Below are positions 1 through 63,897 of a stretch of 63,897 nucleotides of DNA, piece by piece. This DNA comes from a virus. The notes beneath the pieces were generated by a model. It was not told where the DNA came from. It was given only the letters and a program-made list of their open reading frames with translations, and did not search any database. Positions within the stretch are counted from its first letter, which is position 1; the number at the start of each line of letters is the position of its first letter. The translations under genes and the position numbers were made by a program. The stretch is from positions 1 through 63,897 of IMG/VR virus record IMGVR_UViG_3300046782_000223. One strand, written 5' to 3'.

Positions 1-126
1 GAAGAAGGCGCTGGATGATCAGCTGACGGAACAGCAGATCACCAAGTCCGCCCCGCAGATCGGGGCCAAGGTGATCGGGCTGGGCGGCGTCGACAGCTAC
101 TACACGCCGCAGCGAAGCGCCGCGAT
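1..126. repeat. Left copy of terminal direct repeat
   Basis: These 126 bases recur exactly at 63770-63895. The match then fails at one base (127 is c, 63896 is a). The repeat lies inside one reading frame that leaves the right end of the window and re-enters here, so the molecule is circular or terminally redundant. The length is close to a 127-mer assembly overlap, so it need not be the true packaging terminus. Confidence 0.95.
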
Positions 127-1930
127 CGACGCGGGCGTGGCACAGGCCGAAGCCCCGCCGCCCGACACCAGCATCATGAGCAGGCTGGCCCCCGTCCTGC
201 GCTCGGGCATGGCCCGGCTCACAGGGGCGTCGACCGGGGTCGGCGTGCCTCCGGCCCCGTTGGGCGTGGACACGACGGCCCTGGCGACAGGTGCGCCTCC
301 GGCCGCCACGCCGACAGCGCCCGGTTCAACCGCCGTCACCCCGGCCACCGTTGCGCCCGCCGCGCCGGCGACAGCTGCCCCGGCCGCGCCCGGCCTGCTG
401 CCGGGACTGCCGGCCAGTGCGACGCCGGCTGAAGCTGCCGACGTGGCCAAGGGTGCGGCGGCGGCGCAGGCCCTGCAGGCGCAGGGCGGCCCGACGCGGG
501 CCGCCGACGAGATCGACCGTCAGCGGTATCTGGCCAAGGCGTTTCAGGACAAGGGCATGCCTCAACAGGCCGACGCCGCCTGGAAGAAGTACCTGTCGCT
601 GACCCTCGACCGGAACATGTCCTCGATGGATTGGGCGAAGCCCGAGGACATGAGCAACATGATCTCGCGCATGTCCGGCCACCCGGTGCTGATCACGCCG
701 AACAAGGACAACCCGGGCAACTTCGACGTGAAGGTCGATGGCCAGGGGGCCTACAGCAACATCCCTCGCCAGGAGCTCAAGGCCAGGGCTTCGGGTCTGG
801 CCGGCGCGTCGATGGAGAGCGTCAACGCCGCGGTCGCCGGCTCCAACAAGGAGCAGATGGACCGCATGGAGGCTGAGACGCGTGCGCTGAGGGCGCACTC
901 GGAGAACACCCTGGCCCTCGCGCAGGCGGGGGAGGCTGGCGCGAATACCGCGGCAAAGGTCCAGGAGACCGCGAAGCTCAAGGAGAACTACGACAACGAC
1001 AAGTTCGTCGCGACCACGCCCAATGCGGTGCTTTATCCCGACGAGTACAACACCCGGCTGAACCAGGGCGCGATGGTCAACGGGAAGTACATGAGCAGCG
1101 AGCAGACCGTCGATCCGCAGGAACTGGTGGCGCTGCACAAGCAGACCAGCATCTACGGGGACCTCGCCACCGCCGCGCGCAAGGAGTGGCAGGGCAGTCA
1201 ATGGAAGCTGAACAACATCATCCAGATCGGCAAGACCGGGAAGACGCGCCCCGACGGCCAGCCGGAGTACGGGTTTGGCGTCCGCGGCCCTGACGGTCAG
1301 ATCGTCGGCTACTCTCAGTCCCTGGCAAGTGCAGAGAATGCCGCCTACCACATCAAGGAATACGGCGGTGATCCCAGGAAGGCCGCCGCCGTCATCAACG
1401 CCTACTTCGCGCAGCACCCCGAGGCGAAGGCTGCGGCGAACACCGTAGGTCCGCCGTCAGCCACCCCGGCCCCGAGCGCCGCGCCCGCCGCTGCACGCGC
1501 GCCCGCGTCCGCCCCGGCCGCCGCGCCGGCCGCTGCGCCTGCCGCCGCTCCTGCCGCCGCTCCTGCGGCCGCCACGCCAGCGTCACCCCCGGCCGCCGCG
1601 AAGGCGGCTGCGGACAAGGCCGTCACAGCTGCACGCGCCGCATCGCCGGCGGCCTCTGCGGGTGTCGGCCTATACGAGAAGGACCCGGCGAAGCGCGCCG
1701 CCATGGCCCGGGCGGCCGAGCAGAGCCATCAGGCCGACGTCTTCACCGAGGCGCACGGCTACATCACCAATCCGCGGAACGCGCAGCAGTATGTCGACGA
1801 CGGCAAGGTTGTCGCCACCTACCGTCAGACCCATCCCGCTGGCCGCCCGCCGCCGGAGATCATCGACAGGATGCACCGGATGGCGCTGTACGATCAGTAT
1901 CGAGCGACTGCGAATTCCGGTGGGCGCTAA
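1..1930 (+). CDS. Internal virion/ejection-type protein, 3' part
   Basis: The reading frame is open from base 2 and continues the gene that starts at 63654, so about 42 N-terminal residues are duplicated across the window ends. The product has two Ala/Pro-rich low-complexity linkers, one near bases 290-450 and a longer one near 1440-1620 with tandem AAP-type repeats. Between them is a hydrophilic, probably helical part. No enzymatic motif is visible. It sits between a protein with an S74-like chaperone tail and the 2454-residue ejection protein, and its TAA stop touches the next ATG with no gap. By position it is probably one of the internal proteins released with the DNA; no family was recognised. 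Confidence 0.7.
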   Translation, partial: KKALDDQLTEQQITKSAPQIGAKVIGLGGVDSYYTPQRSAAIDAGVAQAEAPPPDTSIMSRLAPVLRSGMARLTGASTGVGVPPAPLGVDTTALATGAPPAATPTAPGSTAVTPATVAPAAPATAAPAAPGLLPGLPASATPAEAADVAKGAAAAQALQAQGGPTRAADEIDRQRYLAKAFQDKGMPQQADAAWKKYLSLTLDRNMSSMDWAKPEDMSNMISRMSGHPVLITPNKDNPGNFDVKVDGQGAYSNIPRQELKARASGLAGASMESVNAAVAGSNKEQMDRMEAETRALRAHSENTLALAQAGEAGANTAAKVQETAKLKENYDNDKFVATTPNAVLYPDEYNTRLNQGAMVNGKYMSSEQTVDPQELVALHKQTSIYGDLATAARKEWQGSQWKLNNIIQIGKTGKTRPDGQPEYGFGVRGPDGQIVGYSQSLASAENAAYHIKEYGGDPRKAAAVINAYFAQHPEAKAAANTVGPPSATPAPSAAPAAARAPASAPAAAPAAAPAAAPAAAPAAATPASPPAAAKAAADKAVTAARAASPAASAGVGLYEKDPAKRAAMARAAEQSHQADVFTEAHGYITNPRNAQQYVDDGKVVATYRQTHPAGRPPPEIIDRMHRMALYDQYRATANSGGR

Positions 1931-4900
1931 ATGGCGACCAGCACCTTCAACCCGGCCGACTATGGTCTGACGCCGGTCAAGCCCGGCGAGTTCACACCGG
2001 TCGCCCGGGACTTCCCCGACAAGACGCCGCCGCCCGCGGCTGCGCCGGCTGACGCCGACCGCCATCCCCTCCTGGCCGGACTGAAACATGCTGGAACAGG
2101 GCTCACGGTCGGCCTGCCCTACGAGGCCCGCAAGCTCACTGGCCACCTGACGCCAGAGCAGGAGCAGGAAGCCCTCGCCAAGATCGCGGCGTCGAAGGCC
2201 GAGGAGGACAAGCTTCTCCCCGGTGGCCCGACCAGCCTGGGCGATATCCACGACCTCGGCGACGTCCTCAAGTTCGGCAAGGAGCAGCTGCTCTACGGTG
2301 CCCCACAGATCGCCCCGGCGGTGGTCGGCGGCATCGGCGGCAGCATCCTGGGGGCTGAGGGCGGACCGCTGACGGCGGCGGGCGGCGGTATCGCGGGTGC
2401 AGCCATGGGGCTGGGCCTGGGCCTGCCGGGGGCGACCGGGTCCGCGGTGACCGAAGACACCGAGGGCGGCACGAAGCCCCTGACCGACGTCGAGGCCGAG
2501 CGTGCGCCGGCTGTCGGCTTGGGCACGGCGACTATCAACGTCTTGCCGACCCGGTTCATTCCGGGCCTCAGCCGGGTGCCGACCCTGCTGGCCCCGCTGG
2601 CCAAGGGCATCATCGGCAAGACCGCCCTGCATACCGTCGAGGCTGGCGCGCAGGGCGCGCTGATGGGCGGCGCGCAGTCGGAGTTGACCCGCTACGGCCA
2701 GGACAAGGACCTGCTAAGCCCCGAGGCCGGGCAGGAGGCAGGCTCATCTGCGGCGTCGATGGGCGTGCTGGGCGCGATGGCCGGCGCGGTGACCGGGCCA
2801 TTCGCTAAGGGCAAGGCGAAGGCCAAGCCGGTCACCGAGAAGACCAAGGTCGATCCGATCGCACCGACCGGCCAGTCCGCCGACCTGCTGACCGGGGCGG
2901 CCGCGGACAATGCGCCGGCTGCGGACGACCGGGTCGGCGCGGCCAATCCGCCGGACGTCATCCACGGGCAGGCCCCGCCGAAGACCCTGGCCATCACCGA
3001 CCAGCGGCCCGGCGCGCGGCCGAGCGAGGTCTACGGCCCGGCCATCGCCAGCATCGAGAGCGCCGGCAGCGGCGACTACAAGGCGCTGGGTCCGGTGCTG
3101 AAGACCGGCAGCTACGCGGGCGACCGCGCCCACGGCCGCTACGGGATCATGGGCAACAACATCGCGGCGTGGTCCCGCGAGGCGCTGGGCCGCCCGGTGA
3201 CGCGTGAGGAGTTCGACAACAGTCCCGACATTCAGGACCGCATCTTCGACCACCAGTTCGCCAAGCTGATCCGGCAGTACGGCTCGCCTGAGGAGGCGGC
3301 CCGCCACTGGCTGGGCACCGGCAAGCACGACGCGCTGGGGACCACGCCTGACGCGTATGTTCAGAAGTTCCGCACCGCTCTTGGCGGCGCGACCGGCGAG
3401 CCGGGTGCGCCGGCTGCGGCCGCGCCGGGCGTCGACACCAGCACCTCGGCGGCCATCGCGCGCAACCCGATCCTGGCGCAGTTGATGGCCCACCTGACCG
3501 ACGCCGCCGAAGTGCCGGAGGGCGCGCAGCCGCCGCAGACCGTCGTGAAGCTGGCCGCTTCGATCGCCGCCGGCGGCGACCACGCGGCGGCGGCGCTGGG
3601 CGACGAGCGGCAGTCCATCGTCCGCGATCACGAGAGCCTGCAACGCAACGAGGGCGACCTGACGCGTGCCCAGCAAGAGGAGCAGCTGACCCGGCTGGCC
3701 CAGCGCGAGAAGATTTTGACAGCTGCGCAGGATGCAGCGGAGAAGCTGGCCAGGGACCGCGGACCGACCCTGGTCACCGAGCCGCAGCCCGGCATGGTTC
3801 ATGCCGACACCCTGCCCGGCGGCCCGCAGCCGCAGACCCCCGAAGGGGTTGCGCTGACCGATCGGCTGCGCCTGCAGGAAGCCCACGACGCCGCCAATGA
3901 GCGGTCGGCCAAGGCGATGATGGAGGCCGGCCACGTCGCCACCGGCCAGTCGGCGTTCGAGAAGGCGGCCCGCGGCAAAATCCTGGGTCGGATGATCGGC
4001 GACAAGACCGAGCTCAATCCCCGCGAGGCGTTTCAGCAGCACATCACCAAGGCGGGCTACCACCCGGAGATCAGCGACAGCGAGCATGCCCTGCTGCAGG
4101 ACGAGGAACTGCACCGGCAGCGGGAGGCGACGAACGCCGCACGCGAGCAGGCCAACGCTGAAGCCGAAGCTCTGGCCAAGCAGCAGCCGCAGGGCCAGGA
4201 CAATTTCGGCATCCAGAGCCGCGAGGAGGTCGCCGCCCGGCGAGCGCCCGCGCCGAAGGAAGAAGCGCCGGCCCCGGAGCCCGTGGCCGAAGCGCCCGCA
4301 CCGACGCCCGAGCAGGAGATCACCGAGAACATCAGGACGCGGGGCGAGACCCACATCCAGAACCGCGAGCTTGGCCCGGTGAAGGCCAAGTGGTTCCGCG
4401 AGGGGATGAAGCAGGCGTTCGGCGAGGAGCACACCCCGCCGACCACGGTCAAGACGACCCAGGAGAATTTCAAGGCGGGCCAGGACTTCGTCGCCGAGGA
4501 GCGGGCGCATCAGGCGCGCGAGCACGCCACCGCCGCCGAGCAGGAACGTGCGGCGCGCGAGGCCAGCACCCCGCCCGAACGCCCGGCCCCGCTGCCGAAG
4601 CGCACCCAGGCCCTGCGCAAGGAACGCGTGCGCGAGACAGCGCCGACCGGCGCTGGCCAGCCGCGGCTGGAAGCTCTGCGCAAGGAGGCCGCCCGCGCCC
4701 GGCTAGGCGAAGCGCCGGAGGCGGCCAAGGAGGCGGCGGCCAAGTCGAAGGAGAAGGCCGAGGTCAAGGCCGAACCGAAGAAGGCTCCGCCCCCCGCCGC
4801 CGAGAAGGCCAAGGAGGCGTCGAAGGCCAAGGAGCCGGCGCTCGCCGAGAAGGCCAAGGCTGCGCCCAAGGTCGAGAAGCCGGCGGCCGAGAAGGCCAAG

Positions 4901-7900
4901 GCCGCATCGAAGGAGAAGGCCGCCCCGAAGCCCAAGCCCACCACCGAGGTCGAGACGAAGGCCAAGGCCATCGTCGAGGAGCGGGCCGAGACCGCGACCA
5001 AGGAGCAGGCGGCCGCCGAGGCCGACGCCAAGACGCGTGCCGACTTCACCGACAGCCTGGACGATAAGGTCGGCAAGGACCTGAGCGCCTTCCAGAAGCA
5101 GCGTCTGGACCAGCTGGCCAACACCAAGATCGGCGACCAGCATATCGTTGACGCCGACGTCCTGTCGAAGGCGCTCAAGGTTGAGGAGGAGCGATACGCG
5201 AAGGGCGGCCACGATGCGCAGATCGGCCAGGGCGAGACCTTCAAGGACTTCGTGACCCGAGTGCAACAGGCCCTTCGCGAGGGCGAGAAGTCAGGGCTCA
5301 AGGCACAGGAGATTACCCGTCGTGACGTGATGAAAGGCACCGGGGGCGTGGCCGGTGTGCTGGGTGCATTGAAGGCCATACCAGCTGAGGCGCGCACGAA
5401 GGTCGACGACAACGGCCGGGTGAAGGCGGCGATCAAGAAGGGCAGCTTGCACGAGACCGTGCAGGCTATCGCCGACACCACGAAGAACCCGGCCTACCGC
5501 ACCCTGGCCCGGTCGATGCTGCTGGGCGGCTTCGCCAAGGATGCACGGATTGAGGCGTGGGACCTGGGCGAGGGCAAGCTGAATGTGACAGGCATCACCG
5601 ACCCGTCGAGTGGGAACGTGAAGGTGTTCCACACCAGCGAGGGTGCGACCGGGCTATCCGAGGAAACCATCCTGCACGAGGCCCTGCACTCGTGGCTGGC
5701 CGCTCGTTACAAGGACCTTGAGACCTTCCCTGCCAACCGGGATTTGCTGGGCCTGAAAGGCACCCAGAAAGCGGAGCCGTTCATCAAGGACTTCCTCGCG
5801 CTGCACAAGCAGTTCAAGGCCATGATGGGCAAGAAATTCCCGGAGATGATCGACAGTGACGGCAAGGATGTTCAGTGGTGGGCGCACTTCTCCGCGGCTG
5901 ATCCTGACGAGTTTTTCGTCCGCAGCCTGACTGAACCCGACCTGCAGAAATTCCTGCGTGAGCACAGCATGACCGGCGAGAAGATCGCCCCGAACGCTCC
6001 GACCTCGATGTGGGCGCGGTTCGTCCAGATGGTCCGCAACCTGTTCGGCATCAAGCCGCCGGCGTCGGCGCTCGATGACGTCATGCGCGCGGGGTGGGGC
6101 GTGTTGAAGTCCGGCACCCTCGACGAGATGCGTCCGCTCAACAAGCGGGGCGTGGCTGAATGGGAGAGCGCGGGTCGTTCCGAGGGCGGTCGGAAGATGT
6201 TCGCGACCGGGGCCGATGAAGCTGCATCGGTGCAGGAGACCACCGACCAGCTGAAGAAGTCCGCCGTTGGGCCAGGTCCGAAGATCAAGGCTGAGGCCGA
6301 GCCCAAGACCAAGGAGGAGGTCGAGAAGGCCGTCACCGGCGACCCGCCGCCTCTCCCCAAGAACGGCCAGTTCAGCCTGGACCCCGCGGCCAAGGACGTC
6401 CCGCCGCGGATGAAGACCGAGGACGCCGTCGAGCGCCGCACGGCTGTCGACACCGCCCGCGCAGCGATCAATCAGTCCGGGGCCGACCTGTTGAAGAAGG
6501 GCGGCCTGTTCCTCAGCGAGACTGAGGACATCGTCAACATGGGCAAGAAGTACATGCCCTCGTTGGTCGACCTGAACGAGGCGCACTCGCGCTCGCTGGC
6601 GCTGGGCCGCACCATGAAGCTTCGGCTGGCCACTCTTGATGATCGCATCCGCGCGTTGCCGGCCGAATTCCAGGGCACCAAGCCCGGCTCGCTCGGGGAC
6701 TTCCTCTACGACAGCACGACCCAGAAGAAGTGGGGCTTCGACCCGACCTGGGTGAAGGCCAACGAGATCGACCCGGCGATGGTCAAGCGGTTCGACGCCA
6801 TCGAGGCGAAGTCGCCCGAGGCCGCGCAGATCATCAAGGACATCTTCGAGTTCAACCACGACGCCCGCACCGCGATGGGCGACGCGACCCTGGGGGCGAT
6901 CGACGCCGAGTATGACCCGGCCATCGCTGAGGCCACGACCGACGCCGAGCGCACCGCCTTGGAGGCGCAGAAGGCCGATGCGATCAAGCACCACTCGCGG
7001 GTCTTCGACACCCAGGAGGGCCTGCCCTACACGCCCACCAAGCGACAGGGCGCGTGGGCCGTCGTCGGCCAGAGCAAGGAGATGATGGCCGCGAAGAAGG
7101 CTGGCGACACCAAGGCCATCGCCGAGATGCGCAAGAACGATGATCACTACTACGTGGACATGCGCGACACCGCCGCCGGCGCGGAGGTCCTGGCCGGTCA
7201 CCTGCGGGAGAAGTTCGGCAAGGAGGGGACGTCTCTGTTCGAGCGGGGTCAGGGCGGCAACCAGGGCATCAGCCCCAAGGAGATGCTGCTGGCGTTCAAG
7301 CGGTTCCAGGGCTCGATGGACACCACCGGCATGGGGATGAAGGCGTCGGCCCGCATCTCCCAGATGGCCCGCGATTTCTACCTGCACTCGCTGTCCGAGG
7401 ACAACGCGCGCAAGGGCGAACTGCGGCGCGAGAACGTCCCGGCCAGGGACCCGGTGACCGGCGAAGTGCTGGACATGGTCCAGTCGTTCCTGTCGCGCGG
7501 GCAGGCCACCGCCGACTACATCGCCTCGATCTCCAACAACGGCGCGATCCAGAAGGCGCTGAACGGCATGAACGAGGAGGTCTCGTCGATCACCGGGCCG
7601 GAGCGCACGCCCGCGCAGCGCATCCACAATGAGGTCATGTGGCGCTACGAGGCCAACCTCGGGGCGAAGTCCAACCGGACGGTCGACAACATCCTCAAGG
7701 CCACGTCGATCAACATGCTGCTGACGCAGCCGTTCTACTACATCCAGAACGCCACCCAGGTCGCGGCGATCAGCCACCCGGCGATGGCCAAGCAGTTCGG
7801 CTGGGCGCGGTCCGCCGGCCATCTGGCCAAGGCGTACGGCGACTGGTTCGGCATGACCAAGAACATCGGCCTGCTGGACCGCCTGCACTACGACGACGCG

Positions 7901-9295
7901 CCGGCCGACGTGCGCGACGTGCTGCACCAGCTGGCCGACCGCGGCCGCCTCGATGCCGGGATCACCATCGAGAACCGTCCCTGGTACATGAACGGCGACG
8001 GCTTGCTGCCGAAGACGTGGAACAGGTTCGACCAGTTCCTGCGCATGGCCCCGCAGCGCATCGAGGTGATGAACCGCGTGGTCACCGGCATCGCCACCTA
8101 CCGCGCCGCCCTAGAGAAGGGCCTGTCCGAGGGCGAGGCGTTCAATGCCGCCTCCGAGCTCATCCGCACCACGCATGGCGACTACTCGGGCTGGAATTCG
8201 CCGCGGGTGTTCACGCAGTTCGGGCAGGCCGGGCGGCTGGCTGGCCAGTTCCGCAAGTTCCAAGTGATCATGGCGGCCAACGTCGTGCGCGACTTCAACA
8301 CCATCATGAAGGGCGCGACCTTGGAGGAGAAGGCGGTGGGGATGAAGGGCCTCGCCTTCCTCAGCGCCCACATGGCCGCGGTCGGCGGCATCGTCGGCCT
8401 GCCGGGCACCGCCCTGTTCGGACCGCTCGTCGCTCAGCTGATGAACATCACCAACCCGGGCCAGCACAAGGAGTGGAGCGACTGGCAGAACACCCTGCGC
8501 GAGGGCCTGGGAGCCGGGAAGGGCGGCGACAAGGCCAACCTGCTGGCCGACCTGCTCTACAAGGGTGCGCCCTACGCGCTGATGAAGTTCGACACCTCCG
8601 ACCGCCTGGGCATGGGCAACATGCTGGCGCTCGCGCCCTACAGCGGCCTCGACGAGGCGGGCTTCGACAAGGACAAGTGGTACTCCGTGGTCGGCCAGAT
8701 GATGCTGGGGCCGGCCGGCAAGATGGTGGCCAAGGGACTGAGCGGCCTCGACTACGGCGTCAACCACGACGACTGGACGCGGATGGCCGAGAGCGTCGCG
8801 CCCGGGGTCCTTGGCTCGTCGGCCAAGGCGTACCGCCTGAAGACCCACGGGCTGGTCAACAAGGCCGGGGTGCAGCTGCTCAAGCCGGAGGATATCAGCT
8901 ACTACGACGCCGCCCTGACGGCGATCGGGGTGAACCCGTCGCACCTGACCGACCAAGCCGAGAAGACGTCCGACCTCTACAACGTCGGCCAGTTCTACGA
9001 CGCCAAGACGGCCAAGCTTAAGATCGACTTCATCAAGGCGCGCGAGGCCAACGACGCCGCCAGGACCCAGGATATCCGCGCCAAGTGGCGGGACATGCAG
9101 ATGGCCCAGCGTGGCCAGGGGTTGAAGCCCTCGCCGATGAGCACCCTCTACAAGGCCCCGCGCGAACTGGCGAAGAAGCAGCACGAGGTCATGGGCGGCG
9201 TGGCCTACGACAAGAGCGATCGGCGCTTCGTCATGCAGATGATGCTCGACCGGGCGGACATGGAGGAGCAGGCGCGCAAGGCCGCCGAGAGCTAG
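1931..9295 (+). CDS. Giant internal virion protein with lytic transglycosylase and zincin motif
   Basis: This 2454-residue protein is the largest in the genome and ends the rightward module. Residues about 370-485 look like a soluble lytic transglycosylase, with IESAGSGDY (catalytic Glu probably E376) followed by a GRYGIMG block. A Lys/Ala/Glu-rich linker covers about 925-1010. Residues 1129-1154 (TRRDVMK, then a hydrophobic stretch ending AEA) look like a Tat signal placed internally. An HEALH zinc-protease motif is at 1249-1253, with a DEFF segment downstream. The C-terminal thousand residues resemble the large polyvalent or ejection proteins of podoviruses. Likely role: released with the genome to open the peptidoglycan and conduct DNA. 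The domain assignments rest on motifs only. Confidence 0.85.
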   Translation: MATSTFNPADYGLTPVKPGEFTPVARDFPDKTPPPAAAPADADRHPLLAGLKHAGTGLTVGLPYEARKLTGHLTPEQEQEALAKIAASKAEEDKLLPGGPTSLGDIHDLGDVLKFGKEQLLYGAPQIAPAVVGGIGGSILGAEGGPLTAAGGGIAGAAMGLGLGLPGATGSAVTEDTEGGTKPLTDVEAERAPAVGLGTATINVLPTRFIPGLSRVPTLLAPLAKGIIGKTALHTVEAGAQGALMGGAQSELTRYGQDKDLLSPEAGQEAGSSAASMGVLGAMAGAVTGPFAKGKAKAKPVTEKTKVDPIAPTGQSADLLTGAAADNAPAADDRVGAANPPDVIHGQAPPKTLAITDQRPGARPSEVYGPAIASIESAGSGDYKALGPVLKTGSYAGDRAHGRYGIMGNNIAAWSREALGRPVTREEFDNSPDIQDRIFDHQFAKLIRQYGSPEEAARHWLGTGKHDALGTTPDAYVQKFRTALGGATGEPGAPAAAAPGVDTSTSAAIARNPILAQLMAHLTDAAEVPEGAQPPQTVVKLAASIAAGGDHAAAALGDERQSIVRDHESLQRNEGDLTRAQQEEQLTRLAQREKILTAAQDAAEKLARDRGPTLVTEPQPGMVHADTLPGGPQPQTPEGVALTDRLRLQEAHDAANERSAKAMMEAGHVATGQSAFEKAARGKILGRMIGDKTELNPREAFQQHITKAGYHPEISDSEHALLQDEELHRQREATNAAREQANAEAEALAKQQPQGQDNFGIQSREEVAARRAPAPKEEAPAPEPVAEAPAPTPEQEITENIRTRGETHIQNRELGPVKAKWFREGMKQAFGEEHTPPTTVKTTQENFKAGQDFVAEERAHQAREHATAAEQERAAREASTPPERPAPLPKRTQALRKERVRETAPTGAGQPRLEALRKEAARARLGEAPEAAKEAAAKSKEKAEVKAEPKKAPPPAAEKAKEASKAKEPALAEKAKAAPKVEKPAAEKAKAASKEKAAPKPKPTTEVETKAKAIVEERAETATKEQAAAEADAKTRADFTDSLDDKVGKDLSAFQKQRLDQLANTKIGDQHIVDADVLSKALKVEEERYAKGGHDAQIGQGETFKDFVTRVQQALREGEKSGLKAQEITRRDVMKGTGGVAGVLGALKAIPAEARTKVDDNGRVKAAIKKGSLHETVQAIADTTKNPAYRTLARSMLLGGFAKDARIEAWDLGEGKLNVTGITDPSSGNVKVFHTSEGATGLSEETILHEALHSWLAARYKDLETFPANRDLLGLKGTQKAEPFIKDFLALHKQFKAMMGKKFPEMIDSDGKDVQWWAHFSAADPDEFFVRSLTEPDLQKFLREHSMTGEKIAPNAPTSMWARFVQMVRNLFGIKPPASALDDVMRAGWGVLKSGTLDEMRPLNKRGVAEWESAGRSEGGRKMFATGADEAASVQETTDQLKKSAVGPGPKIKAEAEPKTKEEVEKAVTGDPPPLPKNGQFSLDPAAKDVPPRMKTEDAVERRTAVDTARAAINQSGADLLKKGGLFLSETEDIVNMGKKYMPSLVDLNEAHSRSLALGRTMKLRLATLDDRIRALPAEFQGTKPGSLGDFLYDSTTQKKWGFDPTWVKANEIDPAMVKRFDAIEAKSPEAAQIIKDIFEFNHDARTAMGDATLGAIDAEYDPAIAEATTDAERTALEAQKADAIKHHSRVFDTQEGLPYTPTKRQGAWAVVGQSKEMMAAKKAGDTKAIAEMRKNDDHYYVDMRDTAAGAEVLAGHLREKFGKEGTSLFERGQGGNQGISPKEMLLAFKRFQGSMDTTGMGMKASARISQMARDFYLHSLSEDNARKGELRRENVPARDPVTGEVLDMVQSFLSRGQATADYIASISNNGAIQKALNGMNEEVSSITGPERTPAQRIHNEVMWRYEANLGAKSNRTVDNILKATSINMLLTQPFYYIQNATQVAAISHPAMAKQFGWARSAGHLAKAYGDWFGMTKNIGLLDRLHYDDAPADVRDVLHQLADRGRLDAGITIENRPWYMNGDGLLPKTWNRFDQFLRMAPQRIEVMNRVVTGIATYRAALEKGLSEGEAFNAASELIRTTHGDYSGWNSPRVFTQFGQAGRLAGQFRKFQVIMAANVVRDFNTIMKGATLEEKAVGMKGLAFLSAHMAAVGGIVGLPGTALFGPLVAQLMNITNPGQHKEWSDWQNTLREGLGAGKGGDKANLLADLLYKGAPYALMKFDTSDRLGMGNMLALAPYSGLDEAGFDKDKWYSVVGQMMLGPAGKMVAKGLSGLDYGVNHDDWTRMAESVAPGVLGSSAKAYRLKTHGLVNKAGVQLLKPEDISYYDAALTAIGVNPSHLTDQAEKTSDLYNVGQFYDAKTAKLKIDFIKAREANDAARTQDIRAKWRDMQMAQRGQGLKPSPMSTLYKAPRELAKKQHEVMGGVAYDKSDRRFVMQMMLDRADMEEQARKAAES

Positions 9296-12177
9296 GGCTT
9301 GCCGCCCTTCATGGCGGTCAGCTGCTGCACGACCTGACCGACCATCCCGTCCATGACTTTCGGGTAGAACTTCCAGCACGGCACCGTCAGCGTGCCGGTG
9401 TTGTACTCGACGGTGCCCTTGCCGAAACTGTAACGGGTGTCTGCTTTGGGATCACACCATCCCAGGTCCACCGCCGCCTTGAACATGTTCCCTGCTGACA
9501 CGCCCTTGCTGGCGGCCCAGGCGCGCACGGCGGCGCGGCTGATGAACAGCTGCGCCGCGTCGCCCGGCAGCAGCGGGTTGATCGACCTGCCGATCAGTTT
9601 GGCGCGGGGATGCTTCTCGACCCTCGCATGGACGCGGCCACGCAGGTCGCCCTCGCCCGTCGTGACCAAGACGCCCTCCCACAGGTCGGCGATCATGTAG
9701 CCGATCTGGTCCTCGTCGGAGGCCACCATCGCCATCTTCTGGTCGCGGTTGCTCCCCAGCTGCTGGGTGATCCATGTATAGACGCCGCCCACCTCGAACT
9801 TGAGCAGGCCCAACTGGCGACAGATGGTCAGGGCCACGAGGACCGCGGCGAACAGCGCCGACCAGTGGCGCTCGACCTGCTTCATGTGCAGGTTCTGGAC
9901 GATCCTCAGCTGCATCCGGCGCAGCGCGTCCTCGACCGACGCGCGGTTGTCGGTGACGTAGCGGGCGAAGGCCCGACCAGCGTGGCCGTAGTTGGTGTCG
10001 AACTGCGGGAACAGGGCGTTGGCCTCAGCCACGCCGAGGTGCGGCGTAGCCACCAGGGTGAACTCGAACAGGCGGCTGATCTCGGCCTCGGCGTTGGAGC
10101 GGTGCAGCGACAGCTTCTCTGACAGCTGGGTGTTGCCGCTGGCCAACATGATCGTCGACCAGTTTGCGTTGTTCGTCCGCATGTCGCCGGAGGCGGTCAT
10201 GCGTTCCTTGGCGCGGCCGCTCGACACCGAGAAGACCAGATCGGAAATCTCGGCGTTCTCGGCGTTAGTGAGTTCGTCGTAGACCACCGGCAGGGAGTTG
10301 TAGACCCCCATCAATCCCAGCAACGCGTTGGCCGTGACCTTGACCATCATCAGCTTGTTCCAATTGCCCCAGGCGCTGAGGCCGACCTTCTGCACCGTGG
10401 TCTTGCCGATGCCGGAACCCGCCGAGTAGGCGTACACCGTGACGCCCTTGACCTGCTGCATCAGGCTGAGCAGCGGGGCGGCGAAAGCGCAGGCGATCTG
10501 GAACTGGAATGCCTCCTGGCCCGGCGCGTTGTAAGCGCGGTCGACCAGCTTCACCCACGTATCGAGGTCGCCGCTGCAGCCGACGTTCGCCTGCATCTGC
10601 TTGGCCGAGTTGACCATCACGGCGCGGCTCTCCTGGCCGCCCGGGGCAAGGACAGCGTCGCCAAGGACGAACTTCTCCCCAGCCCAGCCGAAGCTCTGGT
10701 AGGCCAGGACCTGCTCGGCGGTGTCCTTCATGTGGCTGATCCACCCTTTGAGGTAGCCCTCGACGTGGCGGTCCTTGCCCGGGCGGGCGATGATCTCTTG
10801 GCCGGCCAATTCTCCGATCACTTCGCGGCCTCCTTTGCCGATCGTACTGTTGGACATGGTGAAGTCATGCGGACCCTCACGCTTGTCGGCCACGAATTCG
10901 ATGTGTCCGGCACCGTCGGACCAGAGACGCGTGACGCCCATGAAGAAGGTGTCGCAGATCACCTCCGTCTCCATGCTCACGACGCCTTCCTTCTCGACCT
11001 TCTTGGTGTAGGTCAGACGCCGGCCGTGGGCGTCGGTCTGCACGCCGAAGCCGTAGGGCAGCACCAGCGGCGCGGCCTTGGCGAACCCTGCGGACTTGAT
11101 CTCCGGTGTCACGGACACCGGCGCGATGCGGGGCCGGCCCAGGACGATCGGGCTCTTGATCTGGCCGAAGTGCGGGCACGCCTTGCAGACGTTGGACCAT
11201 TGCTCGCCCAGCTTGTCGCAGGTGGTCGGCGGGTACTGCCCGGCCTGCGCCAGCTTGGTGTCGGTCTCGGCCTTGCTGTAGTTGGGGTGGCCCTTCGACC
11301 ACTCGTGGGCGATCGCCGGAGCCTCGATGGTCTGGGCCAGGACGCCGAGCGCGCCGTACCACGTCGGCTGGTCGATGTTCCCCCGGGTGTCGCGCATCTT
11401 GGCCATGATCGCGCAGTTGTCGGCGATCATCAGGGCCGACGACGGATCGAAGCCGACGCCCGCCGTCAGGTCACTCGAGCCCTTGCCCACGCCCGCCGGC
11501 GCGGGACCCAGCTTGTCGAAGGGATCGGGGCCGGCGGCGGCCGCCCACGGCAGCAGCGGCTGGACGATCAGCGCCAAGTCCACCTGCGCCGCCCAGCGCA
11601 CCACCCGGACCGGCTTCGGCGTGGCCTTGCGGTTGAACGTCCCAGGAGGCCGCAGGACGCTCGCTTCGTCCGCCGTGCGGGTTGGGTCGAACAGGACGCC
11701 CTTGGCCGTCAGCGCCCGCTTGAGGGCCTGCGCAATGGTCTTCCAGACGCGGGGCTCCATGTCGGCTGTCGTCGGCCAGTAGGCGTGGACGCCCCAACCC
11801 GAGTTGACCAGCAGCGGAAGCGGCAGACCGATCTCCGTGCAGAAGGCCAGGATCGCCGCGGCGGCTTCGCGCTGGGTGGCGTACTTGGGGGGCTTGCCCG
11901 GCTTGCTTTCGCCGACGTCGAGGTCGGCCCAGAACGCGCGCACCTTGTCGACGTTCGACTGCTTGCGCCGGTCCGGCATGATGTAGCTGGCGCAGGCGAA
12001 GTAGACGTTGATCTGGGCGGTGGCGTCGAGGTGCTGCGTGGCCTGCGCCAGCCACGCGTTGTTAGGTCCGAAGCGATGGTTGAACTTCTTGTCCGGCCGC
12101 GGCACCGCGAGGCAGCGGAGCCCGGCGTCAGGCAGGATGGTATCGAAAAACAATGCGGCGTCCACGTAGCCCCCCAC
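9292..12177 (-). CDS. Primase-helicase (AEP-like primase plus DUF927-type ATPase)
   Basis: This 961-residue protein is probably the replication primase-helicase. The N-terminal third carries archaeo-eukaryotic primase motifs in order: FWADLDVG (DxD metal site), NSGWGVHAYW, and LRPPGTFNRK. The C-terminal half matches the DUF927 helicase-like family, with Walker A in SAGSGIGKTT and Walker B in LPVVYDELTN. The called start is GTG at 12177; a GTG at 12165, preceded by a G-run, is an alternative. It is the last gene of the leftward module, 11 bp after the HTH gene, and its TAG stop shares a CTAG with the stop of the convergent giant gene. Confidence 0.85.
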   Translation of the reverse strand: MGGYVDAALFFDTILPDAGLRCLAVPRPDKKFNHRFGPNNAWLAQATQHLDATAQINVYFACASYIMPDRRKQSNVDKVRAFWADLDVGESKPGKPPKYATQREAAAAILAFCTEIGLPLPLLVNSGWGVHAYWPTTADMEPRVWKTIAQALKRALTAKGVLFDPTRTADEASVLRPPGTFNRKATPKPVRVVRWAAQVDLALIVQPLLPWAAAAGPDPFDKLGPAPAGVGKGSSDLTAGVGFDPSSALMIADNCAIMAKMRDTRGNIDQPTWYGALGVLAQTIEAPAIAHEWSKGHPNYSKAETDTKLAQAGQYPPTTCDKLGEQWSNVCKACPHFGQIKSPIVLGRPRIAPVSVTPEIKSAGFAKAAPLVLPYGFGVQTDAHGRRLTYTKKVEKEGVVSMETEVICDTFFMGVTRLWSDGAGHIEFVADKREGPHDFTMSNSTIGKGGREVIGELAGQEIIARPGKDRHVEGYLKGWISHMKDTAEQVLAYQSFGWAGEKFVLGDAVLAPGGQESRAVMVNSAKQMQANVGCSGDLDTWVKLVDRAYNAPGQEAFQFQIACAFAAPLLSLMQQVKGVTVYAYSAGSGIGKTTVQKVGLSAWGNWNKLMMVKVTANALLGLMGVYNSLPVVYDELTNAENAEISDLVFSVSSGRAKERMTASGDMRTNNANWSTIMLASGNTQLSEKLSLHRSNAEAEISRLFEFTLVATPHLGVAEANALFPQFDTNYGHAGRAFARYVTDNRASVEDALRRMQLRIVQNLHMKQVERHWSALFAAVLVALTICRQLGLLKFEVGGVYTWITQQLGSNRDQKMAMVASDEDQIGYMIADLWEGVLVTTGEGDLRGRVHARVEKHPRAKLIGRSINPLLPGDAAQLFISRAAVRAWAASKGVSAGNMFKAAVDLGWCDPKADTRYSFGKGTVEYNTGTLTVPCWKFYPKVMDGMVGQVVQQLTAMKGGKP

Positions 12178-12188
12178 GGCTGTGCTTG

Positions 12189-12458
12189 TTACTGACCGGC
12201 CACCTTGTCGAGCGCCTGCCGAATGTAGTGCGCGCGTTCGCGGCGCATCGTGCTCATGGGGACCGGCAGTAGCCCACTCTTGGTCGCCCGGGCCACGTCG
12301 TCAACGACGTGCTGGACCTTCGCGTGGTGCAGGTAGTGGGGCTGTTTGTGCCCGTTGAGCCAATAGGAGCATGTCACCCGGCCGACACCCACTAGGTGTG
12401 CCAAATCGGACGGGCCGAGGCCGGCGTTGTGGACGGGGGTGAAGTCGATCACTTCCAT
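12189..12458 (-). CDS. Small Cro/XRE-like HTH DNA-binding protein
   Basis: This 89-residue protein has a central helix-turn-helix pattern, SDLAHLVGVGRVTCSYWLNG followed by HKQPH, as in XRE/Cro-type regulators. The C-terminal half is helical and basic. It lies between the SSB-like gene and the primase gene. One copy of the AATTGCC palindrome (12492-12509) sits 33 bp upstream of its ATG, so it is a candidate regulator that could act on these sites and on itself. The regulatory role is inferred. Confidence 0.6.
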   Translation of the reverse strand: MEVIDFTPVHNAGLGPSDLAHLVGVGRVTCSYWLNGHKQPHYLHHAKVQHVVDDVARATKSGLLPVPMSTMRRERAHYIRQALDKVAGQ

Positions 12459-12491
12459 GTGTCAGGGTCTCCGAGTTGAGGGGGTGGCCGC

Positions 12492-12509
12492 AATTGCCCA
12501 CGGGCAATT
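12492..12509. repeat. AATTGCC palindrome, copy 1
   Basis: The site is AATTGCC-cacg-GGCAATT, and the arms extend to CCGC/GCGG (12488-12513). It lies between the SSB-like gene and the HTH gene, 33 bp before the HTH start codon. Confidence 0.95.
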
Positions 12510-12534
12510 GCGGCCCGAGGTCGGCGTGGGAGGA

Positions 12535-13635
12535 TCAGTCCTCGTCGCCCTCGTCCCCTTCGTCGTCGTCGAACCCGGCGAGCACGCCTTCCAGTTCGGC
12601 CAGGGCGGCGTCACCGAGGGTCGCGTCAGCCTGCGGCGCGGCGGCGGCCTGCGTCGGCGCAGCGGCGGGAGCGGCCTTGGACGCCCCGAACCCCTTGCGC
12701 TTGGGCTGCTCGGCGACCGGCTCCGGCTCGGGAGCCGGGGCCTGGGCGGCGGCCGCCGCTGCATCCGCCGCGATCTCGGCCTTGGTCCGGCGCTTGCGCT
12801 TCGGCTCCTCGGCGGCGGGGGCCGCCGCGCCCGGCGCGGTCTGCGCCAGCTTGTCGAACGGGTCCTCAGCCGGGGCGGGCTGCGCGGCCGCGGCCTCGCG
12901 CGCCGCCTGCGAGGGCGGGCGCATGGCCGTGATCGAGAGGACGAGATCGTCCTCCTGCATGCCCATGACCTGGGCCAGTTCGTCCTCCTCAAGCCACCGC
13001 TCCGGCGTGAACGTCAGCGCCGGGTAGGCCAGCGAGGCGTCGAAGCCGATACGCGTGACCAGCGCCTGATACGGCCAGCCGCGCTTTTCCAGCTGCGAGC
13101 CGTAGGCCAGCAGCGTCTTGAGCGAGGCCGCCGGGCAGCGCAGCAGCATGGGGTTTTCGAGGTCGTCGACCGCGGCCACGGCCATGCGCCGGCTGTCGGC
13201 GCACGCCTTCCCGCGCGAGCCGTTGTCGCTGATCTTCGACCCCCACTCGTTGTGCGGGCACGCGCCGCACGCCTTGGACTGCTTCTCCTGGGCGTCGGCG
13301 GCGGGCAGGATGCCGTCGTCGGAGTGGCAGAGCGGGCGCTCGGTCGAGCCTTCCTCGTAGCCGTCGGGGTAGTAGACCTTGTTCAGCGCCGGGTTGGCGC
13401 GGATGATGACGGCTTCCAGGGAGGCCGCCGGGTCGTTGGCGTTGCGGCCCTCGCCCACGGTCACCAGCGTGCGCTCGCCCGCCTCGACGACGTGCCAGAC
13501 CTTCCCCTTGTAGGAGATGATCGGGTAGCCCGCCGAGACGTTGGCCGCGAGGTCCGAGTTGGACGCCTGCGGGAACATGGCGCGGATGTGGGCGGGGACC
13601 TGCGATCCCAGACCGGTGGTCAGTTCAGTCGACAT
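12535..13635 (-). CDS. Probable single-stranded DNA-binding protein
   Basis: This 366-residue protein has three visible parts. An N-terminal domain of about 200 residues contains a Cys/His cluster (CHSDD, then CGACPHN, then a later CADS), which looks zinc-binding. A long Ala/Pro/Lys-rich linker with a basic KRKRR patch follows. The end is strongly acidic (GFDDDEGDEGDED). The acidic tail is typical of SSB proteins, which use it to recruit replication partners. It sits between a small gene of a common phage family and the HTH/primase genes, downstream of promoter P1. The SSB role is inferred from architecture and context; the fold is not recognisable by eye. Confidence 0.55.
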   Translation of the reverse strand: MSTELTTGLGSQVPAHIRAMFPQASNSDLAANVSAGYPIISYKGKVWHVVEAGERTLVTVGEGRNANDPAASLEAVIIRANPALNKVYYPDGYEEGSTERPLCHSDDGILPAADAQEKQSKACGACPHNEWGSKISDNGSRGKACADSRRMAVAAVDDLENPMLLRCPAASLKTLLAYGSQLEKRGWPYQALVTRIGFDASLAYPALTFTPERWLEEDELAQVMGMQEDDLVLSITAMRPPSQAAREAAAAQPAPAEDPFDKLAQTAPGAAAPAAEEPKRKRRTKAEIAADAAAAAAQAPAPEPEPVAEQPKRKGFGASKAAPAAAPTQAAAAPQADATLGDAALAELEGVLAGFDDDEGDEGDED

Positions 13636-13651
13636 ATGTGTTAGTCCTCTC

Positions 13652-14044
13652 TCAGGATGCGCGGCGCACGTTCAGCGACGCGATGCGGTTGTAGGTGATG
13701 CCGGGCGGCAGGTCGTTGTTCTCCGCCACGTACTCGTCGACCTGGGTCTTGGCCACGCGCTTCTCTAGGAAGTTCCACGCGTCGTTGGTGCGCACGAAGT
13801 CGAGGAACGCGTCCATATCGTTGACGGTCGCGCTCGACTTCACCGCCCGATAGGCGGTGCCGGCGTCGCACTTGGCGCTGTCCATGCCGTGCGCGTTGAA
13901 GAAGTCGAGGATGGCGGCCTCGGTCTTGTCCATCGCCGCGATCAGCGGTTCGAGCTTGGTCTTGTGCGCGGCGTCCAGCTTCGCCTTCATGTCCCGCGCC
14001 GCGATGTACTTGGTGACGAGGTTGGTGATGTTCATCTCTGCCAT
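13652..14044 (-). CDS. Conserved phage hypothetical protein upstream of SSB-like gene
   Basis: This 130-residue protein is the first gene after promoter P1. Its pattern (N-terminal helix with ARDMKAKLD, central SAKCDAGTAYRAV, C-terminal PPGITYNRIASLNVRR) is one I have seen in many phage genomes near single-strand binding or recombination genes, but I know no function for it. A good ribosome binding site (AAGGAG) precedes the ATG. The SSB-like gene begins 16 bp after its stop, so the two are co-transcribed. Confidence 0.6.
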   Translation of the reverse strand: MAEMNITNLVTKYIAARDMKAKLDAAHKTKLEPLIAAMDKTEAAILDFFNAHGMDSAKCDAGTAYRAVKSSATVNDMDAFLDFVRTNDAWNFLEKRVAKTQVDEYVAENNDLPPGITYNRIASLNVRRAS

Positions 14045-14081
14045 GGGTTCTCCTTCAAGTGGCGATCTCCTACTGTCTATT

Positions 14082-14110
14082 AGTATACACTAGTGTACGG
14101 GGCAAGTCAA
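14082..14110 (-). promoter_or_regulatory. Leftward sigma70 promoter P1
   Basis: Read leftward: -35 TTGACT (14105-14110), a 17-bp spacer, then -10 TATACT (14082-14087). The spacer TGCCCCGTACACTAGTG contains the perfect palindrome ACACTAGTGT when its last bases and the start of the -10 box are read together. It is closely related to P2 and P3. It drives the 14044-9292 gene group; its -35 abuts the helicase stop codon. Confidence 0.85.
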
Positions 14111-14111
14111 G

Positions 14112-15662
14112 TCACACGCCCGTCTCCGCTTCGACGGTTTCGAGCAGAAGCCCCTGCATTTTCTGCTTCCCGGCCAGCCTGCGGAACGCCCCGCGCTCGA
14201 CCGCCGAGCTCTCGATGTTGACGATGAACTGCTGATGCTTCTGCCCGGGACGCGTGATGCGCGCGTTGGCCTGGGTGTAGGTCTCGTTGCTCAGCGTCGG
14301 GCCGTACCAGATGATCGTGTTCGCCGCCGTCAGCGTCAAGCCGTGGCTCATGGCCGCCGGCTGCGCGCACAGCGCGTCGAGGTCCCCCTTCTGGAACTGG
14401 TGGAAGATCAGGGCGCGCTGCGCCTGGGGCACGTCGCCGCTGACCACGCCCACCTTGAGCCCGGTCTTGGCCATCTCGTCGGCCACGTAGCGCAGGACCG
14501 ACTTGTAGGGCACGAAGACGATCGACTTGGTGTGCGCCTCCTCGATGATGCGCAGCACCTCGGCGATGCGTGGCTGGTTGGGCAGCACGATCTCCTCGCC
14601 GCCGCGGCCATAGACCACGCCGCAGGCGATCTGGATCAGCTTGCTCATCTTCACCGCCTCATTGACGGCGGTCACCTGCCCGGCCCCGTACTCCATCCAC
14701 AGCTTGGTCAGCATGGTCTTGTAGGCGGTGGCCTGCTCGCTGGTCATGGCCACCTCGCGGGTGACGTACATGCACTCGGGCAGGTCCACGCACTGGTCGC
14801 GGGTGAACCTGATCGCCGGCTGCATCGCATCGTGGACGGTGCCGGTGGCGTTGCTGCGCGGGAGCCAGCGGAACGGCCCCTGCGCCTTCATCACCATGTC
14901 GCGGAACTTGCCGAAGAACGTGGGCACGCGTTCGGGGCAGACGATGCGGCACTGAGCCCATGCGTCGGTCGGCGCGTTGGGCGTCGGCGTCCCGGTCATC
15001 CACCAGATACGCTCGATATTGCCCACAACACGTCGCAGGGTTTTCCACAGCTTGGTCGTGGCGTTGCGGAAGATCGCCCCCTCGTCGACCACGATGATAT
15101 CGAACTGCTTGGCGATCAGCGCCGCCTCGACCACGCCCAGGCCGTGGTGGTTGATGACGTAGACGTCGTAGCTGTCGTCGGCCAGGATGCGCAGGCGGCG
15201 GGCCTTGTCGCCGTAGACGATGCCGACCTGCATCTTCGGGAAGTTCTCGAACACCTCGTCGGCCCAGGTCCGCTCCAACGTGGAGAGCGGGGCCACCACC
15301 AGCATCTTCTTCACCTTGCCGATCTTGCGCAGGTAGTCGAATGCCCACAGCGCCGCCAGGGTTTTGCCTGTTCCCATATCGTTCAGGACGAAGGCGCGCA
15401 GGTGCAGCGTCAGGAACTGCGCCGTCATGCGCTGGGCGTGGAACGGGTCGTGGCGGCCGGGCCAGCGGTAGTGGTGAAGGATCGGTGATGGGGCCGGCAG
15501 GCCGAGGTTACGCAGGACGCGCACCTCGTCGAGCCGATGCGGCACGCAGACCAGCGGCTGTCCCCGGAAGTGGAACAGCCGCGCCGACGGAATGACATGC
15601 GTCACCCGCGCCGGGTTCTTGAGGTTCATCACCAGCTTGCGAGAGGCGGTCGAGACGATCAT
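14112..15662 (-). CDS. SNF2-type superfamily 2 DNA helicase/translocase
   Basis: This 516-residue protein has the SF2/SNF2 motif series: Walker A in NDMGTGKT, motif II as VVDEGAIFRN (DEGA in place of DEAH), motif III in WWMTGTPTPNAP, and motif VI in ARITRPGQ. ATP-driven remodelling or translocation on dsDNA is expected, for example in replication or recombination. The start at 15662 was chosen because its ATG overlaps the VRR-NUC stop (ATGA); a longer open frame runs upstream but is entirely inside the nuclease gene. It forms a tight operon with the nuclease genes upstream and is followed at once by promoter P1. Confidence 0.85.
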   Translation of the reverse strand: MIVSTASRKLVMNLKNPARVTHVIPSARLFHFRGQPLVCVPHRLDEVRVLRNLGLPAPSPILHHYRWPGRHDPFHAQRMTAQFLTLHLRAFVLNDMGTGKTLAALWAFDYLRKIGKVKKMLVVAPLSTLERTWADEVFENFPKMQVGIVYGDKARRLRILADDSYDVYVINHHGLGVVEAALIAKQFDIIVVDEGAIFRNATTKLWKTLRRVVGNIERIWWMTGTPTPNAPTDAWAQCRIVCPERVPTFFGKFRDMVMKAQGPFRWLPRSNATGTVHDAMQPAIRFTRDQCVDLPECMYVTREVAMTSEQATAYKTMLTKLWMEYGAGQVTAVNEAVKMSKLIQIACGVVYGRGGEEIVLPNQPRIAEVLRIIEEAHTKSIVFVPYKSVLRYVADEMAKTGLKVGVVSGDVPQAQRALIFHQFQKGDLDALCAQPAAMSHGLTLTAANTIIWYGPTLSNETYTQANARITRPGQKHQQFIVNIESSAVERGAFRRLAGKQKMQGLLLETVEAETGV

Positions 15663-15979
15663 GCCTTGGCGTGCTCCAACATGCGGTCGATCAGGTGGAT
15701 CAGTTCCTCGACGGCCTGCACGCTGTCGGCGGCGATCGCCCACCCCTGAGCATCGTTGATGGCGGCGATCTGCATGTGCTGCAGGGCCGTCACATTCTTC
15801 AGCTTGCCGGGGGCCTTCACCTCGACGGCGAAGAACACACCCTGGTAGCAGCCGATCACGTCGGGGATGCCGTTGACCCCGTAGCCGTGCGCGGCTGGGA
15901 AGAAGAAGAAGCACTTGGGCAGGCTGCGCAAGTACATCTTGATCGACGCCTTCACCTTCGCCTCAGGAGTGTTAGCCAT
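15659..15979 (-). CDS. VRR-NUC domain nuclease
   Basis: This 106-residue single-domain PD-(D/E)XK protein has the catalytic set GIPDVIG followed by AVEVKAPGK, as in stand-alone phage VRR-NUC proteins, which are Holliday-junction or structure-specific nucleases. It sits directly before the SNF2-type helicase, a pairing common in phages. Its start overlaps the end of the DnaQ-like gene by 8 bp, and its stop overlaps the helicase start. Confidence 0.85.
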   Translation of the reverse strand: MANTPEAKVKASIKMYLRSLPKCFFFFPAAHGYGVNGIPDVIGCYQGVFFAVEVKAPGKLKNVTALQHMQIAAINDAQGWAIAADSVQAVEELIHLIDRMLEHAKA

Positions 15980-16553
15980 GCCGCACCCGGCGCTTCCACG
16001 TCTGCTGGATCACGCGGACCTGCCGCAGGCAGTCGACCAGGGCGTCGTGCTTCTGGCCGGTCTGCTCGTGCAGCGTCTTGGTGCCGCCTTCCCAGCACAG
16101 GTTATCGTCGCCGGCGATCATGCTCATGGTGCGCATGTCGCGGATGGCGCGGTAGGACCACGGGATCGGCAGGTGGGCCTGCTGGTAGGCCAGTTCCAGC
16201 ATCACCACGTCGAAGGTCGGGCCGTTGCTCCACAGCCCCTCCGGCGCTTCGCCGATGCGGGTGAACCACTCGGTCAGGGCGCGCAGCCCGTGGTCGAGCG
16301 GCATGCCCTTGCCCTCAAGGATTTCCACCAGCAGCGCCGGGTCGGTCTTCGCCCACCACGCCACCGTGGACGCGTCGATGCGGCGGTTGAACGGGGGACC
16401 CATGCTGGACGCCGCCTCGATGGTGACGTGGAACATCGGGGTGCGGTCGGCCGGGCCGTCGCCAGTGAGCGCGAAGGCTACGGCTCCGATCTGGATAATC
16501 GGGGCCGTCACCGGGGAGGTCCCCAGCGTTTCGAGGTCGATCATGATATGCAA
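15972..16553 (-). CDS. DnaQ-like DEDDh 3'-5' exonuclease
   Basis: This 193-residue protein begins with Exo I motif MIDLETLGT (D and E), has Exo II around SNGPTFDVV (D), and Exo III as KHDALVDCL (H and D), so the full DEDDh set is present. It is about the length of a stand-alone phage DnaQ domain. The DNA polymerase upstream has its own exonuclease motifs, so this enzyme may serve repair or end trimming. It lies between the RecB-family and VRR-NUC nucleases. Confidence 0.85.
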   Translation of the reverse strand: MHIMIDLETLGTSPVTAPIIQIGAVAFALTGDGPADRTPMFHVTIEAASSMGPPFNRRIDASTVAWWAKTDPALLVEILEGKGMPLDHGLRALTEWFTRIGEAPEGLWSNGPTFDVVMLELAYQQAHLPIPWSYRAIRDMRTMSMIAGDDNLCWEGGTKTLHEQTGQKHDALVDCLRQVRVIQQTWKRRVRHG

Positions 16554-16554
16554 G

Positions 16555-17232
16555 TCAGGCTCCTGAATGTTCGCACTTGGCCCGAGGCACCGGGCAATGG
16601 GCCTTGCAAAGGCCGGACGGTCGTTTCGGCCACGCGTTGTTGGCGTGGGCGTTCTCTAGGCGGGCGACCCGGGGCAGGAATTCCCGCCACAGGTTGGGCG
16701 CGTCGACGCGGTGGAACACCTCGGAGGTGAACCGCTGCGTCGGGTCCGGCTCGTCCAGCCAGATGAAGCTGTTCCTGATCTCGTTGAGCCAGGGCTTCTG
16801 CGCGAACAGCACCACGGCCGAGAGCTTCAACTGCGCGCTGTCGGACTTGCGCTTGCCGGTCTTCCAGTCGCCGACGAATGCCTTGGTCCCCTTGAACACG
16901 GAGACGTCGGTGATCGCCCGCACCCACACGTCCTTCGCGAACCACGTCGTGGTCGTGTAGCTCTGGGTCAGGGCCATCTGGGTCTCGGCCTCGATCTTCC
17001 CGCCCACGGCCAGGGCCTCCATCCTGGCCACGAGTGGCTCGTGCTTGCCCAGGTCACCGGGCAGCACGACGCCGTGCTTGATGCGCTTCTCGAACGACCC
17101 ATGCACCGCGCGCCCCCTGGCCATCGCTTGGCCTGGGGGGTCGACCACTTCCTTGGTGACCTTCGTCAGGTAGTGCCGCCAAGGGCACGTCTCAAAGCTC
17201 TCCAAGACGGAGTGCGACCACGCCTGCGTCAT
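16555..17232 (-). CDS. RecB-family PD-(D/E)XK exonuclease with Fe-S cysteines
   Basis: This 225-residue protein matches the Cas4/RecB-like PDDEXK_1 fold: SxxxxFxxCPWRHY near the N-terminus, GRAVH (His), EAETQ, then ITDVSV and GDWKTGK (D and D-x-K), then a Gln-rich helix. One N-terminal Cys plus three C-terminal cysteines (CKAHCP and KCEH) have the 4Fe-4S spacing of Cas4/AddB nucleases. The ATG at 17232 overlaps the upstream stop (ATGA). Likely role: 5'-3' DNA end processing in recombination. Confidence 0.8.
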   Translation of the reverse strand: MTQAWSHSVLESFETCPWRHYLTKVTKEVVDPPGQAMARGRAVHGSFEKRIKHGVVLPGDLGKHEPLVARMEALAVGGKIEAETQMALTQSYTTTTWFAKDVWVRAITDVSVFKGTKAFVGDWKTGKRKSDSAQLKLSAVVLFAQKPWLNEIRNSFIWLDEPDPTQRFTSEVFHRVDAPNLWREFLPRVARLENAHANNAWPKRPSGLCKAHCPVPRAKCEHSGA

Positions 17233-17747
17233 GCCACGGCCCTCTTGTGCAGGTCCGCGATGTTCGCGTCCAACTGCCGGTCGAGTGTGGCCCAGAACTG
17301 GCGGATCGCCACCAGCCTTTCCTCGCCCGACATGACGTCCTGCTCGGCCAGGAATTGCGCGCGGGCCTGCTCCCACCGACGGCGGATGGCGGCCATCGTG
17401 GAGACGCGTTCAGGCCCCTTGATCGGACCGCTGCGCGCCTCGTGCAGGACCAGGGCTTTGGCCATGCGCTTGCGGCGCTCGCGCATGATGTTGCGCTGGT
17501 AGTCGCGCTTGGCCACCTTGGGGTTCTCGAGCCTCTTGCGTTCGACCAGGGCCAGCACCGCCTCGAACGCGTCGCGGTTCTTCACCCCGACGGCGATCAG
17601 GGCGTTGAGGCTGGCGCGGTCGCCGGCGTAGGCGACCCCGTGGTCCGGCCAGTTCTCGATGGTGCGCGTCATCTCCTGGGTCAGCACGCTGTAGTCGGCG
17701 GCGTCGATCAGGTAGCTGACCGCGGCGACGACACGGTCATTTGCCAT
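17229..17747 (-). CDS. Hypothetical basic helical protein
   Basis: The 172-residue product is not recognised. It is helical and basic, with a KRDYQRNIMRERRKRMAK stretch in the middle and a C-terminal half rich in Arg, Gln and Ala. A GGAGA ribosome binding site precedes the ATG. Its end overlaps the RecB-family nuclease start, and it lies between that gene and the HslV-like gene, so a DNA-transaction role is possible but not shown. Confidence 0.55.
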   Translation of the reverse strand: MANDRVVAAVSYLIDAADYSVLTQEMTRTIENWPDHGVAYAGDRASLNALIAVGVKNRDAFEAVLALVERKRLENPKVAKRDYQRNIMRERRKRMAKALVLHEARSGPIKGPERVSTMAAIRRRWEQARAQFLAEQDVMSGEERLVAIRQFWATLDRQLDANIADLHKRAVA

Positions 17748-17803
17748 TGGGTGTCTCCGAACTGATAGACGCTTTCGTGCGTCGTTGTGCTGCTGATGTA
17801 GGG

Positions 17804-18283
17804 CTAGTCATGATCGTAGACCAGCACCTCGCCGCCGCCCCCCGCGAGGTCGCGCAGGTCGACGTATTCGACGTCGCCGCCGCAGAAGACGTTCAGTTCG
17901 CAGGCCAGGGCCGCGGCCCCCATTGCGTGGCGACCCATCTTCAACGCCGCCCTGGCGATCTCCCCGCCGCAGCCGGCGGTGAACTCGGTGACCGGGAACA
18001 GGATCGGGGCAGGCCACGTCTGGAAGACCACCACCGGCTTCTCGTACTGGAACACGTACAGGTAGGCGTCCTTGGCCCGGTCCGGCGCATGGGGGAAGGT
18101 GGCCGGGTTCCGGCCCAGCTTGAACCACACGACTAGCGCCTCGCCGTGGTCGGCCGCGCCGGAGGTGGCCAGCACCTTGTCCTCGAACACCTCGATCTTG
18201 CGGGTGCGCAGGTGCAGCCCGCTGTCGTTGACGATGTAGGTGTCGGCGGCAACGTGCTCGCCGTCGTATGCGATGACTGTCAT
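17804..18283 (-). CDS. Proteasome/HslV-like Ntn-hydrolase
   Basis: This 159-residue protein begins MTVIAYDGEHVAADT. After Met removal Thr would be the N-terminal nucleophile, as in HslV and proteasome beta subunits. VAAD supplies the conserved Asp and TRKIEVFEDKVLATSG corresponds to the Lys33 region of HslV. Phage members of this family are common, but their substrates are unknown. The start at 18283 was preferred because its ATG overlaps the polymerase stop and has AAGGAG upstream; a start eight codons earlier would hide the catalytic Thr. I see no unfoldase partner next to it. Confidence 0.75.
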   Translation of the reverse strand: MTVIAYDGEHVAADTYIVNDSGLHLRTRKIEVFEDKVLATSGAADHGEALVVWFKLGRNPATFPHAPDRAKDAYLYVFQYEKPVVVFQTWPAPILFPVTEFTAGCGGEIARAALKMGRHAMGAAALACELNVFCGGDVEYVDLRDLAGGGGEVLVYDHD

Positions 18284-20199
18284 TTGATCTCCTTGAGAGC
18301 GCCCCAATGCGGGCCGCGTTTGACGTCTACGGGAAACTCGATGGGCAGGGTTCGACCCCAGGCCCGCTTGTAGGGCAGGTTGCTCAGCAGCTGCTTCAGG
18401 TCCCTCGCCGCACGCTCAGCGTACGGCTTCGGGACCCTGAAGAACATGCCGTCGTGTAGCTCCATCAGGAACCGCCCGCCCACCTTGGGTAGGTAGTCCC
18501 GGGCCACCAGCAGGGCGAGGTACTTCTGATCGGCCCCGACCCCCTGGATGGGGAAGTTGATGCTCGTGCTCTCATGCGCCCAGGTCCAGTCGAAGGGCAC
18601 ACCTTCATCGTCGAAGCCCTTCCACTTGTGAAAATCGCCCAGGTTTACGCGCCGTCCGGCAAGCGTCTCGACGTAGCCCTGCGTCTTGGCGATCTGAATT
18701 TGCTTCGACCAGTAGCGCGGCACGCCGCGGTAGGACTTGCGGTAGGCCCCGACGATCGTGACGCTCTCGACGTCCGTCAGGTAGACGCCGTGCTGCACAG
18801 CCGCCACGCGTCGCAGCGTGGGTGGGCCGGTGCGGTACTGGCACGACAGGTTGCCCACCTTGCCCAGCTTCCTGATCTTCTTGGCGGCCGGGTCCTCCTC
18901 GCGGTTCTCCTTGATCCAGTCGTAGCTAAGCTCTGGCTTGATCTGCGAGGCCATGTAGGAGTGCGCGTCCTGGCCGGGCATGCACAGCCCGAGCATGACG
19001 GCGTCGCCGCTCTCGACCGCCATCCAGCGAAACTCCTGGCCGGCGAAGTCGGCCTCGATCAGTTCGCTGTCGTCGTCCACCTCGATCAGCGCCCGGTACT
19101 CGGGGTCGTTCACCCACTGGTGGATGGCCACGCCGGAGGGGACCTGCGCCTTGCCCTTGCCGATCTTCGACGAGTAGGTGCAGCGCCCGGTGTAGGTGCC
19201 GAAGATGCGGCAGTCCGGCCGGACGTGGCCGTCGCCGTTGTAGTCCAGGCTTTCCAGCGCCCCGTCGGCGAACTTGGTCCGCCGGGTCTGGCACTCCCGG
19301 TAGGTGTGGATCAGGTTGGCGCGCGGGTCCTCTAGGCCGAGGATCGCCAGCGCCTCCTTGTCGGTCGACGGCGCACCCTTGTCGGTGAGGTGTGGCGCGT
19401 TCAGGCCCCAGGTCTCGTAGAGCAGGCTGGCCAGCTGCTTGGGCGAGGCCAGCACCTTCTCCCATTCGAGCATGCCCTCGGTCATGGCCAGCTGCACCAG
19501 GGCGACGTCGCGCTTCTCCGTCAGGCGGGCCGCCAGGACCCGCGCACGGTCGGCGTTGACCATCAGCCCGGCCACCTTGCTGTCGGCCACCAGCGGGATG
19601 CAGCGGGCCTCTAGCAGGGCATTGCGCTGCACCTTCTCGGGCAGCGACTGCAGCAGGTAGGCGACGATGCGCAGGGTGAAGCGACAGTCACGCTGGTTGT
19701 AGAACAGCAGCCGCTCCCACTCGGCCTCGCTCATCGGGTTGAAGGTGACGCCTTCCTCGTAGCCCGCCTCGTCGGGGAAGAACTCGACCACCGCCTCCTT
19801 GAGGCCGAGCGACATGCGTCCTTCCTCGCGGTAGCGCGGCGCGTTGATGGCGTGCCGGTAGAGCAGCATGCCGTCCAGCCAGTTGACGGCGAACACCTTG
19901 GCCCTGATCCCCAGGTCCGGGAACATCTCGTCCAGCACCAGCAGCCACGCCACGTCGAAGGGCGCGTTCCAGCACACCACGTACTGGCCGGCCACGGTGT
20001 CCAGCCAGTTGGCCAGTTCCTCCGCGGTCGGATCACGGATCACGTCGGTCTGCAACACGCCGTGATCGTCGTAGTAGGCCACCGCCACGCTGGTCAGCCA
20101 CGCATCGTGGGTGCGCAGGCGGAACGGCTGCAGCGCGAACGGCTCCTCCCGGCCCCAGGTCTCGGTGTCGTAGGCGGTGATGCTGCGGACGTCGATCAT
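18280..20199 (-). CDS. Family A DNA polymerase with 3'-5' exonuclease
   Basis: This 639-residue protein is the replicative polymerase. The exonuclease domain shows YDTETWG (Exo I), CWNAPFDVAW (Exo II) and YNQRDCRF (Exo III). The polymerase domain shows motif A as ELIEADFAGQEFR, motif B as RKLGKVGNLSCQYRTG, and motif C as ELHDGMFF. The usual HDE of motif C is HDG here; the catalytic Asp is kept. Its length fits a phage Pol I without a 5' nuclease domain. It overlaps both neighbours by 4 bp (ATGA). Confidence 0.93.
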   Translation of the reverse strand: MIDVRSITAYDTETWGREEPFALQPFRLRTHDAWLTSVAVAYYDDHGVLQTDVIRDPTAEELANWLDTVAGQYVVCWNAPFDVAWLLVLDEMFPDLGIRAKVFAVNWLDGMLLYRHAINAPRYREEGRMSLGLKEAVVEFFPDEAGYEEGVTFNPMSEAEWERLLFYNQRDCRFTLRIVAYLLQSLPEKVQRNALLEARCIPLVADSKVAGLMVNADRARVLAARLTEKRDVALVQLAMTEGMLEWEKVLASPKQLASLLYETWGLNAPHLTDKGAPSTDKEALAILGLEDPRANLIHTYRECQTRRTKFADGALESLDYNGDGHVRPDCRIFGTYTGRCTYSSKIGKGKAQVPSGVAIHQWVNDPEYRALIEVDDDSELIEADFAGQEFRWMAVESGDAVMLGLCMPGQDAHSYMASQIKPELSYDWIKENREEDPAAKKIRKLGKVGNLSCQYRTGPPTLRRVAAVQHGVYLTDVESVTIVGAYRKSYRGVPRYWSKQIQIAKTQGYVETLAGRRVNLGDFHKWKGFDDEGVPFDWTWAHESTSINFPIQGVGADQKYLALLVARDYLPKVGGRFLMELHDGMFFRVPKPYAERAARDLKQLLSNLPYKRAWGRTLPIEFPVDVKRGPHWGALKEIK

Positions 20200-20429
20200 G
20201 CCACGCCTAGCTTACGGGCCATGTTGTCGGCCACGGCAACCGACGTTTTCAGGTCGGCCTCGCTGGCCCCGCTGATCCTGTGGAAGGTGATCCAGGCGCG
20301 GTAGGCGTGCAGGTCCTCGATCGTGGCCGTGCCGTCGACGTGGTGGCCGAACGCGATCACGGCGTTGTAGCCGAGCGGGTCGAGCGGCTCCTCGTCCCCT
20401 TCAATGATGGCGTCGTAGGCGGTGGTCAT
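20196..20429 (-). CDS. Hypothetical small helical protein
   Basis: This 77-residue protein overlaps the polymerase start by 4 bp and is surely co-translated with it. The segment from about residue 24 (AVIAFGHHVDGTATIEDLHA, continuing YRAWITFHR) resembles the helical core of the small proteins encoded at 39.5-40.8 kb, so it may belong to the same loose family. No function is known. Confidence 0.5.
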   Translation of the reverse strand: MTTAYDAIIEGDEEPLDPLGYNAVIAFGHHVDGTATIEDLHAYRAWITFHRISGASEADLKTSVAVADNMARKLGVA

Positions 20430-20526
20430 GTGGGCTCCCCCTCGGTTGATGAAAGATGCGCGGCCCCCGGTGAAGGCTCGCCGGTGCCGCGCTGCAGGAG
20501 GATGTGTCGGCTCTCTCCTGCTTACC

Positions 20527-20583
20527 GCCGGCGGGGTTTCACCGCCGGACCCACGTCATCTCCACCCAGGGGGAGATGACGCG
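20527..20583. other. Two strong stem-loops before the polymerase block
   Basis: The first is CCGGCGGGG...CACCGCCGG (20527-20549). The second has perfect 10-bp arms CGTCATCTCC and GGAGATGACG around an 8-base loop (20556-20583 approximately). They lie in the 160-bp gap upstream of the 20429 gene. There is no clear U-run, so a processing or pausing role is as likely as termination. Confidence 0.5.
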
Positions 20584-20589
20584 ATTATC

Positions 20590-20880
20590 CTATGTGACCT
20601 TGGCCGCAGCAAGTCGCGCCCGGTACGCCACCTCCGCTGCGAGGATGGCCTCGGACACTTCCGCCGGCGTCTCGGTGACGGGCGTCCAGCCGAGGCGATC
20701 GACCAGCACCCAGGTCCCCGTCACGTCGCCCGCCTTGCGGGGCGGGTCGTCGGGGAAGGGGATGTAGTCCTCGTCCTTCTTGCGGAAGCGACGCGTGCTG
20801 ACTTCAAGGATCAGGTCGGCGCGGAGCAGCACCTCGTCGACCTGCCCTCGGTAGGGCTTGTGCAGGGCCACGAACCACAT
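20590..20880 (-). CDS. Hypothetical protein
   Basis: The 96-residue product is not recognised. It begins MWFVALHKPYRGQ and has a mixed charged middle (RRFRKKDEDYIPF). Its start codon touches the stop of the MGCDIH-family gene with no gap, so the two are translated together. Its stop is followed by the two stem-loops at 20527-20583. Confidence 0.5.
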   Translation of the reverse strand: MWFVALHKPYRGQVDEVLLRADLILEVSTRRFRKKDEDYIPFPDDPPRKAGDVTGTWVLVDRLGWTPVTETPAEVSEAILAAEVAYRARLAAAKVT

Positions 20881-21393
20881 CTAGTTGTCGAACCAGAACA
20901 CGAGCCGGAAGTCGCTCAGCTTGTCCCGGTAGACGACCTCGCCAAGGTCGTAGTGCTCGTCGAGCGTCCAGAAGTGGTCGAAGCATTGCTCGATCGCTGC
21001 CTCGGTGCCGTTCTTCATGGCCTCGACCACAACGTCGCCCGGCTTCCCCAGCTGACCGGTGCTGAGGAAGATGGGCAGCGCCTCGTCCATCAGCATCCAG
21101 CTGTGCGAGTGGCCGTCCTCGCCCCAGCGGTCGATCTCCATGAGGGCCAGATCGGACGCGTCGTCCGGCACGCCCTTGGGCGTCGGCCCCTCGCCACGCA
21201 CGCCGGCCAGCCCGGCGAACAGGTTGTAGTTGCGCCCGGTGGCCATCCAGCTGGACGCCCCCGTCGCCATCGTGCTGGTGTCGCGCTCGTAGACCTGAGC
21301 CGTTAGGTAGGGGAACGCGTTCACCCCGACCCACGCCTCGGCGTCCCGCACCTTGACCCGCTTCTCAAGCACCATGTGAATGTCGCAGCCCAT
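20881..21393 (-). CDS. MGCDIH-family conserved protein of unknown function
   Basis: This 170-residue protein starts MGCDIHMVLEKR and contains GRNYNLFAGLAGVRGEGP and a DGHSHSWM block. I recognise this signature from many phage and bacterial genomes, where the protein carries no assigned function. The invariant early Cys and His, with a later HSHSW, could form a metal site. A stop-start junction joins it to the next gene. Confidence 0.65.
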   Translation of the reverse strand: MGCDIHMVLEKRVKVRDAEAWVGVNAFPYLTAQVYERDTSTMATGASSWMATGRNYNLFAGLAGVRGEGPTPKGVPDDASDLALMEIDRWGEDGHSHSWMLMDEALPIFLSTGQLGKPGDVVVEAMKNGTEAAIEQCFDHFWTLDEHYDLGEVVYRDKLSDFRLVFWFDN

Positions 21394-21396
21394 CGT

Positions 21397-21615
21397 CTAG
21401 CTCTCCTTCTGTTTCGTCTTGCGTGACCGCTTGAGGCGGCGGATGGCCTGGGCGATTGATCGACGCATGCTCTCGTCCTCGATAGCACCGTCCCAGGCCA
21501 TGATCTCTGTGGCCGCGGCTTCCAGCCCCAGCTGGAAGTACTCGTCCATGAGGGACGAGGCCCGGCTGCTGACGATGCGCCGGGCCTCCTCCGGTGTGAC
21601 CTCCATCAGAGGCAC
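21397..21615 (-). CDS. Hypothetical small helical protein
   Basis: This 72-residue protein is predominantly helical by inspection and ends in a basic tail (RRLKRSRKTKQKES). It is packed between the MGCDIH-family gene and the palindrome-containing gene, with only 3 bp on each side. No family was recognised. Confidence 0.5.
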   Translation of the reverse strand: MPLMEVTPEEARRIVSSRASSLMDEYFQLGLEAAATEIMAWDGAIEDESMRRSIAQAIRRLKRSRKTKQKES

Positions 21616-21618
21616 GCC

Positions 21619-22746
21619 CTATGCCCCCAGCTTGGAACGAGCGACCCGAAGATCGGCGGCCAGGGTCTCGGCGGTCGCCGCCATCTCAAGCAGCTTGGTG
21701 GTCGCGGCCTTGGCCAGTTCGATGGCCGCGTCCAGTTCCTTGATCTTGCGATCGGTCTGCTGGTTCCGATCGTGGTCGCCGAAGAACATGGTCCGCAGGT
21801 CGGTGACCCACACCCGGGGCAGGTCCAGACGACCGGCCACGTTGGCGTCGCTGTCCTGGCCCGCGTACCGCTGGCCGACAATGTCGTAGGTCTTGGTTAG
21901 CTCGTCGTGGATCGAGGCCCGTTCGTCGCGGGTGGGCTGGCGGTCGGGGGTGATGGTGCTGGTGGTGGTCATGGGTTCCTTCGTGGGTTCAGGGGTGGGG
22001 TGCAATTGCCCAGAGGCAATTGCGCCGTGCAGTTCCTTGGTCGAGAGCGGCGGGGCCGGACCTAGCTCGCTGCCCGGTTTGCGGGGCATGATGCGTGGTC
22101 CGTACTTGCGGCTCTTGCGCCACTCGGTGCGCTCGGCCTCAGTCGTGTTGACGTGAAGCTTGTACGTCCAGCCGTCGCCGAGCGGGACGGTGAAGAACGC
22201 CATCCCGTCGACGCTGCCGGTCGCCCGCGCACCGGCCATCGTCGCCTGCTTGCGGTTGGTGAAGACCGTCCGACCGGGGGTGGACATGGTCCCGCGCACC
22301 GCCTTGATCGGCGGCTCGACCATGATCACGACCACCTGCTCGTCTCCTGTCAGGATCGGAGGGGCTTCGTCCGTGCGGTCGTGCCGAGGGGTGGGCATGG
22401 CGTGTGGTCCTTCGGGGTGCAGGACGGAGCCGCGTAGCAGCTTGTCCCTGAGGTGGCCGTTCAAAATCTTCTCCTTCAACTTGGCCCCGATCTCCGGCGG
22501 GATTGCCGGGTTGTCGGGCCTGCGCCGAGACGCCTTAGCTTTGGTGAAACACAGCGGGCATCGGTGCTGCGGTGGCTTGTTGCCCACCTTCCACCCATGC
22601 GACCGGAACACCCGGATGGCCACGCCGCTGTCCTTGGCGACGTGCCACTCGACGTGATGGCAGAACCCGCACTCGATCTTGGCGTAGGTGCGGTGGCCGG
22701 TGCCGTAGCGCCGGCCGCTTAGCTCGAACGTGCAATGGGTCGACAT
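21619..22746 (-). CDS. Zinc-ribbon protein with an in-frame palindrome and internal start
   Basis: This frame encodes 375 residues. The N-terminal region has CGFC and CPLC pairs plus histidines, a zinc-ribbon pattern, followed by a central domain with GWTYKLHV. Copy 2 of the AATTGCC palindrome (22004-22021) falls inside the frame. It is followed by GAAGGAAC and an in-frame ATG at 21972, the same arrangement that precedes separate genes elsewhere in this module. A 117-residue product starting at 21972, with a helical coiled-coil-like end (KIKELDAAIELAKAATTK), may be made as well as, or instead of, the fusion. Neither part is a recognised family. Confidence 0.6.
   Translation of the reverse strand: MSTHCTFELSGRRYGTGHRTYAKIECGFCHHVEWHVAKDSGVAIRVFRSHGWKVGNKPPQHRCPLCFTKAKASRRRPDNPAIPPEIGAKLKEKILNGHLRDKLLRGSVLHPEGPHAMPTPRHDRTDEAPPILTGDEQVVVIMVEPPIKAVRGTMSTPGRTVFTNRKQATMAGARATGSVDGMAFFTVPLGDGWTYKLHVNTTEAERTEWRKSRKYGPRIMPRKPGSELGPAPPLSTKELHGAIASGQLHPTPEPTKEPMTTTSTITPDRQPTRDERASIHDELTKTYDIVGQRYAGQDSDANVAGRLDLPRVWVTDLRTMFFGDHDRNQQTDRKIKELDAAIELAKAATTKLLEMAATAETLAADLRVARSKLGA
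22004..22021. repeat. AATTGCC palindrome, copy 2 (inside a gene)
   Basis: The site is AATTGCC-caga-GGCAATT, extended by GC on both sides. It lies in frame within the zinc-ribbon gene, 31 bp before the internal ATG at 21972, which has its own GAAGGAAC ribosome binding site. The 18-bp unit is a multiple of three, so it does not break the frame. Confidence 0.95.
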
Positions 22747-22758
22747 ATGCCCCCCGGC

Positions 22759-23907
22759 TCAGATGGACTGCTCTCGCAGCATGATGACCTCGCCGAACGG
22801 CGCAGGCCCTTGCGCACCCGTCGACACCCACAGCACCGGGTACTCGGGCGTGGACCCGAAGTCGCCGCAGTAGAGGTCGGTCAGGATCACCGCGGCCGCC
22901 GGCTCAATGTCGTGCTCCCGGCAGTAGCGGAAGATCGGCGAGAACCGCGTGCCGCCGGTGCCGTTCGGACGCAGGTCAAGCTCGTCGTCCTGGCCGAAGC
23001 TCTCGTACTTCGTCACCTCGCTGGCGAAGTAGAGGACGTGTGTCCGGCTCGGGTTGCAGTCCACCTTGATCGCCCGAAGCTCGGTCAGGAACTCCTGCAG
23101 TTCGTCCGGCGACACCGACCCCGACAGGTCCACGGCGACCATGATCTCCTCCATGCCGGTGCCGTCCTTGCCCGGTCGCAGGATGCCCTGCGCTAGGCCG
23201 CGGCGGGACGGGCGAGCCCACGACATTTCGGTGGCCAGCCGCTTGGTGAAGAACGATCGCAGCTGGTCCTGCCACCGGATGCGCGGCGTCAGTTCCTTGC
23301 CGACGAACCGGGCCATGCTCTCGCTCAGGTTCCCCGCCATGCGGGCCACGTCGCGCGCCTGGGCCACGCGGACCTGCATGCGGGCGGCCTGCTCGGACTG
23401 CTCGGCCTCGGACCCATCGAAGATCACCACCCCCTGACGGTTGGCCTCCTCCTCCGGCGTCGGGTCAGGCAGCAGGGCGTAGATGCCCTCGATGGTCTTG
23501 TGGCCCGCCTCGTAGAGGCCCGGGTTGTAGATGGCGTGCGGCGGCCGCTCGCCCACGGTGGACCGCCCGTCGCGCTTCTCGCCTTCCAGCAGCGAGTTGA
23601 TCATCACGTCGCAGGCAATGTCCCACTTCACCGGATCACGCTGGCCGATGCGGCAGCGCAGGTTGCAGTTGAACACGAGACGCATGGTGATGTTGGCCAG
23701 CGCCCAGCGCATCTGCTGCGCCGTCAGGTGTTCGGCGTAGCTCGGGGTGACGGTCAGCATGTGGCCGTCGGTGACCATCGTCGGCGGGTCGGCCTTCTCG
23801 TCCCAGGTGACCTTGAGGCTGCACAGCAGGGAGGCGATGAAGGCGTTGTCGACGACCAGGGCGGTCTTCCCCAGCGACAGCTTCTGTTTCAGGGTTTCGG
23901 TGCTCAT
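22759..23907 (-). CDS. VWA-domain protein, DUF2201-like, metallopeptidase site lost
   Basis: This 382-residue protein has a C-terminal von Willebrand A-like domain with MIDAS motif VDLSGSVS and later GTGGTRF and ILTDLYCGD. The N-terminal half resembles the DUF2201 putative metallopeptidase domain (DPVKWDIACDVMINSLL). Where that family has HExxH, this protein reads LANITMRLVFNCN, so the zinc ligands and the catalytic Glu are missing. It is encoded in the same operon as the MoxR ATPase at 25095; MoxR and VWA proteins usually act together as a chaperone or remodelling pair. N4-like phages also carry AAA and VWA neighbours. Confidence 0.8.
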   Translation of the reverse strand: MSTETLKQKLSLGKTALVVDNAFIASLLCSLKVTWDEKADPPTMVTDGHMLTVTPSYAEHLTAQQMRWALANITMRLVFNCNLRCRIGQRDPVKWDIACDVMINSLLEGEKRDGRSTVGERPPHAIYNPGLYEAGHKTIEGIYALLPDPTPEEEANRQGVVIFDGSEAEQSEQAARMQVRVAQARDVARMAGNLSESMARFVGKELTPRIRWQDQLRSFFTKRLATEMSWARPSRRGLAQGILRPGKDGTGMEEIMVAVDLSGSVSPDELQEFLTELRAIKVDCNPSRTHVLYFASEVTKYESFGQDDELDLRPNGTGGTRFSPIFRYCREHDIEPAAAVILTDLYCGDFGSTPEYPVLWVSTGAQGPAPFGEVIMLREQSI

Positions 23908-23918
23908 GGGGTCTCCTT

Positions 23919-24788
23919 TCAGGCGGCCTTGGGGGTGACGTAGCCGGCCATCTTGCGCATGACCTCGGCCAGTTGGGCAGCGGCGTCCTGGCGCTCCACC
24001 GGGTCGTGGCGCAGGGCGTCCACGTTGCCGGCGAAGTGGGCCAGGGTGCGCTCGATGGTCTGGCGCACGCCCTCCATCTCCGCATCGTTGGCGATGTTGA
24101 GCGACGGCATCAGGCTACACAGTTCGATGGCGTTGTCGATCAGGCTGTCGCGGAAGACGTTCTCCGGGTTGGCCAGCCGCTCGACGGTCTTCTCGACCAC
24201 CTCATGGACGCGGCTCCACGCCTCGGCCATCGCGCTCTGCTCGACCTCCATGAGCCGGGAACGAATGTCCTCTTGGAGCCGGGCCTTGGCCTCGTCGCCC
24301 ACGTCGATGCGCCAGTCGCGCTCGTCGGCGATCGGCATGAAGCGAATGTCGAACCGGAACAGCCGCTCCAAGTCCCGGCCCATCGGGTAGTCGTCGGCCT
24401 TGTAGAGCGAGCCCAGCGAACGCCGTGCCTCGTCCACGAGCGCCGGGTAGGCGGTCAGGAAGTCGTTGCGCGCCTCCTCCCAATCGTCCTGCCAGTGGCG
24501 GGCCTGGACGGAGAAGTCCATGTACGCCTCGCTCTTGAGGATGCGCATGCCGTCGATGCCCCAGGGCAGGGTGTGCCGGTCGAAGTCCTTGCGGATCGCC
24601 CCGGTGGTCTGCTGCAGGCGCTGCAGTTCGTTGGCGAACGGCAGCAGGTTCTTGTTCACGCGGGCCGCCTCGATGCTCAGGCCGTGGCTGCGGTTGAGCG
24701 CCGTGGTCTCGTTGCGGTCCAGCTTGCGGGCCGTCCACTGGCTGACGTTCAGGGTGGTGAGGATGGCGCGCTCGGAGAGTGCGGACAT
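23919..24788 (-). CDS. Hypothetical protein of the MoxR-VWA operon
   Basis: This 289-residue, largely helical protein lies between the MoxR and VWA genes. It has a central HTLPWGIDGMRIL block and long amphipathic helices (ARLQEDIRSRLMEVEQSAM). It could be a third partner of the MoxR-VWA pair. It resembles proteins I have seen beside such pairs in phages, but I cannot name a family with confidence. AATTGCC palindrome copy 3 and an AGAAGGAA ribosome binding site precede the ATG. Confidence 0.6.
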   Translation of the reverse strand: MSALSERAILTTLNVSQWTARKLDRNETTALNRSHGLSIEAARVNKNLLPFANELQRLQQTTGAIRKDFDRHTLPWGIDGMRILKSEAYMDFSVQARHWQDDWEEARNDFLTAYPALVDEARRSLGSLYKADDYPMGRDLERLFRFDIRFMPIADERDWRIDVGDEAKARLQEDIRSRLMEVEQSAMAEAWSRVHEVVEKTVERLANPENVFRDSLIDNAIELCSLMPSLNIANDAEMEGVRQTIERTLAHFAGNVDALRHDPVERQDAAAQLAEVMRKMAGYVTPKAA

Positions 24789-24812
24789 GGTCTAGGTTCC
24801 TTCTGTTAAGCT

Positions 24813-24830
24813 AATTGCCAGCGGGCAATT
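24813..24830. repeat. AATTGCC palindrome, copy 3
   Basis: The site is AATTGCC-agcg-GGCAATT with TA pairs outside. The TAA stop codon of the upstream 87-residue gene is built from its edge (24829-24831). The next ATG (24788) is 24 bp further on, with AGAAGGAA between. Confidence 0.95.
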
Positions 24831-25092
24831 AGGCGGTGACGTTGAGTTGTCGCCCGACGCCCATGCGCCGGGGGAAGTGAGCGATCAGCATTTGGGCGCT
24901 GCGGCTGGTCTGCTTCGCGAGGAAGCGGTCCACCTCCTCGGTGTAGGAGAGCCACGCCCGGCCGGTGTACGCCCACCGCACTTGGTGAGCGTACTGGCCA
25001 GCCGCCTGACACGTCTCCTCGGGCCAGCCGAGGAGACGCATCGTGATGGGCAGGGCGTCGCACCACGCCTGCTTATGGCCGGGGTGCGCCAT
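24829..25092 (-). CDS. Hypothetical small protein between MoxR and VWA genes
   Basis: This 87-residue product (MAHPGHKQAWCDALP at its start) is placed between the MoxR gene, 2 bp upstream, and palindrome copy 3, whose edge forms its stop. A longer frame runs upstream in the same phase but lies within the MoxR gene, so the ATG at 25092 was chosen. It has several Trp and Tyr residues and a basic C-terminus. No function is known. Confidence 0.55.
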   Translation of the reverse strand: MAHPGHKQAWCDALPITMRLLGWPEETCQAAGQYAHQVRWAYTGRAWLSYTEEVDRFLAKQTSRSAQMLIAHFPRRMGVGRQLNVTA

Positions 25093-25094
25093 CC

Positions 25095-26123
25095 TCACCG
25101 GGAGAACAGGGCGCGAGCGCCGGCGGTCCCGGCCCACTTGGTGAACGCCTCGGTCTGCGTCAGCTGGCCGTGGGCGGTGATGACGTTGCGCATGGCCATG
25201 ACCATGAACTCGGGCGGCATCCGCTGGACGTAGCTGATGAAGGCCGGGAACGTCTTGTCGGTGACCCGGGCGATCAGCGCGCCGATCAGGGCGTACAGGA
25301 TGTGCGCCTCGTCGGGGACGGGATAGGTCTCCGGCTTGGCGTAGATCAGGTCCGGGTCGGGCAGCTGCAGGAAGGTCTCCAAGAAGGCCATGAACTCCAC
25401 CGCCGGGCCTTCGCCGACGGAGCCCTTGACGATCTCGAACAGCGCCGCCTTGGGCGTGCAGTCCAGCGCCGGGCTGACGCGCTCGGCCCAGCCGCGGGGC
25501 GTGGCGTTCTTCTCGGCGTTGGGATCGAACGCCGGGGCCAGCAGGTCGGAGCGCCATTGCAAAAATGCAATGACTTGAGGCTTCACCTTGCCGATGGTCA
25601 GCGCCCACTCGATCCAGTCGTCGGTCTTCACCTCGAACGGCAGGGTGATGTAGCGGTCGTTCAGCTGCGAGAGGATGCGGTTCGCCCCCGCCCGGTCCTC
25701 CTGGCGGTTGCCGGTGGCCACGAACATCCAGCCGGGCTTGAGCTTGCGGCCGTGAAGCTCGCGCTCCTGCATCATGTTGGCGATCACCTTCTGCTGGTCG
25801 TTGTTCATGCCGGCGATCTCGTCGATCGAGATGAAGCCGAACTCGCCGTAGGTGTCGTCGCCCTGGAACGGGAACTTGTTCAGCGGCAGGACGAACTCCA
25901 AGCACCCGTCCACGGGGACGGGCACGCCGAAGTCCTCGGCGGGCATGGTCGGGCCGTGGATGTGGATGAAGCCGACGCCCGCCGTGGCCGCCGCCTGCCG
26001 CACGCTCTGCGTCTTGCCGACGCCCGGCTGGGCCAGGGCCACGACCGGGGACATGATGACGCCGGTGGCCATCTGATGGTTCATGCGGGCCACGAGGGTC
26101 TCGATGAAAAGCTTAGGGTTCAT
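25095..26123 (-). CDS. MoxR-family AAA+ ATPase
   Basis: This 342-residue protein has Walker A AQPGVGKT, Walker B FISIDEIAG, and a sensor-1 segment FVATGNRQED, in the spacing of MoxR/CobS-like AAA+ proteins. It is the first gene after promoter P2 and palindrome copy 4. With the VWA protein encoded downstream it probably forms a hexameric remodelling complex acting on a host or phage protein; the target is unknown. Confidence 0.85.
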   Translation of the reverse strand: MNPKLFIETLVARMNHQMATGVIMSPVVALAQPGVGKTQSVRQAAATAGVGFIHIHGPTMPAEDFGVPVPVDGCLEFVLPLNKFPFQGDDTYGEFGFISIDEIAGMNNDQQKVIANMMQERELHGRKLKPGWMFVATGNRQEDRAGANRILSQLNDRYITLPFEVKTDDWIEWALTIGKVKPQVIAFLQWRSDLLAPAFDPNAEKNATPRGWAERVSPALDCTPKAALFEIVKGSVGEGPAVEFMAFLETFLQLPDPDLIYAKPETYPVPDEAHILYALIGALIARVTDKTFPAFISYVQRMPPEFMVMAMRNVITAHGQLTQTEAFTKWAGTAGARALFSR

Positions 26124-26138
26124 GTGGGTCCTTCGTCT

Positions 26139-26156
26139 AATTGCCAGCGGGCAATT
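26139..26156. repeat. AATTGCC palindrome, copy 4
   Basis: The site is AATTGCC-agcg-GGCAATT. It lies in the leader of the P2 transcript, about 40 bases after the expected start and 15 bp before the MoxR ATG, with GAAGGA between. Confidence 0.95.
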
Positions 26157-26202
26157 GCCGCTGGCCTGGGTTCCAGTCGAGGGAAATCCCCGACTGTCTT
26201 AT

Positions 26203-26231
26203 AGTATACACAAGTGTTAGGGGCTTGTCAA
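26203..26231 (-). promoter_or_regulatory. Leftward sigma70 promoter P2
   Basis: Read leftward: -35 TTGACA (26226-26231), a 17-bp spacer AGCCCCTAACACTTGTG, then -10 TATACT (26203-26208). The -35 is a perfect consensus and the -10 differs at one position. The ACACTTGTGT core at the spacer/-10 border is nearly palindromic. It drives the MoxR-VWA operon. Confidence 0.9.
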
Positions 26232-26251
26232 GTGGGTGACAAGTCCTCAGT

Positions 26252-26470
26252 TTAGTCCGCCTTCATGCAGCGGGCCACCGTCTCCGGGTCTCCGTTGTTC
26301 CACGGCGCGTTGCCGGCCGCGGCCTGCGCCCGGGTCCTGACGTGGACCAGGGTGTTGCAGCGGAGGCAGAGGACAGCCCCGACGGCGCTGCTCCCCATGT
26401 GCCGAAACTCGTGGCCTTCCGCCTTCCACTTGGCCAGCAGCATCGCCTCGCGCAGGTCCCACTCAGGCAT
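26252..26470 (-). CDS. Hypothetical small protein with Cys pair
   Basis: This 72-residue protein contains CLRCNTLVHV, half of a zinc-knuckle-like motif, with His residues before it (EGHEFRHMG) that could complete a site. It overlaps the upstream gene by 8 bp and is the last gene before promoter P2. No family was recognised. Confidence 0.5.
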   Translation of the reverse strand: MPEWDLREAMLLAKWKAEGHEFRHMGSSAVGAVLCLRCNTLVHVRTRAQAAAGNAPWNNGDPETVARCMKAD

Positions 26471-26807
26471 GCAGGCGGCCCTTCATCCGCATCCGCACCA
26501 GTTCGGCCCAGGCGAACTCCTTCACCTCCTCGGGCACGTCGGCCTCCCGCACCGGGGTCTGTGGACCCCAGCCGGGTATGATCTGGCCGCGGCGGGTGGG
26601 CGCTATCTGGACTTGCACCGTCCACACGTCCATCGCCGGCCAGTCCTGGCCGTAGGCTTCGTAGCGGCGGAACGTCCACTTCTTGCGGAGCATCTGATCG
26701 CCGAACGTCACGCCGCCGCAGCGCACCAGCCGCCGCTCGATCGCACCGGGATGACCGATGCGACCCCACAGCGTGCGCTTGGGGTTGGTGAAGCGCCGCC
26801 CTATCAA
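26463..26807 (-). CDS. Hypothetical protein (TTG start)
   Basis: This 114-residue protein probably starts at TTG 26807, which overlaps the peptidase stop as TTGA and has GGGGAG seven bases upstream. It is rich in Arg and Trp (KRTLWGRIGH, RKKWTFRRYEAYG). No function is known. Confidence 0.5.
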   Translation of the reverse strand: MIGRRFTNPKRTLWGRIGHPGAIERRLVRCGGVTFGDQMLRKKWTFRRYEAYGQDWPAMDVWTVQVQIAPTRRGQIIPGWGPQTPVREADVPEEVKEFAWAELVRMRMKGRLHA

Positions 26808-27901
26808 CGGTCACTCCCCGGCTCGTACTCGTCGAGGTCGTCGATGGTGTAGCCTCGGGCGACCAAGAACTCGGCCACCACCCAGGGGAAGTTGTTGACG
26901 AAGTCCTCCATCGCATCGACGTCGGCGTAGTCGCCCTGAGCCACGGACTTCTGGACCAGCGGACGCGTGCCGTACTTGTCCTCGAACCACCAGTCCTCCT
27001 CGTCCTCCGCGCCGGCCTTGCGCTCGAACACCAGCTTCGACCAGTCGGCCTTGAGCAGCGCGTCGCGCATCGAGTAGGCGAAGCTCAGGTTGGTATGCTC
27101 CATCGGGCCGTGCTGGCGGAAGTAGCCTACACTCAAGTTTGTGCATTCCCCGATCAGGTTCACGTAGTTGGCCGTGTCGGTGAACACCCCGCGGTCGCAG
27201 GGCTGGAAGTCCCCATCGAGCAGGGCGGCCAAGCTCTTGGCGAACGCGTCCGAGCAGCATCTCCCACCTGCTTGGTAGGTGATGACGTCGCGGTAGTCGG
27301 CCCGGTCCAGCGCGATGGCGCAGTCGAAGCTCTCGATCCACTTGGCCATGTTCTTGGCCAGCCACATGGACCCCCCGCCGCCGCTTTCTTCCTCGCGGTG
27401 GAAGACGTACACGCCCGGCACCTTGGCCTTGATCATCTCGATGGCCAGCCAGTTGCCCACGGTGTCGTCCGACCCCAGGCAGGAGCCGTCGCTGGTCCAG
27501 GCCATGCACCCGGTCACCTCGACCTTCTGGCGGCCGTCATGCCAGTGGACGGTGTCGGTGTGCGTCGACCACAGGATGCGCGGGTGGCCCTCGGGCGTCG
27601 GCACCTCGACGATGCGGTTGCCGTAGCCGTCCTCGGCCGGGTCGAGCGGCTCGATCCAGTCGCGGATATAGTCGTCTTCCTCGCTGCTGCCACCCGGGCG
27701 ACACGTCTCCATCATATCGAGCAGCCGGTGGATCGCCGGGTCGTTGCGCAGCACCTCGATCGAGACCGGGTCGTAGCCGGTGTAGACCGACGACGCGGTC
27801 ATCATGGTCGACGTCATCAGGGTCCGCTGCGGCAGCGTCAGCAGGCGGCTGGGTCCGTTGCCGATCGGCAGGGGCGGCAGGTTCTGTTTCATAAGCTTCA
27901 C
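26804..27901 (-). CDS. M20/M28-type di-zinc metallopeptidase
   Basis: This protein of about 365 residues carries the complete ligand order of co-catalytic zinc peptidases (peptidase T/aminopeptidase type): STHTDTVHW (His, Asp), GSDDTVGNW (Asp), HREEESGGG (Glu-Glu), LDRADY (Asp) and RQHGPMEHTNL (His). It would cleave peptides in the cytoplasm; such an enzyme is unusual in a phage. The GTG at 27901 was chosen because GAAGGAACCC, the ribosome binding site type used across this module, lies just upstream; an ATG at 27916 overlapping the previous stop is the alternative. Confidence 0.75.
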   Translation of the reverse strand: MKLMKQNLPPLPIGNGPSRLLTLPQRTLMTSTMMTASSVYTGYDPVSIEVLRNDPAIHRLLDMMETCRPGGSSEEDDYIRDWIEPLDPAEDGYGNRIVEVPTPEGHPRILWSTHTDTVHWHDGRQKVEVTGCMAWTSDGSCLGSDDTVGNWLAIEMIKAKVPGVYVFHREEESGGGGSMWLAKNMAKWIESFDCAIALDRADYRDVITYQAGGRCCSDAFAKSLAALLDGDFQPCDRGVFTDTANYVNLIGECTNLSVGYFRQHGPMEHTNLSFAYSMRDALLKADWSKLVFERKAGAEDEEDWWFEDKYGTRPLVQKSVAQGDYADVDAMEDFVNNFPWVVAEFLVARGYTIDDLDEYEPGSDR

Positions 27902-27912
27902 GGTGGGTTCCT

Positions 27913-29526
27913 TCATGCTGCTGCGGTGAGGTGCTGGTACAGGGCCTGGATGGCCGGCGGCGTGTAGTCAGGCAGGACGTGGCCACGAGCCCACGCCCAG
28001 ACGTCGTCCGGGTGTACGGGTTGGTCGGGGAGGGTGAACTCCATCTCCAAGGGATGAACGGCCAACACGTCACAGGCGGACGAGTAGGCCGGGCATGCGT
28101 AGCTGCGGAAGTCTTCCGGCCACCACTGTCCATCGAAGAAGCATTGGAACGCCGCCTCGTGAAGGTTGTCCGGGTGGACGAGCGCCCCGTTGGTGAGCGT
28201 GATCGGCGGGTCGTCGTCCTTGAAGAAGTACTCGTTGGACCAGCTGCACTGGTAGCCGCCGTTGGCGTTGAACCAGTTGATCTCGTACTTGCCGCTGCCG
28301 GCCTCGACGCACTCGGTGTCGTCGTTCTTGTAGTGCTCGTCGGAGCCGTCGCAGTAGAAGGCGCTGTAGTCGGCGCAGGACTGGCACCATGTGTGCTCGC
28401 TGTACGGGTGGCCGCGGCCGCCCCGCGCCTCGGGCCGCCACCGGGAGTACACGGTGTAGCTTGACGTGTAGTCGTCATGCCCATCGTGGCACTCCTCGCA
28501 GGTCCAGTCGGGGGTGTCGTCCTCGTCGTCCCCACAGCAGTAGGTGCCGTCGGTGTTGTCCTGATGATGCGTGTCGTGCGTCATCCGCCAGTAGGCTTTC
28601 CCGCCGCCGCCCGGCCAGACCTCCTCGACCCCGTACTCATGGTCAAGGTAGGGCATCATCAGGTTGCCGTCGCTGTTGGTCATCCGCCTCAGGCGAGCGC
28701 CCTCGAACACGTTCTGGCGCTCGTCGATGGACACCCAGCCGAGCGCCTTGAGCCTATCGTGAAGCTCGGCGTACTGCTCGCGCTCCTTGTCGGAGTTGGG
28801 CGTCGGATAGACCCGACCGAACACCTCCTTGTCCGGCCAGCACAAGGCGCGGCCGACCACGTCGCCGTTCTCGTTGTTGAGGTAGGCGAACTGCAGGTCG
28901 CCGGCGGCGTAGACCCTGACCGGGTGGTCCTCGTCCTCCCACTCCTTGTCGCAGCCCCGCATGCAGCTGTACGGCCCCTCCTTGTAGACGCGGACCATCT
29001 CGTCCGCCTCGGTGGCGAAGCACAGCACGTCGTCGTTCGGGGGCCGCTTGCCGTTGGCGTGCCACGCCGAGTAGTAGGCCACCTGCTGCTTGGTGATCTT
29101 CGCACCCTGGCCCTTGAGCGGACCATGCTCGATCACCCCGCCGCGGCCAGCGCCCATGAACTTCTGCAGGTACTTGCCCGGCTTCATCGGCGTCTGCCGA
29201 TCGGCCTTGCCCTTGCGCTTGTCCTCGGTGAAGGCGATGGCCGTCGGGTCGGCCAGCGAGATGTGGACGAAGTGGTCGTGAAGCTCGTGGCCGTAGTTGC
29301 GCCAGAACGGCTCCTCGACCCACACCGGCAGGTCGTAGAGCCCGGCCTGGAACATGGCCTGCTCGCGCTCCTGCCATGTGGCGGGACGCACCTTCATCCG
29401 GCTCGAGTTGTGGCGGCGCATCTGATCGGCGAACGTCGCCGCCTGGAACGGCGAGGCGAACAGGTAGTGGTGGGCGTAGGATGGCCCACCGGCGACAGGG
29501 AACAGCTGGATTACCCAAAACTGCAT
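27913..29526 (-). CDS. Hypothetical Cys/Asp-rich protein with zinc-finger-like repeats
   Basis: This 537-residue protein is not assigned. The N-terminal half has a conserved-looking core (HPVRVYAAGDLQFAYLN). Residues about 320-430 hold repeated acidic Cys-x2-Cys clusters (CCGDDEDDTP, CEECHDGHDDY, CQSCADYSAFYCDGSDEHY), spaced like LIM or treble-clef zinc sites. An acidic zinc-binding protein could mimic nucleic acid or bind a host factor, but that is inference. It follows palindrome copy 5 and an AGAAGGA ribosome binding site. Confidence 0.6.
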   Translation of the reverse strand: MQFWVIQLFPVAGGPSYAHHYLFASPFQAATFADQMRRHNSSRMKVRPATWQEREQAMFQAGLYDLPVWVEEPFWRNYGHELHDHFVHISLADPTAIAFTEDKRKGKADRQTPMKPGKYLQKFMGAGRGGVIEHGPLKGQGAKITKQQVAYYSAWHANGKRPPNDDVLCFATEADEMVRVYKEGPYSCMRGCDKEWEDEDHPVRVYAAGDLQFAYLNNENGDVVGRALCWPDKEVFGRVYPTPNSDKEREQYAELHDRLKALGWVSIDERQNVFEGARLRRMTNSDGNLMMPYLDHEYGVEEVWPGGGGKAYWRMTHDTHHQDNTDGTYCCGDDEDDTPDWTCEECHDGHDDYTSSYTVYSRWRPEARGGRGHPYSEHTWCQSCADYSAFYCDGSDEHYKNDDTECVEAGSGKYEINWFNANGGYQCSWSNEYFFKDDDPPITLTNGALVHPDNLHEAAFQCFFDGQWWPEDFRSYACPAYSSACDVLAVHPLEMEFTLPDQPVHPDDVWAWARGHVLPDYTPPAIQALYQHLTAAA

Positions 29527-29545
29527 GACGTGGTCCTTCTGTTGT

Positions 29546-29563
29546 AATTGCCCGCTGGCAATT
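29546..29563. repeat. AATTGCC palindrome, copy 5
   Basis: The site is AATTGCC-cgct-GGCAATT, 19 bp before the ATG at 29526, between the DUF7448-like gene and the Cys/Asp-rich gene. Confidence 0.95.
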
Positions 29564-29565
29564 GG

Positions 29566-30024
29566 TTAGCGCACCAGCTTCACGTTGATCGAGAAGCCGC
29601 CGTAGTAGCCGTTGTGCTCGTTGTGGGTGCAGAGCGTGAACGACCCCTTGGTGGTGGTCACCTTGACGAACTCCGTCTCGTGGCAGCTGTCGCTGCCCCA
29701 ATCGTCCTCGTCGGGGTCCGGGGTGGTCTCGGCCACGTCCTTCGACGGCGGCGCGGCGGCGTCCAGTTCGATGCACACCAGCGACCCGCCGGCGAGGCCG
29801 GTGTAGTCGTCGTCGCAGGCCATGTAGCGGCTCTCGCAGCACGACTGCCCCTCGTCGGCGATGCGCACGTAGCCGCCGTCGTCCACGAAGTGGATGATGG
29901 CGGCCTCGCTGTCGACGTGGACCTCCTTGATCACCAGCCCGGCCAGTTCGGTGAACTTGGCCCAGGTCTCGGTGAACTCGAACGTCCCTTCGACGCGGTC
30001 CACCCAGGCTATGTTTTGGTTCAT
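29566..30024 (-). CDS. DUF7448-like protein
   Basis: This 152-residue protein has the family pattern as I recall it: IIHFVDDGGYVRI, then SCCESRYMACDDDYTGLAGG, then KVTTTKGSFTL and a final NGYYGGFSINV. Members are common in phages and have no known role. The start at 30024 overlaps the stop of the small basic gene (ATGA) and has GAAGGAG upstream; a longer frame upstream is out of context. Confidence 0.65.
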   Translation of the reverse strand: MNQNIAWVDRVEGTFEFTETWAKFTELAGLVIKEVHVDSEAAIIHFVDDGGYVRIADEGQSCCESRYMACDDDYTGLAGGSLVCIELDAAAPPSKDVAETTPDPDEDDWGSDSCHETEFVKVTTTKGSFTLCTHNEHNGYYGGFSINVKLVR

Positions 30025-30170
30025 GACTTCTCCTTCGGTTGGCGCGTGGCCAGTTTCTTTGAGTGGGTCGAGCCGGTCCGGCCGCTCTTGGAGCGGTGGA
30101 CCGACTTGCCCTTTCCTTGCTTCGACGTGCGCCGTTTCCGGCGCGTGTGCAGGGTCTTCATCTTCCCCAT
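30021..30170 (-). CDS. Very basic 49-residue protein
   Basis: This small gene fills the 150-bp space between two longer ones. It begins MGKMKTLHTRRKRRTSKQGK and is rich in Lys, Arg, Ser and Thr throughout, with almost no hydrophobic residues. Its ATG abuts the upstream stop, and its TGA overlaps the next start (ATGA), which supports it as a real gene. It could bind nucleic acid. Confidence 0.65.
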   Translation of the reverse strand: MGKMKTLHTRRKRRTSKQGKGKSVHRSKSGRTGSTHSKKLATRQPKEKS

Positions 30171-30497
30171 TCAGGTCCCCCCTTTCTTGGCCATCTTGTC
30201 CTTGGCCGACGCGTCGTACGCCTTGTCGATGAACGACCCCCGCGGCAGCAGGAAGTACGCCGAGATGAACTCGTCGATCTTCCCGCACCACGCCTCAGCC
30301 AGCTTGTAGCAGTAGCTCGGCGGGGCATGCTCCTGGCCACTCGGGTCGCGCCGGCGTTCCTCGGCGAGACGCGTCTGTTCCCCGCCGTAGCCGACCTCAA
30401 GGAAGCCCTTCACCTGCTCGGGCCAGTGCTCCTTGTTGCGGCTGACCGCGCCCTGGTCGACCACCGGCTGGTACATCTTCGGGATCGGCTGGGTCAT
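30171..30497 (-). CDS. Hypothetical protein
   Basis: The 108-residue product is not recognised. It starts MTQPIPKMYQPVV and has a mid-region SYCYKLAEAWCGKIDEFIS. The start at 30497 overlaps the upstream stop by 4 bp; the longer frame upstream is shadowed by the 30494-31138 gene. It lies in a run of overlapping small genes transcribed from P3. Confidence 0.55.
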   Translation of the reverse strand: MTQPIPKMYQPVVDQGAVSRNKEHWPEQVKGFLEVGYGGEQTRLAEERRRDPSGQEHAPPSYCYKLAEAWCGKIDEFISAYFLLPRGSFIDKAYDASAKDKMAKKGGT

Positions 30498-31138
30498 GCG
30501 GCCTCCGCGTAGCGACGGATGGACTGCTCGGCCTTGAGGATTTCGGCCATCAGGCTGGTGCAGGCGTTCTCGCTCCACCCCTGCAGCCGTCCCAGCGAGA
30601 CCTTGGCCCTGAGCGCCACGATCACCTTGTCCACCCGTTCCGGCGGGATCGTACCCGCCTTGGCCACGCGCGCCACCTCCTGCGCGGCCTGGGTGAGCCG
30701 CCAGGGGCCTTGCCACTGGCTCATGGGGCGGGAGCGCCGGAGCATCTTCTCGATGGCGTGCAGCACCATCTCTGCGGCTTGGCGGGGCGTTCCGTTCGGA
30801 CCGATGGACACCACCTCGAACCCGCGGCGCAGCGCGCAGCGGACGACGCGCCGGGCCACCGCCGACACCGCGCCATCCGGGACACAAAGAGAGACCTCGA
30901 TGGTGTCGCCCTCCCCCCGCCGGGCGATGAAGTGGCCGTAGCCGAACAGCCGGTCGTCCCGGCATTCGATCGACTTCACGTCCGGGTCCTGCATGACGCC
31001 GTACCAGGGCAGGTGCTGCTTGGGCCGGCAGGAGCCCGGCTCCGTGGAGCCGGACAGCCACAGGTGGATGACGCCCGGCTGGGTGCGGGGGTCGTAGGGC
31101 TTCTTGGTGTACGGGTTGAGAGACGTGTCGATGCTCAC
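30494..31138 (-). CDS. Hypothetical protein (GTG start)
   Basis: The 214-residue product is not recognised. The GTG at 31138 was chosen because it overlaps the upstream stop (GTGA) and has GAAGGAACCC seven bases upstream. A longer frame would translate palindrome copy 6. The C-terminal half is helical and basic. Confidence 0.55.
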   Translation of the reverse strand: MSIDTSLNPYTKKPYDPRTQPGVIHLWLSGSTEPGSCRPKQHLPWYGVMQDPDVKSIECRDDRLFGYGHFIARRGEGDTIEVSLCVPDGAVSAVARRVVRCALRRGFEVVSIGPNGTPRQAAEMVLHAIEKMLRRSRPMSQWQGPWRLTQAAQEVARVAKAGTIPPERVDKVIVALRAKVSLGRLQGWSENACTSLMAEILKAEQSIRRYAEAA

Positions 31139-31371
31139 GCGGTGGGTTCCTTCGGTTGGGCAATTGCCATCAGGCAATTACGGTCAAGTTTGTTACCGGC
31201 CTTCTCCTGCGCGATCACGGTGACCACGAAGTAGTGGGCCTTGAGGTAGCGCAGGCTGGTCGGCCGGTCGTCCAGGCGCAGGTACATCCACGACATGGTG
31301 TCGAGCGCCTCGGCAGTTTCCCTGAGGACGCGTGCCCGCCACTCGGCGGGGCTTTCGAGGTGAACGAACAT
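31135..31371 (-). CDS. Hypothetical small protein containing palindrome copy 6
   Basis: This 78-residue protein starts MFVHLESPAEWRARVL. Its last codons run through palindrome copy 6 (31162-31179, coding NCLMAIA) before a stop that overlaps the next GTG start. The ATG overlaps the upstream membrane-protein stop. No family was recognised. Confidence 0.5.
   Translation of the reverse strand: MFVHLESPAEWRARVLRETAEALDTMSWMYLRLDDRPTSLRYLKAHYFVVTVIAQEKAGNKLDRNCLMAIAQPKEPTA
31162..31179. repeat. AATTGCC palindrome, copy 6
   Basis: The site is AATTGCC-atca-GGCAATT, inside the 3' end of the 31371 gene and 23 bp before the GTG start at 31138, with CCGAAGGAACC between. Confidence 0.95.
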
Positions 31372-31514
31372 CAGCGGATGACCACGGCGAGGCCGAGGCA
31401 GAGCAGCAGGAAGGCCGCCCCGGAGACGATGAAGCCGGGGCCGTCGTCACGGTTGAGGGCGTCGCCGGCGACGATGCCGCAGGCGACGAGGAGGGCGAAG
31501 ATGACCAGGGGCAT
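31371..31514 (-). CDS. 47-residue two-TM membrane protein
   Basis: This small gene encodes MPLVIFALLVACGIVAGDAL, then a short charged turn (NRDDG), then FIVSGAAFLLLCLGLAVVIR. That gives two membrane segments with a hairpin between, a size and topology seen in small holins. It is joined to both neighbours by overlapping stop/start codons (TGATG upstream, ATGA downstream). A holin role is only a possibility; no endolysin is next to it. Confidence 0.65.
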   Translation of the reverse strand: MPLVIFALLVACGIVAGDALNRDDGPGFIVSGAAFLLLCLGLAVVIR

Positions 31515-31660
31515 CAGAACCCCTCCTTCATGCCGCGGTCGCGCAGGACGTTCTTGAGCTTGCGCTGCTCGTAACGGTCACGCTTCCAGTCGTGCTGGCG
31601 GCGCGTGTCGGGGTCACGGGTGGTGTGGGTGGTCTTCGCCTTGCTGTCGTACTTAGCCAT
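31514..31660 (-). CDS. Basic 48-residue protein, first gene of the P3 operon
   Basis: The product (MAKYDSKAKTTHTTRDPDTR at its start, ending DRGMKEGF) is very basic and hydrophilic. It is the first gene after promoter P3 and palindrome copy 7. Its stop overlaps the membrane-protein start (TGATG). No known family was recognised. Confidence 0.6.
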   Translation of the reverse strand: MAKYDSKAKTTHTTRDPDTRRQHDWKRDRYEQRKLKNVLRDRGMKEGF

Positions 31661-31685
31661 GTGGCTAGGCTCCGGTTGTCGGGGT

Positions 31686-31703
31686 AATTGCCTGCTGGCA
31701 ATT
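31686..31703. repeat. AATTGCC palindrome, copy 7
   Basis: The site is AATTGCC-tgct-GGCAATT, about 36 bases into the expected P3 transcript and 25 bp before the ATG at 31660. Confidence 0.95.
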
Positions 31704-31745
31704 GGCTCCCGGTCTGGATGGAAGCCGATCTCCCATCCATCAACC

Positions 31746-31774
31746 AGTATACACTTCTGTTAGGGTCATGTCAA
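31746..31774 (-). promoter_or_regulatory. Leftward sigma70 promoter P3
   Basis: Read leftward: -35 TTGACA (31769-31774), a 17-bp spacer TGACCCTAACAGAAGTG, then -10 TATACT (31746-31751). It has the same spacer family as P1 and P2, with a less symmetric core. It drives the 31660-26252 gene group. Confidence 0.9.
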
Positions 31775-31788
31775 GCTCGCGACCCGTC

Positions 31789-32022
31789 TCAGATTTGGTA
31801 AAAGCGGCACCGTTCCTCGACCCAGGTGCCATGAACGAGGGTCATCTTCACGGCCCACGCCCGCAGGATTTCGCGGTCGCGATCGGTCGGGCACCCGGCC
31901 TCGACATTGCTGAACGCGAACGCCTCGTCGAACATCAGGGGGAGGTCGAACAGGAAGGCCACGGGTTTCGAGGGGTCGTGGGTTTCGTAGTCCACGCCGA
32001 TCATGCGGTAGGTCGCTGCCAT
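31789..32022 (-). CDS. Hypothetical protein
   Basis: The 77-residue product starts MAATYRMIGVDYETHDPSK and is not recognised. The ATG at 32022 lies 22 bp inside the end of the upstream gene, with a weak GAGG-like binding site. It is the last gene before promoter P3. Confidence 0.45.
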   Translation of the reverse strand: MAATYRMIGVDYETHDPSKPVAFLFDLPLMFDEAFAFSNVEAGCPTDRDREILRAWAVKMTLVHGTWVEERCRFYQI

Positions 32023-32261
32023 CCGAGCCTCTCCATTGCGTCCATGAGGCGGTTCCCGAAGTCGATGTTGCCCTGGACCAGGGACGTGGTCACCACCCAG
32101 GCCAGCAACCGGTCGCCGTTCTCCTGCCGCCGGTAGACCGTGGCGTACAGGCTCTCGTAGGCGGCCATGATCTCGGTCGGGCACTCGACGTCGAACAGGT
32201 AGTAGCGCCCGTCCTCGATGCGCCGCACGTAGGCCGGGTCCAGATGGAGCGGGCGCTGCAC
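32001..32261 (-). CDS. Hypothetical protein (GTG start)
   Basis: The 86-residue product probably starts at GTG 32261, directly after the stop of the phosphatase gene. It contains RRIEDGRYYLFDVECPTE and a C-terminal GNRLMDAMERLGW. No family was recognised. Confidence 0.5.
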   Translation of the reverse strand: MQRPLHLDPAYVRRIEDGRYYLFDVECPTEIMAAYESLYATVYRRQENGDRLLAWVVTTSLVQGNIDFGNRLMDAMERLGWQRPTA

Positions 32262-32705
32262 CTAGAACCGGCCGGGCGCGACCTGGGCGCAGAGGATGCC
32301 CTTGCTGCGCCACCAGTCCACCACGGACGCGCGGTCCTCGAACACGAGGTCAGGCGGCGCGGCCTCGGAGGCCAGCCACTCCTCCTTGAGGACGGTGTCG
32401 GGGCGGTGGTCGCCCTCGCGACGCATGACCATCTCACCGACCCCGCCGGCGACCATGCCGACGCCGTTCAGCACCAGCCAGTCGACGGTCTGCTGCACCA
32501 TGACCCCCGATCGTCCGGTCCAGATGGCGCAGCGGTGACCGGCCAGGGAGAGCGCGTTGTAGGTCTCGATCAGCGGCAGGTTGGGGGTGTCGTTGATGCA
32601 CTCGGCGAAGAACGCGTCCCAATCCTTGGGCGTCTTGCGCAGGTGGTGCTCACGGTGCTCGGTGAACGCGAGCGTCCCGTCGAGGTCGAAGATCACGAAC
32701 ATCAT
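32262..32705 (-). CDS. HAD-type polynucleotide 3'-phosphatase-like protein
   Basis: This protein of about 147 residues has the HAD motifs FVIFDLDGTLA (nucleophile Asp), IWTGRSG, then MRREGDHRPDTVLKEEW and VFEDRASVVDWWRSKGI, ending QVAPGRF. This set matches the phosphatase domain of T4 Pnkp-like enzymes, which remove 3'-phosphates from RNA or DNA ends. No kinase domain is present. The start is one of two adjacent ATGs overlapping the upstream TGA; GGAGAAG lies upstream. Confidence 0.8.
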   Translation of the reverse strand: MMFVIFDLDGTLAFTEHREHHLRKTPKDWDAFFAECINDTPNLPLIETYNALSLAGHRCAIWTGRSGVMVQQTVDWLVLNGVGMVAGGVGEMVMRREGDHRPDTVLKEEWLASEAAPPDLVFEDRASVVDWWRSKGILCAQVAPGRF

Positions 32706-32938
32706 AGCGGCCACTTCTCCACAGGAAACTCACGGTCCATGAACTCGGCCCATTTGAAGGCTCCGGCGAGCCCCTTCAACTGGCCTTCCACGATCGCCGC
32801 GCGCATGGCGCGCACGTCCTCGATCGTCGCCGCGGCGGTGTCGCGCAGGCTACGCGGCTCGTAGCGCCGGCCAAGCGCCAGCCGTTTGCCAACCTCGTTG
32901 GGGAAGATGCGGGACCAGAGCACGGCAGGGTTCGTCAC
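32702..32938 (-). CDS. Hypothetical protein (GTG start)
   Basis: The 78-residue product starts at GTG 32938, overlapping the upstream stop (GTGA). It begins VTNPAVLWSRIFPNEVG and is mainly helical. The longer upstream frame is shadowed by the neighbouring gene. Its function is unknown. Confidence 0.5.
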   Translation of the reverse strand: MTNPAVLWSRIFPNEVGKRLALGRRYEPRSLRDTAAATIEDVRAMRAAIVEGQLKGLAGAFKWAEFMDREFPVEKWPL

Positions 32939-33135
32939 GGCGCGACGGGGGCGTTGAGGAGGGCTGTGTTGTGCTCGCCGCGGTCCTGGGCGTACTGGCG
33001 ATTGGAGCGCCACCGTCCTATCAGAACCTCGCGCCCGTCGGGAGACCAAATGTGGTAGCGGTAGATGGTCCGGCCGAGCCCTCGGCGGTCCACTTTGCGG
33101 CTGGTCTCGATGGTGAAACGGTAGAGCTTGCCCAC
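32935..33135 (-). CDS. Hypothetical protein (GTG start)
   Basis: The 66-residue basic product contains KVDRRGLGRTIYRYHIWSPD and probably folds as a small beta-rich unit. The GTG at 33135 has GAAGG upstream. It is translationally coupled to the next gene (GTGA). Its function is unknown. Confidence 0.5.
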   Translation of the reverse strand: MGKLYRFTIETSRKVDRRGLGRTIYRYHIWSPDGREVLIGRWRSNRQYAQDRGEHNTALLNAPVAP

Positions 33136-33145
33136 CCTTCATATC

Positions 33146-33550
33146 CTAGCGCCCCGGTAGGAGAAGCTGGTCGGGCATCTGGCCGCTGTCGTAGGCCAGC
33201 TTGAGCGGCTCACGCGTCCACTCGTAGACCGTCTTGCCATCCGGCGTGAGCATGTCGGCCAGGAACTCGCGCTCGAACGTCGTCGCGCCCTCGCGCACGG
33301 CTTCCAGCTTGGCCTTGACCAGCAGCAGGAGCAGCCGCCACGCGCGGCGTTCTTCCTGGGCGGCGTTGCCCACCTTGCGGCGGATGGGCACCTCCATGCG
33401 GTAGTAGCGGCCGGCCATGCGGAAGGCGACCGCGGAGCGGGACGCGTCCTCGTAGATCGCCACGCTGTCGCTGCCGGCCTTCTTGAGCATGGCCTTCACC
33501 TCGCCCTGCGACTGGCCGACCGGGACCTGGGTGCGCGACGCGTAGGGCAT
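33146..33550 (-). CDS. Conserved phage protein of unknown function
   Basis: The 134-residue product has a block (RRAWRLLLLLVKAKLEAVRE, then TTFEREFLADML, then SGQMPDQLLLP) that I recognise as widespread in phage early regions, with no assigned role. The N-terminal part looks beta-rich and the C-terminal part helical. It overlaps the upstream gene by one base. Confidence 0.65.
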   Translation of the reverse strand: MPYASRTQVPVGQSQGEVKAMLKKAGSDSVAIYEDASRSAVAFRMAGRYYRMEVPIRRKVGNAAQEERRAWRLLLLLVKAKLEAVREGATTFEREFLADMLTPDGKTVYEWTREPLKLAYDSGQMPDQLLLPGR

Positions 33551-33789
33551 CAGGCGGCGGGCTCCACGGGATCGTCCGTGTAGGGCTCGTCGACGGGCGG
33601 GCGCGGAAGCTCGCCGCCGCCCAGCGTGATGGCCAGTTCCAGCTGCGCCAGATCATCGCTCAGCAGGTGCAGCCGGGCCTCCTCGTCGGTGGCCTTCTTG
33701 TGGTGATAGGCCACCAGCTTGGCCGCGCCGCGCACCTGAATGTAGGTCCGGGTGTACTGCGCCCGCAGGGTCTCGACGACGATGCTCAC
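33550..33789 (-). CDS. Hypothetical protein
   Basis: The 79-residue product has a helical N-terminus (VVETLRAQYTRTYIQVRGAA) and an acidic Pro-rich tail. It overlaps the upstream gene by 4 bp. No family was recognised. Confidence 0.5.
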   Translation of the reverse strand: MSIVVETLRAQYTRTYIQVRGAAKLVAYHHKKATDEEARLHLLSDDLAQLELAITLGGGELPRPPVDEPYTDDPVEPAA

Positions 33790-34055
33790 CGCTCGTTCTC
33801 CTCAACCTTGAGGATGGCCACGATCAGGTCCTTGAGTTTAGGCCCGTAGTCGCGAAGCTCCTGGGCCACGACGTAGCACTCACGCTCGGCGTCTTCGGGG
33901 CCGGGGCGCAGAATGTCGGCGCAGATGCGGTCGGTGACGACCATGACGATCTTGTCGGCCACCTCCATGCGCTTGGCGTTCGCACGACGCGTCACCCAGC
34001 CCATCTCAGCGGCCTCGGAGCGCATGGCCTCGTAGCGGGGGTACTGCGAGCCCAT
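33786..34055 (-). CDS. Hypothetical protein
   Basis: The 89-residue product starts MGSQYPRYEAMRSEAAEMGW. The ATG at 34055 overlaps the upstream TGA (TGATG), so this start was preferred over one 18 codons earlier. It is helical, with no recognised domain. Confidence 0.5.
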   Translation of the reverse strand: MGSQYPRYEAMRSEAAEMGWVTRRANAKRMEVADKIVMVVTDRICADILRPGPEDAERECYVVAQELRDYGPKLKDLIVAILKVEENER

Positions 34056-34255
34056 CAGAGAGGGCTTTCCTTGGGGCAGTCGGGGTCGAGGTCCTGCAGC
34101 TTGGCCCACACCTCCTTGAACTTGGCGAGGTCGCGCCCGACGCTGGGGCGGATGTAGCAGAGCAGCGAGAGGCCGCAGTCGACGCTGTCCAGCTGCTTGT
34201 GGACGTCCATGTAGAGGGCGCGGGCTTCGGCCTTGAGGCGCTTGATCTCGTTCAT
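34055..34255 (-). CDS. Hypothetical protein
   Basis: The 66-residue product begins MNEIKRLKAEARALYMDV and has Cys pairs in its middle (VDCGLSLLCY) and near its end. It overlaps the upstream gene by 4 bp. Its function is unknown. Confidence 0.5.
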   Translation of the reverse strand: MNEIKRLKAEARALYMDVHKQLDSVDCGLSLLCYIRPSVGRDLAKFKEVWAKLQDLDPDCPKESPL

Positions 34256-34452
34256 CGCTGGGATGCGTCCTTGATTTGGAGGGGCTGCTGCCCGGCCAGC
34301 CGCTGCGGGCCGTCCTCGGCCCAGGCCGCGGCCTTGTCGCGGTCGTAGAACGCCACGATCTGGCCGTCCTGGCAGTAGACCGGCCAGACCACCCGAGGCA
34401 GACCGAGGTCGCCGATGCGCTGTTTGAGGCGGGTGAGGGTGGCGGGCGGCAT
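34252..34452 (-). CDS. Hypothetical protein
   Basis: The 66-residue product begins MPPATLTRLKQRIGDLGL and has a GQIVAFYDRDKAAAWAEDG core. AGGAG precedes the ATG at 34452 by seven bases, which decided the start over a longer frame. Its function is unknown. Confidence 0.5.
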   Translation of the reverse strand: MPPATLTRLKQRIGDLGLPRVVWPVYCQDGQIVAFYDRDKAAAWAEDGPQRLAGQQPLQIKDASQR

Positions 34453-34460
34453 GCAGGCTC

Positions 34461-34544
34461 CTAGTGGGCGGTGATCGCGACGATAAGCAGGACCGTCAGC
34501 AGCACGATGCCGCATACGGTCAAGGTAAGGCATCCTTTGTTCAT
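34461..34544 (-). CDS. 27-residue membrane peptide
   Basis: This tiny gene encodes MNKGCLTLTVCGIVLLTVLL and ends IVAITAH. It forms one hydrophobic helix after a short N-terminus and has a Cys at position 5. The TAG stop is 8 bp before the next ATG, and the space between two genes is otherwise unused. The start follows the hairpin at 34557-34603. Real translation is likely but not certain. Confidence 0.45.
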   Translation of the reverse strand: MNKGCLTLTVCGIVLLTVLLIVAITAH

Positions 34545-34556
34545 GGTCTAGCTCCC

Positions 34557-34603
34557 GAAAAGGCCCCTGGCCGGACCGGAGAGTACACGGCCAGGGGTGG
34601 CCT
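34557..34603 (-). terminator. Leftward intrinsic terminator
   Basis: Arms CCCCTGGCCG (34564-34573) and CGGCCAGGGG (34588-34597) form a 10-bp GC stem. In the leftward transcript the stem is followed by GGCCTTTTCGG. It would separate the 35.9-34.8 kb genes from the small-gene block. Confidence 0.65.
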
Positions 34604-34699
34604 AGTCGGGGTCTCGCGCTCGCCTTCGGCTCGGGGACCGTGGCGGCGTCTGTGGTTCGGAGGGGCTTACTCTCCCCAGCAGCACTCCTCCGCGATCTT

Positions 34700-34717
34700 A
34701 ATTGCCCGGTGGCAATT
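34700..34717. repeat. AATTGCC palindrome, copy 8
   Basis: The site is AATTGCC-cggt-GGCAATT. Unlike most copies it is far (155 bp) from the next start codon (34544), with a terminator in between. The stretch 34604-34816 holds no convincing gene. Confidence 0.95.
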
Positions 34718-34816
34718 GCGGAACACCCGGCCAGCAGCGGGTAGGGGCCTCTGCTGGCCGGGGCCGCCTGGGCCGCCCCCTGGCAGGTGGGGGGTGTTTG
34801 GGGACGGCATGCGGGA

Positions 34817-34972
34817 TCAGCTGAACCGCTCCGAGATCACCTCGCCGAGGATGTGGACGATGCTGACCACAGCCGCGATCACGATGACCCAGAGCACGAT
34901 CGCGAGGGCGGCCGCGAGCAGCCACCCCCACGCTCGGGGCCAGCGTTTAGTCGTGGGCCGCCGGGCAGGCAT
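34817..34972 (-). CDS. 51-residue single-TM membrane protein
   Basis: The reading frame starts MPARRPTTKRWPRAWGW and continues into a hydrophobic helix (LLAAALAIVLWVIVIAAVVS) before a short C-terminus ending ISERFS. The positive N-terminus predicts an N-in orientation. It overlaps the end of the exported-protein gene by 26 bp. Possible roles are a holin or a superinfection factor; the sequence does not decide. Confidence 0.6.
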   Translation of the reverse strand: MPARRPTTKRWPRAWGWLLAAALAIVLWVIVIAAVVSIVHILGEVISERFS

Positions 34973-35876
34973 AGTGCGGGTCCAGCTTGCAGGCCGGGAT
35001 GTTCTTCGGCGGCCCGGCGTGGTGACGACGCGGCGCAGCGTAGGACTGCGCCTCCGGCGGGTTGGGGATGGGAGCCATGACCGGCGGCGGCGCGGGCGGG
35101 ATGTTGTTGTTGATCACCACCGGCGAGATGGGGGCCGGCGGCGGCACAACCACGGCCACCTCGTACTTCTGGCGGCAGTCCTGGCCGACGGCGGCGTAGG
35201 CGGCCGCGACGTCCTTGTCCTGGCACATCAGGGCGCGGGCCGCGGCCCGATCGCCGAGCGTCTGGGCCATCTCTCGAGCGTTCAGGCGGCGCACGCACTG
35301 GCTGTCGTTCCACGTCGTGCCCAGCGTGCCGCCGAAGCCCATGACGCTGACCCCACCCGAGGTGGAGCCCATGCAGGTCTCGGTCAGCGTGGTCGACAGC
35401 GCCGGGGCGTAGACCTGGGGAGTTGTCTCCAGCTTGGTCTTGTTGGGGGCGACGTTGTTGAAGGTGATGTTCTGGGCGTTGCCCTGGTTCGACGCGTTCG
35501 GGTTGGCCGTGGCCGAGGACGTGGACGCCCCGGTGGTGGCCGTGCCGCCCGTCGCGTTGGAGTTGGCCGTCGAGCTACCGCCCGCGCCGCCCTCGCTGTG
35601 CGAGATCGAGCCCGAGAGCGAGTTGGCGCTGCTGTCGGAGGTGGACGTGGTCGGGCCGACGCGGACGCTGCTGTCGATGGGTCCGACGGAGCTACCCCCG
35701 TTGACCAGGGACTGCTGCTGCTGGGCGTTGGACGCCGAGTTGGAGTTGGAGCCGACGCTGGCCGGCGCGGTGCCGGCGTTCTGTTCGGCCGGCGCTTGCT
35801 GCGCGAAGGCCGGGGTGATGGTCGTGAAGGCCAGCGCCAGAGCGCAGGCAGCCGTGGTGAAGTAGCGGTTGTTCAT
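34947..35876 (-). CDS. Exported low-complexity protein with Cys-containing C-terminal domain
   Basis: This 309-residue protein has a clear Sec signal peptide (start MNNRYFTTAACALALAF, cleavage after AFA). Residues about 30-140 are Ser/Thr/Asn/Gly/Ala low complexity. The C-terminal domain has four cysteines in its middle (TETCMG, SQCVRR, LMCQDK, QDCRQ), likely disulfide pairs in the periplasm, then a Pro-rich tail. It contains VRVGPTTS, close to VSIGPSTS in the neighbouring exported protein. Export by an early-region phage gene suggests action on the host envelope. No family was recognised. Confidence 0.65.
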   Translation of the reverse strand: MNNRYFTTAACALALAFTTITPAFAQQAPAEQNAGTAPASVGSNSNSASNAQQQQSLVNGGSSVGPIDSSVRVGPTTSTSDSSANSLSGSISHSEGGAGGSSTANSNATGGTATTGASTSSATANPNASNQGNAQNITFNNVAPNKTKLETTPQVYAPALSTTLTETCMGSTSGGVSVMGFGGTLGTTWNDSQCVRRLNAREMAQTLGDRAAARALMCQDKDVAAAYAAVGQDCRQKYEVAVVVPPPAPISPVVINNNIPPAPPPVMAPIPNPPEAQSYAAPRRHHAGPPKNIPACKLDPHYACPAAHD

Positions 35877-35943
35877 GTAGGTGCCCCACCTGTTGGGATT
35901 GAGAGGAACGGGGGGAGCCGAAGCTCCCCCCGCCTAGTGCAGC

Positions 35944-35984
35944 CTAAGAAGGAGAACCGCCGCAGCGGCGGTCCTCGTTCTTAG
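35944..35984 (-). terminator. Stem-loop between two exported-protein genes
   Basis: Arms CTAAGAA and ACCGCCGC pair with GCGGCGGT and TTCTTAG. The TAA stop of the 36331 gene is part of the stem. No clean U-run follows, so it may only attenuate or protect the transcript. Confidence 0.5.
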
Positions 35985-36331
35985 AAAGGCCAGGAAGCGT
36001 GGCTCGCCGCGGCCGCCGAACCCGCCTGATTGGCGCCCGAGGTGCTGAGCGACAGGCCCGTCTGGGTGTGGACGGACACGGTCGAACCCGTGGAGGTGCT
36101 GCCCGAGGTGGCGGCGACCGGGCTGAAGAAGCCACGGCTGGCGGCCGCAGCCGCACCGGAGGTGTTGGTGGCGGCGTTCACGCCAACCGACGTGGACGGG
36201 CCGATCGACACGGTCGTCGAGCCGGAGTTGACGGCGGAGTTCGCCGAGGTCGAGGCGGCGATGTCGGCCGAGGCCGCGCCGGCCATCGCCAGCAGAGCCA
36301 GGGCGGCAACGCCCGCGAGCAGGTTCTTCAT
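35981..36331 (-). CDS. Small exported Ser/Ala/Thr-rich protein
   Basis: This 116-residue protein begins MKNLLAGVAALALLAMAG with a signal peptide cleaved after ASA. The mature part is Ser, Ala, Thr, Asn and Val, with VSIGPSTSVGVNAATNTSG. Composition and alternating pattern suggest a secreted beta-rich or fibrous protein. The start at 36331 has AGGA nine bases upstream; an ATG at 36340 is also possible. It is related in style to the next gene downstream. Confidence 0.6.
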   Translation of the reverse strand: MKNLLAGVAALALLAMAGAASADIAASTSANSAVNSGSTTVSIGPSTSVGVNAATNTSGAAAAASRGFFSPVAATSGSTSTGSTVSVHTQTGLSLSTSGANQAGSAAAASHASWPF

Positions 36332-36509
36332 GGAATGCATTCCTGAACTTGAATGAGCGCGAATTGAGCGGGTCGCACCCGTTTCCCCCACCAAGGAAGC
36401 CTTGGCCGCAGCAGGCGTAGCATGGTGTTGTTACGCTTGCCAATAGGTCTTGTGGCGCTTTCGTGACCGACGGCGTTATGATGGGCTGGGGACGCACGGA
36501 GGACACGTC

Positions 36510-36665
36510 ATGGTCGCCACACTCGCCACCGTCCTGCTGGTCGCGGCGATGCTGCTGATCGCCTTCTACACGCCGTACCCGAATGCCTGGATGAAGTGGG
36601 CGGTGCCCATCGCCATCGTCATTGCGGTGCTGCTGCTCGCCGCGCCGCAGTTCATGCACGCCTAG
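36510..36665 (+). CDS. 51-residue two-TM membrane protein, holin candidate
   Basis: The rightward gene begins MVATLATVLLVAAMLLIAFY, followed by a polar turn (TPYPNAWMKW) and a second hydrophobic segment. GGAGGAC lies just upstream. Two TM segments in about 50 residues fit small class II holins. It starts a four-gene rightward cluster enclosed by leftward genes. Confidence 0.6.
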   Translation: MVATLATVLLVAAMLLIAFYTPYPNAWMKWAVPIAIVIAVLLLAAPQFMHA

Positions 36666-36693
36666 ACGCGTGCGTCGTTCACAGGAGGGCCGG

Positions 36694-36843
36694 ATGGCCA
36701 AACCTCCCCCGATGAAGCCGTTCCCGCCCAAGGGCGATGGTGGCGGACAGGCGCTCAAGGGCGCGAAGGGTGGCAAGCCCGGTGCGCCGGCCACGCCCAC
36801 CGGCCGCGGCAAGCCGACCAAGCCCTACCCGCCGGGGTTCTGA
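36694..36843 (+). CDS. Pro/Lys/Gly-rich 49-residue protein
   Basis: The product starts MAKPPPMKPFPPKGDGGG and ends KPYPPGF. It is a disordered, basic, proline-rich protein. AGGAGGGC precedes the ATG at 36694. No function is known. Confidence 0.55.
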   Translation: MAKPPPMKPFPPKGDGGGQALKGAKGGKPGAPATPTGRGKPTKPYPPGF

Positions 36844-36844
36844 G

Positions 36845-37111
36845 GTGATCGCCCTGGTGCTGGTCCTGATGCTCGGGACCCCGGACCCGCCTGTGCGCGC
36901 GGGTGATCCCATCCCCGGCGTGCCGAACACGGCCACCGAGGCGGCCAAGCCCAAGCACGACACGGTCAAGAACGCGGTCGGCAACGTGAAGGCGGTGGTC
37001 GCCGAGCCGCCCCCCTGCACGCCCAGCCCGTGCAAGGCGGCGTCAGCGTCCGACCCGATCCCCGGCGTCGACGACGCCCGGCCCACGCCTCAGAAACCGA
37101 AGTTCCCCTAA
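36845..37111 (+). CDS. Small exported protein with DPIPGV repeats
   Basis: The 88-residue product probably starts at GTG 36845, one base after the previous stop. It has a short hydrophobic leader (IALVLVLMLG) that may be a signal peptide cleaved near RA. The mature part contains DPIPGV twice (GDPIPGVPN and SDPIPGVDD) and a PPPCTPSPC Cys pair. Its function is unknown. Confidence 0.5.
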   Translation: MIALVLVLMLGTPDPPVRAGDPIPGVPNTATEAAKPKHDTVKNAVGNVKAVVAEPPPCTPSPCKAASASDPIPGVDDARPTPQKPKFP

Positions 37112-37128
37112 CAGGCGAGTGCGAAGCC

Positions 37129-37269
37129 ATGCCCCTGAACAAGTCAGGATCAAAGAAGGCCGTCAGCGAGAACATCAAGACCGAGATCGCCGCCGGTCGC
37201 CCGCAGAAGCAGGCCGTGGCCATCGCGCTGGACACCCAGCGCCGGGCCGGCAAGGGCGGCAAGAAGTAG
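37129..37269 (+). CDS. Small conserved phage protein (DUF6496-like)
   Basis: The 46-residue product begins MPLNKSGSKKAVSENIKTE and ends RRAGKGGKK, with AAGRPQKQAVAIAL in between. This matches the pattern of a very common small phage protein that I recall as DUF6496-like; its function is unknown. It is the last gene of the rightward cluster and is followed by a stem-loop. Confidence 0.7.
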   Translation: MPLNKSGSKKAVSENIKTEIAAGRPQKQAVAIALDTQRRAGKGGKK

Positions 37270-37280
37270 GGCCGGGACGG

Positions 37281-37319
37281 GACCCCCGCTGCGCATCCGT
37301 CCTTCGCGCGGCGGGGGTC
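37281..37319. terminator. Bidirectional stem-loop between convergent genes
   Basis: Arms GACCCCCGC (37281-37289) and GCGGGGGTC (37311-37319) lie in the 58 bp between the rightward small gene and the leftward Ig-like gene. The U-run is weak (TCTTG). Confidence 0.6.
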
Positions 37320-37327
37320 TTGACGCC

Positions 37328-37888
37328 CTAGGACTTGGGAGCCGGGGTGTCAGGCAGTTCGTTGCCCGGGGTGGTCGGCCCACCGCCCGGCAGGGTGTTG
37401 TCGATGCCCGGCTGGTCGCCCGGCAGAGCGTTGTCGGGCCGGTCGCCGCTGACCCCGAAGCCCGGGTCGACCGGGCGCTGGCCGTGCGGCAGGCTGTTGT
37501 CGATCTGGCCGGGGGGTCCGCCCGGCAGTTCGTTGCCCGCGCTCGGGCCGCCGGGGCCGGTGACGACCACCGGGCTGATCTCGCCGCCGATGGCCACGCC
37601 CTTGGCGATCACGGTGATGGAGAGGGTGGCCTCGACCTCGGTCGTGCCCTCGCCCAGGTCGCTGTCGGCGACGGCGGTGATCACGGCTTCACCGGCGCTC
37701 GGGCCGGCGGTGATGGTGGCGATCATGCCGGAGGCGGTCTCGGTGCCGCTGCCCATCTTGGCTTCGACAGAGGCCACGGCGGGGTTGGACGACATCCAGT
37801 CGACGGCTCCGTCGACCTCAGCCGGGTTGCCGCTGGCGTTGACGAATTGGACCGACACGTCGACGGCGTGGTTGGCGAGCAGTTTCAT
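37328..37888 (-). CDS. Ig-like (BIG2-type) protein with repeat tail
   Basis: The 186-residue protein has an N-terminal Ig-like fold of BIG2 type (VDWMSSNPAVASVEAK, then GEAVITAVADSDLG) of about 95 residues. The tail repeats short N-x-LPGG-type units (NELPGGPPG, NSLPHG, NALPGD, NTLPGGG, NELPDTP). Ig-like domains on phage proteins usually decorate virions or bind carbohydrate, but this gene lies in the leftward early module and has no signal peptide. Confidence 0.6.
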   Translation of the reverse strand: MKLLANHAVDVSVQFVNASGNPAEVDGAVDWMSSNPAVASVEAKMGSGTETASGMIATITAGPSAGEAVITAVADSDLGEGTTEVEATLSITVIAKGVAIGGEISPVVVTGPGGPSAGNELPGGPPGQIDNSLPHGQRPVDPGFGVSGDRPDNALPGDQPGIDNTLPGGGPTTPGNELPDTPAPKS

Positions 37889-37915
37889 GGGCGCGGCTCC
37901 TGGGCTTGAGTGAAG

Positions 37916-38614
37916 TCACGCTTGTGGCTCAGGATCGTGACGCCTGCAAGTGTGCTGGTTTGTCGTTCTCGGAGGGTCCAGCAGCAGGTCGTAGCCGCTC
38001 AGTCCGCCGTAGTAGCGGCGGCGCAGCGTGGTTTGGTTTATCCCAGACCACGCTGACCAGTCGGTGGCGCACATGGTCAGGCCCAGGAAGGTGATGTTGA
38101 CGTTGATGCGGGTGTTGCGGCGCTGCACGTCGCCCGTCGCCCAGATGCAGTTACCCGGCTCGTAGTCGCCGTTGTTGTCGCGGCGCTCGATCGAGTGCTC
38201 CGGCGTGGGCGGATCACCCATGTCGGCCAGGAAGTTCTCGAACGTACGCCAGCGTTCACAGACGGCGATGCCGCGGGCTCCGTAGAGGTGGTAGTGGTTG
38301 TCGCTCGGGTAGTCGCAGCGTTTCCGCAGGTTCTTCCAGCACTGGTAGACCTTGCTCGATGCGTAGCCCTGCGTGTGACCGTGCCGCAGGCGCAGGTTGG
38401 TGATGCGGTCCAAGGCCAAGCATCCGCAGGAGCGCGTCTGCCCACTCGTCAGTTTCTCGGTCTGGGCCTCGGTCTCCATGCCGCAGGCACACCGGCACAG
38501 CCAGAGGCGGCTACGCCTGCGGCGCGGTGTGTCGCCGTGGCCGGACCCGAGGCACTCGACCGCCGTCAGACGTCCAAACGTCTGGCCGGTGAGGTCCAGG
38601 GGACGTCCAGTCAC
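37916..38614 (-). CDS. HNH homing-type endonuclease
   Basis: The 232-residue protein has an N-terminal zinc-ribbon-like part (CRCACG, then SCGCLA), a middle HNH region (YGARGIAVCERW, then SIERRDNNGDYEPGNCIWAT), and a C-terminal helix-turn-helix resembling the DNA-recognition repeats of homing enzymes (WSAWSGINQTTLRRRYYGG). Free-standing enzymes of this type are mobile genes in phages. It lies next to other accessory genes. Confidence 0.75.
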   Translation of the reverse strand: MTGRPLDLTGQTFGRLTAVECLGSGHGDTPRRRRSRLWLCRCACGMETEAQTEKLTSGQTRSCGCLALDRITNLRLRHGHTQGYASSKVYQCWKNLRKRCDYPSDNHYHLYGARGIAVCERWRTFENFLADMGDPPTPEHSIERRDNNGDYEPGNCIWATGDVQRRNTRINVNITFLGLTMCATDWSAWSGINQTTLRRRYYGGLSGYDLLLDPPRTTNQHTCRRHDPEPQA

Positions 38615-38910
38615 CGGCGCTTTCCTGCGATGGCCTCTGACACGCGTGCGCTGTTCACCTTGAACTTGGCGGCGATCTCATGGAAGGCCCGGGTCGGATG
38701 GTCGTAGTGGTAGTTGCGGATGCGCGCGGCCAGCACCGGGTTCATCGGCGGGCTGCGGGTGGCCGCCTTGGTCACCGCCGGGCGGCGGTGCATCTCGCTC
38801 TCGATCCACCGCAGCTTCTCGGCCAGGGCCTCGCGTTCGGCGCGCGCCGCGAATGGGAGCCGGTCGGCGATGGCGAGCAGGTCGCGTCTCAGTTCGGGAA
38901 TACGGGCCAT
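38611..38910 (-). CDS. Small HTH-containing phage protein
   Basis: The 99-residue product has an N-terminal coiled region and a C-terminal helix-turn-helix pattern (TRAFHEIAAKFKVNSARVSE followed by AIAGKRR). Similar proteins are found in many phages near accessory genes. It is a second candidate DNA-binding regulator. It overlaps the HNH gene by 4 bp. Confidence 0.6.
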   Translation of the reverse strand: MARIPELRRDLLAIADRLPFAARAEREALAEKLRWIESEMHRRPAVTKAATRSPPMNPVLAARIRNYHYDHPTRAFHEIAAKFKVNSARVSEAIAGKRR

Positions 38911-38922
38911 GACACACCCCGG

Positions 38923-39162
38923 TCAGGTCGGATCGCTGGACGGGATGGTGGCCGGCTGGGCCTTGCGACTGCGCTTGCGGCCGCCGCCGCGCGACGCCTG
39001 CCCGCCCTTGGACCCGGCTGAGGTGGCCAGGGCGCGGTCCTTGGCGAACGATCGTTTCTCGCTGGGGACGGATGCGCCGCCCTTGCGGGCGATCTCGCGA
39101 CGTCGCTCGGGGCTCATGGCGGCGAACCCGCGGCGGGCGCGGGGCTTGGGGGCGTCGGTCAT
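38923..39162 (-). CDS. KGG-motif protein (YciG-like)
   Basis: The 79-residue product has SPERRREIARKGG followed by SFAKDRALATSAGSKGG, the tandem KGG pattern of YciG-like stress proteins. It is basic and probably disordered at both ends. Palindrome copy 9 and GAAGGAG precede its ATG. Confidence 0.65.
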   Translation of the reverse strand: MTDAPKPRARRGFAAMSPERRREIARKGGASVPSEKRSFAKDRALATSAGSKGGQASRGGGRKRSRKAQPATIPSSDPT

Positions 39163-39194
39163 GGTTTACTCCTTCACTGTAGGTGTAGCTGTGC

Positions 39195-39212
39195 AATTGC
39201 CCGATGGCAATT
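39195..39212. repeat. AATTGCC palindrome, copy 9
   Basis: The site is AATTGCC-cgat-GGCAATT, 32 bp before the KGG gene start (39162). Confidence 0.95.
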
Positions 39213-39219
39213 AGCTCGG

Positions 39220-39528
39220 CTATTCGTTTCGTTGGGTGGTGTCGATCACCTGCTGCATGGCTGCGCAGCGTTCGAGGGCTTCGCAGGCGAGCGGCTCCTC
39301 TAGGAACCCCACGAGGCGCGCATGGACGATGTAGGCGCGGTACTCGTCCAACTCGTCCTGCGAGCAGCGCATGGCCCCCAGCACGTACTGTGCGCGGCCG
39401 TAGTCGGTCAGGATGGCCGCGGTGGCCACGCGCGAGGCCAGCCAGCCGATGCGGTCCTGAAACGCCCCATCGTCGGCGAACCAGCGGTGTTCCAGGGCTT
39501 CCAGGGCGCTCAAGGCCACGTCAGTCAC
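39220..39528 (-). CDS. Hypothetical small helical protein
   Basis: The 102-residue product is helical (QYVLGAMRCSQDELDEYRAY). The arrangement may be distantly related to the paralogous set upstream. It overlaps its upstream neighbour by 8 bp. Its function is unknown. Confidence 0.5.
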   Translation of the reverse strand: MTDVALSALEALEHRWFADDGAFQDRIGWLASRVATAAILTDYGRAQYVLGAMRCSQDELDEYRAYIVHARLVGFLEEPLACEALERCAAMQQVIDTTQRNE

Positions 39529-39766
39529 GCCCGTCGTAGAAGCGCGAGCGCCGCCACTTGGTCAGGGCCTTGCGGTAGCCTTCGGCCCCCGCCTCCTGAT
39601 CGGCGGCCTCCAAGGTCGCAATGGCCAGGATGGCCATGAACCTATCCCACTGGCGACGCGTACATCTGCCCACGTCCAGGGCCATGAGCAGCCCCTCGAA
39701 CTCGACCACGATCTCCGGGGGGAGCGGGTCGTTGGGGCGCATCCATTTTACGTCGATGGCTGGCAT
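39521..39766 (-). CDS. Small helical protein, possible paralog
   Basis: The 81-residue product contains MALDVGRCTRRQWDRFMAIL followed by AIATLEAADQ, which lines up with the RRRY and RRDY cores of the 40.0-40.8 kb proteins. It is part of a run of overlapping small genes. Its function is unknown. Confidence 0.5.
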   Translation of the reverse strand: MPAIDVKWMRPNDPLPPEIVVEFEGLLMALDVGRCTRRQWDRFMAILAIATLEAADQEAGAEGYRKALTKWRRSRFYDGRD

Positions 39767-40032
39767 GGCGGGGACGCGTCCCTGAGTATGGCCTCGACCA
39801 GCTTGGTCAGGTCATTGCCGGTGTCGAGGCTGATCTCCCCGGTCAGGACCAGCGCGGTCACCGCGGCCCTGTATTGCGCGACCGGCATGTGAATGTCGGG
39901 CAGGTCGATGGTGGCGTCCTGCTCGGCCACCGCACGCAGCATGCGGCTCAGGCCCACGGTGTCCACGTCGTGGATCAGGGCGCGCACCGCAGGGTCGCGA
40001 AGGCGGTCGGGGTTGTCGTTCAGACTGGCCAC
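39748..40032 (-). CDS. Hypothetical small protein (start uncertain)
   Basis: The product of about 94 residues has RAVAEQDATIDLPDIHMPVA and a helical C-terminus (GNDLTKLVEAIL). GTG 40032 was taken as start; GTG 40059, overlapping the upstream stop, would add nine residues. No strong ribosome binding site separates them. Confidence 0.45.
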   Translation of the reverse strand: MASLNDNPDRLRDPAVRALIHDVDTVGLSRMLRAVAEQDATIDLPDIHMPVAQYRAAVTALVLTGEISLDTGNDLTKLVEAILRDASPPCQPST

Positions 40033-40049
40033 GCGATGATCCCGGAATT

Positions 40050-40460
40050 TTAGAGCCACAGGTAGCGCAGCGGGCATCTCCACCACTGGTGCTCGATGGC
40101 GTCCAGCACATGGGCGGTGACGTCCGGCTGGCCAGTGGCCAACGCGTTCTCGATGAGGATGGCGCGCAGGAGCTTGTAGCGCCGGCGGCTGATGCGCCGC
40201 TGGGCCAGGGCGTTCACGAGCGGGGACGCGCGCTGATAGATTTCGTCGGGGACCATCAACTCCCATGCGGAGGCGAAGTGGAGATGCAGCGTGGGCTGGG
40301 TGGGCGGCAGGCGAAGGCCAAGCCACCCCATCCAGCCTGGACGCAGGTGCTTGTGACCCATGCGCACCGTCACGCCCACGGCGATGCGCGCTCCATCCTC
40401 GCCCATTGGGAAGACGGGTCCACCTGCGTTCGATCGGGGTTGTTGGCTCGGAAGCGTCAT
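40050..40460 (-). CDS. Small helical protein, paralog of its neighbour
   Basis: The 136-residue product has the core ISRRRYKLLRAILIENALAT followed by GQPDVTAHVLDAIEHQWW, clearly similar to the neighbouring 40460-40771 protein. The start at 40460 overlaps the upstream stop (TGATGA); a GTG 13 codons earlier is possible. The extra N-terminal region is unrelated to the neighbour. Its function is unknown. Confidence 0.55.
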   Translation of the reverse strand: MTLPSQQPRSNAGGPVFPMGEDGARIAVGVTVRMGHKHLRPGWMGWLGLRLPPTQPTLHLHFASAWELMVPDEIYQRASPLVNALAQRRISRRRYKLLRAILIENALATGQPDVTAHVLDAIEHQWWRCPLRYLWL

Positions 40461-40771
40461 CAGAGGTTGGTCTCCCAGGTTCGGGGCGTATTGATCCACA
40501 CATGCTGAAGGTATGCCAAGAACTCTTTGGTGAGGTCCACCTGCCCGGTGACGATTGCGTTATGCGCCAGCCAACTCCGCAGGCGATGATAGTCGCGCCG
40601 GTTCAGGGTTTCGGTTTTAGCGAGAAGCAGGATCGCGAGATAGGCGTTTACGTGGTGCGTCATCTCATATGTGGCCAAGGGATCGGCCGTAAGTAGCGAG
40701 TACGCGCGGTTTTGTAGGTGACGTGGGCCACTCATCGCGGTGTCGGAACGCTTAAATTTAGGTGTCGGCAT
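40460..40771 (-). CDS. Small helical protein, paralog of its neighbour
   Basis: The 103-residue product has LNRRDYHRLRSWLAHNAIVT followed by GQVDLTKEFLAYLQHVW, aligning with the next gene over about 35 residues. Codon use (AAA, CTA, CTT, CCT, TTT) is less GC-biased than in most genes here. No ribosome binding site is seen before ATG 40771, and the weak promoter P5 would start transcription almost at the ATG, so a leaderless message is possible. Confidence 0.55.
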   Translation of the reverse strand: MPTPKFKRSDTAMSGPRHLQNRAYSLLTADPLATYEMTHHVNAYLAILLLAKTETLNRRDYHRLRSWLAHNAIVTGQVDLTKEFLAYLQHVWINTPRTWETNL

Positions 40772-40778
40772 GGCTTAA

Positions 40779-40807
40779 AGGTACGATTAGAGCGTGGCCG
40801 TAGTCAA
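40779..40807 (-). promoter_or_regulatory. Weak leftward promoter candidate P5
   Basis: The -35 TTGACT (40802-40807), a 17-bp spacer and GTACCT (40779-40784) in the -10 place resemble P1 in layout. The -10 is poor, so activity is doubtful. Confidence 0.35.
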
Positions 40808-40850
40808 GCAGGCCACTGATTTTGCTGGGAGAGTTGGCAATTTTCCGCAA

Positions 40851-41106
40851 TTTACACGGGGAGGGCTGAAGTTTTCACGCGGATGCTCAATGAAATCAAT
40901 TACTTGACATAATTTTCATTTTTACACGGCAAAACAGGGGAGCGTGATTTGGTTTTGGGTGGATTTTAGGCCGCCGAGATAATTTTATCTCACGCCCGCG
41001 CGCATACGAGCTTATACTTTTTTGAATGTAAATTATGTAAAGATGTAAAGAACCTAAAAACCCCTGATAAATCAGTGCGTTACTATTTACATTCTAATTT
41101 ACACGG
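40851..41106. repeat. AT-rich intergenic region with TTTACA repeats, origin candidate
   Basis: The 537 bp between genes (40772-41308) is the most AT-rich stretch of the window and contains no convincing gene. TTTACACGG occurs at 40851, 40921 and 41098, and TTTACAT at 41086, all on the + strand. The inverse TGTAAA occurs three times in close tandem at 41027, 41036 and 41044. A perfect GAGATAA-TT-TTATCTC palindrome lies at 40976-40991. Iteron-like repeats, AT-richness and a palindrome suit a replication origin or a dense regulatory region. Confidence 0.5.
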
Positions 41107-41142
41107 CCTGTTAGCTCGTAGAAGTGTAAGGAAATCAAAGCG

Positions 41143-41197
41143 GTGGCCGATCCGCAGGATTTTGATTTCCCCTCGTGGCCGACCGCGGGATTTTGAT
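41143..41197 (+). repeat. Two-copy tandem repeat in the AT-rich region
   Basis: GTGGCCGATCCGCAGGATTT (41143) and GTGGCCGACCGCGGGATTTT (41175) each continue into TTGAT, and a third GTGGCC follows at 41205. The unit is about 23-24 bp with a 31-32-bp period. Confidence 0.7.
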
Positions 41198-41238
41198 ATG
41201 CAGTCGTGGCCTAACACGCCGGCCACGCGTCCGCCGCT

Positions 41239-41256
41239 AATTGCCAGCTGGCAATT
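41239..41256. repeat. AATTGCC palindrome, copy 10
   Basis: This copy is palindromic across all 18 bases (loop AGCT). It lies just beyond the terminator of the 42127 gene and is the only copy with no gene start close downstream. Confidence 0.95.
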
Positions 41257-41260
41257 GGGC

Positions 41261-41295
41261 AATAAAAAACCCCCACGCGTTTCCGCGTGGGGGTT
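41261..41295 (-). terminator. Strong leftward intrinsic terminator
   Basis: Arms CCCCCACGCG (41270-41279) and CGCGTGGGGG (41284-41293) enclose a TTTC loop. In leftward RNA the stem is followed by TTTTTTATT. It lies 13 bp past the stop of the 41309-42127 gene. Confidence 0.92.
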
Positions 41296-41308
41296 CTGTT
41301 AGTGGCCG

Positions 41309-42127
41309 TTAGGCGTTGGCCGCCGCGCCGTTGGCTTTAGCAGGCGCTTTCGCGCTTGCCAAAACCGCCTTGGCGTTCGCGCGAGCGTCCGCCTTCGCGC
41401 CGTCGGCGACAATGCCAAGGGACCATTTGTCATATTCGGAACGATACTCAGTGAGGATCGTAACGAGACGCTTGGCCGCCTGATCGTTGCCGCGCATCAG
41501 GATCAGCGCGGCGGCGAGCGCGGGCTTAACGTCAAGCCCGCCTTCCGCGTCCGCGACCGTTCCCGCGCTCGCCGCTTGCGCGGCGACCGTGACGGGCTTC
41601 GCGTTGCTCGCCTTAGCGCCAGCCTTGCGACCGCGCTTGCTAGTCGCCTTTCCAGTGACGGAAGGCGCGACCATAGGCGTTCCGTCCGCCAGCTTGAAAG
41701 TCTCAAGCAACGGGCGAACGCGACGCAAGTAAGCGTCGCGGCTTTCCCCGGCGGACGGCGCAAGCGACGCGTCGCCGGTAAGCAACGCGAGCGCGATTAC
41801 CTTAAAGCGGCTCATGTACTCAGTGACGCGTGCGTCATTGAGACCGGAACCCTTAAAGGTTTCCGCCAGCGTCGGGCGCATTTGCTTATCCCATTGGCCA
41901 TAGGTCAACGGGACGCCAATGGCCGCCGCAATGAGACGCGTCCGCGCCACAAAGGTCGCGGACGCGCCTTCCGTTTCGACCGCCAGCTTGACGAAAGCCG
42001 TAGAGACCGCGAGCGCGGTATCAGCGGAAAGCGTCAAGGCGAGCGGAGCCGAGGCTTGCGCGACGTCCAAAGCCGGAGCCGAAACGGTGGAAACCGGAGC
42101 GGCGACCGTGGTTTGCTTCTTAGCCAT
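41309..42127 (-). CDS. Hypothetical Ala-rich protein, monocistronic
   Basis: The 272-residue protein starts MAKKQTTVAAPVSTVSA. A central helical domain (about residues 45-150, with YGQWDKQMRPTLAETFKG and YLRRVRPLLETFKL) is followed by a basic linker (TSKRGRKAGAKASNAK) and an Ala-rich tail. It has its own leader with palindrome copy 11 and its own strong terminator. Codons such as AAA, CTT, TTG, GTT and GCT are more frequent than in neighbours, suggesting separate ancestry. No function is known. A longer frame upstream would translate the palindrome and was not used. Confidence 0.6.
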   Translation of the reverse strand: MAKKQTTVAAPVSTVSAPALDVAQASAPLALTLSADTALAVSTAFVKLAVETEGASATFVARTRLIAAAIGVPLTYGQWDKQMRPTLAETFKGSGLNDARVTEYMSRFKVIALALLTGDASLAPSAGESRDAYLRRVRPLLETFKLADGTPMVAPSVTGKATSKRGRKAGAKASNAKPVTVAAQAASAGTVADAEGGLDVKPALAAALILMRGNDQAAKRLVTILTEYRSEYDKWSLGIVADGAKADARANAKAVLASAKAPAKANGAAANA

Positions 42128-42170
42128 AGTGTGTATCCCTTTGAAAAGATTGAACAAAAGAGAGGCTCGC

Positions 42171-42188
42171 AATTGCCATAGGGCAATT
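42171..42188. repeat. AATTGCC palindrome, copy 11
   Basis: The site is AATTGCC-atag-GGCAATT with GC pairs outside, 44 bp before the ATG at 42127. Confidence 0.95.
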
Positions 42189-42309
42189 GCGTTCCCGTCA
42201 CCTAAGCGGCGACGCACATAGGCCAGCCGCTCCCCCCGTTCCGGGGGAGGGTGTGAGCCTAATTCACCTTGTCAAAGAGCGCGCCGGACACACTTCGCCC
42301 GACCCCTTA

Positions 42310-42338
42310 AGTGTCGCCTAGTAGACGGGGCACGTCAA
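42310..42338 (-). promoter_or_regulatory. Leftward promoter candidate P4
   Basis: The -35 TTGACG (42333-42338) and spacer TGCCCCGTCTACTAGGC closely match P1, but the -10 place reads GACACT (42310-42315). It is well placed for the 42127 gene. It may be weak or need an activator. Confidence 0.5.
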
Positions 42339-42661
42339 GCGGGGCACGCGTGGCGGGGTAGGGGGGCATGGGGCCAGGGGTGCCGGGTGGGGGTGGGTCG
42401 CTTAAGCACCGCTCTCAGCACGAGACCCCAAAAACCCCCAAGCGTCTAATGAGCAGACGTTAACGTAGCGTCACGCAAAAATACGCTTGACCCCCAAATC
42501 CCTCCCGGCTATCCAGATCAAACGCCCTGCGCATCCCACCCCCGCCGCCACCGGAAACGGTGGCCTAAGAGGAGGGAGCCGAAGGTTCCGCAAGGAACTC
42601 CAAGCCGCGCAGGGCGTACCCGCCTTGCCCTCCCCCACAAATCGTCCGAAGCTCCTCGTCC
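42339..42661. other. Divergent intergenic region before the late module
   Basis: This stretch lies between the leftward and rightward modules. It is G-rich on the + strand near 42350-42400 and contains no convincing gene. A late promoter is expected here, but I see no clear sigma70 sequence. Confidence 0.4.
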
Positions 42662-43192
42662 ATGCACAGCATGGCCGACGTCCTCCAACCGCTGCTTCCG
42701 TGGACCCCCGCGCTCATGGCCCCACCGACCTCGTCCCCGACCCCTCCGATCGACGGCGACAGCCTCAGGGTCACCGAGGAGTACTCGGCCAGGAACGCGG
42801 CGCATCCGAAGGGCCGTGTCTCGCTTGAGGACATCGAGGCCGAGATCACCTGCGTCCACTACGTGAATGCCGGCGACGCGGTCGAGGACAGCGGCATGGA
42901 CCCGACGTCCTCCGAGCGCCGGCTCACCCTGGCCTTCCTCTCGCTGGCCAATGGCTTCTGCGTGGTCGGGAAGTCCGCCCCGATGGACCCGGCCAACTTC
43001 GACACCGCCAAGGGCCAGAGGTTCGCCTACGAGGACGGCGTCCGCCAAATCTGGCCGCTGATGGCCTACTCGCGCCTCGACCACGCCCCGCGCGATGCGC
43101 GCGACGACGACCCCGTCCATGTCGCCCTGGACGACGAGGACGACGAGGACGACGAGGACGAAGACCTGCGCGAGCCCGAGACAGGCGACTGA
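42662..43192 (+). CDS. N4 gp49/Sf6 gp66-family protein
   Basis: The 176-residue protein matches this family by TLAFLSLANGFCVVGKSAPM, then DPANFDTAKGQRFAYEDGVR and QIWPLMAYSRL. An acidic tail (DDEDDEDDEDEDLREPETGD) follows. The family is widespread in phages, and its exact role is unknown. The start is uncertain: ATG 42662, 42671 and 42716 all lack strong ribosome binding sites. It begins the rightward module. Confidence 0.75.
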   Translation: MHSMADVLQPLLPWTPALMAPPTSSPTPPIDGDSLRVTEEYSARNAAHPKGRVSLEDIEAEITCVHYVNAGDAVEDSGMDPTSSERRLTLAFLSLANGFCVVGKSAPMDPANFDTAKGQRFAYEDGVRQIWPLMAYSRLDHAPRDARDDDPVHVALDDEDDEDDEDEDLREPETGD

Positions 43193-43334
43193 GACCCCTT
43201 GAGACGCTAACGCCCATGGCTTAGATTAGCCCTGCGCGGTGAACGAGCGGAACGGCACAGCCCCCCCCGGCGCTTCGACCGAACGTACACCCGGACCCTG
43301 GCCGCCCCGGCGACCAGGGTCTATCTCTGCGGGC

Positions 43335-44018
43335 ATGAGCCAGCCCGCCATGGCCTTCAGCCCGATCCTCTACTTCGACCCGCAGATGGTCGCCGAGATC
43401 GCGCTTGGGGCCGAGCATCCCCACGACATCGCCGAGCGGTACGGCTACGACGCGGTCGCCTACGAGACGCTGGCCGCCCTGCACTGGTTCGGGGAGCTCG
43501 TGGCCAGGAAGCGCCAGGAGCTTGCCGACGACGGCGTCCTGTTCACCGCCAAGGCCGGCATGATGGCCGAGGCCCTCCTGACGCGGCTGTTCCAGCAGAG
43601 CATGGCCGGCTCGCTCGCCGCGCCGCTGATGGTGGAGACGGCGAAGCAACTCTCCGACATCGGCCGGCTCAAGCCGGCCAGCGCCGCGGCCGCGGCGTCC
43701 GCCGGCCCGCCCTTCCAGATCAACATTCAGGTCAACGGGACGGACGTCGTCCGGTCCCACGCCCCGCAGGAACTCGTCCCCGAGGTGGTGGCCGAGACCG
43801 TGATGACCCTGGACTTCGCCCCCCAGCTTCCGCCGCCGCCGGCCGCCCTGAAGGTGCCCGACTTCGACCTGCGGCCGTCGGCCCTGGTCGGCACCCCTGC
43901 GGCGGTCATGGCCGCCACAGCCTCGCCTCCGGCTGGACCATCACGGTCCCTCGACACGCAGCCGGGGGCGAGTGTTGGCACGCCGATCGGCCTTCCCACG
44001 ACGCGTCCCCAGGTCTAG
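43335..44018 (+). CDS. Probable small terminase subunit
   Basis: This protein of about 227 residues has an N-terminal HTH-like part (MVAEIALGAEHPHDIAERYG), a helical central region (ALLTRLFQQSMAGSLAAPLM) and a Pro/Ala-rich tail. Position before the large terminase, with HTH then oligomerisation helices, fits a small terminase that recognises DNA for packaging. The start ATG 43335 is uncertain; GTG 43239 is an alternative. The assignment is mostly by context. Confidence 0.5.
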   Translation: MSQPAMAFSPILYFDPQMVAEIALGAEHPHDIAERYGYDAVAYETLAALHWFGELVARKRQELADDGVLFTAKAGMMAEALLTRLFQQSMAGSLAAPLMVETAKQLSDIGRLKPASAAAAASAGPPFQINIQVNGTDVVRSHAPQELVPEVVAETVMTLDFAPQLPPPPAALKVPDFDLRPSALVGTPAAVMAATASPPAGPSRSLDTQPGASVGTPIGLPTTRPQV

Positions 44019-44091
44019 GGTCCCCGCCTCGGAAAGCCTTCCCCGACCCAGCGACTGCCCCAGGTGGCCTCTGGAAACCTAGGAGAACCGC

Positions 44092-44436
44092 ATGCCCGGC
44101 CTCAGCACCCAACTCCCCCCGCCCGGTCCCAAGCAGGTCATCGCCGCCGCCAAGGTCGGCGGGGGTGCGGCGACCGTCGCCACCGATCCCACCCTGATCA
44201 CCGCGCCGTTCGTGAAGGTCGCGGCCGTGGCCACAGCGGCCGACAGCGTCACCTTGCCGATCACCTTCGGCGGCGACACCATCCTCATCCAGAACCAGGG
44301 CGCGGCCTCGATGACCGTCTGGGGCTGGGGCGGCGCGACCATCAACGGCGCGGCCTCGCTGGCGCAAGCCAATGGCCTCGGCGCGCTCTACGTGGCGTCC
44401 ATGGAAGGGACGTGGACGCGCTTCCTCCAAGGCTGA
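44092..44436 (+). CDS. Small head or decoration-type protein
   Basis: The 114-residue product is beta-rich (SVTLPITFGGDTILIQNQGA, then SMTVWGWGGATINGAASLA). The pattern resembles small trimeric virion or fibre-head proteins. AGGAGAA precedes the ATG. Its stop lies in the first of two hairpins. Confidence 0.5.
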   Translation: MPGLSTQLPPPGPKQVIAAAKVGGGAATVATDPTLITAPFVKVAAVATAADSVTLPITFGGDTILIQNQGAASMTVWGWGGATINGAASLAQANGLGALYVASMEGTWTRFLQG

Positions 44437-44498
44437 CACGTCAGCCTTGACCTCTCGCTAAGAGGTGCGCCCAGCCGCGCAGCGGCTGGGCTTTGTTT
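44429..44498 (+). terminator. Hairpin plus intrinsic terminator before the large terminase
   Basis: The first hairpin is AAGGCTGA-cacg-TCAGCCTT (44429-44448), overlapping the stop of the preceding gene. The second has arms GCCCAGCCGC and GCGGCTGGGC (44469-44491) followed by TTTGTTT, a classic rightward terminator. Terminase starts 27 bp later. Confidence 0.88.
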
Positions 44499-44524
44499 CA
44501 GTCTTGTGGATAAGTCCGGTCGGC

Positions 44525-45943
44525 ATGACCGAGACCCTCGTCTATTCGCCGCCGCCCAGCGTGGCCGGGTTCTTCCTCGACGACAGGTTCATCGACCTGA
44601 TCGTCGGGCCGATCGGCAGCACCAAGACCACCGCGGCGATCATGAAGATCGCCTACCACGCCTCGCAGATGGCCCGCTGCCGCGACGGCGTCCGCCGCTC
44701 AAAGGCGGTGTGGGTCCGCAATACGCGTGAGCAGCTGAAAGATACGTCGATCCCAGACTTCCTGCGGTGGTTCCCGGATGGGCTGGCGGGGCAGTTTATT
44801 CGGACAGACCTGAAATTCATGCTGCGCTTCGGCAACGTGGAGTGCGAGGTTCTGTTTCGGGGACTTGATGACCAGAACGACGTTCGCCGCCTGCTCTCCC
44901 TGCAGACGTCGTTTGGCATCCTCGATGAATTCCGGGAGATCAATCAGGCGGTCTATGACGCCCTGCAGGGCCGGGTCGGCCGCTACCCATCGAAGCTCGA
45001 CAACGGCGTCGGGTGTGTCACCGATGACGGCCGCGAGAACAAACACATCTGGGGGTGCTCCAACCCGCCGGACATGGACAGCCATTGGGAGAAGCTCCTC
45101 TCCGATCCGCCGTCCAACGTCAGCGCCCACTTCCAGCCGAGCGGCCTCAGCGCCGAGGCCGACTGGCTAGAGTACCTGCCGCAGGACTACTACACCAACC
45201 TCGCCGAGGGGAAATCGCAGGACTGGATCGACGTCTACATCCACGCCAAGTTCGGGCGCACCCTGGCCGGCCTGCCCGTCTACCGCACCTTCAAGCCCGA
45301 CTTCCACATCGCCAAGGCCCCGCTCAATCCGATCAGGATCATCGACCGGCCGCTGATCATCGGCATGGACTTCGGCCTCAACCCAAGCTGCACCATCAAC
45401 CAGATCGACCTGCGCGGGCGGTTCCTGACCTACGACGCGATGACCAGCGACAACATGGGCATCGAGCGGTTCATCGAGCAGCAGCTGAAGCCCAAGCTGG
45501 CGTCGAAGTATCCGGGGTTCTCGATCGTCATCGTCGGCGACCCGGCCGGCCAGCAGCGCGCCCAGACCAACGAGCGGACCTGCTTCGACATGCTGCGCCA
45601 AGCCCGGCTGCACGCCATCCCGGCGCGCACCAACAACATCGCAGCGCGCATCGCCGCGGTCGAGAAGCAGCTGAACCGGCAGATCGACGGCGGCCCCGCC
45701 CGGCTCCTCTGCCCCGAGGGGGCCAAGCCGCTGATCGCCGCCTACCGGGGCGGCTACCGCTACAAGCTGAAGAAGTCCGGCGACGCCGAGGACATCCCCG
45801 ACAAGGGCTCGCCCTACAGCCACATCGCCGACGCCGACCAGTACGCCGCCCTGCACGCCGACGCCGAGCAGGGGGGTAATCCCTGGACAGCGCGCCAGCA
45901 GGCGCGTCCGGTGCAGAAGGTCAACGCGCTCGGCTGGACGTGA
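44525..45943 (+). CDS. terL: Large terminase subunit
   Basis: The 472-residue protein has Walker A VGPIGSTKTT, Walker B SFGILDEFREI, a coupling WGCSNPP segment, and the nuclease acidic residues in IIGMDFGLNPS, IVIVGDPAG and HIADADQYAAL. It powers DNA packaging at the portal and cuts the genome. ATG 44525 was chosen over an upstream frame that would run through the terminator. A terminator lies just upstream, so expression depends on read-through or its own promoter. Confidence 0.92.
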   Translation: MTETLVYSPPPSVAGFFLDDRFIDLIVGPIGSTKTTAAIMKIAYHASQMARCRDGVRRSKAVWVRNTREQLKDTSIPDFLRWFPDGLAGQFIRTDLKFMLRFGNVECEVLFRGLDDQNDVRRLLSLQTSFGILDEFREINQAVYDALQGRVGRYPSKLDNGVGCVTDDGRENKHIWGCSNPPDMDSHWEKLLSDPPSNVSAHFQPSGLSAEADWLEYLPQDYYTNLAEGKSQDWIDVYIHAKFGRTLAGLPVYRTFKPDFHIAKAPLNPIRIIDRPLIIGMDFGLNPSCTINQIDLRGRFLTYDAMTSDNMGIERFIEQQLKPKLASKYPGFSIVIVGDPAGQQRAQTNERTCFDMLRQARLHAIPARTNNIAARIAAVEKQLNRQIDGGPARLLCPEGAKPLIAAYRGGYRYKLKKSGDAEDIPDKGSPYSHIADADQYAALHADAEQGGNPWTARQQARPVQKVNALGWT

Positions 45944-45955
45944 TAGGAGACCCGC

Positions 45956-48196
45956 ATGGCCGTCAGCCCGTCCCCCTATGGTCAGCCCGCCACCGTCGGT
46001 CCCCAGGTCGGCCTGCCGGCCACGGCGACCACCGCGCCGGCCCCCTCCAACGTCGTGGTCCTGCAGCACCCGGCCATGCGCGCCATGAGCCTGGGAGCCC
46101 TGCAACAGCGCGACGCCGATGCGCGGTCGGCCGCCGAGGACCGGCAGGCCCAGCCGCTGATCACCGGGCTGGCCGGCCACATCCACCACAAGTTCGTGCT
46201 GGCGCGCGATGCGCGGCGGTTCGCCGACGTCGAGCAGCGGATGATCGACAACATGCGGGCGCGCAGGTCGATCTACACGCCGCAGAAGCTGGCGGCCATC
46301 CGCACCGAGGGCGGGAGCGAGGTTTACGCGGGCGTCACCGGCCAGAAGTGCCGGGCGGCCTCGGCGTGGATCAGGGACGTGATGATGTCGACGGGCGAGG
46401 ATCGGCCGTGGTCGATCAAGCCGACCAAGGTCCCCGAGCTTCCGCCGGCGATCAACGACCTGATCGTCAAGCAGGCGATGATCCCGCTGAAGGACCAGCT
46501 GATGGCCGCGGCCGCCGGCCAGGGCGAGCCGCCGGACCCGATGTCGACGGTCCACATGATGTCGATGATGAAGGACCAAGCCCTGGAAGCCATCCGCCAG
46601 GAGGCCGACAAACGCTGCGGGCGCATGGCCGACAAGATGGAGGACCAGCTGACCGAGGGCGGGTTCCTCGACGCGATGGACGCCTTCATCAACGACCTGA
46701 CCACCTTCCCGACGGCCATCCTCAAGGGGCCGGTGATCCGCATGAAGCCGGTGCTGACCTGGGGGCCGGACAGCCAGCCGGTGGTGCAAATCAAGCTCGT
46801 GAAGGAGTGGGATCGGGTCGATCCGTTCAAATTCTACCCTTCCCCTGCGGCAACCTGCATCGACGACGGGGACACGATCGAGAAGCACCGGCTCTCACGA
46901 AAAGACCTGCAGGACCTCAAGGGCGTGCCCGGCTACGACGACGGGGCCATCGACATGGTCCTCGACAACTACGGGCGCAGCGGCCTGCTGAACTACATCT
47001 ACGACGACATGGACCACGACGACGCCGCCGGCCGGCCGCCGACCACGCTGGCCGCCAACCCCGACGGGCTGATCGACGCGCTGCAGTATTGGGGGTTCGT
47101 GCAGGGCCAGCTGCTGCTCGATTGGGGGATGACCCGGGCGCAAATTCCCCAGCCGATGAAGGAGTACATGATCGAGGGGTGGCTGGTCGGACCCTACGTC
47201 ATCAAGGCCATGCTCAACCCCGACCCGCTGGACCGGAAGCCCTACTATGCGACGTCGTTCGAGAAGGTGCCGGGGAGCTTCTGGGGCCACAGCGTCTGCG
47301 ACCTCGTGCGCGATCCGCAGGACATCTGCAACGCCGCGGCCCGGTCGATGATCAACAACGCGGCCCTGGCCTCAGGGCCGCAGGTTGGTATCCTAACGGA
47401 CCGCATCGCGCCCGGGGAGCAGATCACCCAGCTGAAGCCGTGGCGCATCTGGCAGCTGAACAGCGACCCGATGGGTGGGGCGTCGGCGGACCCGCCGATC
47501 CGGTTCTTCCAGCCGCAGTCGATCCTCGGCGACCTGATGCAGCTGTTCGACAAGTTCACCACCATGGCCGACGAGTACTCGGGCATCCCGCGCTACATGA
47601 CCGGCAACGCGGCGGCCGGGGGTGCTGGCCGCACCGCGAGCGGCATGTCGATGATGATCGGCAACGCCGGCAAGATCATCACCGCGGTGATCCAGAACAT
47701 CGACCTCAACATCATGGAGCCCCTCTTGGAGCGGCTCTACTATTTCAACATGCGCTACGAGACCGACCCGGAGCTCAAGGGCGACGTCTGCATCTCGGCC
47801 AAGGGTGCGAGCAACATCACCGCCAAGGAGAGCGCCCAGGTCCGCCGCAACGAGTTCCTGGCGACCACCGCCAACCCGATCGACATGCAGATCATGGGCA
47901 TCGAGGGCCGCGCCGCGGTGCTGCGCGAGACGGCCAAGACCCTGCAGATGGACACCGACAAGGTGGTGCCGGACACCGACGAACTTCGGCAGCGCATGCA
48001 GGCCAAGGCGGCGTTGGCCGCTCCCGACCCGAATGCCCCGCCAGGAGCCCCAGGCGGCCCGCCACCGGCCGGTGGCGGGCCGGCGGCAGGTGCGCCCGCC
48101 GGCGGCACACCGCCCGGTCCTGGGGCCACCCAGGGCAATGCGCAGCAGCTGATGGACGGGGCTCCGGTGACCGACACCTTCGGCCCCGGGCATTGA
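45956..48196 (+). CDS. Portal protein
   Basis: The 746-residue protein follows the terminase, as expected. It is rich in long helices, with DRVDPFKFYPSPAATCIDDG and RYMTGNAAAGGAGRTASGMS, which are typical of podovirus portal proteins, and a Pro/Gly/Ala-rich C-terminal tail (PGAPGGPPPAGGGPAAGAPA). It forms the dodecameric ring through which DNA enters and leaves. AGGAGACC precedes the ATG. Confidence 0.88.
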   Translation: MAVSPSPYGQPATVGPQVGLPATATTAPAPSNVVVLQHPAMRAMSLGALQQRDADARSAAEDRQAQPLITGLAGHIHHKFVLARDARRFADVEQRMIDNMRARRSIYTPQKLAAIRTEGGSEVYAGVTGQKCRAASAWIRDVMMSTGEDRPWSIKPTKVPELPPAINDLIVKQAMIPLKDQLMAAAAGQGEPPDPMSTVHMMSMMKDQALEAIRQEADKRCGRMADKMEDQLTEGGFLDAMDAFINDLTTFPTAILKGPVIRMKPVLTWGPDSQPVVQIKLVKEWDRVDPFKFYPSPAATCIDDGDTIEKHRLSRKDLQDLKGVPGYDDGAIDMVLDNYGRSGLLNYIYDDMDHDDAAGRPPTTLAANPDGLIDALQYWGFVQGQLLLDWGMTRAQIPQPMKEYMIEGWLVGPYVIKAMLNPDPLDRKPYYATSFEKVPGSFWGHSVCDLVRDPQDICNAAARSMINNAALASGPQVGILTDRIAPGEQITQLKPWRIWQLNSDPMGGASADPPIRFFQPQSILGDLMQLFDKFTTMADEYSGIPRYMTGNAAAGGAGRTASGMSMMIGNAGKIITAVIQNIDLNIMEPLLERLYYFNMRYETDPELKGDVCISAKGASNITAKESAQVRRNEFLATTANPIDMQIMGIEGRAAVLRETAKTLQMDTDKVVPDTDELRQRMQAKAALAAPDPNAPPGAPGGPPPAGGGPAAGAPAGGTPPGPGATQGNAQQLMDGAPVTDTFGPGH

Positions 48197-48229
48197 CAAA
48201 TTGGGGACGCGCCACCAGCGTGCCGCCGG

Positions 48230-48481
48230 ATGCTGACGAAGCCCACCCCGGAAGCCCTCACCGCGCTCGCGCAGCTTGAGGAGACCCCGAGGTGGCGCGA
48301 CATCAACGCCATGCTTGAGGTCGAGATCGAGGCGGCGACGAAGCGACTGCTGGGCGCGCGTGACAACGCAGACGTCCACGAGCTTCGGGGCCGGGTGTCG
48401 ACCCTACGAGAATTCCGGCAGACCGTGCTCGATGCACGGGCTATGCTGGCCACAGTGGGACGAACAATCCCACTCGCATAG
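48230..48481 (+). CDS. Small helical protein between portal and scaffold
   Basis: The 83-residue product is one long helical unit (DINAMLEVEIEAATKRLLGA) and is probably coiled-coil. Similar small proteins lie after the portal gene in other podoviruses. Its function is unknown. Confidence 0.55.
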   Translation: MLTKPTPEALTALAQLEETPRWRDINAMLEVEIEAATKRLLGARDNADVHELRGRVSTLREFRQTVLDARAMLATVGRTIPLA

Positions 48482-48516
48482 CTGACCAGAAGGACACCGG
48501 CTGAGGCCGACCCTAG

Positions 48517-49494
48517 ATGCAGCTGGAGATGCGGATGAGAGATCGAGTGCCCGAGGCCGTGAAGCGGCAAGCGGAAGCCATGGACGCCCTGGACGCGCAA
48601 CTCGCGCCACCCCAGGAGACCCCAGAGGACCCGCCCGCCCGCGAGCCGCCGGCAGAGCCACCGACGCCGCCACCGGCCGCGGAGGACTGGCAGCACAAGT
48701 TCCAGACCCTGCAGGGGAAGTACAACGCCGAGGTGCCGCAACTGCGGAACCAAGTCGACACACTCACCCGGCAGATCGAGGAGCTTCGCGCCGCCAAGCC
48801 CGCTGCGACACCGGAGACGCCGCCGACGCCGGACCTGCCTGCGGTGACCAAGCTGGTCACGGACGAGGACACCGAGACCTACGGAGACGACCTGATTGAC
48901 CTGATCCGCCGGGTGGCCGTGGAAACGGACGCGCGGGAGAAGGCCAAGCTGCAGGGCGAGCTCGCCGATATGCGCAAGCAGATGGCGGCCCAGGCGACAC
49001 AGGTTGAGACCGTCAGGGGAAACGTCGCGGACGAGCGGCGGGCAGCCTACTTCACCGCCTTGGCGAAGCTCTGCCCGACCTATGAGGAGACCGACGCGCG
49101 CCAGGACTTCAAGGACTGGCTGCTGCAGCTGGACGACTTCAGCGGGCTCGTACGCAACGACATCCTGCAAACCGCCTTCCACGCCTACGACGTGGACCGG
49201 ACGGCCAAGGTCTTCAACCAGTTCCTCGGGGCCACAGCACCTGCGCCCGCACCGCCGACGCCCACCCCCGCGCCCGTCGATCCGCAGGCCGAACTGTCCG
49301 AACTGGTGTCGCCGGGCCAAGCCCGCGCCGGCACGGTGTTCACGCCTGACGACGGCCAGAAGATTTGGGCCATTTCCGAGATGGACCAGTTCTACAAGGA
49401 CTTCGCCAGGGGGGAGTACCGCGGCCGGCTGGACGACGCGAAGCGCATCGAGGCGGACATCGACAAGGCTCTCGCTGAAGGACGCGTCCGCTAG
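48517..49494 (+). CDS. Probable scaffolding protein
   Basis: The 325-residue protein has an acidic Pro-rich N-terminal part, a coiled-coil (HKFQTLQGKYNAEVPQLRNQ onward; QGELADMRKQMAAQATQVET), a Pro-rich linker and a charged helical C-terminus. Its location directly before the major capsid gene and its composition fit a scaffold that shapes procapsids and is then removed. ATG 48517 may be followed by a better start at 48532 or 48538. Confidence 0.7.
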   Translation: MQLEMRMRDRVPEAVKRQAEAMDALDAQLAPPQETPEDPPAREPPAEPPTPPPAAEDWQHKFQTLQGKYNAEVPQLRNQVDTLTRQIEELRAAKPAATPETPPTPDLPAVTKLVTDEDTETYGDDLIDLIRRVAVETDAREKAKLQGELADMRKQMAAQATQVETVRGNVADERRAAYFTALAKLCPTYEETDARQDFKDWLLQLDDFSGLVRNDILQTAFHAYDVDRTAKVFNQFLGATAPAPAPPTPTPAPVDPQAELSELVSPGQARAGTVFTPDDGQKIWAISEMDQFYKDFARGEYRGRLDDAKRIEADIDKALAEGRVR

Positions 49495-49504
49495 GGCTGC
49501 GTCC

Positions 49505-49527
49505 GGGTGAGGGCTCGACCCTCACCC
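49505..49527 (+). other. Hairpin in the capsid leader
   Basis: Arms GGGTGAGGG and CCCTCACCC form a 9-bp stem with loop ctcga, immediately before the capsid ribosome binding site (GCGGGAG). It could stabilise the capsid message. Confidence 0.7.
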
Positions 49528-49543
49528 CCAGCGGGAGACGCAC

Positions 49544-50515
49544 ATGGCCCAGCAAGGCCCCGCAGTCCAACCTCCGTTCGCCACGACCCCGCCCTACTCG
49601 GGGACGTTCATTCCGCAGCTGTGGTCAGGCAAGCTGAACGTCAAGTTCTATGCCACCACGGTGTTCGGTGAGATCGCCAATACGTCCTACGAGGGCGAGA
49701 TCAAGGGGATGGGTGACACCATCACCATCAACAACATCCCGACGATCGCGATCTCCGACTACACCATCGGCCAGAACCTCAACTACCAAGTGCCGACCCC
49801 GAACAAGGTCGACCTGAACATCGACCAAGCGAAGTACTTCGGGGTCAACGTCTCCGACGTGCTGGAATATCAGGCCAAGCCGGCGCTGATGAGCATGTTC
49901 ACGGACGACGCGACGAAGCAGATGGCGATCACCATCGACCGCGCCATCCTGCTGGCCGAGTACAACAACGGCGCGGCCGCCAACAAGGGCATGACCGCCG
50001 GCGTCATCTCGCAGGCGATCCCGCTCGGGGCCGACGCGACCCCGATCGACCTCAGCACCACCCCCGACCAAATCCTCAAGACCATCCTGGGGATGGCCAC
50101 CTGCCTCGACGAGCAGAACGTGCCCGACACCGAGCGGTGGCTGGTGATCGACCCCGCCACCCGGCTGCGCCTGATGCAGTCGCCCCTGCAACAGGCTTAC
50201 CTGACCGGGGACGACAAGAGCATCCTGCGCAACGGCAAGCTCGGGGTCATCGACCGGTTCACCATCTACCTGTCGAACCAGCTGCCGAAGGCCGCGGCCG
50301 GCTTCAACCCGGACGGTTCGGCGAACGCCGGCGCGCTGCAGCGCCGCGTCCTCCTGGCCGGCCACTCCTCGGCGCTCACCTTCGCCGCCCAGATCACCAA
50401 GACCGAGAGCCTGCAGAACCCGAACGACTTCGGGCAGCTGGTCCGCGGCCTGAACGTCTACGGCAAGAAGATGATCAAGCCCGAGGCGTGGGTCACGGCG
50501 CTGGTCCAGAAGTAG
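49544..50515 (+). CDS. Major capsid protein
   Basis: The 323-residue protein has the order expected for an HK97-type coat of the P22 or podovirus kind: IPQLWSGKLNVKFYATTVFG near the N-terminus, GDTITINNIPTIAI, then ADGVLEYQAK-like VSDVLEYQAKPALM and DRAILLAEYNNG, and C-terminal LVRGLNVYGKKMIKPEAWV. It lies between the scaffold and adaptor genes and has a hairpin on each side. Confidence 0.85.
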   Translation: MAQQGPAVQPPFATTPPYSGTFIPQLWSGKLNVKFYATTVFGEIANTSYEGEIKGMGDTITINNIPTIAISDYTIGQNLNYQVPTPNKVDLNIDQAKYFGVNVSDVLEYQAKPALMSMFTDDATKQMAITIDRAILLAEYNNGAAANKGMTAGVISQAIPLGADATPIDLSTTPDQILKTILGMATCLDEQNVPDTERWLVIDPATRLRLMQSPLQQAYLTGDDKSILRNGKLGVIDRFTIYLSNQLPKAAAGFNPDGSANAGALQRRVLLAGHSSALTFAAQITKTESLQNPNDFGQLVRGLNVYGKKMIKPEAWVTALVQK

Positions 50516-50539
50516 GGTCGGTCCTCTGCTGGACAGGGA

Positions 50540-50567
50540 CGCCGGGCAGGCCGACAACGGCCCGGCG
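50540..50567 (+). terminator. Stem-loop after the capsid gene
   Basis: Arms CGCCGGGC and GCCCGGCG enclose a 12-base loop and are followed by CTCTGTCTTG. It is a probable partial terminator or 3' end stabiliser that separates the capsid level from downstream genes. Confidence 0.6.
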
Positions 50568-50587
50568 CTCTGTCTTGTGAGACCCCC

Positions 50588-51274
50588 ATGGCCGTCACCG
50601 CACAGACCATCCTTACCCGGGTCCGCACGCAGCTGATCGACGAACTGCCGACCCAGCGGTGGAGCGACGATGAGCTTCTCCGCTGGCTGTCTGACGGTCA
50701 GCGGACCCTGGTGGCGATGGACCCCTCGCTCGGCAACGTGACCGACGCCCAGCCGCTTGTGGCGGGCACCCAGCAGCATCTCCCGGACGGGGCGTTCTTC
50801 CTGCTCGACATCCAGCGGAACCTGGGGATGGACGGCCTGACCCCGGGACGCGTGATCACCGTGGTCTCCCGCGAGAACCTCGACCGGGTCGACCCCAACT
50901 GGCACGCGTCGCTCAGGTCGCAGGTGACGCTGCACTTCATCTACGACCCGAAGCAGCCGCTGATCTACTACGTCTACCCGCCCTCGATCGGGGGCAACTT
51001 CGTTGACCTCAGCCGCGCGATCAGCCCGCCCGACTTCACCGCGATGACGGACGTCATGTTCGTCGAGGACCTCTACCAGACGGCGCTGTTCGACTACGTG
51101 ATGTTCCGCGCTCACCAGAAGGACACCGACTACAGCGCCGGCAACGATAAGGCGCAGGCGTACCTCGGCCTGTTCCAAATCTTCGGCCAGACCCACGAGG
51201 CCGCGAAGCTGGACGTCAGCCCGAACAAGGAGCTTGGGCCGGCGACGCTCACCGACAAGGGAGCCGCCGCGTGA
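50588..51274 (+). CDS. Head-tail adaptor protein (DUF6682-like)
   Basis: The 228-residue protein begins with VRTQLIDELPTQRWSDDELL followed by RWLSDGQRTLVAMDP, the pattern of adaptor proteins that join the portal to the tail in podoviruses. It follows the capsid gene, and its end overlaps the next start (GTGA). Confidence 0.7.
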   Translation: MAVTAQTILTRVRTQLIDELPTQRWSDDELLRWLSDGQRTLVAMDPSLGNVTDAQPLVAGTQQHLPDGAFFLLDIQRNLGMDGLTPGRVITVVSRENLDRVDPNWHASLRSQVTLHFIYDPKQPLIYYVYPPSIGGNFVDLSRAISPPDFTAMTDVMFVEDLYQTALFDYVMFRAHQKDTDYSAGNDKAQAYLGLFQIFGQTHEAAKLDVSPNKELGPATLTDKGAAA

Positions 51275-51924
51275 CCGCGATCTTCGACCTCACTCCGCTG
51301 ATCATGCCCTTCGTGCGCGACTGCGCCACGCCGGCGGCGATCGTGGCCGCGCGCTTCGCCTGCATCGAGTTCTACAAGAACACGCTGTGGCAACAGGAGG
51401 AGCTTGAGCCGATCGACCTCGTGGCCGGGCAGGCCACCTATCCGGTCGACACCATGCCCAACACCGTGCCGTCGGCGGTGATGAGGGTGAAGATCGACGG
51501 GATCGCCAAGCCCTTGGAATTCGTCACCAAGGACAAGCTCGACCAGCTGTACCGCTATACGGACTGGACCACCCTGGTGGGCAACCCGCGCTACGTCACC
51601 CAGATCGTCACCGACCAGATCATCCTCGTGCCCGCGCCGGACGACGTCATCGCCCAGCCCAAGGCCATGAAGCTGCTGGTCGCCACCCAGCCGACGCCGG
51701 ACGCCGACGAGATCGACGACGAGGTGTTCAACTACTACGCCGAGCCCCTGGCCTATGGGGCTCGAGCCCGGCTCTACGAGACCGCCGGCCAGCCCTACTA
51801 CGACCCGGCCAGCGCGCCGTTCTGTTGGACCAAGTTCTACGCCGGGGTCAGCGAGGCCAAGGCGCGGCGGATGCGCGAGCACACGCGGGCTGTGCAGACC
51901 GTTCAGATGAGGCCGTGGGTATGA
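51271..51924 (+). CDS. Second connector or tail-tube-like structural protein
   Basis: The 217-residue protein has ARFACIEFYKNTLWQQEELE and a C-terminal ARARLYETAGQPYYDPASAP, a pattern found in virion connector genes of related phages. The GTG start overlaps the preceding stop. Its function is assigned by position. Confidence 0.55.
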   Translation: MTAIFDLTPLIMPFVRDCATPAAIVAARFACIEFYKNTLWQQEELEPIDLVAGQATYPVDTMPNTVPSAVMRVKIDGIAKPLEFVTKDKLDQLYRYTDWTTLVGNPRYVTQIVTDQIILVPAPDDVIAQPKAMKLLVATQPTPDADEIDDEVFNYYAEPLAYGARARLYETAGQPYYDPASAPFCWTKFYAGVSEAKARRMREHTRAVQTVQMRPWV

Positions 51925-52313
51925 GCACGGCGCGCATCAAGCTGGTGGTCGGTGACACCCGCCCGCAGATTTATGTCCAGCTAAAACAGCCGGGCAATCC
52001 GCTCGACATCCCGCTCGACGTCTCGACCGCGCAGACCGTGCGCCTGAAGTTCAAGGTGTGGGGCGGGGACACGGTGCTGTTCACCTTGGAAGGTGAGCCG
52101 CAACCGGGGACCTTGGAGGCCGACCTGCAGACGCCGGACCTGACGCAGTACCCGGTCAAGGGCAGCGGCGGCCGCGTGATGTTTCCCTTCCTGCAGGGGC
52201 AGCTGGACATCGCGCCCGGCCGCTACCGCGGCGAGATCGAAGCCACCTTCGGACCCAACAACATTTTCACCGCCTTCGCGCCTTTGGAGTTTGAACTGCG
52301 TGAGGACTTCTGA
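51921..52313 (+). CDS. Beta-rich tail-associated protein
   Basis: The 130-residue protein is beta-rich (VVGDTRPQIYVQLKQPGNPL, then GRYRGEIEATFG). It resembles the N-terminal beta domains of tail or baseplate proteins (BppU-like). The ATG overlaps the preceding stop. Its exact role is unknown. Confidence 0.5.
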   Translation: MSTARIKLVVGDTRPQIYVQLKQPGNPLDIPLDVSTAQTVRLKFKVWGGDTVLFTLEGEPQPGTLEADLQTPDLTQYPVKGSGGRVMFPFLQGQLDIAPGRYRGEIEATFGPNNIFTAFAPLEFELREDF

Positions 52314-52819
52314 TGTCGGACCGTGGGAGCGTCATCACCGCGGTCCGTGACGTCGCGCTGAAGTGGGACGCCTGGATCGACTACAAGGCACCCCCTCGGC
52401 ATGCTGACCAGCTTGTGGTCTTCGACGACTTCGTGCCGCAGGTGATCTACGACCGAACTGCCGATGATGCGGTGACGGTGACCGACACCATCAGCACGAT
52501 GCTGGTGTTCAACGCCGTCCTCGCCGACAGCGTGACCGTGGTTGACGCGCTCAGCAGGACAGCGATCTTCGGTCAGAGCTTCGCCGACAACGTCGCGATG
52601 GACGACAATCTGACGGCGGGGCTGGACCGCCTGCTGGCCTTGACCTTGTCGGACGCCATCGTGATGGCGGATGCACTTTCCGCTGCCGGCGGCCCCGTGC
52701 TTACGCTTGGTGATGTGGTGAGCATGAGTGACGCCGGGGTGGTCAACCACTATGACTACGCCGGGTTGGACTACTTCCTGACCCCGTTCGATTACGTCGG
52801 CGAGACGAGGGTCTTCTGA
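52313..52819 (+). CDS. Tail-region protein with short internal repeats
   Basis: The 168-residue protein carries about five copies of a D-x-V-x-V-x-D unit at 24-30-residue spacing (ADDAVTVTDTIS, ADSVTVVDALS, ADNVAMDDNLT, SDAIVMADALS, GDVVSMSDAG). The repeats suggest an elongated beta structure. Its start and stop overlap both neighbours by one base. Its function is unknown. Confidence 0.55.
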   Translation: MSDRGSVITAVRDVALKWDAWIDYKAPPRHADQLVVFDDFVPQVIYDRTADDAVTVTDTISTMLVFNAVLADSVTVVDALSRTAIFGQSFADNVAMDDNLTAGLDRLLALTLSDAIVMADALSAAGGPVLTLGDVVSMSDAGVVNHYDYAGLDYFLTPFDYVGETRVF

Positions 52820-54585
52820 TGGCTGTGATCGTTACCCGCGCCGGGAAGGGCAGCCCGCTCACCAACGCCGAGGTGGACCAGAACTTCCTGAACCTCAATG
52901 CGGCGGTGGTTGCGGCCCCCGGCGACGTGGTCGGTCCGGCCGGTGCGACCGATAACTTCCTTGTCCGCTTCGACGGCGTGACCGGGAAGCTGTTGCAGAG
53001 TTCGTCGTGGCAGATCAGCGACCCTGGCCATCTGCTCCCAGGTGCGGCGGGCACGCTTGACATCGGGAGTACGGCCGTCCGGGTTCACACCCTTTTCGGC
53101 ACGACCGGTGACTTCAGCAGTCAGGTCAATTCGGGTCGGCTGAACTTGAACCTGACCGGCCAAGCGCCACGCACGCCTATCGACGGCGCGACCATGATGC
53201 AAATCGATAGCGGTGCTGGCACGCGGCTCGAATTCAACGTCTTCGGGGGCGGGGTCTCCTATATCTCGACCCGCCACTCGCGCGGTCCGCCCGGTGCGCC
53301 GACCGCGTCGGTGAGCGGCGACTGGATGGCGTCATGGGGCGCTCGTGGATATGGCGCGACCGGCTACGCCGTTGGCGAGGCCGCAACCATCGTCGCCCGG
53401 GCAAGCGAGACTTGGACCGACACCGCGCAAGGGACCGACATCGTCGTCGGCGTGACGCCGATCGGCCAGACCACGATCAGTTGGAATTGGGTGTTCCAGG
53501 GCGCAGGTCAGCTAGAGCCCTTCTACGACAACCTCGTCGATATCGGGTCAGCCGGGCGGCGGGTCCGCAACGTGGTGGCGTTCCAGGGGGTGTTCAGCGG
53601 GCCGGTGACTGCCGGGCTCAACAGCAAAATTATGCTGACCGGCAGCGCGTTGAACTCGATCCTCTATTTCGACACCACACCGGCGGTGAACGCGGCGCTG
53701 CTCTACGACAAGGGCCTCAATCAGTTCCAGTTCTTCGGCCCTACCGCGACGCTCAAGATCGACGGGGCCACCGGCACACTCAGGACGCCTGGATCAGTCG
53801 CGGCGAATGCCCTCGCTGCCGGGCCGAGCGGCATGATGCAGATCGCCGGGACGGCAGGCGTCAACTCGGTCATCTACTTCGACGCTGTTACAGCCGGGAA
53901 GCCTGCGTACTTCACCTACAATTTCCCCGGCAATACGCTCGACCTCGTCCTGGCCAGTATCCACGTCGCCGCGTTCAACCCGGCGGACCAGTCCCTTACC
54001 GTCGACGGCACCATTCGGGCTCTCAACGTAACCGCAACGGCTGCGGGAAGTGGCTCGGCAGTCCTCAATCCGGGCGGCACTCTCAACAGCGGGTATCTGG
54101 CGTTTTTTGATCCTACGAATACTCGCGTCGGCTACATCGGCTTCGGAGATACTGCCACCAAGACCCTCAACTTCGCCGCCGAGGCAGGCTACGCCTACAG
54201 GTTCGGCTCAGGCTTCTCGACCGCTGGCGAGATCACCTTCGGCGCGTCGTTCGACTTGGTCGAGCCTCGCGGTCGCTATTGGAACCGACCCGCGCCCTCC
54301 ACTAGCTTCACCTTGGACCTGAACTATGCAGGTGCGCTGGGCGTGTGTGTGAGCGCGACCCCGACGACCATCACCATCCCGCCGCAATCGGCGGTCCCCT
54401 GGAAATCCTGGACCCGCATGGACTTCGTCCAGTACGGGGCCGGGCAGGTCACATTCGCGCCCGGTGCCGGGGTGACGCTCAACGCCACTGGCGGCAAGCG
54501 GAAGACGACCGGGCCGCTTTCGGCGGTGTCGCTGATCCAGATCAACCCCGACGAATGGCTGCTGATCGGGGACCTCGCCCTGTGA
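52819..54585 (+). CDS. Tail fibre-like protein
   Basis: The 588-residue protein begins with VTRAGKGSPLTNAEVDQNFL followed by NLNAAV, a motif common at the N-terminus of phage tail-fibre proteins. The body is beta-rich with repeated segments (GSALNSILYFDTTPA and GTAGVNSVIYFDAVTA). The C-terminal part (NATGGKRKTTGPLSAVSLIQ) resembles fibre head domains. It likely binds the host surface. Confidence 0.65.
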   Translation: MAVIVTRAGKGSPLTNAEVDQNFLNLNAAVVAAPGDVVGPAGATDNFLVRFDGVTGKLLQSSSWQISDPGHLLPGAAGTLDIGSTAVRVHTLFGTTGDFSSQVNSGRLNLNLTGQAPRTPIDGATMMQIDSGAGTRLEFNVFGGGVSYISTRHSRGPPGAPTASVSGDWMASWGARGYGATGYAVGEAATIVARASETWTDTAQGTDIVVGVTPIGQTTISWNWVFQGAGQLEPFYDNLVDIGSAGRRVRNVVAFQGVFSGPVTAGLNSKIMLTGSALNSILYFDTTPAVNAALLYDKGLNQFQFFGPTATLKIDGATGTLRTPGSVAANALAAGPSGMMQIAGTAGVNSVIYFDAVTAGKPAYFTYNFPGNTLDLVLASIHVAAFNPADQSLTVDGTIRALNVTATAAGSGSAVLNPGGTLNSGYLAFFDPTNTRVGYIGFGDTATKTLNFAAEAGYAYRFGSGFSTAGEITFGASFDLVEPRGRYWNRPAPSTSFTLDLNYAGALGVCVSATPTTITIPPQSAVPWKSWTRMDFVQYGAGQVTFAPGAGVTLNATGGKRKTTGPLSAVSLIQINPDEWLLIGDLAL

Positions 54586-55469
54586 AGCCGCTCGGAATAA
54601 TCACCGCCACTGCGGTCGTGTTCGCCTTCTCCATCACCCCGGCGGTCGCGGGCAAGACGACGTGGAACCTCGTCACCGACGGCCCGCTGAACCTGACTGC
54701 GGCGGGCCAGTGGACCATCGTTCCGGTCTCGACCATCGTCGTCCACGCGAAAGCCTGGGGTGCGTCCGGTGCGGCCGGTCCGCTTGGCGGGTGCTGGACG
54801 TATGGCGCAGGCGCAATCACGGGCGATGTGACGCTGCAGGCAGGTCAGTCCTACGTGCTGACAGTCGGCAGCGGCGGCAAGTACAACAGCAACGTCGCCG
54901 GGATTGGTGGGACCAGCAGTCCTGCGATCGGCGCTACCGGTACCGGTGGGGGCGGCGGCGGCTTCACCGGGATCACGCTTGGCGCGTCGGACATCTTCAT
55001 CGCGGGGGCCAGCGGTGGCGCGGGCTACGGCGGCAAGGGGGGTGCGGGGGGCGGCACGACCGGCGGCGTTGGTGAGGATTACGCCTCGAACGGCTCGAAC
55101 GGTTCTGGCGGTACGCCGACAGCTGGTGGGGCTCCCGGCTCCAACAACACCGGTGCGGGCAATCAGCCCGGTGCGGCGCGTCAGGGCGGCAACGCGGGTG
55201 GCGCGTACTCGGGCGGCGGTGGCGGCTCAGGGCATTTCGGCGGTGGCGGTGGCGGCTATGCGAGTGGAGCCCCGGGTGCCGGCGGCGGCGGCGGCGGGTC
55301 ATCCTACGCCAACCCGACGGCCTGTCCGTCTCCCAGCCATTTCGCCGGATCGACTGCGGTCCCGTACTATCCCGGCAATTCCGGCGACCCCAACTGGAAC
55401 GCCGTGGCGGGTAAGGGCGCGCAGGCGGTCAACGGCAACGGCGCAGACGGCCAGCTGCGGCTCGCCTAG
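54582..55469 (+). CDS. Glycine-rich adhesin-like protein with a signal-like N-terminus
   Basis: The 295-residue product starts at GTG 54582, overlapping the stop of the fibre gene. Its N-terminus (KPLGIITATAVVFAFSITPA, then VAG) looks like a Sec signal peptide, which is odd for a virion protein. The body is about one-third glycine, with poly-Gly runs (TGGGGGGFTG, GGAGYGGKGGAGGG), as in Gly-rich phage adhesins. It could be a tip adhesin or a secreted product. Confidence 0.55.
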   Translation: MKPLGIITATAVVFAFSITPAVAGKTTWNLVTDGPLNLTAAGQWTIVPVSTIVVHAKAWGASGAAGPLGGCWTYGAGAITGDVTLQAGQSYVLTVGSGGKYNSNVAGIGGTSSPAIGATGTGGGGGGFTGITLGASDIFIAGASGGAGYGGKGGAGGGTTGGVGEDYASNGSNGSGGTPTAGGAPGSNNTGAGNQPGAARQGGNAGGAYSGGGGGSGHFGGGGGGYASGAPGAGGGGGGSSYANPTACPSPSHFAGSTAVPYYPGNSGDPNWNAVAGKGAQAVNGNGADGQLRLA

Positions 55470-55535
55470 ACCTGCTTATGTTGCACCTCACCCCCCCAAC
55501 AGGTAGCGTCCGACCGCGACGCGGGAGATCAGCCC

Positions 55536-55985
55536 ATGTTCGATGAAGCCCTCGCGATTACCGGCCGCGTGACGCTGGAACTGCTCGACGAGCACGGTCG
55601 TCTCAAGGACTTCCGGGAGATCGAGAACCTCGTCACCAACACCGGCAAGGCGGCCATCGCCGGGCGCATGGTGAACCCGGCTGTCGCCACGCACATGACC
55701 CACATGGCGGTCGGGTCCGGCTCGACAGCCCCAGCGGCGAGCGACGTCGCGCTGGCTGCGGAAATCGTGCGCGTCGCGCTGGCCACGGCCGGTGGGACGC
55801 TGGCGGGGGCTGTGGTCACCTACGCGGCGACGTTCGCCCCGGGCATCGGCACCGGCGCGCTGCAGGAGGCGGGCATCTTCAACGCCCCGTCAGGGGTGTC
55901 GATGCAGAACCGCACCACCTTCGCCGTCATCAACAAGGCGGCCGGTGACACGCTCAATGTGACGTGGACCGTCACGGTCGGGTAG
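55536..55985 (+). CDS. Tail fibre-associated protein
   Basis: The 149-residue product has a common phage tail pattern: an N-terminal FREIENLVTNTGKAAIAGRM, then THMAVGSGSTAPAASDVALA, and a C-terminal beta part (LQEAGIFNAPSG). Proteins of this kind occur beside fibre genes. Its function is assigned by resemblance only. Confidence 0.55.
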   Translation: MFDEALAITGRVTLELLDEHGRLKDFREIENLVTNTGKAAIAGRMVNPAVATHMTHMAVGSGSTAPAASDVALAAEIVRVALATAGGTLAGAVVTYAATFAPGIGTGALQEAGIFNAPSGVSMQNRTTFAVINKAAGDTLNVTWTVTVG

Positions 55986-55988
55986 GCC

Positions 55989-56948
55989 ATGCCGGGACCC
56001 CTGTTCTCCAACAATGCGTCCGGCGCGCTGGCGGGCAACTACACCGCTGCGGCGACCGTGATCAGCTTGAATACCGGACAGGGCGCACCCTTCCCCCAGC
56101 CGACCGGCGGCGACTGGTTCATGGCGACCATCACCAACGCCGCGAACGCGATCGAGATCGTCAAGGTGACCCAGCGGTCCATCGACACGTTCACCGTGGT
56201 GCGGGGGCAGGAGGGCACCGCGGCGCGGGCGCTGGCGCTTGGCGACAAGATCGAGAACCGCCTGACCGCCGGCGACCTGATGGCGCTGCGGAATACCCCG
56301 ATCGACCCCTCGACCCTGCCGGTCAACTCCATCGACGCCAAGGTGCTGATCCCGCTGTCGATCACCCAGGGCAAGATTTTCGACGGCGCGATCGTAACGT
56401 CGAAGCTGATCGACGGCGCGGTTACGCCGGGCAAGATGGCGGCGGGCGCGGCGCTCACGAACCTAGGCTACACGCCGGTCCGCCAAGGCGGCGGCGTGGG
56501 GCAGCTGACGGATACCGTCTTCCTGGGCTGGACCAACGCAGGGAAGCTGGCGCTCACGGTCGACGCTACCGACCTCGGCTACATCCTGACCGAACGCCAG
56601 GACGGCAGCGCAGGCTCCGGCGGCTACCGCGGCATGCCGCCGAACTATCAGGACAACAACTACATCATCGGGATTTCCGACGTCGGTCGGACGGTGGTCC
56701 ACTCCTCAGGGCTGCACACGTACACGATGCCCGGCGACACCACGACGATCGACCCAGGCGGCCTCGTTCAAATCCTCAACAGGGTTGGCGCAGGCGCGCT
56801 CACCATCGCCCCCGGGGGAGGTGGGTCGCAGTTGATCTGGCTCCCGACCGGCGCGACCGGCGCACGCACCCTGAACGCGCCCGGCGTCGCCACGCTGCAA
56901 AAGGCTGACGCGGGCATCTGGTACGTCTACGGCGCGGGGCTGTCGTGA
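55989..56948 (+). CDS. Tail protein with fibre-like repeats
   Basis: The 319-residue protein opens with MPGPLFSNNASGALAGNYTA followed by AATVISLNTG, then VVRGQEGTAARAL, a pattern I associate with phage tail fibre N-termini. The C-terminal half is beta-rich. It overlaps the next gene by 4 bp. Confidence 0.55.
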   Translation: MPGPLFSNNASGALAGNYTAAATVISLNTGQGAPFPQPTGGDWFMATITNAANAIEIVKVTQRSIDTFTVVRGQEGTAARALALGDKIENRLTAGDLMALRNTPIDPSTLPVNSIDAKVLIPLSITQGKIFDGAIVTSKLIDGAVTPGKMAAGAALTNLGYTPVRQGGGVGQLTDTVFLGWTNAGKLALTVDATDLGYILTERQDGSAGSGGYRGMPPNYQDNNYIIGISDVGRTVVHSSGLHTYTMPGDTTTIDPGGLVQILNRVGAGALTIAPGGGGSQLIWLPTGATGARTLNAPGVATLQKADAGIWYVYGAGLS

Positions 56949-57967
56949 CCGGCGCGGCGATGGCCGCAGCGGGCGCGTCTTCGGTCACCTCGCAGTCGGT
57001 GGCCGCGATGAGTGTCGTCATCGCGCCGAACCCCTGCACCGGCACCTACAACTCGAGCGTTGGCGACTACGTGGTCACCAGCCAAGCCGTCGCCAACGTG
57101 ACCGGCGGCACCCCGCCCTACCGCTACCAGTGGGCGTACGTCTCGGGGTTCAGCGGCTATGGCGTGACCGACCTCACCCAGCGGCAGGTCAGCTGGTCGC
57201 AGAATGGACCGAACGACCACCTCACCACCTTCATGGTCACGGTCACCGACGCGCAGAACAAAGTCGCCACCGCTCAGGTCACCGTCCACTTCAACCCGGG
57301 CGGGGGTGACCTCGCGGGTGGGGGCGGCAGCGGTGGCGGTGGCGCAGCGCCGAGCGTCACCATCGCGCCCAACCCCTGCGTGGGCTACTACGACAGCCGC
57401 GTCGGCGACTACGTCATCACGCAGCATGCGGTCGCCACCCCCAGCGGCGGGACACCGCCCTACCGCTACCAGTGGGACTACGTCTCGGGCTTCACCCTCT
57501 ACGGCGTGACCGACCGCACCCAGCCCGAAATTTGGTGGTCGCAGAACGGGCCGAACGACCACGTCACCACCTTCATGGTCACGGTCACCGACGCCAACAA
57601 CAAGACCGGGACGGCCCAGGTCACCGTCCACTTCAACCCGGGCGGCCTCGACGCCGCCAGCGGCGGGGGCAGCGGGGGCACCCCAGGTCCTGCCCCGACC
57701 GTCACGGTCACCCCGCCGACCATCACCTCCCACAAGCCGGGCGGCGGCACGTCGACGTTCACCTTCTCCTCGACCGTCAGCGGCGGCACCGGGCCGTATC
57801 AGTACTTGTGGGATGAGGGCGATGGGTCCCGCACCGGGCCGACGGTCACCTTCTCCAAGCACGCCCCGGCTGACGACGAGATCGACGGCGTGGTCACCCT
57901 GACTGTCAGGGACGCCACAGGCGCGGTAGGAACAGCAACCGGGCAATGGTTCGCCCTAGGCTTCTAA
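56945..57967 (+). CDS. PKD/Ig-like repeat virion protein
   Basis: The 340-residue protein consists of two nearly identical PKD-like domains (each with GGTPPYRYQW, YVSGF, SQNGPNDH, TTFMVTVTDA and VTVHFNPGG), joined by a Gly/Ser linker, and a third diverged domain (SGGTGPYQYLWDEGDG). PKD-like domains on virions often bind surface sugars. GTG 56945 overlaps the preceding stop. Confidence 0.7.
   Translation: MTGAAMAAAGASSVTSQSVAAMSVVIAPNPCTGTYNSSVGDYVVTSQAVANVTGGTPPYRYQWAYVSGFSGYGVTDLTQRQVSWSQNGPNDHLTTFMVTVTDAQNKVATAQVTVHFNPGGGDLAGGGGSGGGGAAPSVTIAPNPCVGYYDSRVGDYVITQHAVATPSGGTPPYRYQWDYVSGFTLYGVTDRTQPEIWWSQNGPNDHVTTFMVTVTDANNKTGTAQVTVHFNPGGLDAASGGGSGGTPGPAPTVTVTPPTITSHKPGGGTSTFTFSSTVSGGTGPYQYLWDEGDGSRTGPTVTFSKHAPADDEIDGVVTLTVRDATGAVGTATGQWFALGF
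57020..57643 (+). repeat. 342-bp tandem repeat coding the PKD-like domains
   Basis: The blocks at 57020-57301 and 57362-57643 are the same over most of their length with a period of 342 bp, exactly 114 codons. The ends ATCGCGCC and TTCAACCCGGGCGG match in both copies. Confidence 0.85.
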
Positions 57968-57981
57968 CGGAGGAGACCCCC

Positions 57982-58245
57982 ATGGATTTCGCAGAAGCCC
58001 TTGAGAAGATCGAAGGCGCATCCTCGGTCGGCGGCCAGCTGATCGTGGTCCGCGGCGGCCAGCATGTCCTTGTGGGCAAGCAGGTCCAAGGCGTGCTGAT
58101 CGTCGAGGACAACGACGATGCCCGCGCTGTCGCGGCCGAGGCCGGCATCGTGGTCGAGAAGGAGGGTGACGAGGCCGAGCCGAAAACCCATCAGGTCCAC
58201 CTCGACGACAAGGTCGAGATCAAGGACAAGGTCGGCCGGAAGTAG
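57982..58245 (+). CDS. Hypothetical small protein
   Basis: The 87-residue product starts MDFAEALEKIEGASSVGGQL and has a charged C-terminus (LDDKVEIKDKVGRK). GGAGGAG precedes the ATG at 57982, which decided the start. Its function is unknown; it lies within the tail block. Confidence 0.55.
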   Translation: MDFAEALEKIEGASSVGGQLIVVRGGQHVLVGKQVQGVLIVEDNDDARAVAAEAGIVVEKEGDEAEPKTHQVHLDDKVEIKDKVGRK

Positions 58246-58248
58246 ACC

Positions 58249-60063
58249 ATGGCCGCCATCCGCCTCCTGGCCTTCGACGGCCTGATGCCGCGGATGTCAC
58301 CTACGCTGCTCGACCAGACGATGGCGCAGGTGGCGTCCAACGTGAAGCTCTACAGTAAGGAGCTTCGCTTTTGGCGCGGGCCGGTGCTGACCCACTCGCC
58401 GCCGCAGGCCAACTACCAGACGCTCTACCGGCTATTCGACAGCCTCGGCGGCAGCGTCTTCCTGCTGTGGCTGAACGAGGTGGATGTGGCTCCCAGCCCG
58501 GTGGCCGACACCGGCGAGAGCCGCATCTACTACACCGGCGACGGGCCGCCGAAGAAGACCAACTTCGCCATGGCGACCAGTGGGGCGGAGCCCTACCCGA
58601 GCGCGTCGATGCCGATGGGCGTGGCCGCCCCGACCGTGGCTCCGGTCCTGGCGGTGAACGTCCACGGCACTGGCACGATAGAGACGCGTGCCTACGTCTA
58701 CACCTGGGTGTCGACCTTCGGGACGATCAAGGCCGAGAGCGCGCCGTCACCCGCGTCGTCGATCGACGTCGAGCCGGACGGGTCCACCGTCACGGTGACG
58801 ATCCCTGCCACGGCCCCGGACCCGGCCTACAACATCACCTCATGGCGCGTCTATCGCACGGTCGTCGGCGCGACCACGGTCGGCTACGAGTTCGTCGACG
58901 AGGTGGTGATCGCGCAGAAGGTCTACGCCGACACCAAGACTGTCGCCCAGCTGGGCGAGGTGATCGGCACGATCGGCTGGGTCCCGCCGCCCGACACCTT
59001 GCTCGGGTTGGTTGGCCTGCCGGGCGGGGCGCTGGCCGGGTTCGTCGGCAACACGGTCTACTTCTCCGAGCCCTACCATCCGCACGCATGGCCGCTGATC
59101 TACGCCATCACCATCCCCTCGCTGCGCGTGGTCGGCCTCGCCACCTCAGGGTCGGACGTGGTGGTGATGACCGACACCCAGCCGTACATCATCCACGGCG
59201 GCGACCCCGGCAACATGTACGTCGAGAAGGTCCCGCTGATGGAGCCGTGCGTGGCCAAACGCACGATCGCCTCCGACGAGGACGGCGTGGTCTACGCTAG
59301 CCCCAACGGGCTGATCTCGATCTCCCCGGCCGGGCGCGGCGTGGTTACCACCAACCTGTTCACCGCCGACGAGTGGCGGCCGCTGGTCCCGCAGACCATG
59401 AAGGCCGCGGTCATGCAGGGGCGCTACTTCGGGGTGTTCCCCAACGAGGACCCGACGCGCGCCCTGTTGCTGAGCCGCACCGATCCGCCGGCGCTCAGCT
59501 ACATGAACCTGCCCGCCACCGCGCTGCACGTCGACGCCCGCAACGGGGTCATGTTCTACGTCCACGACAGTTCCATCGCGGCGAACTTCGGCAAGATTTT
59601 CCAGCTGGACGCCGACGAGGTGACCCCGCTGAACTACACATGGCGGTCCAAGCGGTTCTTCGTCGAGAAGGCGGTGACGTTCAGCCTCATGCGCCTCGAC
59701 GCTGACTACGGTCAGGTGGTGGACGAGGCGGCGAACTTGGCTCAGGCCAAGATCGTCAACGACCACAACACCGCAGCCTATCCGAACCCGCTGCAGGGCG
59801 CGTTCAACGAGGTGCCGCTCAACACCTGGGAGATCAACGGCAGCACGCTGTGGAACCCGCCGCACGCCGGGAGCGCACGCAGCGTGCAGGTGGTGGTTCA
59901 CGGCGATGGCGAGGAGGCCGTGGTCAACCTGCAGCCGACAAGCCTGAACCCTATCCGCGTGCCGCCTTTCAAGTGCCGCGAGCTTGAGTTCACGATCATG
60001 GGCAATATCAATGTCCGCTCCCTCCACTTCGCGACGACGATGGAGGAGCTTCTCGCCTCATGA
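58249..60063 (+). CDS. Large tail or stopper-type structural protein
   Basis: The 604-residue protein starts MAAIRLLAFDGLMPRMSPTL and continues QVASNVKLYSKELRFWRGP. Proteins with this opening are common virion proteins in podoviruses, probably tail components. It contains a fibronectin-like segment (TRAYVYTWVSTFGTIKAESA). Its function is assigned by position and resemblance. Confidence 0.6.
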   Translation: MAAIRLLAFDGLMPRMSPTLLDQTMAQVASNVKLYSKELRFWRGPVLTHSPPQANYQTLYRLFDSLGGSVFLLWLNEVDVAPSPVADTGESRIYYTGDGPPKKTNFAMATSGAEPYPSASMPMGVAAPTVAPVLAVNVHGTGTIETRAYVYTWVSTFGTIKAESAPSPASSIDVEPDGSTVTVTIPATAPDPAYNITSWRVYRTVVGATTVGYEFVDEVVIAQKVYADTKTVAQLGEVIGTIGWVPPPDTLLGLVGLPGGALAGFVGNTVYFSEPYHPHAWPLIYAITIPSLRVVGLATSGSDVVVMTDTQPYIIHGGDPGNMYVEKVPLMEPCVAKRTIASDEDGVVYASPNGLISISPAGRGVVTTNLFTADEWRPLVPQTMKAAVMQGRYFGVFPNEDPTRALLLSRTDPPALSYMNLPATALHVDARNGVMFYVHDSSIAANFGKIFQLDADEVTPLNYTWRSKRFFVEKAVTFSLMRLDADYGQVVDEAANLAQAKIVNDHNTAAYPNPLQGAFNEVPLNTWEINGSTLWNPPHAGSARSVQVVVHGDGEEAVVNLQPTSLNPIRVPPFKCRELEFTIMGNINVRSLHFATTMEELLAS

Positions 60064-62051
60064 TCGTGGCGCTTCCCGACGTCCCGACCCTGCAGAACCC
60101 GGGCCTCTACGAGCTTCTGCTGGCCATGCGGAAGCAGATGGTGGACATCGGCACGCAGATTGACGCCGGGGCGGCTGGCGGGACGGGGACCGGCGGCAGC
60201 AATGTGCCTGGACCACGCGGCCCCGCAGGGCCTGCAGGACCGACCGGAGCGACCGGCCCTGCCGGACCTACCGGCGCGACCGGCGCGCTGGGTCCACAAG
60301 GCCCTCCGGGGCCGCAAGGCCCACCTGGGACCGGAGGGACGGGTGGCGGGGCGCGCGACCCCAAGAGCTTCGTGCTTGACTACAGCGGTGTGGGTGACGG
60401 CGGGACGCCCAACGACGCCGCATTCACCGCCTACCTGAACGACGTCGCGACCAAGAACGTCTACATCGCGCCCGGCGACTACGTCACCTCGTTCGACAAG
60501 TCCGCGCTGACCAAGCACCTAGAGGGGCGCGGCGTCATCCTCGCCTCGACCACGGCGGCGGTGCCGGCGAAGTTCGGCTACATGGCCGCCAAGCCCTCGA
60601 CCTGGGCGGTGCAGGGCGATCTCGGCTGGTTCCGCGGCGACCAGTGGTTCACCGATGGCGGCGAGTGGAAGGTGATCGGTGCGGGCGTCCGCACCTACGA
60701 CCTGACCCAGCGGTATTTCGAGAGCAACGTCATCCCGCATCACCACTGGCTGGACGTGGAGAGCGGCAACTCGGGCATCGCCGGGTACTGCACCGGCGGG
60801 GCCGCGGCGAACTACGTCTTCATGGACGCCGTCGGCTCCCAGGAGTGGGTCGGCAAACAGTGTTATATCCGCCAGGGGTTCGGTGGCGCGGTGCTGGCTG
60901 GGCCGCTGACCGTGCAGTCGGTCGGCGGGAGCCAAGTCTTCTTCACCGCCAATCACGGCCTGAACGTCTCGTGGAACCCGCCGGCCTCCGCGCCCAGCCT
61001 GCAGTTCGCGCCCCGATCCTGGGCGGGCGTGCGCTATGTCCGGGTTCGCGCCCGGGCCGGCGGCGACATCTACGGCGACCTCGTCCGCGTGCAGATCGAG
61101 TACAACCCGAAGCCCACCGAGCTCAGCCACGTCTTCAACACCATGACGGGTGCGCAGTACGGGGGTTCGGTCGATTTCAAGGCGGGCACCAGCGGCACCT
61201 ACTGCACAGGATGGGAGAGCCAGTACAATGCGCTCGCGGCGGACGGCTCTCCTGACGTCTGCGTCCGCGTCCGCGTCGACAGCTTGGTGCGCGACAACGA
61301 CCGCTCCGACCGCGGCGGCCGCTCGTGGACCGGCAACTACATGGCCTCGACCGGCCTACGGCCTTCTGACAGCGCCAATGTCGTGGTTGGGTTCTGGCGT
61401 CGCGCTTTCGACACCGTCGGTGCGACCCTCATGGAGGGTTCGTACCTGACGGCGGCGGCCAACGCCGGGGCCACGAGCATTCAGGTGAAGTGGCCGGCCG
61501 GCGCGCGTGTCGGCCACCCGCTCACGGTCAAGGGCGGCTACAACGGCACCATCCAGGCGGTCAGCGGCAACACCATCTCCATCAGCCCGGGCCTCGACAA
61601 GGCATACCCCGTCGACACCATCGTCGACTTCCCGGACGGCGGCGTGGCCCTGCACATGGCCGTCAACCAGTGGATCAACTTCGACGGCAAGCAGACTGTC
61701 GCCGGCCGCAGCGGCGACCCCTACGGCATGTTCCCCACTGGCTGGGGCAACGAGACCGGGGTTATCTGGGTGGGCGCGGAGGCCGACGGAGCGACCAACG
61801 CACTGGCCTTCTACAACGGCACGACGCGGTTTCGAGTGCGCGCGTTGGGCGTGAACTGCAATGTGGATTTCCTGGGCGCAGGGACTATCCAGGCAGGCAA
61901 GGACTTGCTGACCGGGTCGTCCACGACTAACCCAAACTTCGCCGGCTCCGTTGTCTTCGGCTTGGGTCTCGGCAATTACATCGCCTTCAACAACGCCACA
62001 GGGAAGTACGAGTTCTATGTCGGAAATGCCAAGGTCTTCTCCATCCCCTGA
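60060..62051 (+). CDS. Tailspike-like protein with collagen-like neck
   Basis: The 663-residue protein has a short N-terminal part, a collagen-like Gly-X-Y stretch at about residues 50-97 (GPRGPAGPAGPTGATGPAGP and on), then a block typical of pectate-lyase-type beta-helix tailspikes (DPKSFVLDYSGVGDGGTPND, then AAFTAYLND). The C-terminal half is beta-rich. It probably trimerises and binds or degrades host surface polysaccharide. ATGA overlaps the previous gene. Confidence 0.75.
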   Translation: MIVALPDVPTLQNPGLYELLLAMRKQMVDIGTQIDAGAAGGTGTGGSNVPGPRGPAGPAGPTGATGPAGPTGATGALGPQGPPGPQGPPGTGGTGGGARDPKSFVLDYSGVGDGGTPNDAAFTAYLNDVATKNVYIAPGDYVTSFDKSALTKHLEGRGVILASTTAAVPAKFGYMAAKPSTWAVQGDLGWFRGDQWFTDGGEWKVIGAGVRTYDLTQRYFESNVIPHHHWLDVESGNSGIAGYCTGGAAANYVFMDAVGSQEWVGKQCYIRQGFGGAVLAGPLTVQSVGGSQVFFTANHGLNVSWNPPASAPSLQFAPRSWAGVRYVRVRARAGGDIYGDLVRVQIEYNPKPTELSHVFNTMTGAQYGGSVDFKAGTSGTYCTGWESQYNALAADGSPDVCVRVRVDSLVRDNDRSDRGGRSWTGNYMASTGLRPSDSANVVVGFWRRAFDTVGATLMEGSYLTAAANAGATSIQVKWPAGARVGHPLTVKGGYNGTIQAVSGNTISISPGLDKAYPVDTIVDFPDGGVALHMAVNQWINFDGKQTVAGRSGDPYGMFPTGWGNETGVIWVGAEADGATNALAFYNGTTRFRVRALGVNCNVDFLGAGTIQAGKDLLTGSSTTNPNFAGSVVFGLGLGNYIAFNNATGKYEFYVGNAKVFSIP

Positions 62052-62061
62052 CCAAGGGGCG

Positions 62062-62229
62062 ATGATGCGGGAGGCGGTCGAACGCCAGATCGGAATGCTC
62101 ACATGTCAGGTGATCGACCTGAACGTCCGGCTGATGGTGGCGCAGCAGGAGATGGGTCTGCAGTCGCAAGCCATCGTCGAAAGAGACGCCGAAATCGCGC
62201 TGCTCAAGGCCAACGCCAAGGAGGCGTGA
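62062..62229 (+). CDS. Small coiled-coil protein
   Basis: The 55-residue product (MMREAVERQIGMLTCQVIDL onward) is helical with heptad-like spacing. AAGGGGC precedes the double ATG. It overlaps the GNAT start by GTGA. Its function is unknown. Confidence 0.5.
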   Translation: MMREAVERQIGMLTCQVIDLNVRLMVAQQEMGLQSQAIVERDAEIALLKANAKEA

Positions 62230-62636
62230 CCTGGGAAGTCGTGGCCGATGCGGATGCCGGCTACGCCTTCATCACCCAGCACTACGACATCGGCCGCACG
62301 CAGCAGTTCCGCGCCATCTGCCAGAAGAAGAACGGGGTGATCGTGGCTGCCGTGGGCTACGACGAGTGCAACGGCTCGAACATCTTCTGCCACATCGCCT
62401 CGGACGGGTCGAAGCGGTGGATGACGCGCTGGTATCTGCACGAGATTTTCAAGTTCCCCTTCCGCACGATCGGCTGCGAACGCATCACCTTGTGGGTCGA
62501 CGCGACCAACTACGCCAGCCTTGGGTTCGTGACGAACCTTGGGTTCAAGCGCGAGGCGGTGTTAGAGAGGGCGGGTCGTGAAGGCCACGACGTGATCATC
62601 TTGCGGATGTTCAGGCGGGAGTGCCGCTATGCGTGA
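62226..62636 (+). CDS. GNAT-like acetyltransferase
   Basis: The 136-residue protein fits GNAT by HIASDGSKRWMTRWYLHEIF, CERITLWVDATNYASLGFVT and NLGFKREAVLERAGREGHDV, the usual order of late beta strands and the Asn-x-x-Ala/Ser segment. GTG 62226 overlaps the upstream stop. Similar enzymes occur in the tail regions of podoviruses; the substrate is unknown. The N-terminal third is short, so the family match is partial. Confidence 0.65.
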   Translation: MTWEVVADADAGYAFITQHYDIGRTQQFRAICQKKNGVIVAAVGYDECNGSNIFCHIASDGSKRWMTRWYLHEIFKFPFRTIGCERITLWVDATNYASLGFVTNLGFKREAVLERAGREGHDVIILRMFRRECRYA

Positions 62637-63654
62637 CCGCTACTACTCCAAGAAGGACGCCAAGGGCGCATTCGATCCGCAGGTCGGCGCGGCGGCCCAG
62701 GCGCAGACCGCCCTAGCCCAGCACACCCAGGACTGGAACGAGAAGTTCTACAACGAACAGGTCGCGCCGGTCCTGCAGCAGATGACCAAGGAGAGCGAGG
62801 TCAACCTCGGTCGCCAAGGCGAACTGTTCGACCTGAACATGGCCCAGGCCAAGCAGGCCGCGGACCGCTACAACACCCTCGGCATCCCTGCCGAGGATGC
62901 CTACTACAAGATGGTCAAGGACTACTCCGCGCCTGATGAGCAGGAGCGGCAGGCGCGGGCGGCGCTGGGTGACGTGCGCACGGCGGCGGCCAGTCAGCAG
63001 CAGCAGATGCAGCGCCGGTTCTCCGGTCTCGGCATTGACCCCACCAGCCCGGCCGCGCTGTCGGCGCAGAGCGACATCGCCGTTCAGCAGGCCGCGACTG
63101 AAGCCGGCGCGGCGACGCGCGCCCGCGAGGCGGCCAAGACCTTGGGCATGCAGCTGACCGGCGACGCCGCCAACTTCGGGCGCGGCGGCCAGTCCGGCAT
63201 CCTGGGGTTCGGCAACGCCGCCGGCGGGGCGGCGAGCGCGGCAGCGAGCGGGGCGGCGACGGCGGCGGGCGTCGCGCCCGGCGGCGCGGCCAATGTGAAC
63301 GCGGGTCTCGGGCTGGCGCAGAAGGCGTACGGCTCCAACCTCGACGCCTACACCACGCTCAACAAGTCCTCGATGGATCAGACCAGCGCCGCCTACCAGG
63401 GTCTGGGTCAGGCGGTCGGCGGGGCGGCGTCGGCGATCAAGTGGTCGGATCGGGAGCTCAAGACGCACACCAAGAAGATCGCCACCCTGGCGCATGGCAT
63501 CGGGCTGTGGCTGTTCAACTACATCTGGGATGCGCACGACGCGCCGCTGCGCTGCGGATACATGGCTGACGAGGTTGAGCCGATCTTCCCGGGAGCGGTC
63601 TTCACCGGGCCGGGCGGATACAAGCAGCTTGACTATAGCAAGGTGCTGGTCTGA
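62629..63654 (+). CDS. Internal virion protein with S74-like chaperone tail
   Basis: The 341-residue protein has a helical N-terminal part (AAASQQQQMQRRFSGLGI), an Ala/Gly-rich linker, and a C-terminal domain SDRELKTHTKKI, then GLWLFNYIWDAH, GYMADEVEPIFP and GGYKQLDYSKVLV. This order matches the Peptidase_S74 intramolecular chaperone, including a Ser-Asp-x-x-x-Lys opening at the self-cleavage point. Its presence on a probable ejection protein rather than a fibre is of interest. It overlaps the next gene (TGATG). Confidence 0.7.
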   Translation: MRDRYYSKKDAKGAFDPQVGAAAQAQTALAQHTQDWNEKFYNEQVAPVLQQMTKESEVNLGRQGELFDLNMAQAKQAADRYNTLGIPAEDAYYKMVKDYSAPDEQERQARAALGDVRTAAASQQQQMQRRFSGLGIDPTSPAALSAQSDIAVQQAATEAGAATRAREAAKTLGMQLTGDAANFGRGGQSGILGFGNAAGGAASAAASGAATAAGVAPGGAANVNAGLGLAQKAYGSNLDAYTTLNKSSMDQTSAAYQGLGQAVGGAASAIKWSDRELKTHTKKIATLAHGIGLWLFNYIWDAHDAPLRCGYMADEVEPIFPGAVFTGPGGYKQLDYSKVLV

Positions 63655-63897
63655 TGGGCATTGGACTTGGGCTGTTCGCCGGCGGCGTGGCCAAGGGCTA
63701 TCAGGAGTTCGAGGAGCTCAAGAACAAGCGCGCCGCGGCCGACGCCCAACGTGTCGAGGCGCAGATCAAGAAGAAGGCGCTGGATGATCAGCTGACGGAA
63801 CAGCAGATCACCAAGTCCGCCCCGCAGATCGGGGCCAAGGTGATCGGGCTGGGCGGCGTCGACAGCTACTACACGCCGCAGCGAAGCGCCGCGATAG
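63654..63897 (+). CDS. Internal virion/ejection-type protein, 5' part
   Basis: This is the beginning (MGIGLGLFAGGVAKGYQEFE onward) of the gene that continues at bases 2-1930. Joined, it encodes about 680 residues. A glycine-rich hydrophobic opening is followed by a charged coiled-coil (ELKNKRAAADAQRVEAQIKK). The ATG overlaps the preceding TGA. Confidence 0.85.
   Translation, partial: MGIGLGLFAGGVAKGYQEFEELKNKRAAADAQRVEAQIKKKALDDQLTEQQITKSAPQIGAKVIGLGGVDSYYTPQRSAAI
63770..63895. repeat. Right copy of terminal direct repeat
   Basis: This is an exact copy of bases 1-126. Base 63896 (a) differs from base 127 (c), so the identity ends inside the window. Confidence 0.95.

Follow-up and report, generated by a model that had tools for sequence, protein, structure and literature searches.

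The window, i.e., the whole stretch of viral DNA analysed here (63,897 nucleotides), harbours near its first end a giant open reading frame (ORF), designated P0001, with the following features:

1931..9295, plus strand: giant ORF P0001 (2454 aa), a probable ejected virion protein of the polyvalent type, judging from its PLxRFG domain, DarB-like stretch and gene position
3008..3511, plus strand: residues 360–527, a conserved, probable SLT-like domain (phrog_24990, E 3e-28; motif reading)
5315..5392, plus strand: internal twin-arginine signal, residues 1129–1154 (TRRDVMK, a weakly hydrophobic stretch, and a basic K followed by AEA)
5405..6130, plus strand: zincin domain travelling together with the signal, residues 1159–1400 (A4 and A7 alignments, AlphaFold, profile match)
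5675..5689, plus strand: HEALH catalytic motif, residues 1249–1253 (H, E and H invariant in A4 and A7)
5906..5911, plus strand: D1326–E1327, probable third zinc ligand region (DE invariant in A4 and A7)
7139..9178, plus strand: PLxRFG (tail-700) domain, residues 1737–2416 (NF032893)

The interval 44465–63654 encodes terminase, the major head protein, proteins of the virion structure and an internal virion protein family, and its genes continue into the giant gene, which stands at the end of this structural cluster when the latter is read across the contig ends. The contig carries a terminal direct repeat of 128 bp (window positions 1–128 and 63770–63897, 127/128 identical, one mismatch) and is therefore probably complete, being either circular or circularly permuted. 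An ORF at 2–1930 has an open 5' end, and its start is likely situated near the opposite contig end. Within P0001, the PLxRFG domain scores 220 bits against a cut-off of 100 (E 5e-65), and the DarB-like antirestriction family phrog_10089 matches residues 1835–2419 (E 1.6e-29). The region 360–527, matched by a family without an assigned function (phrog_24990), resembles part of the tail tape measure proteins from phages of Sinorhizobium and Rhizobium and is probably lytic-transglycosylase (SLT)-like, an assignment based on motif reading and not on a family match. Collectively, the PLxRFG domain, the structural neighbours and the homologous zincin in the solved internal virion protein 9sfn suggest that P0001 is likely packaged in the virion and ejected from it; the initial annotation, which described a giant ejection protein, is supported in this grouping by the SLT-like region, the PLxRFG domain and the position at the structural-cluster end.

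Residues 1129–1154 of P0001 read TRRDVMKGTGGVAGVLGALKAIPAEA. The residue numbers reported initially are exact, with TRRDVMK at 1129, AEA at 1152–1154 and HEALH, the sole HExxH of the protein, at 1249–1253; the coordinates 1931–9295 are right for the ORF, the feature proper spanning 5315–5392. The full layout of a signal of the twin-arginine translocation (Tat) type, comprising RR, a hydrophobic run and AEA, proved real and is tied to the zincin both physically and evolutionarily. The RRDVM motif fits the TatP consensus RR.[FGAVML][LITMVF], the uncharged core following RR is 12 residues long, and the c-region (LKAIPAEA) combines a basic residue with an AxA-type site. On the whole protein, the HMM scores are weak for both Pfam TAT_signal (PF10518; 13.8 bits, E 0.058) and TIGR01409 (14.1 bits, E 0.045); when the module is scored by itself, TIGR01409 gives 18.7 bits and exceeds its curated cut-off of 16.7. 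Taken alone, such HMM support is suggestive only, and it is the family conservation that decides. The segment starts at residue 1129 of 2454, far from the N-terminus, and is therefore classed here as a Tat-like internal signal, distinct from the classical Tat signal peptides; the common predictors, SignalP and TatP, are designed for N-termini. In the AlphaFold model of the module, the signal is located outside the folded zincin (pLDDT <50 for model residues 1–46), so a structural need for the RR pair is unlikely.

The relatives were found by scans seeded with zincin patterns (EETILHE, PDE-FFVR and alike), with the RR region unused as a seed, which yielded giant ORFs from many phage contigs and one contig of a metagenome-assembled genome (MAG). 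An RR signal precedes the zincin in 20 distinct divergent lineages, P0001 included, e.g., SRRDFLKTASSIAVGAALPRGLNA (L059), TRRDFLKVGAGFAVTAALGNKFSA (L049), DRREFLAGVAAVAAAGVAPKVNA (L024) and SRRNVLLGALASAAGVRANA (L047), with an RR-to-HExxH spacing of 112–141 residues across the 20 modules. The signal is located at residues 402–2668 of the giant ORFs (residue 80 in L059, where the contig end truncates the ORF) and is followed by about 1100–1650 residues (2917 in L030 and 1924 in L029). Two alignments were built, A4 (13 rows) and A7 (20 rows), and RR is present in 13/13 and 20/20 rows, respectively, the rows having been chosen for carrying it; the fair denominator is the zincin clade, where 20 of the 22 members retain RR, the exceptions being L012 and L027. 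In A7, identity to the first row is 17–47%, and no more than nine columns show full conservation, namely those of two Arg, one Gly, H-E-H, D-E and one Gln, the Arg columns being invariant partly because the rows were picked for RR. One of the exceptions, L027, harbours at about residues 1080–1110 a degenerate signal, VEREDSLASLASALVTALGVKIKA, where RE replaces RR and the hydrophobic stretch is kept, and represents a natural test case.

The TatP pattern is reported to cover 97% of its training set and to match 15% of those cytoplasmic proteins in which an RR occurs early (PMC1182353). It fits 19/20 modules versus 40 of the 219 RR pairs located elsewhere in these proteins (18%; Fisher p 4e-12, the rows not being independent), and this family comparison rules out a chance occurrence of RR. 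The motif approaches S/T-R-R-x-F-L-K: the residue preceding RR is S or T in 15/20 modules, and L occupies the RR+4 position in 16/20. All 20 modules feature an uncharged, weakly hydrophobic stretch of 10–23 residues after RR (best 19-residue Kyte–Doolittle mean 0.7–1.5), and in 16 of them a basic residue, a known Tat feature (PMC1182353), precedes the cleavage-like site. Strict AxA is found in 12/20, several others ending in VRA, VNA or LNA; hence, of the two elements whose conservation had been proposed for checking by alignment, RR is kept by 20/22 clade members while strict AxA is retained less consistently. At E<=1, the NCBIfam models TAT_signal_seq and formate_TAT match 9/20 and 10/20 modules, respectively, and the Arg codons of RR vary synonymously among the relatives. 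It is likely that selection acts on the segment as a Tat-type signal module.

A further line of evidence came from a blind search with the A4 profile in 385 bacterial genomes of the class to which L059 belongs, which recovered the L059 module and, besides it, ten weakly scoring sites. At eight of these, the match falls on RR signals 2–19 residues from a Met near the ORF start, i.e., on putative Tat-like signals, the other two looking like chance. As far as sequence can tell, this result is the strongest test of the Tat likeness beyond RR. The L059 module (JAGRDO010000181.1), a giant-type ORF from a Rhodobacteraceae MAG and the only match returned by the second genome-contig scan, is the only copy in a bacterial bin; it resides on a 4.5-kb contig and may represent a prophage or stray phage DNA. 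This bin, the single bacterial genome bin with the module, contains a tatC gene and hints at the host group of the signal-bearing clade. Neither two genome-contig scans nor the 385 genomes yielded a free-standing cellular zincin with a Tat signal at its N-terminus, and tblastn retrieved neither a cultured phage nor a plasmid containing the signal-bearing clade, the cultured matches opened being zincins lacking the segment.

The signal and the zincin are, to judge from pairwise comparison, one portable module within many otherwise unrelated giant proteins. Taken from the signal on (305 residues), the module is similar in 184/190 pairs (blastp, E 1e-3), whereas the 312 residues upstream are similar in 8/190 and the 600 downstream in 23/190, the flank counts being lowered somewhat by low-complexity filtering and a few flanks being cut by contig ends. 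The initial annotation rightly tied the signal to the zincin but missed this mobility across unrelated proteins. The giant protein of L002 (L002:7344-15077), a close relative, matches P0001 at residues 341–885 and 1474–2438 with nothing between; in place of the module, the intervening part carries the different zincin motifs HETVH and HEVQH and lacks an RR signal, an apparent module swap. The domains accompanying the module in relatives include LPD38, LPD23, ART-PolyVal, SNF2 and methylase, along with PLxRFG in P0001. An ART-PolyVal ADP-ribosyltransferase directly follows the module in L050 (residues 2874–3026) and L055 (residues 1099–1249), and LPD38 is also located after the zincin.

In the zincin tree, all 20 signal bearers fall within a group of 22 (support 97/95) separate from the zincins of phiKMV, N4-like phages, Pradovirus and Parlo, and the segment and its motif are absent from the related zincins of phiKMV, N4-like phages and Pradovirus. 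The topology fits a single gain of the signal followed by two losses, the tree having long branches and an unsure deep order. The zincin core itself is modelled by AlphaFold with pLDDT mostly 83–97; the model aligns in VIA-align with lethal factor (Z 6.2) and with the C1 domain of the N4 virion RNA polymerase (vRNAP) (Z 5.9, 176 residues, 17% identity), Z values near 6 being modest, and Foldseek returned no PDB match under E 0.001. The module profile matches the zincin of the internal virion protein 9sfn_G (E 2.4e-14), and the predicted fold contains HExxH and a downstream Glu, with H, E, H, D and E invariant. The 9sfn_G and fold matches agree with the polyvalent-protein zincin assignment by Iyer et al. 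(PMC5512222), and the domain is a putative metallopeptidase of the polyvalent-protein clades.

The module shares with the polyvalent zincins of Iyer et al. 2017 (PMC5512222) a setting in giant multidomain proteins (SNF2/methylase, ART-PolyVal, LPD38), the HExxH motif plus glutamate and the lethal-factor-like fold, but differs by the internal Tat-type signal that accompanies one clade of zincins here. Those zincins and their proposed self-processing are already known, and the main text of that paper (PMC5512222) mentions neither signal peptides, twin-arginine, Tat nor the periplasm. The C1 domain of N4-like vRNAP and phiKMV gp37 are likewise homologous zincins of ejected internal virion proteins, yet they lack the RR-hydrophobic segment and occupy a separate side of the tree. 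The segment resembles classical N-terminal Tat signals (TIGR01409, PF10518) in its RR, weak hydrophobic core, basic c-region residue and AxA-like end, and differs from them in its internal position. A precedent for such a position is provided by actinobacterial Rieske proteins, where an internal Tat signal directs the C-terminal domain across the membrane (PMC13186574); unlike these cellular polytopic membrane proteins, the phage proteins have as many as 2667 residues ahead of the signal. Among open-licence papers, no report of internal Tat signals in ejected or virion proteins of phages was found.

The reading we favour, at a confidence slightly short of even, is that an internal Tat signal fused to a zincin serves as a mobile module of ejected proteins and is used by the host Tat system after ejection. 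The sequences show the signal, its conservation and internal position, its linkage to the zincin and the kind of protein carrying it; we infer the Tat engagement, its direction, the post-ejection timing, the cleavage and the periplasmic role. The giant protein would be packaged and then ejected into the host, so bringing the segment and the zincin to the cytoplasm, where the zincin would fold. Host TatBC would bind the RR motif, and the hydrophobic stretch would insert as a hairpin with its N side cytoplasmic and the zincin side periplasmic; the folded zincin would then cross the inner membrane or stay tethered on its periplasmic face. A possible cut by signal peptidase after AEA (residue 1154) would part the upstream portion from the zincin portion. 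The chances that host Tat really engages the segment are about even, and the broader proposition that ejected giant proteins include a folded protease re-exported over the inner membrane via an internal host-Tat signal (injection followed by re-export) is more doubtful.

Several observations weigh against this favoured reading: the individual HMM scores are borderline, strict AxA is present in just 12/20 modules, and the 1100–1650 residues after the signal would, if not cleaved beforehand, be a very large load for Tat. Ejection is inward, so that outward export would be a second step; the general view is of one-way, inward movement for ejected phage proteins. In addition, ART-PolyVal (L050, L055) and LPD38 lie after the zincin, and an ADP-ribosyltransferase is expected to require cytoplasmic NAD; such cytoplasm-type domains downstream speak against the C-terminal half being simply exported in its entirety. 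The fate of this large C-terminal part is the chief difficulty: the zincin may be freed first, or the hairpin may form only with a tethered zincin, or Tat may not be used.

Were Tat not used, the RR pair and the hydrophobic stretch might keep the protein anchored at the inner membrane after ejection, the charges only setting its topology. Such an anchor would suit the basic residues flanking the stretch and the proposal that the N4 vRNAP remains membrane-tethered by a linker after ejection (PMC12633501); still, it is rather unlikely, as the stretch is short, its Kyte–Doolittle values of 0.7–1.5 are under those of a usual transmembrane helix, and an anchor would not call for an exact Arg pair or for L at RR+4. 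It is also unlikely that the lethal-factor-like zincin cleaves the chain it belongs to at the basic-then-hydrophobic motif, separating the polyvalent halves. Auto-processing by such zincins was proposed by Iyer et al. 2017 (PMC5512222), and the structural alignments with lethal factor (Z 6.2) and N4 vRNAP C1 (Z 5.9) and the fairly fixed distance to the active site are in line with it. On the other hand, cleavage in cis leaves unexplained the uncharged Ala/Gly-rich stretch of 10–23 residues, the basic residue before AxA and the likeness to N-terminal Tat signals; the N4 vRNAP is packaged unprocessed (PMC5512222), while the lack of the motif along with the segment in the related zincins (phiKMV, N4-like, Pradovirus) also counts against it.

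The same sequence evidence as that for the favoured reading would fit an export from the producing cell, where Tat would send some of the new zincin to the periplasm late in infection, possibly for lysis, envelope change or superinfection block, with other copies being packaged. New protein is then cytoplasmic and folded, the normal situation for Tat, but this route would divert a virion protein with its C-terminal domain from packaging, and no separate short form is encoded, which leaves it quite unlikely. The initial annotation had also raised a captured fragment of a cellular Tat substrate. As a relic of a Tat-exported cellular or moron zincin, with a signal devoid of a present role, the segment would account for a module that begins at the signal, like a stand-alone exported protein, for the single origin on the tree and for the loss of RR in L027 and L012. 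This idea found no support and is improbable: the signal survives in 20/22 clade members, even where identity is only about 20–30%, across deep divergence that altered the flanks and linkers beyond recognition, and the Arg codons change synonymously. Least of all would an internal translation start, yielding a short product whose N-terminus carries the signal, explain the segment, and it was rejected: P0001 has a GTG 22 codons before RR with AAGGA 4 bases upstream of it, but this site is unconserved, no start codon ahead of the signal is conserved among the relatives, most of the other relatives lack a Shine–Dalgarno-like site, L023, L024 and L059 have no ATG/GTG/TTG within 45 codons upstream of RR, and the signal is therefore truly internal.

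If host Tat does act on the ejected module, the conserved internal signal would represent a route back to the periplasm for ejected phage proteins, one clade of the commonest polyvalent-protein domain, the zincin, would gain a function, and Tat would become a host factor for some phages. In a published screen, tatC mutants were favoured under some Klebsiella phages (not known carriers of the signal–zincin module), and a SignalP search of phage proteins gave no Tat signal (PMC13412088). Internal signals could escape searches of this type, since the predictors examine N-termini only. The module also occurs in single open frames of very large size, e.g., G396 (L050; 7100 aa), G392 (L026; 6825 aa) and G393 (L030; 6804 aa).
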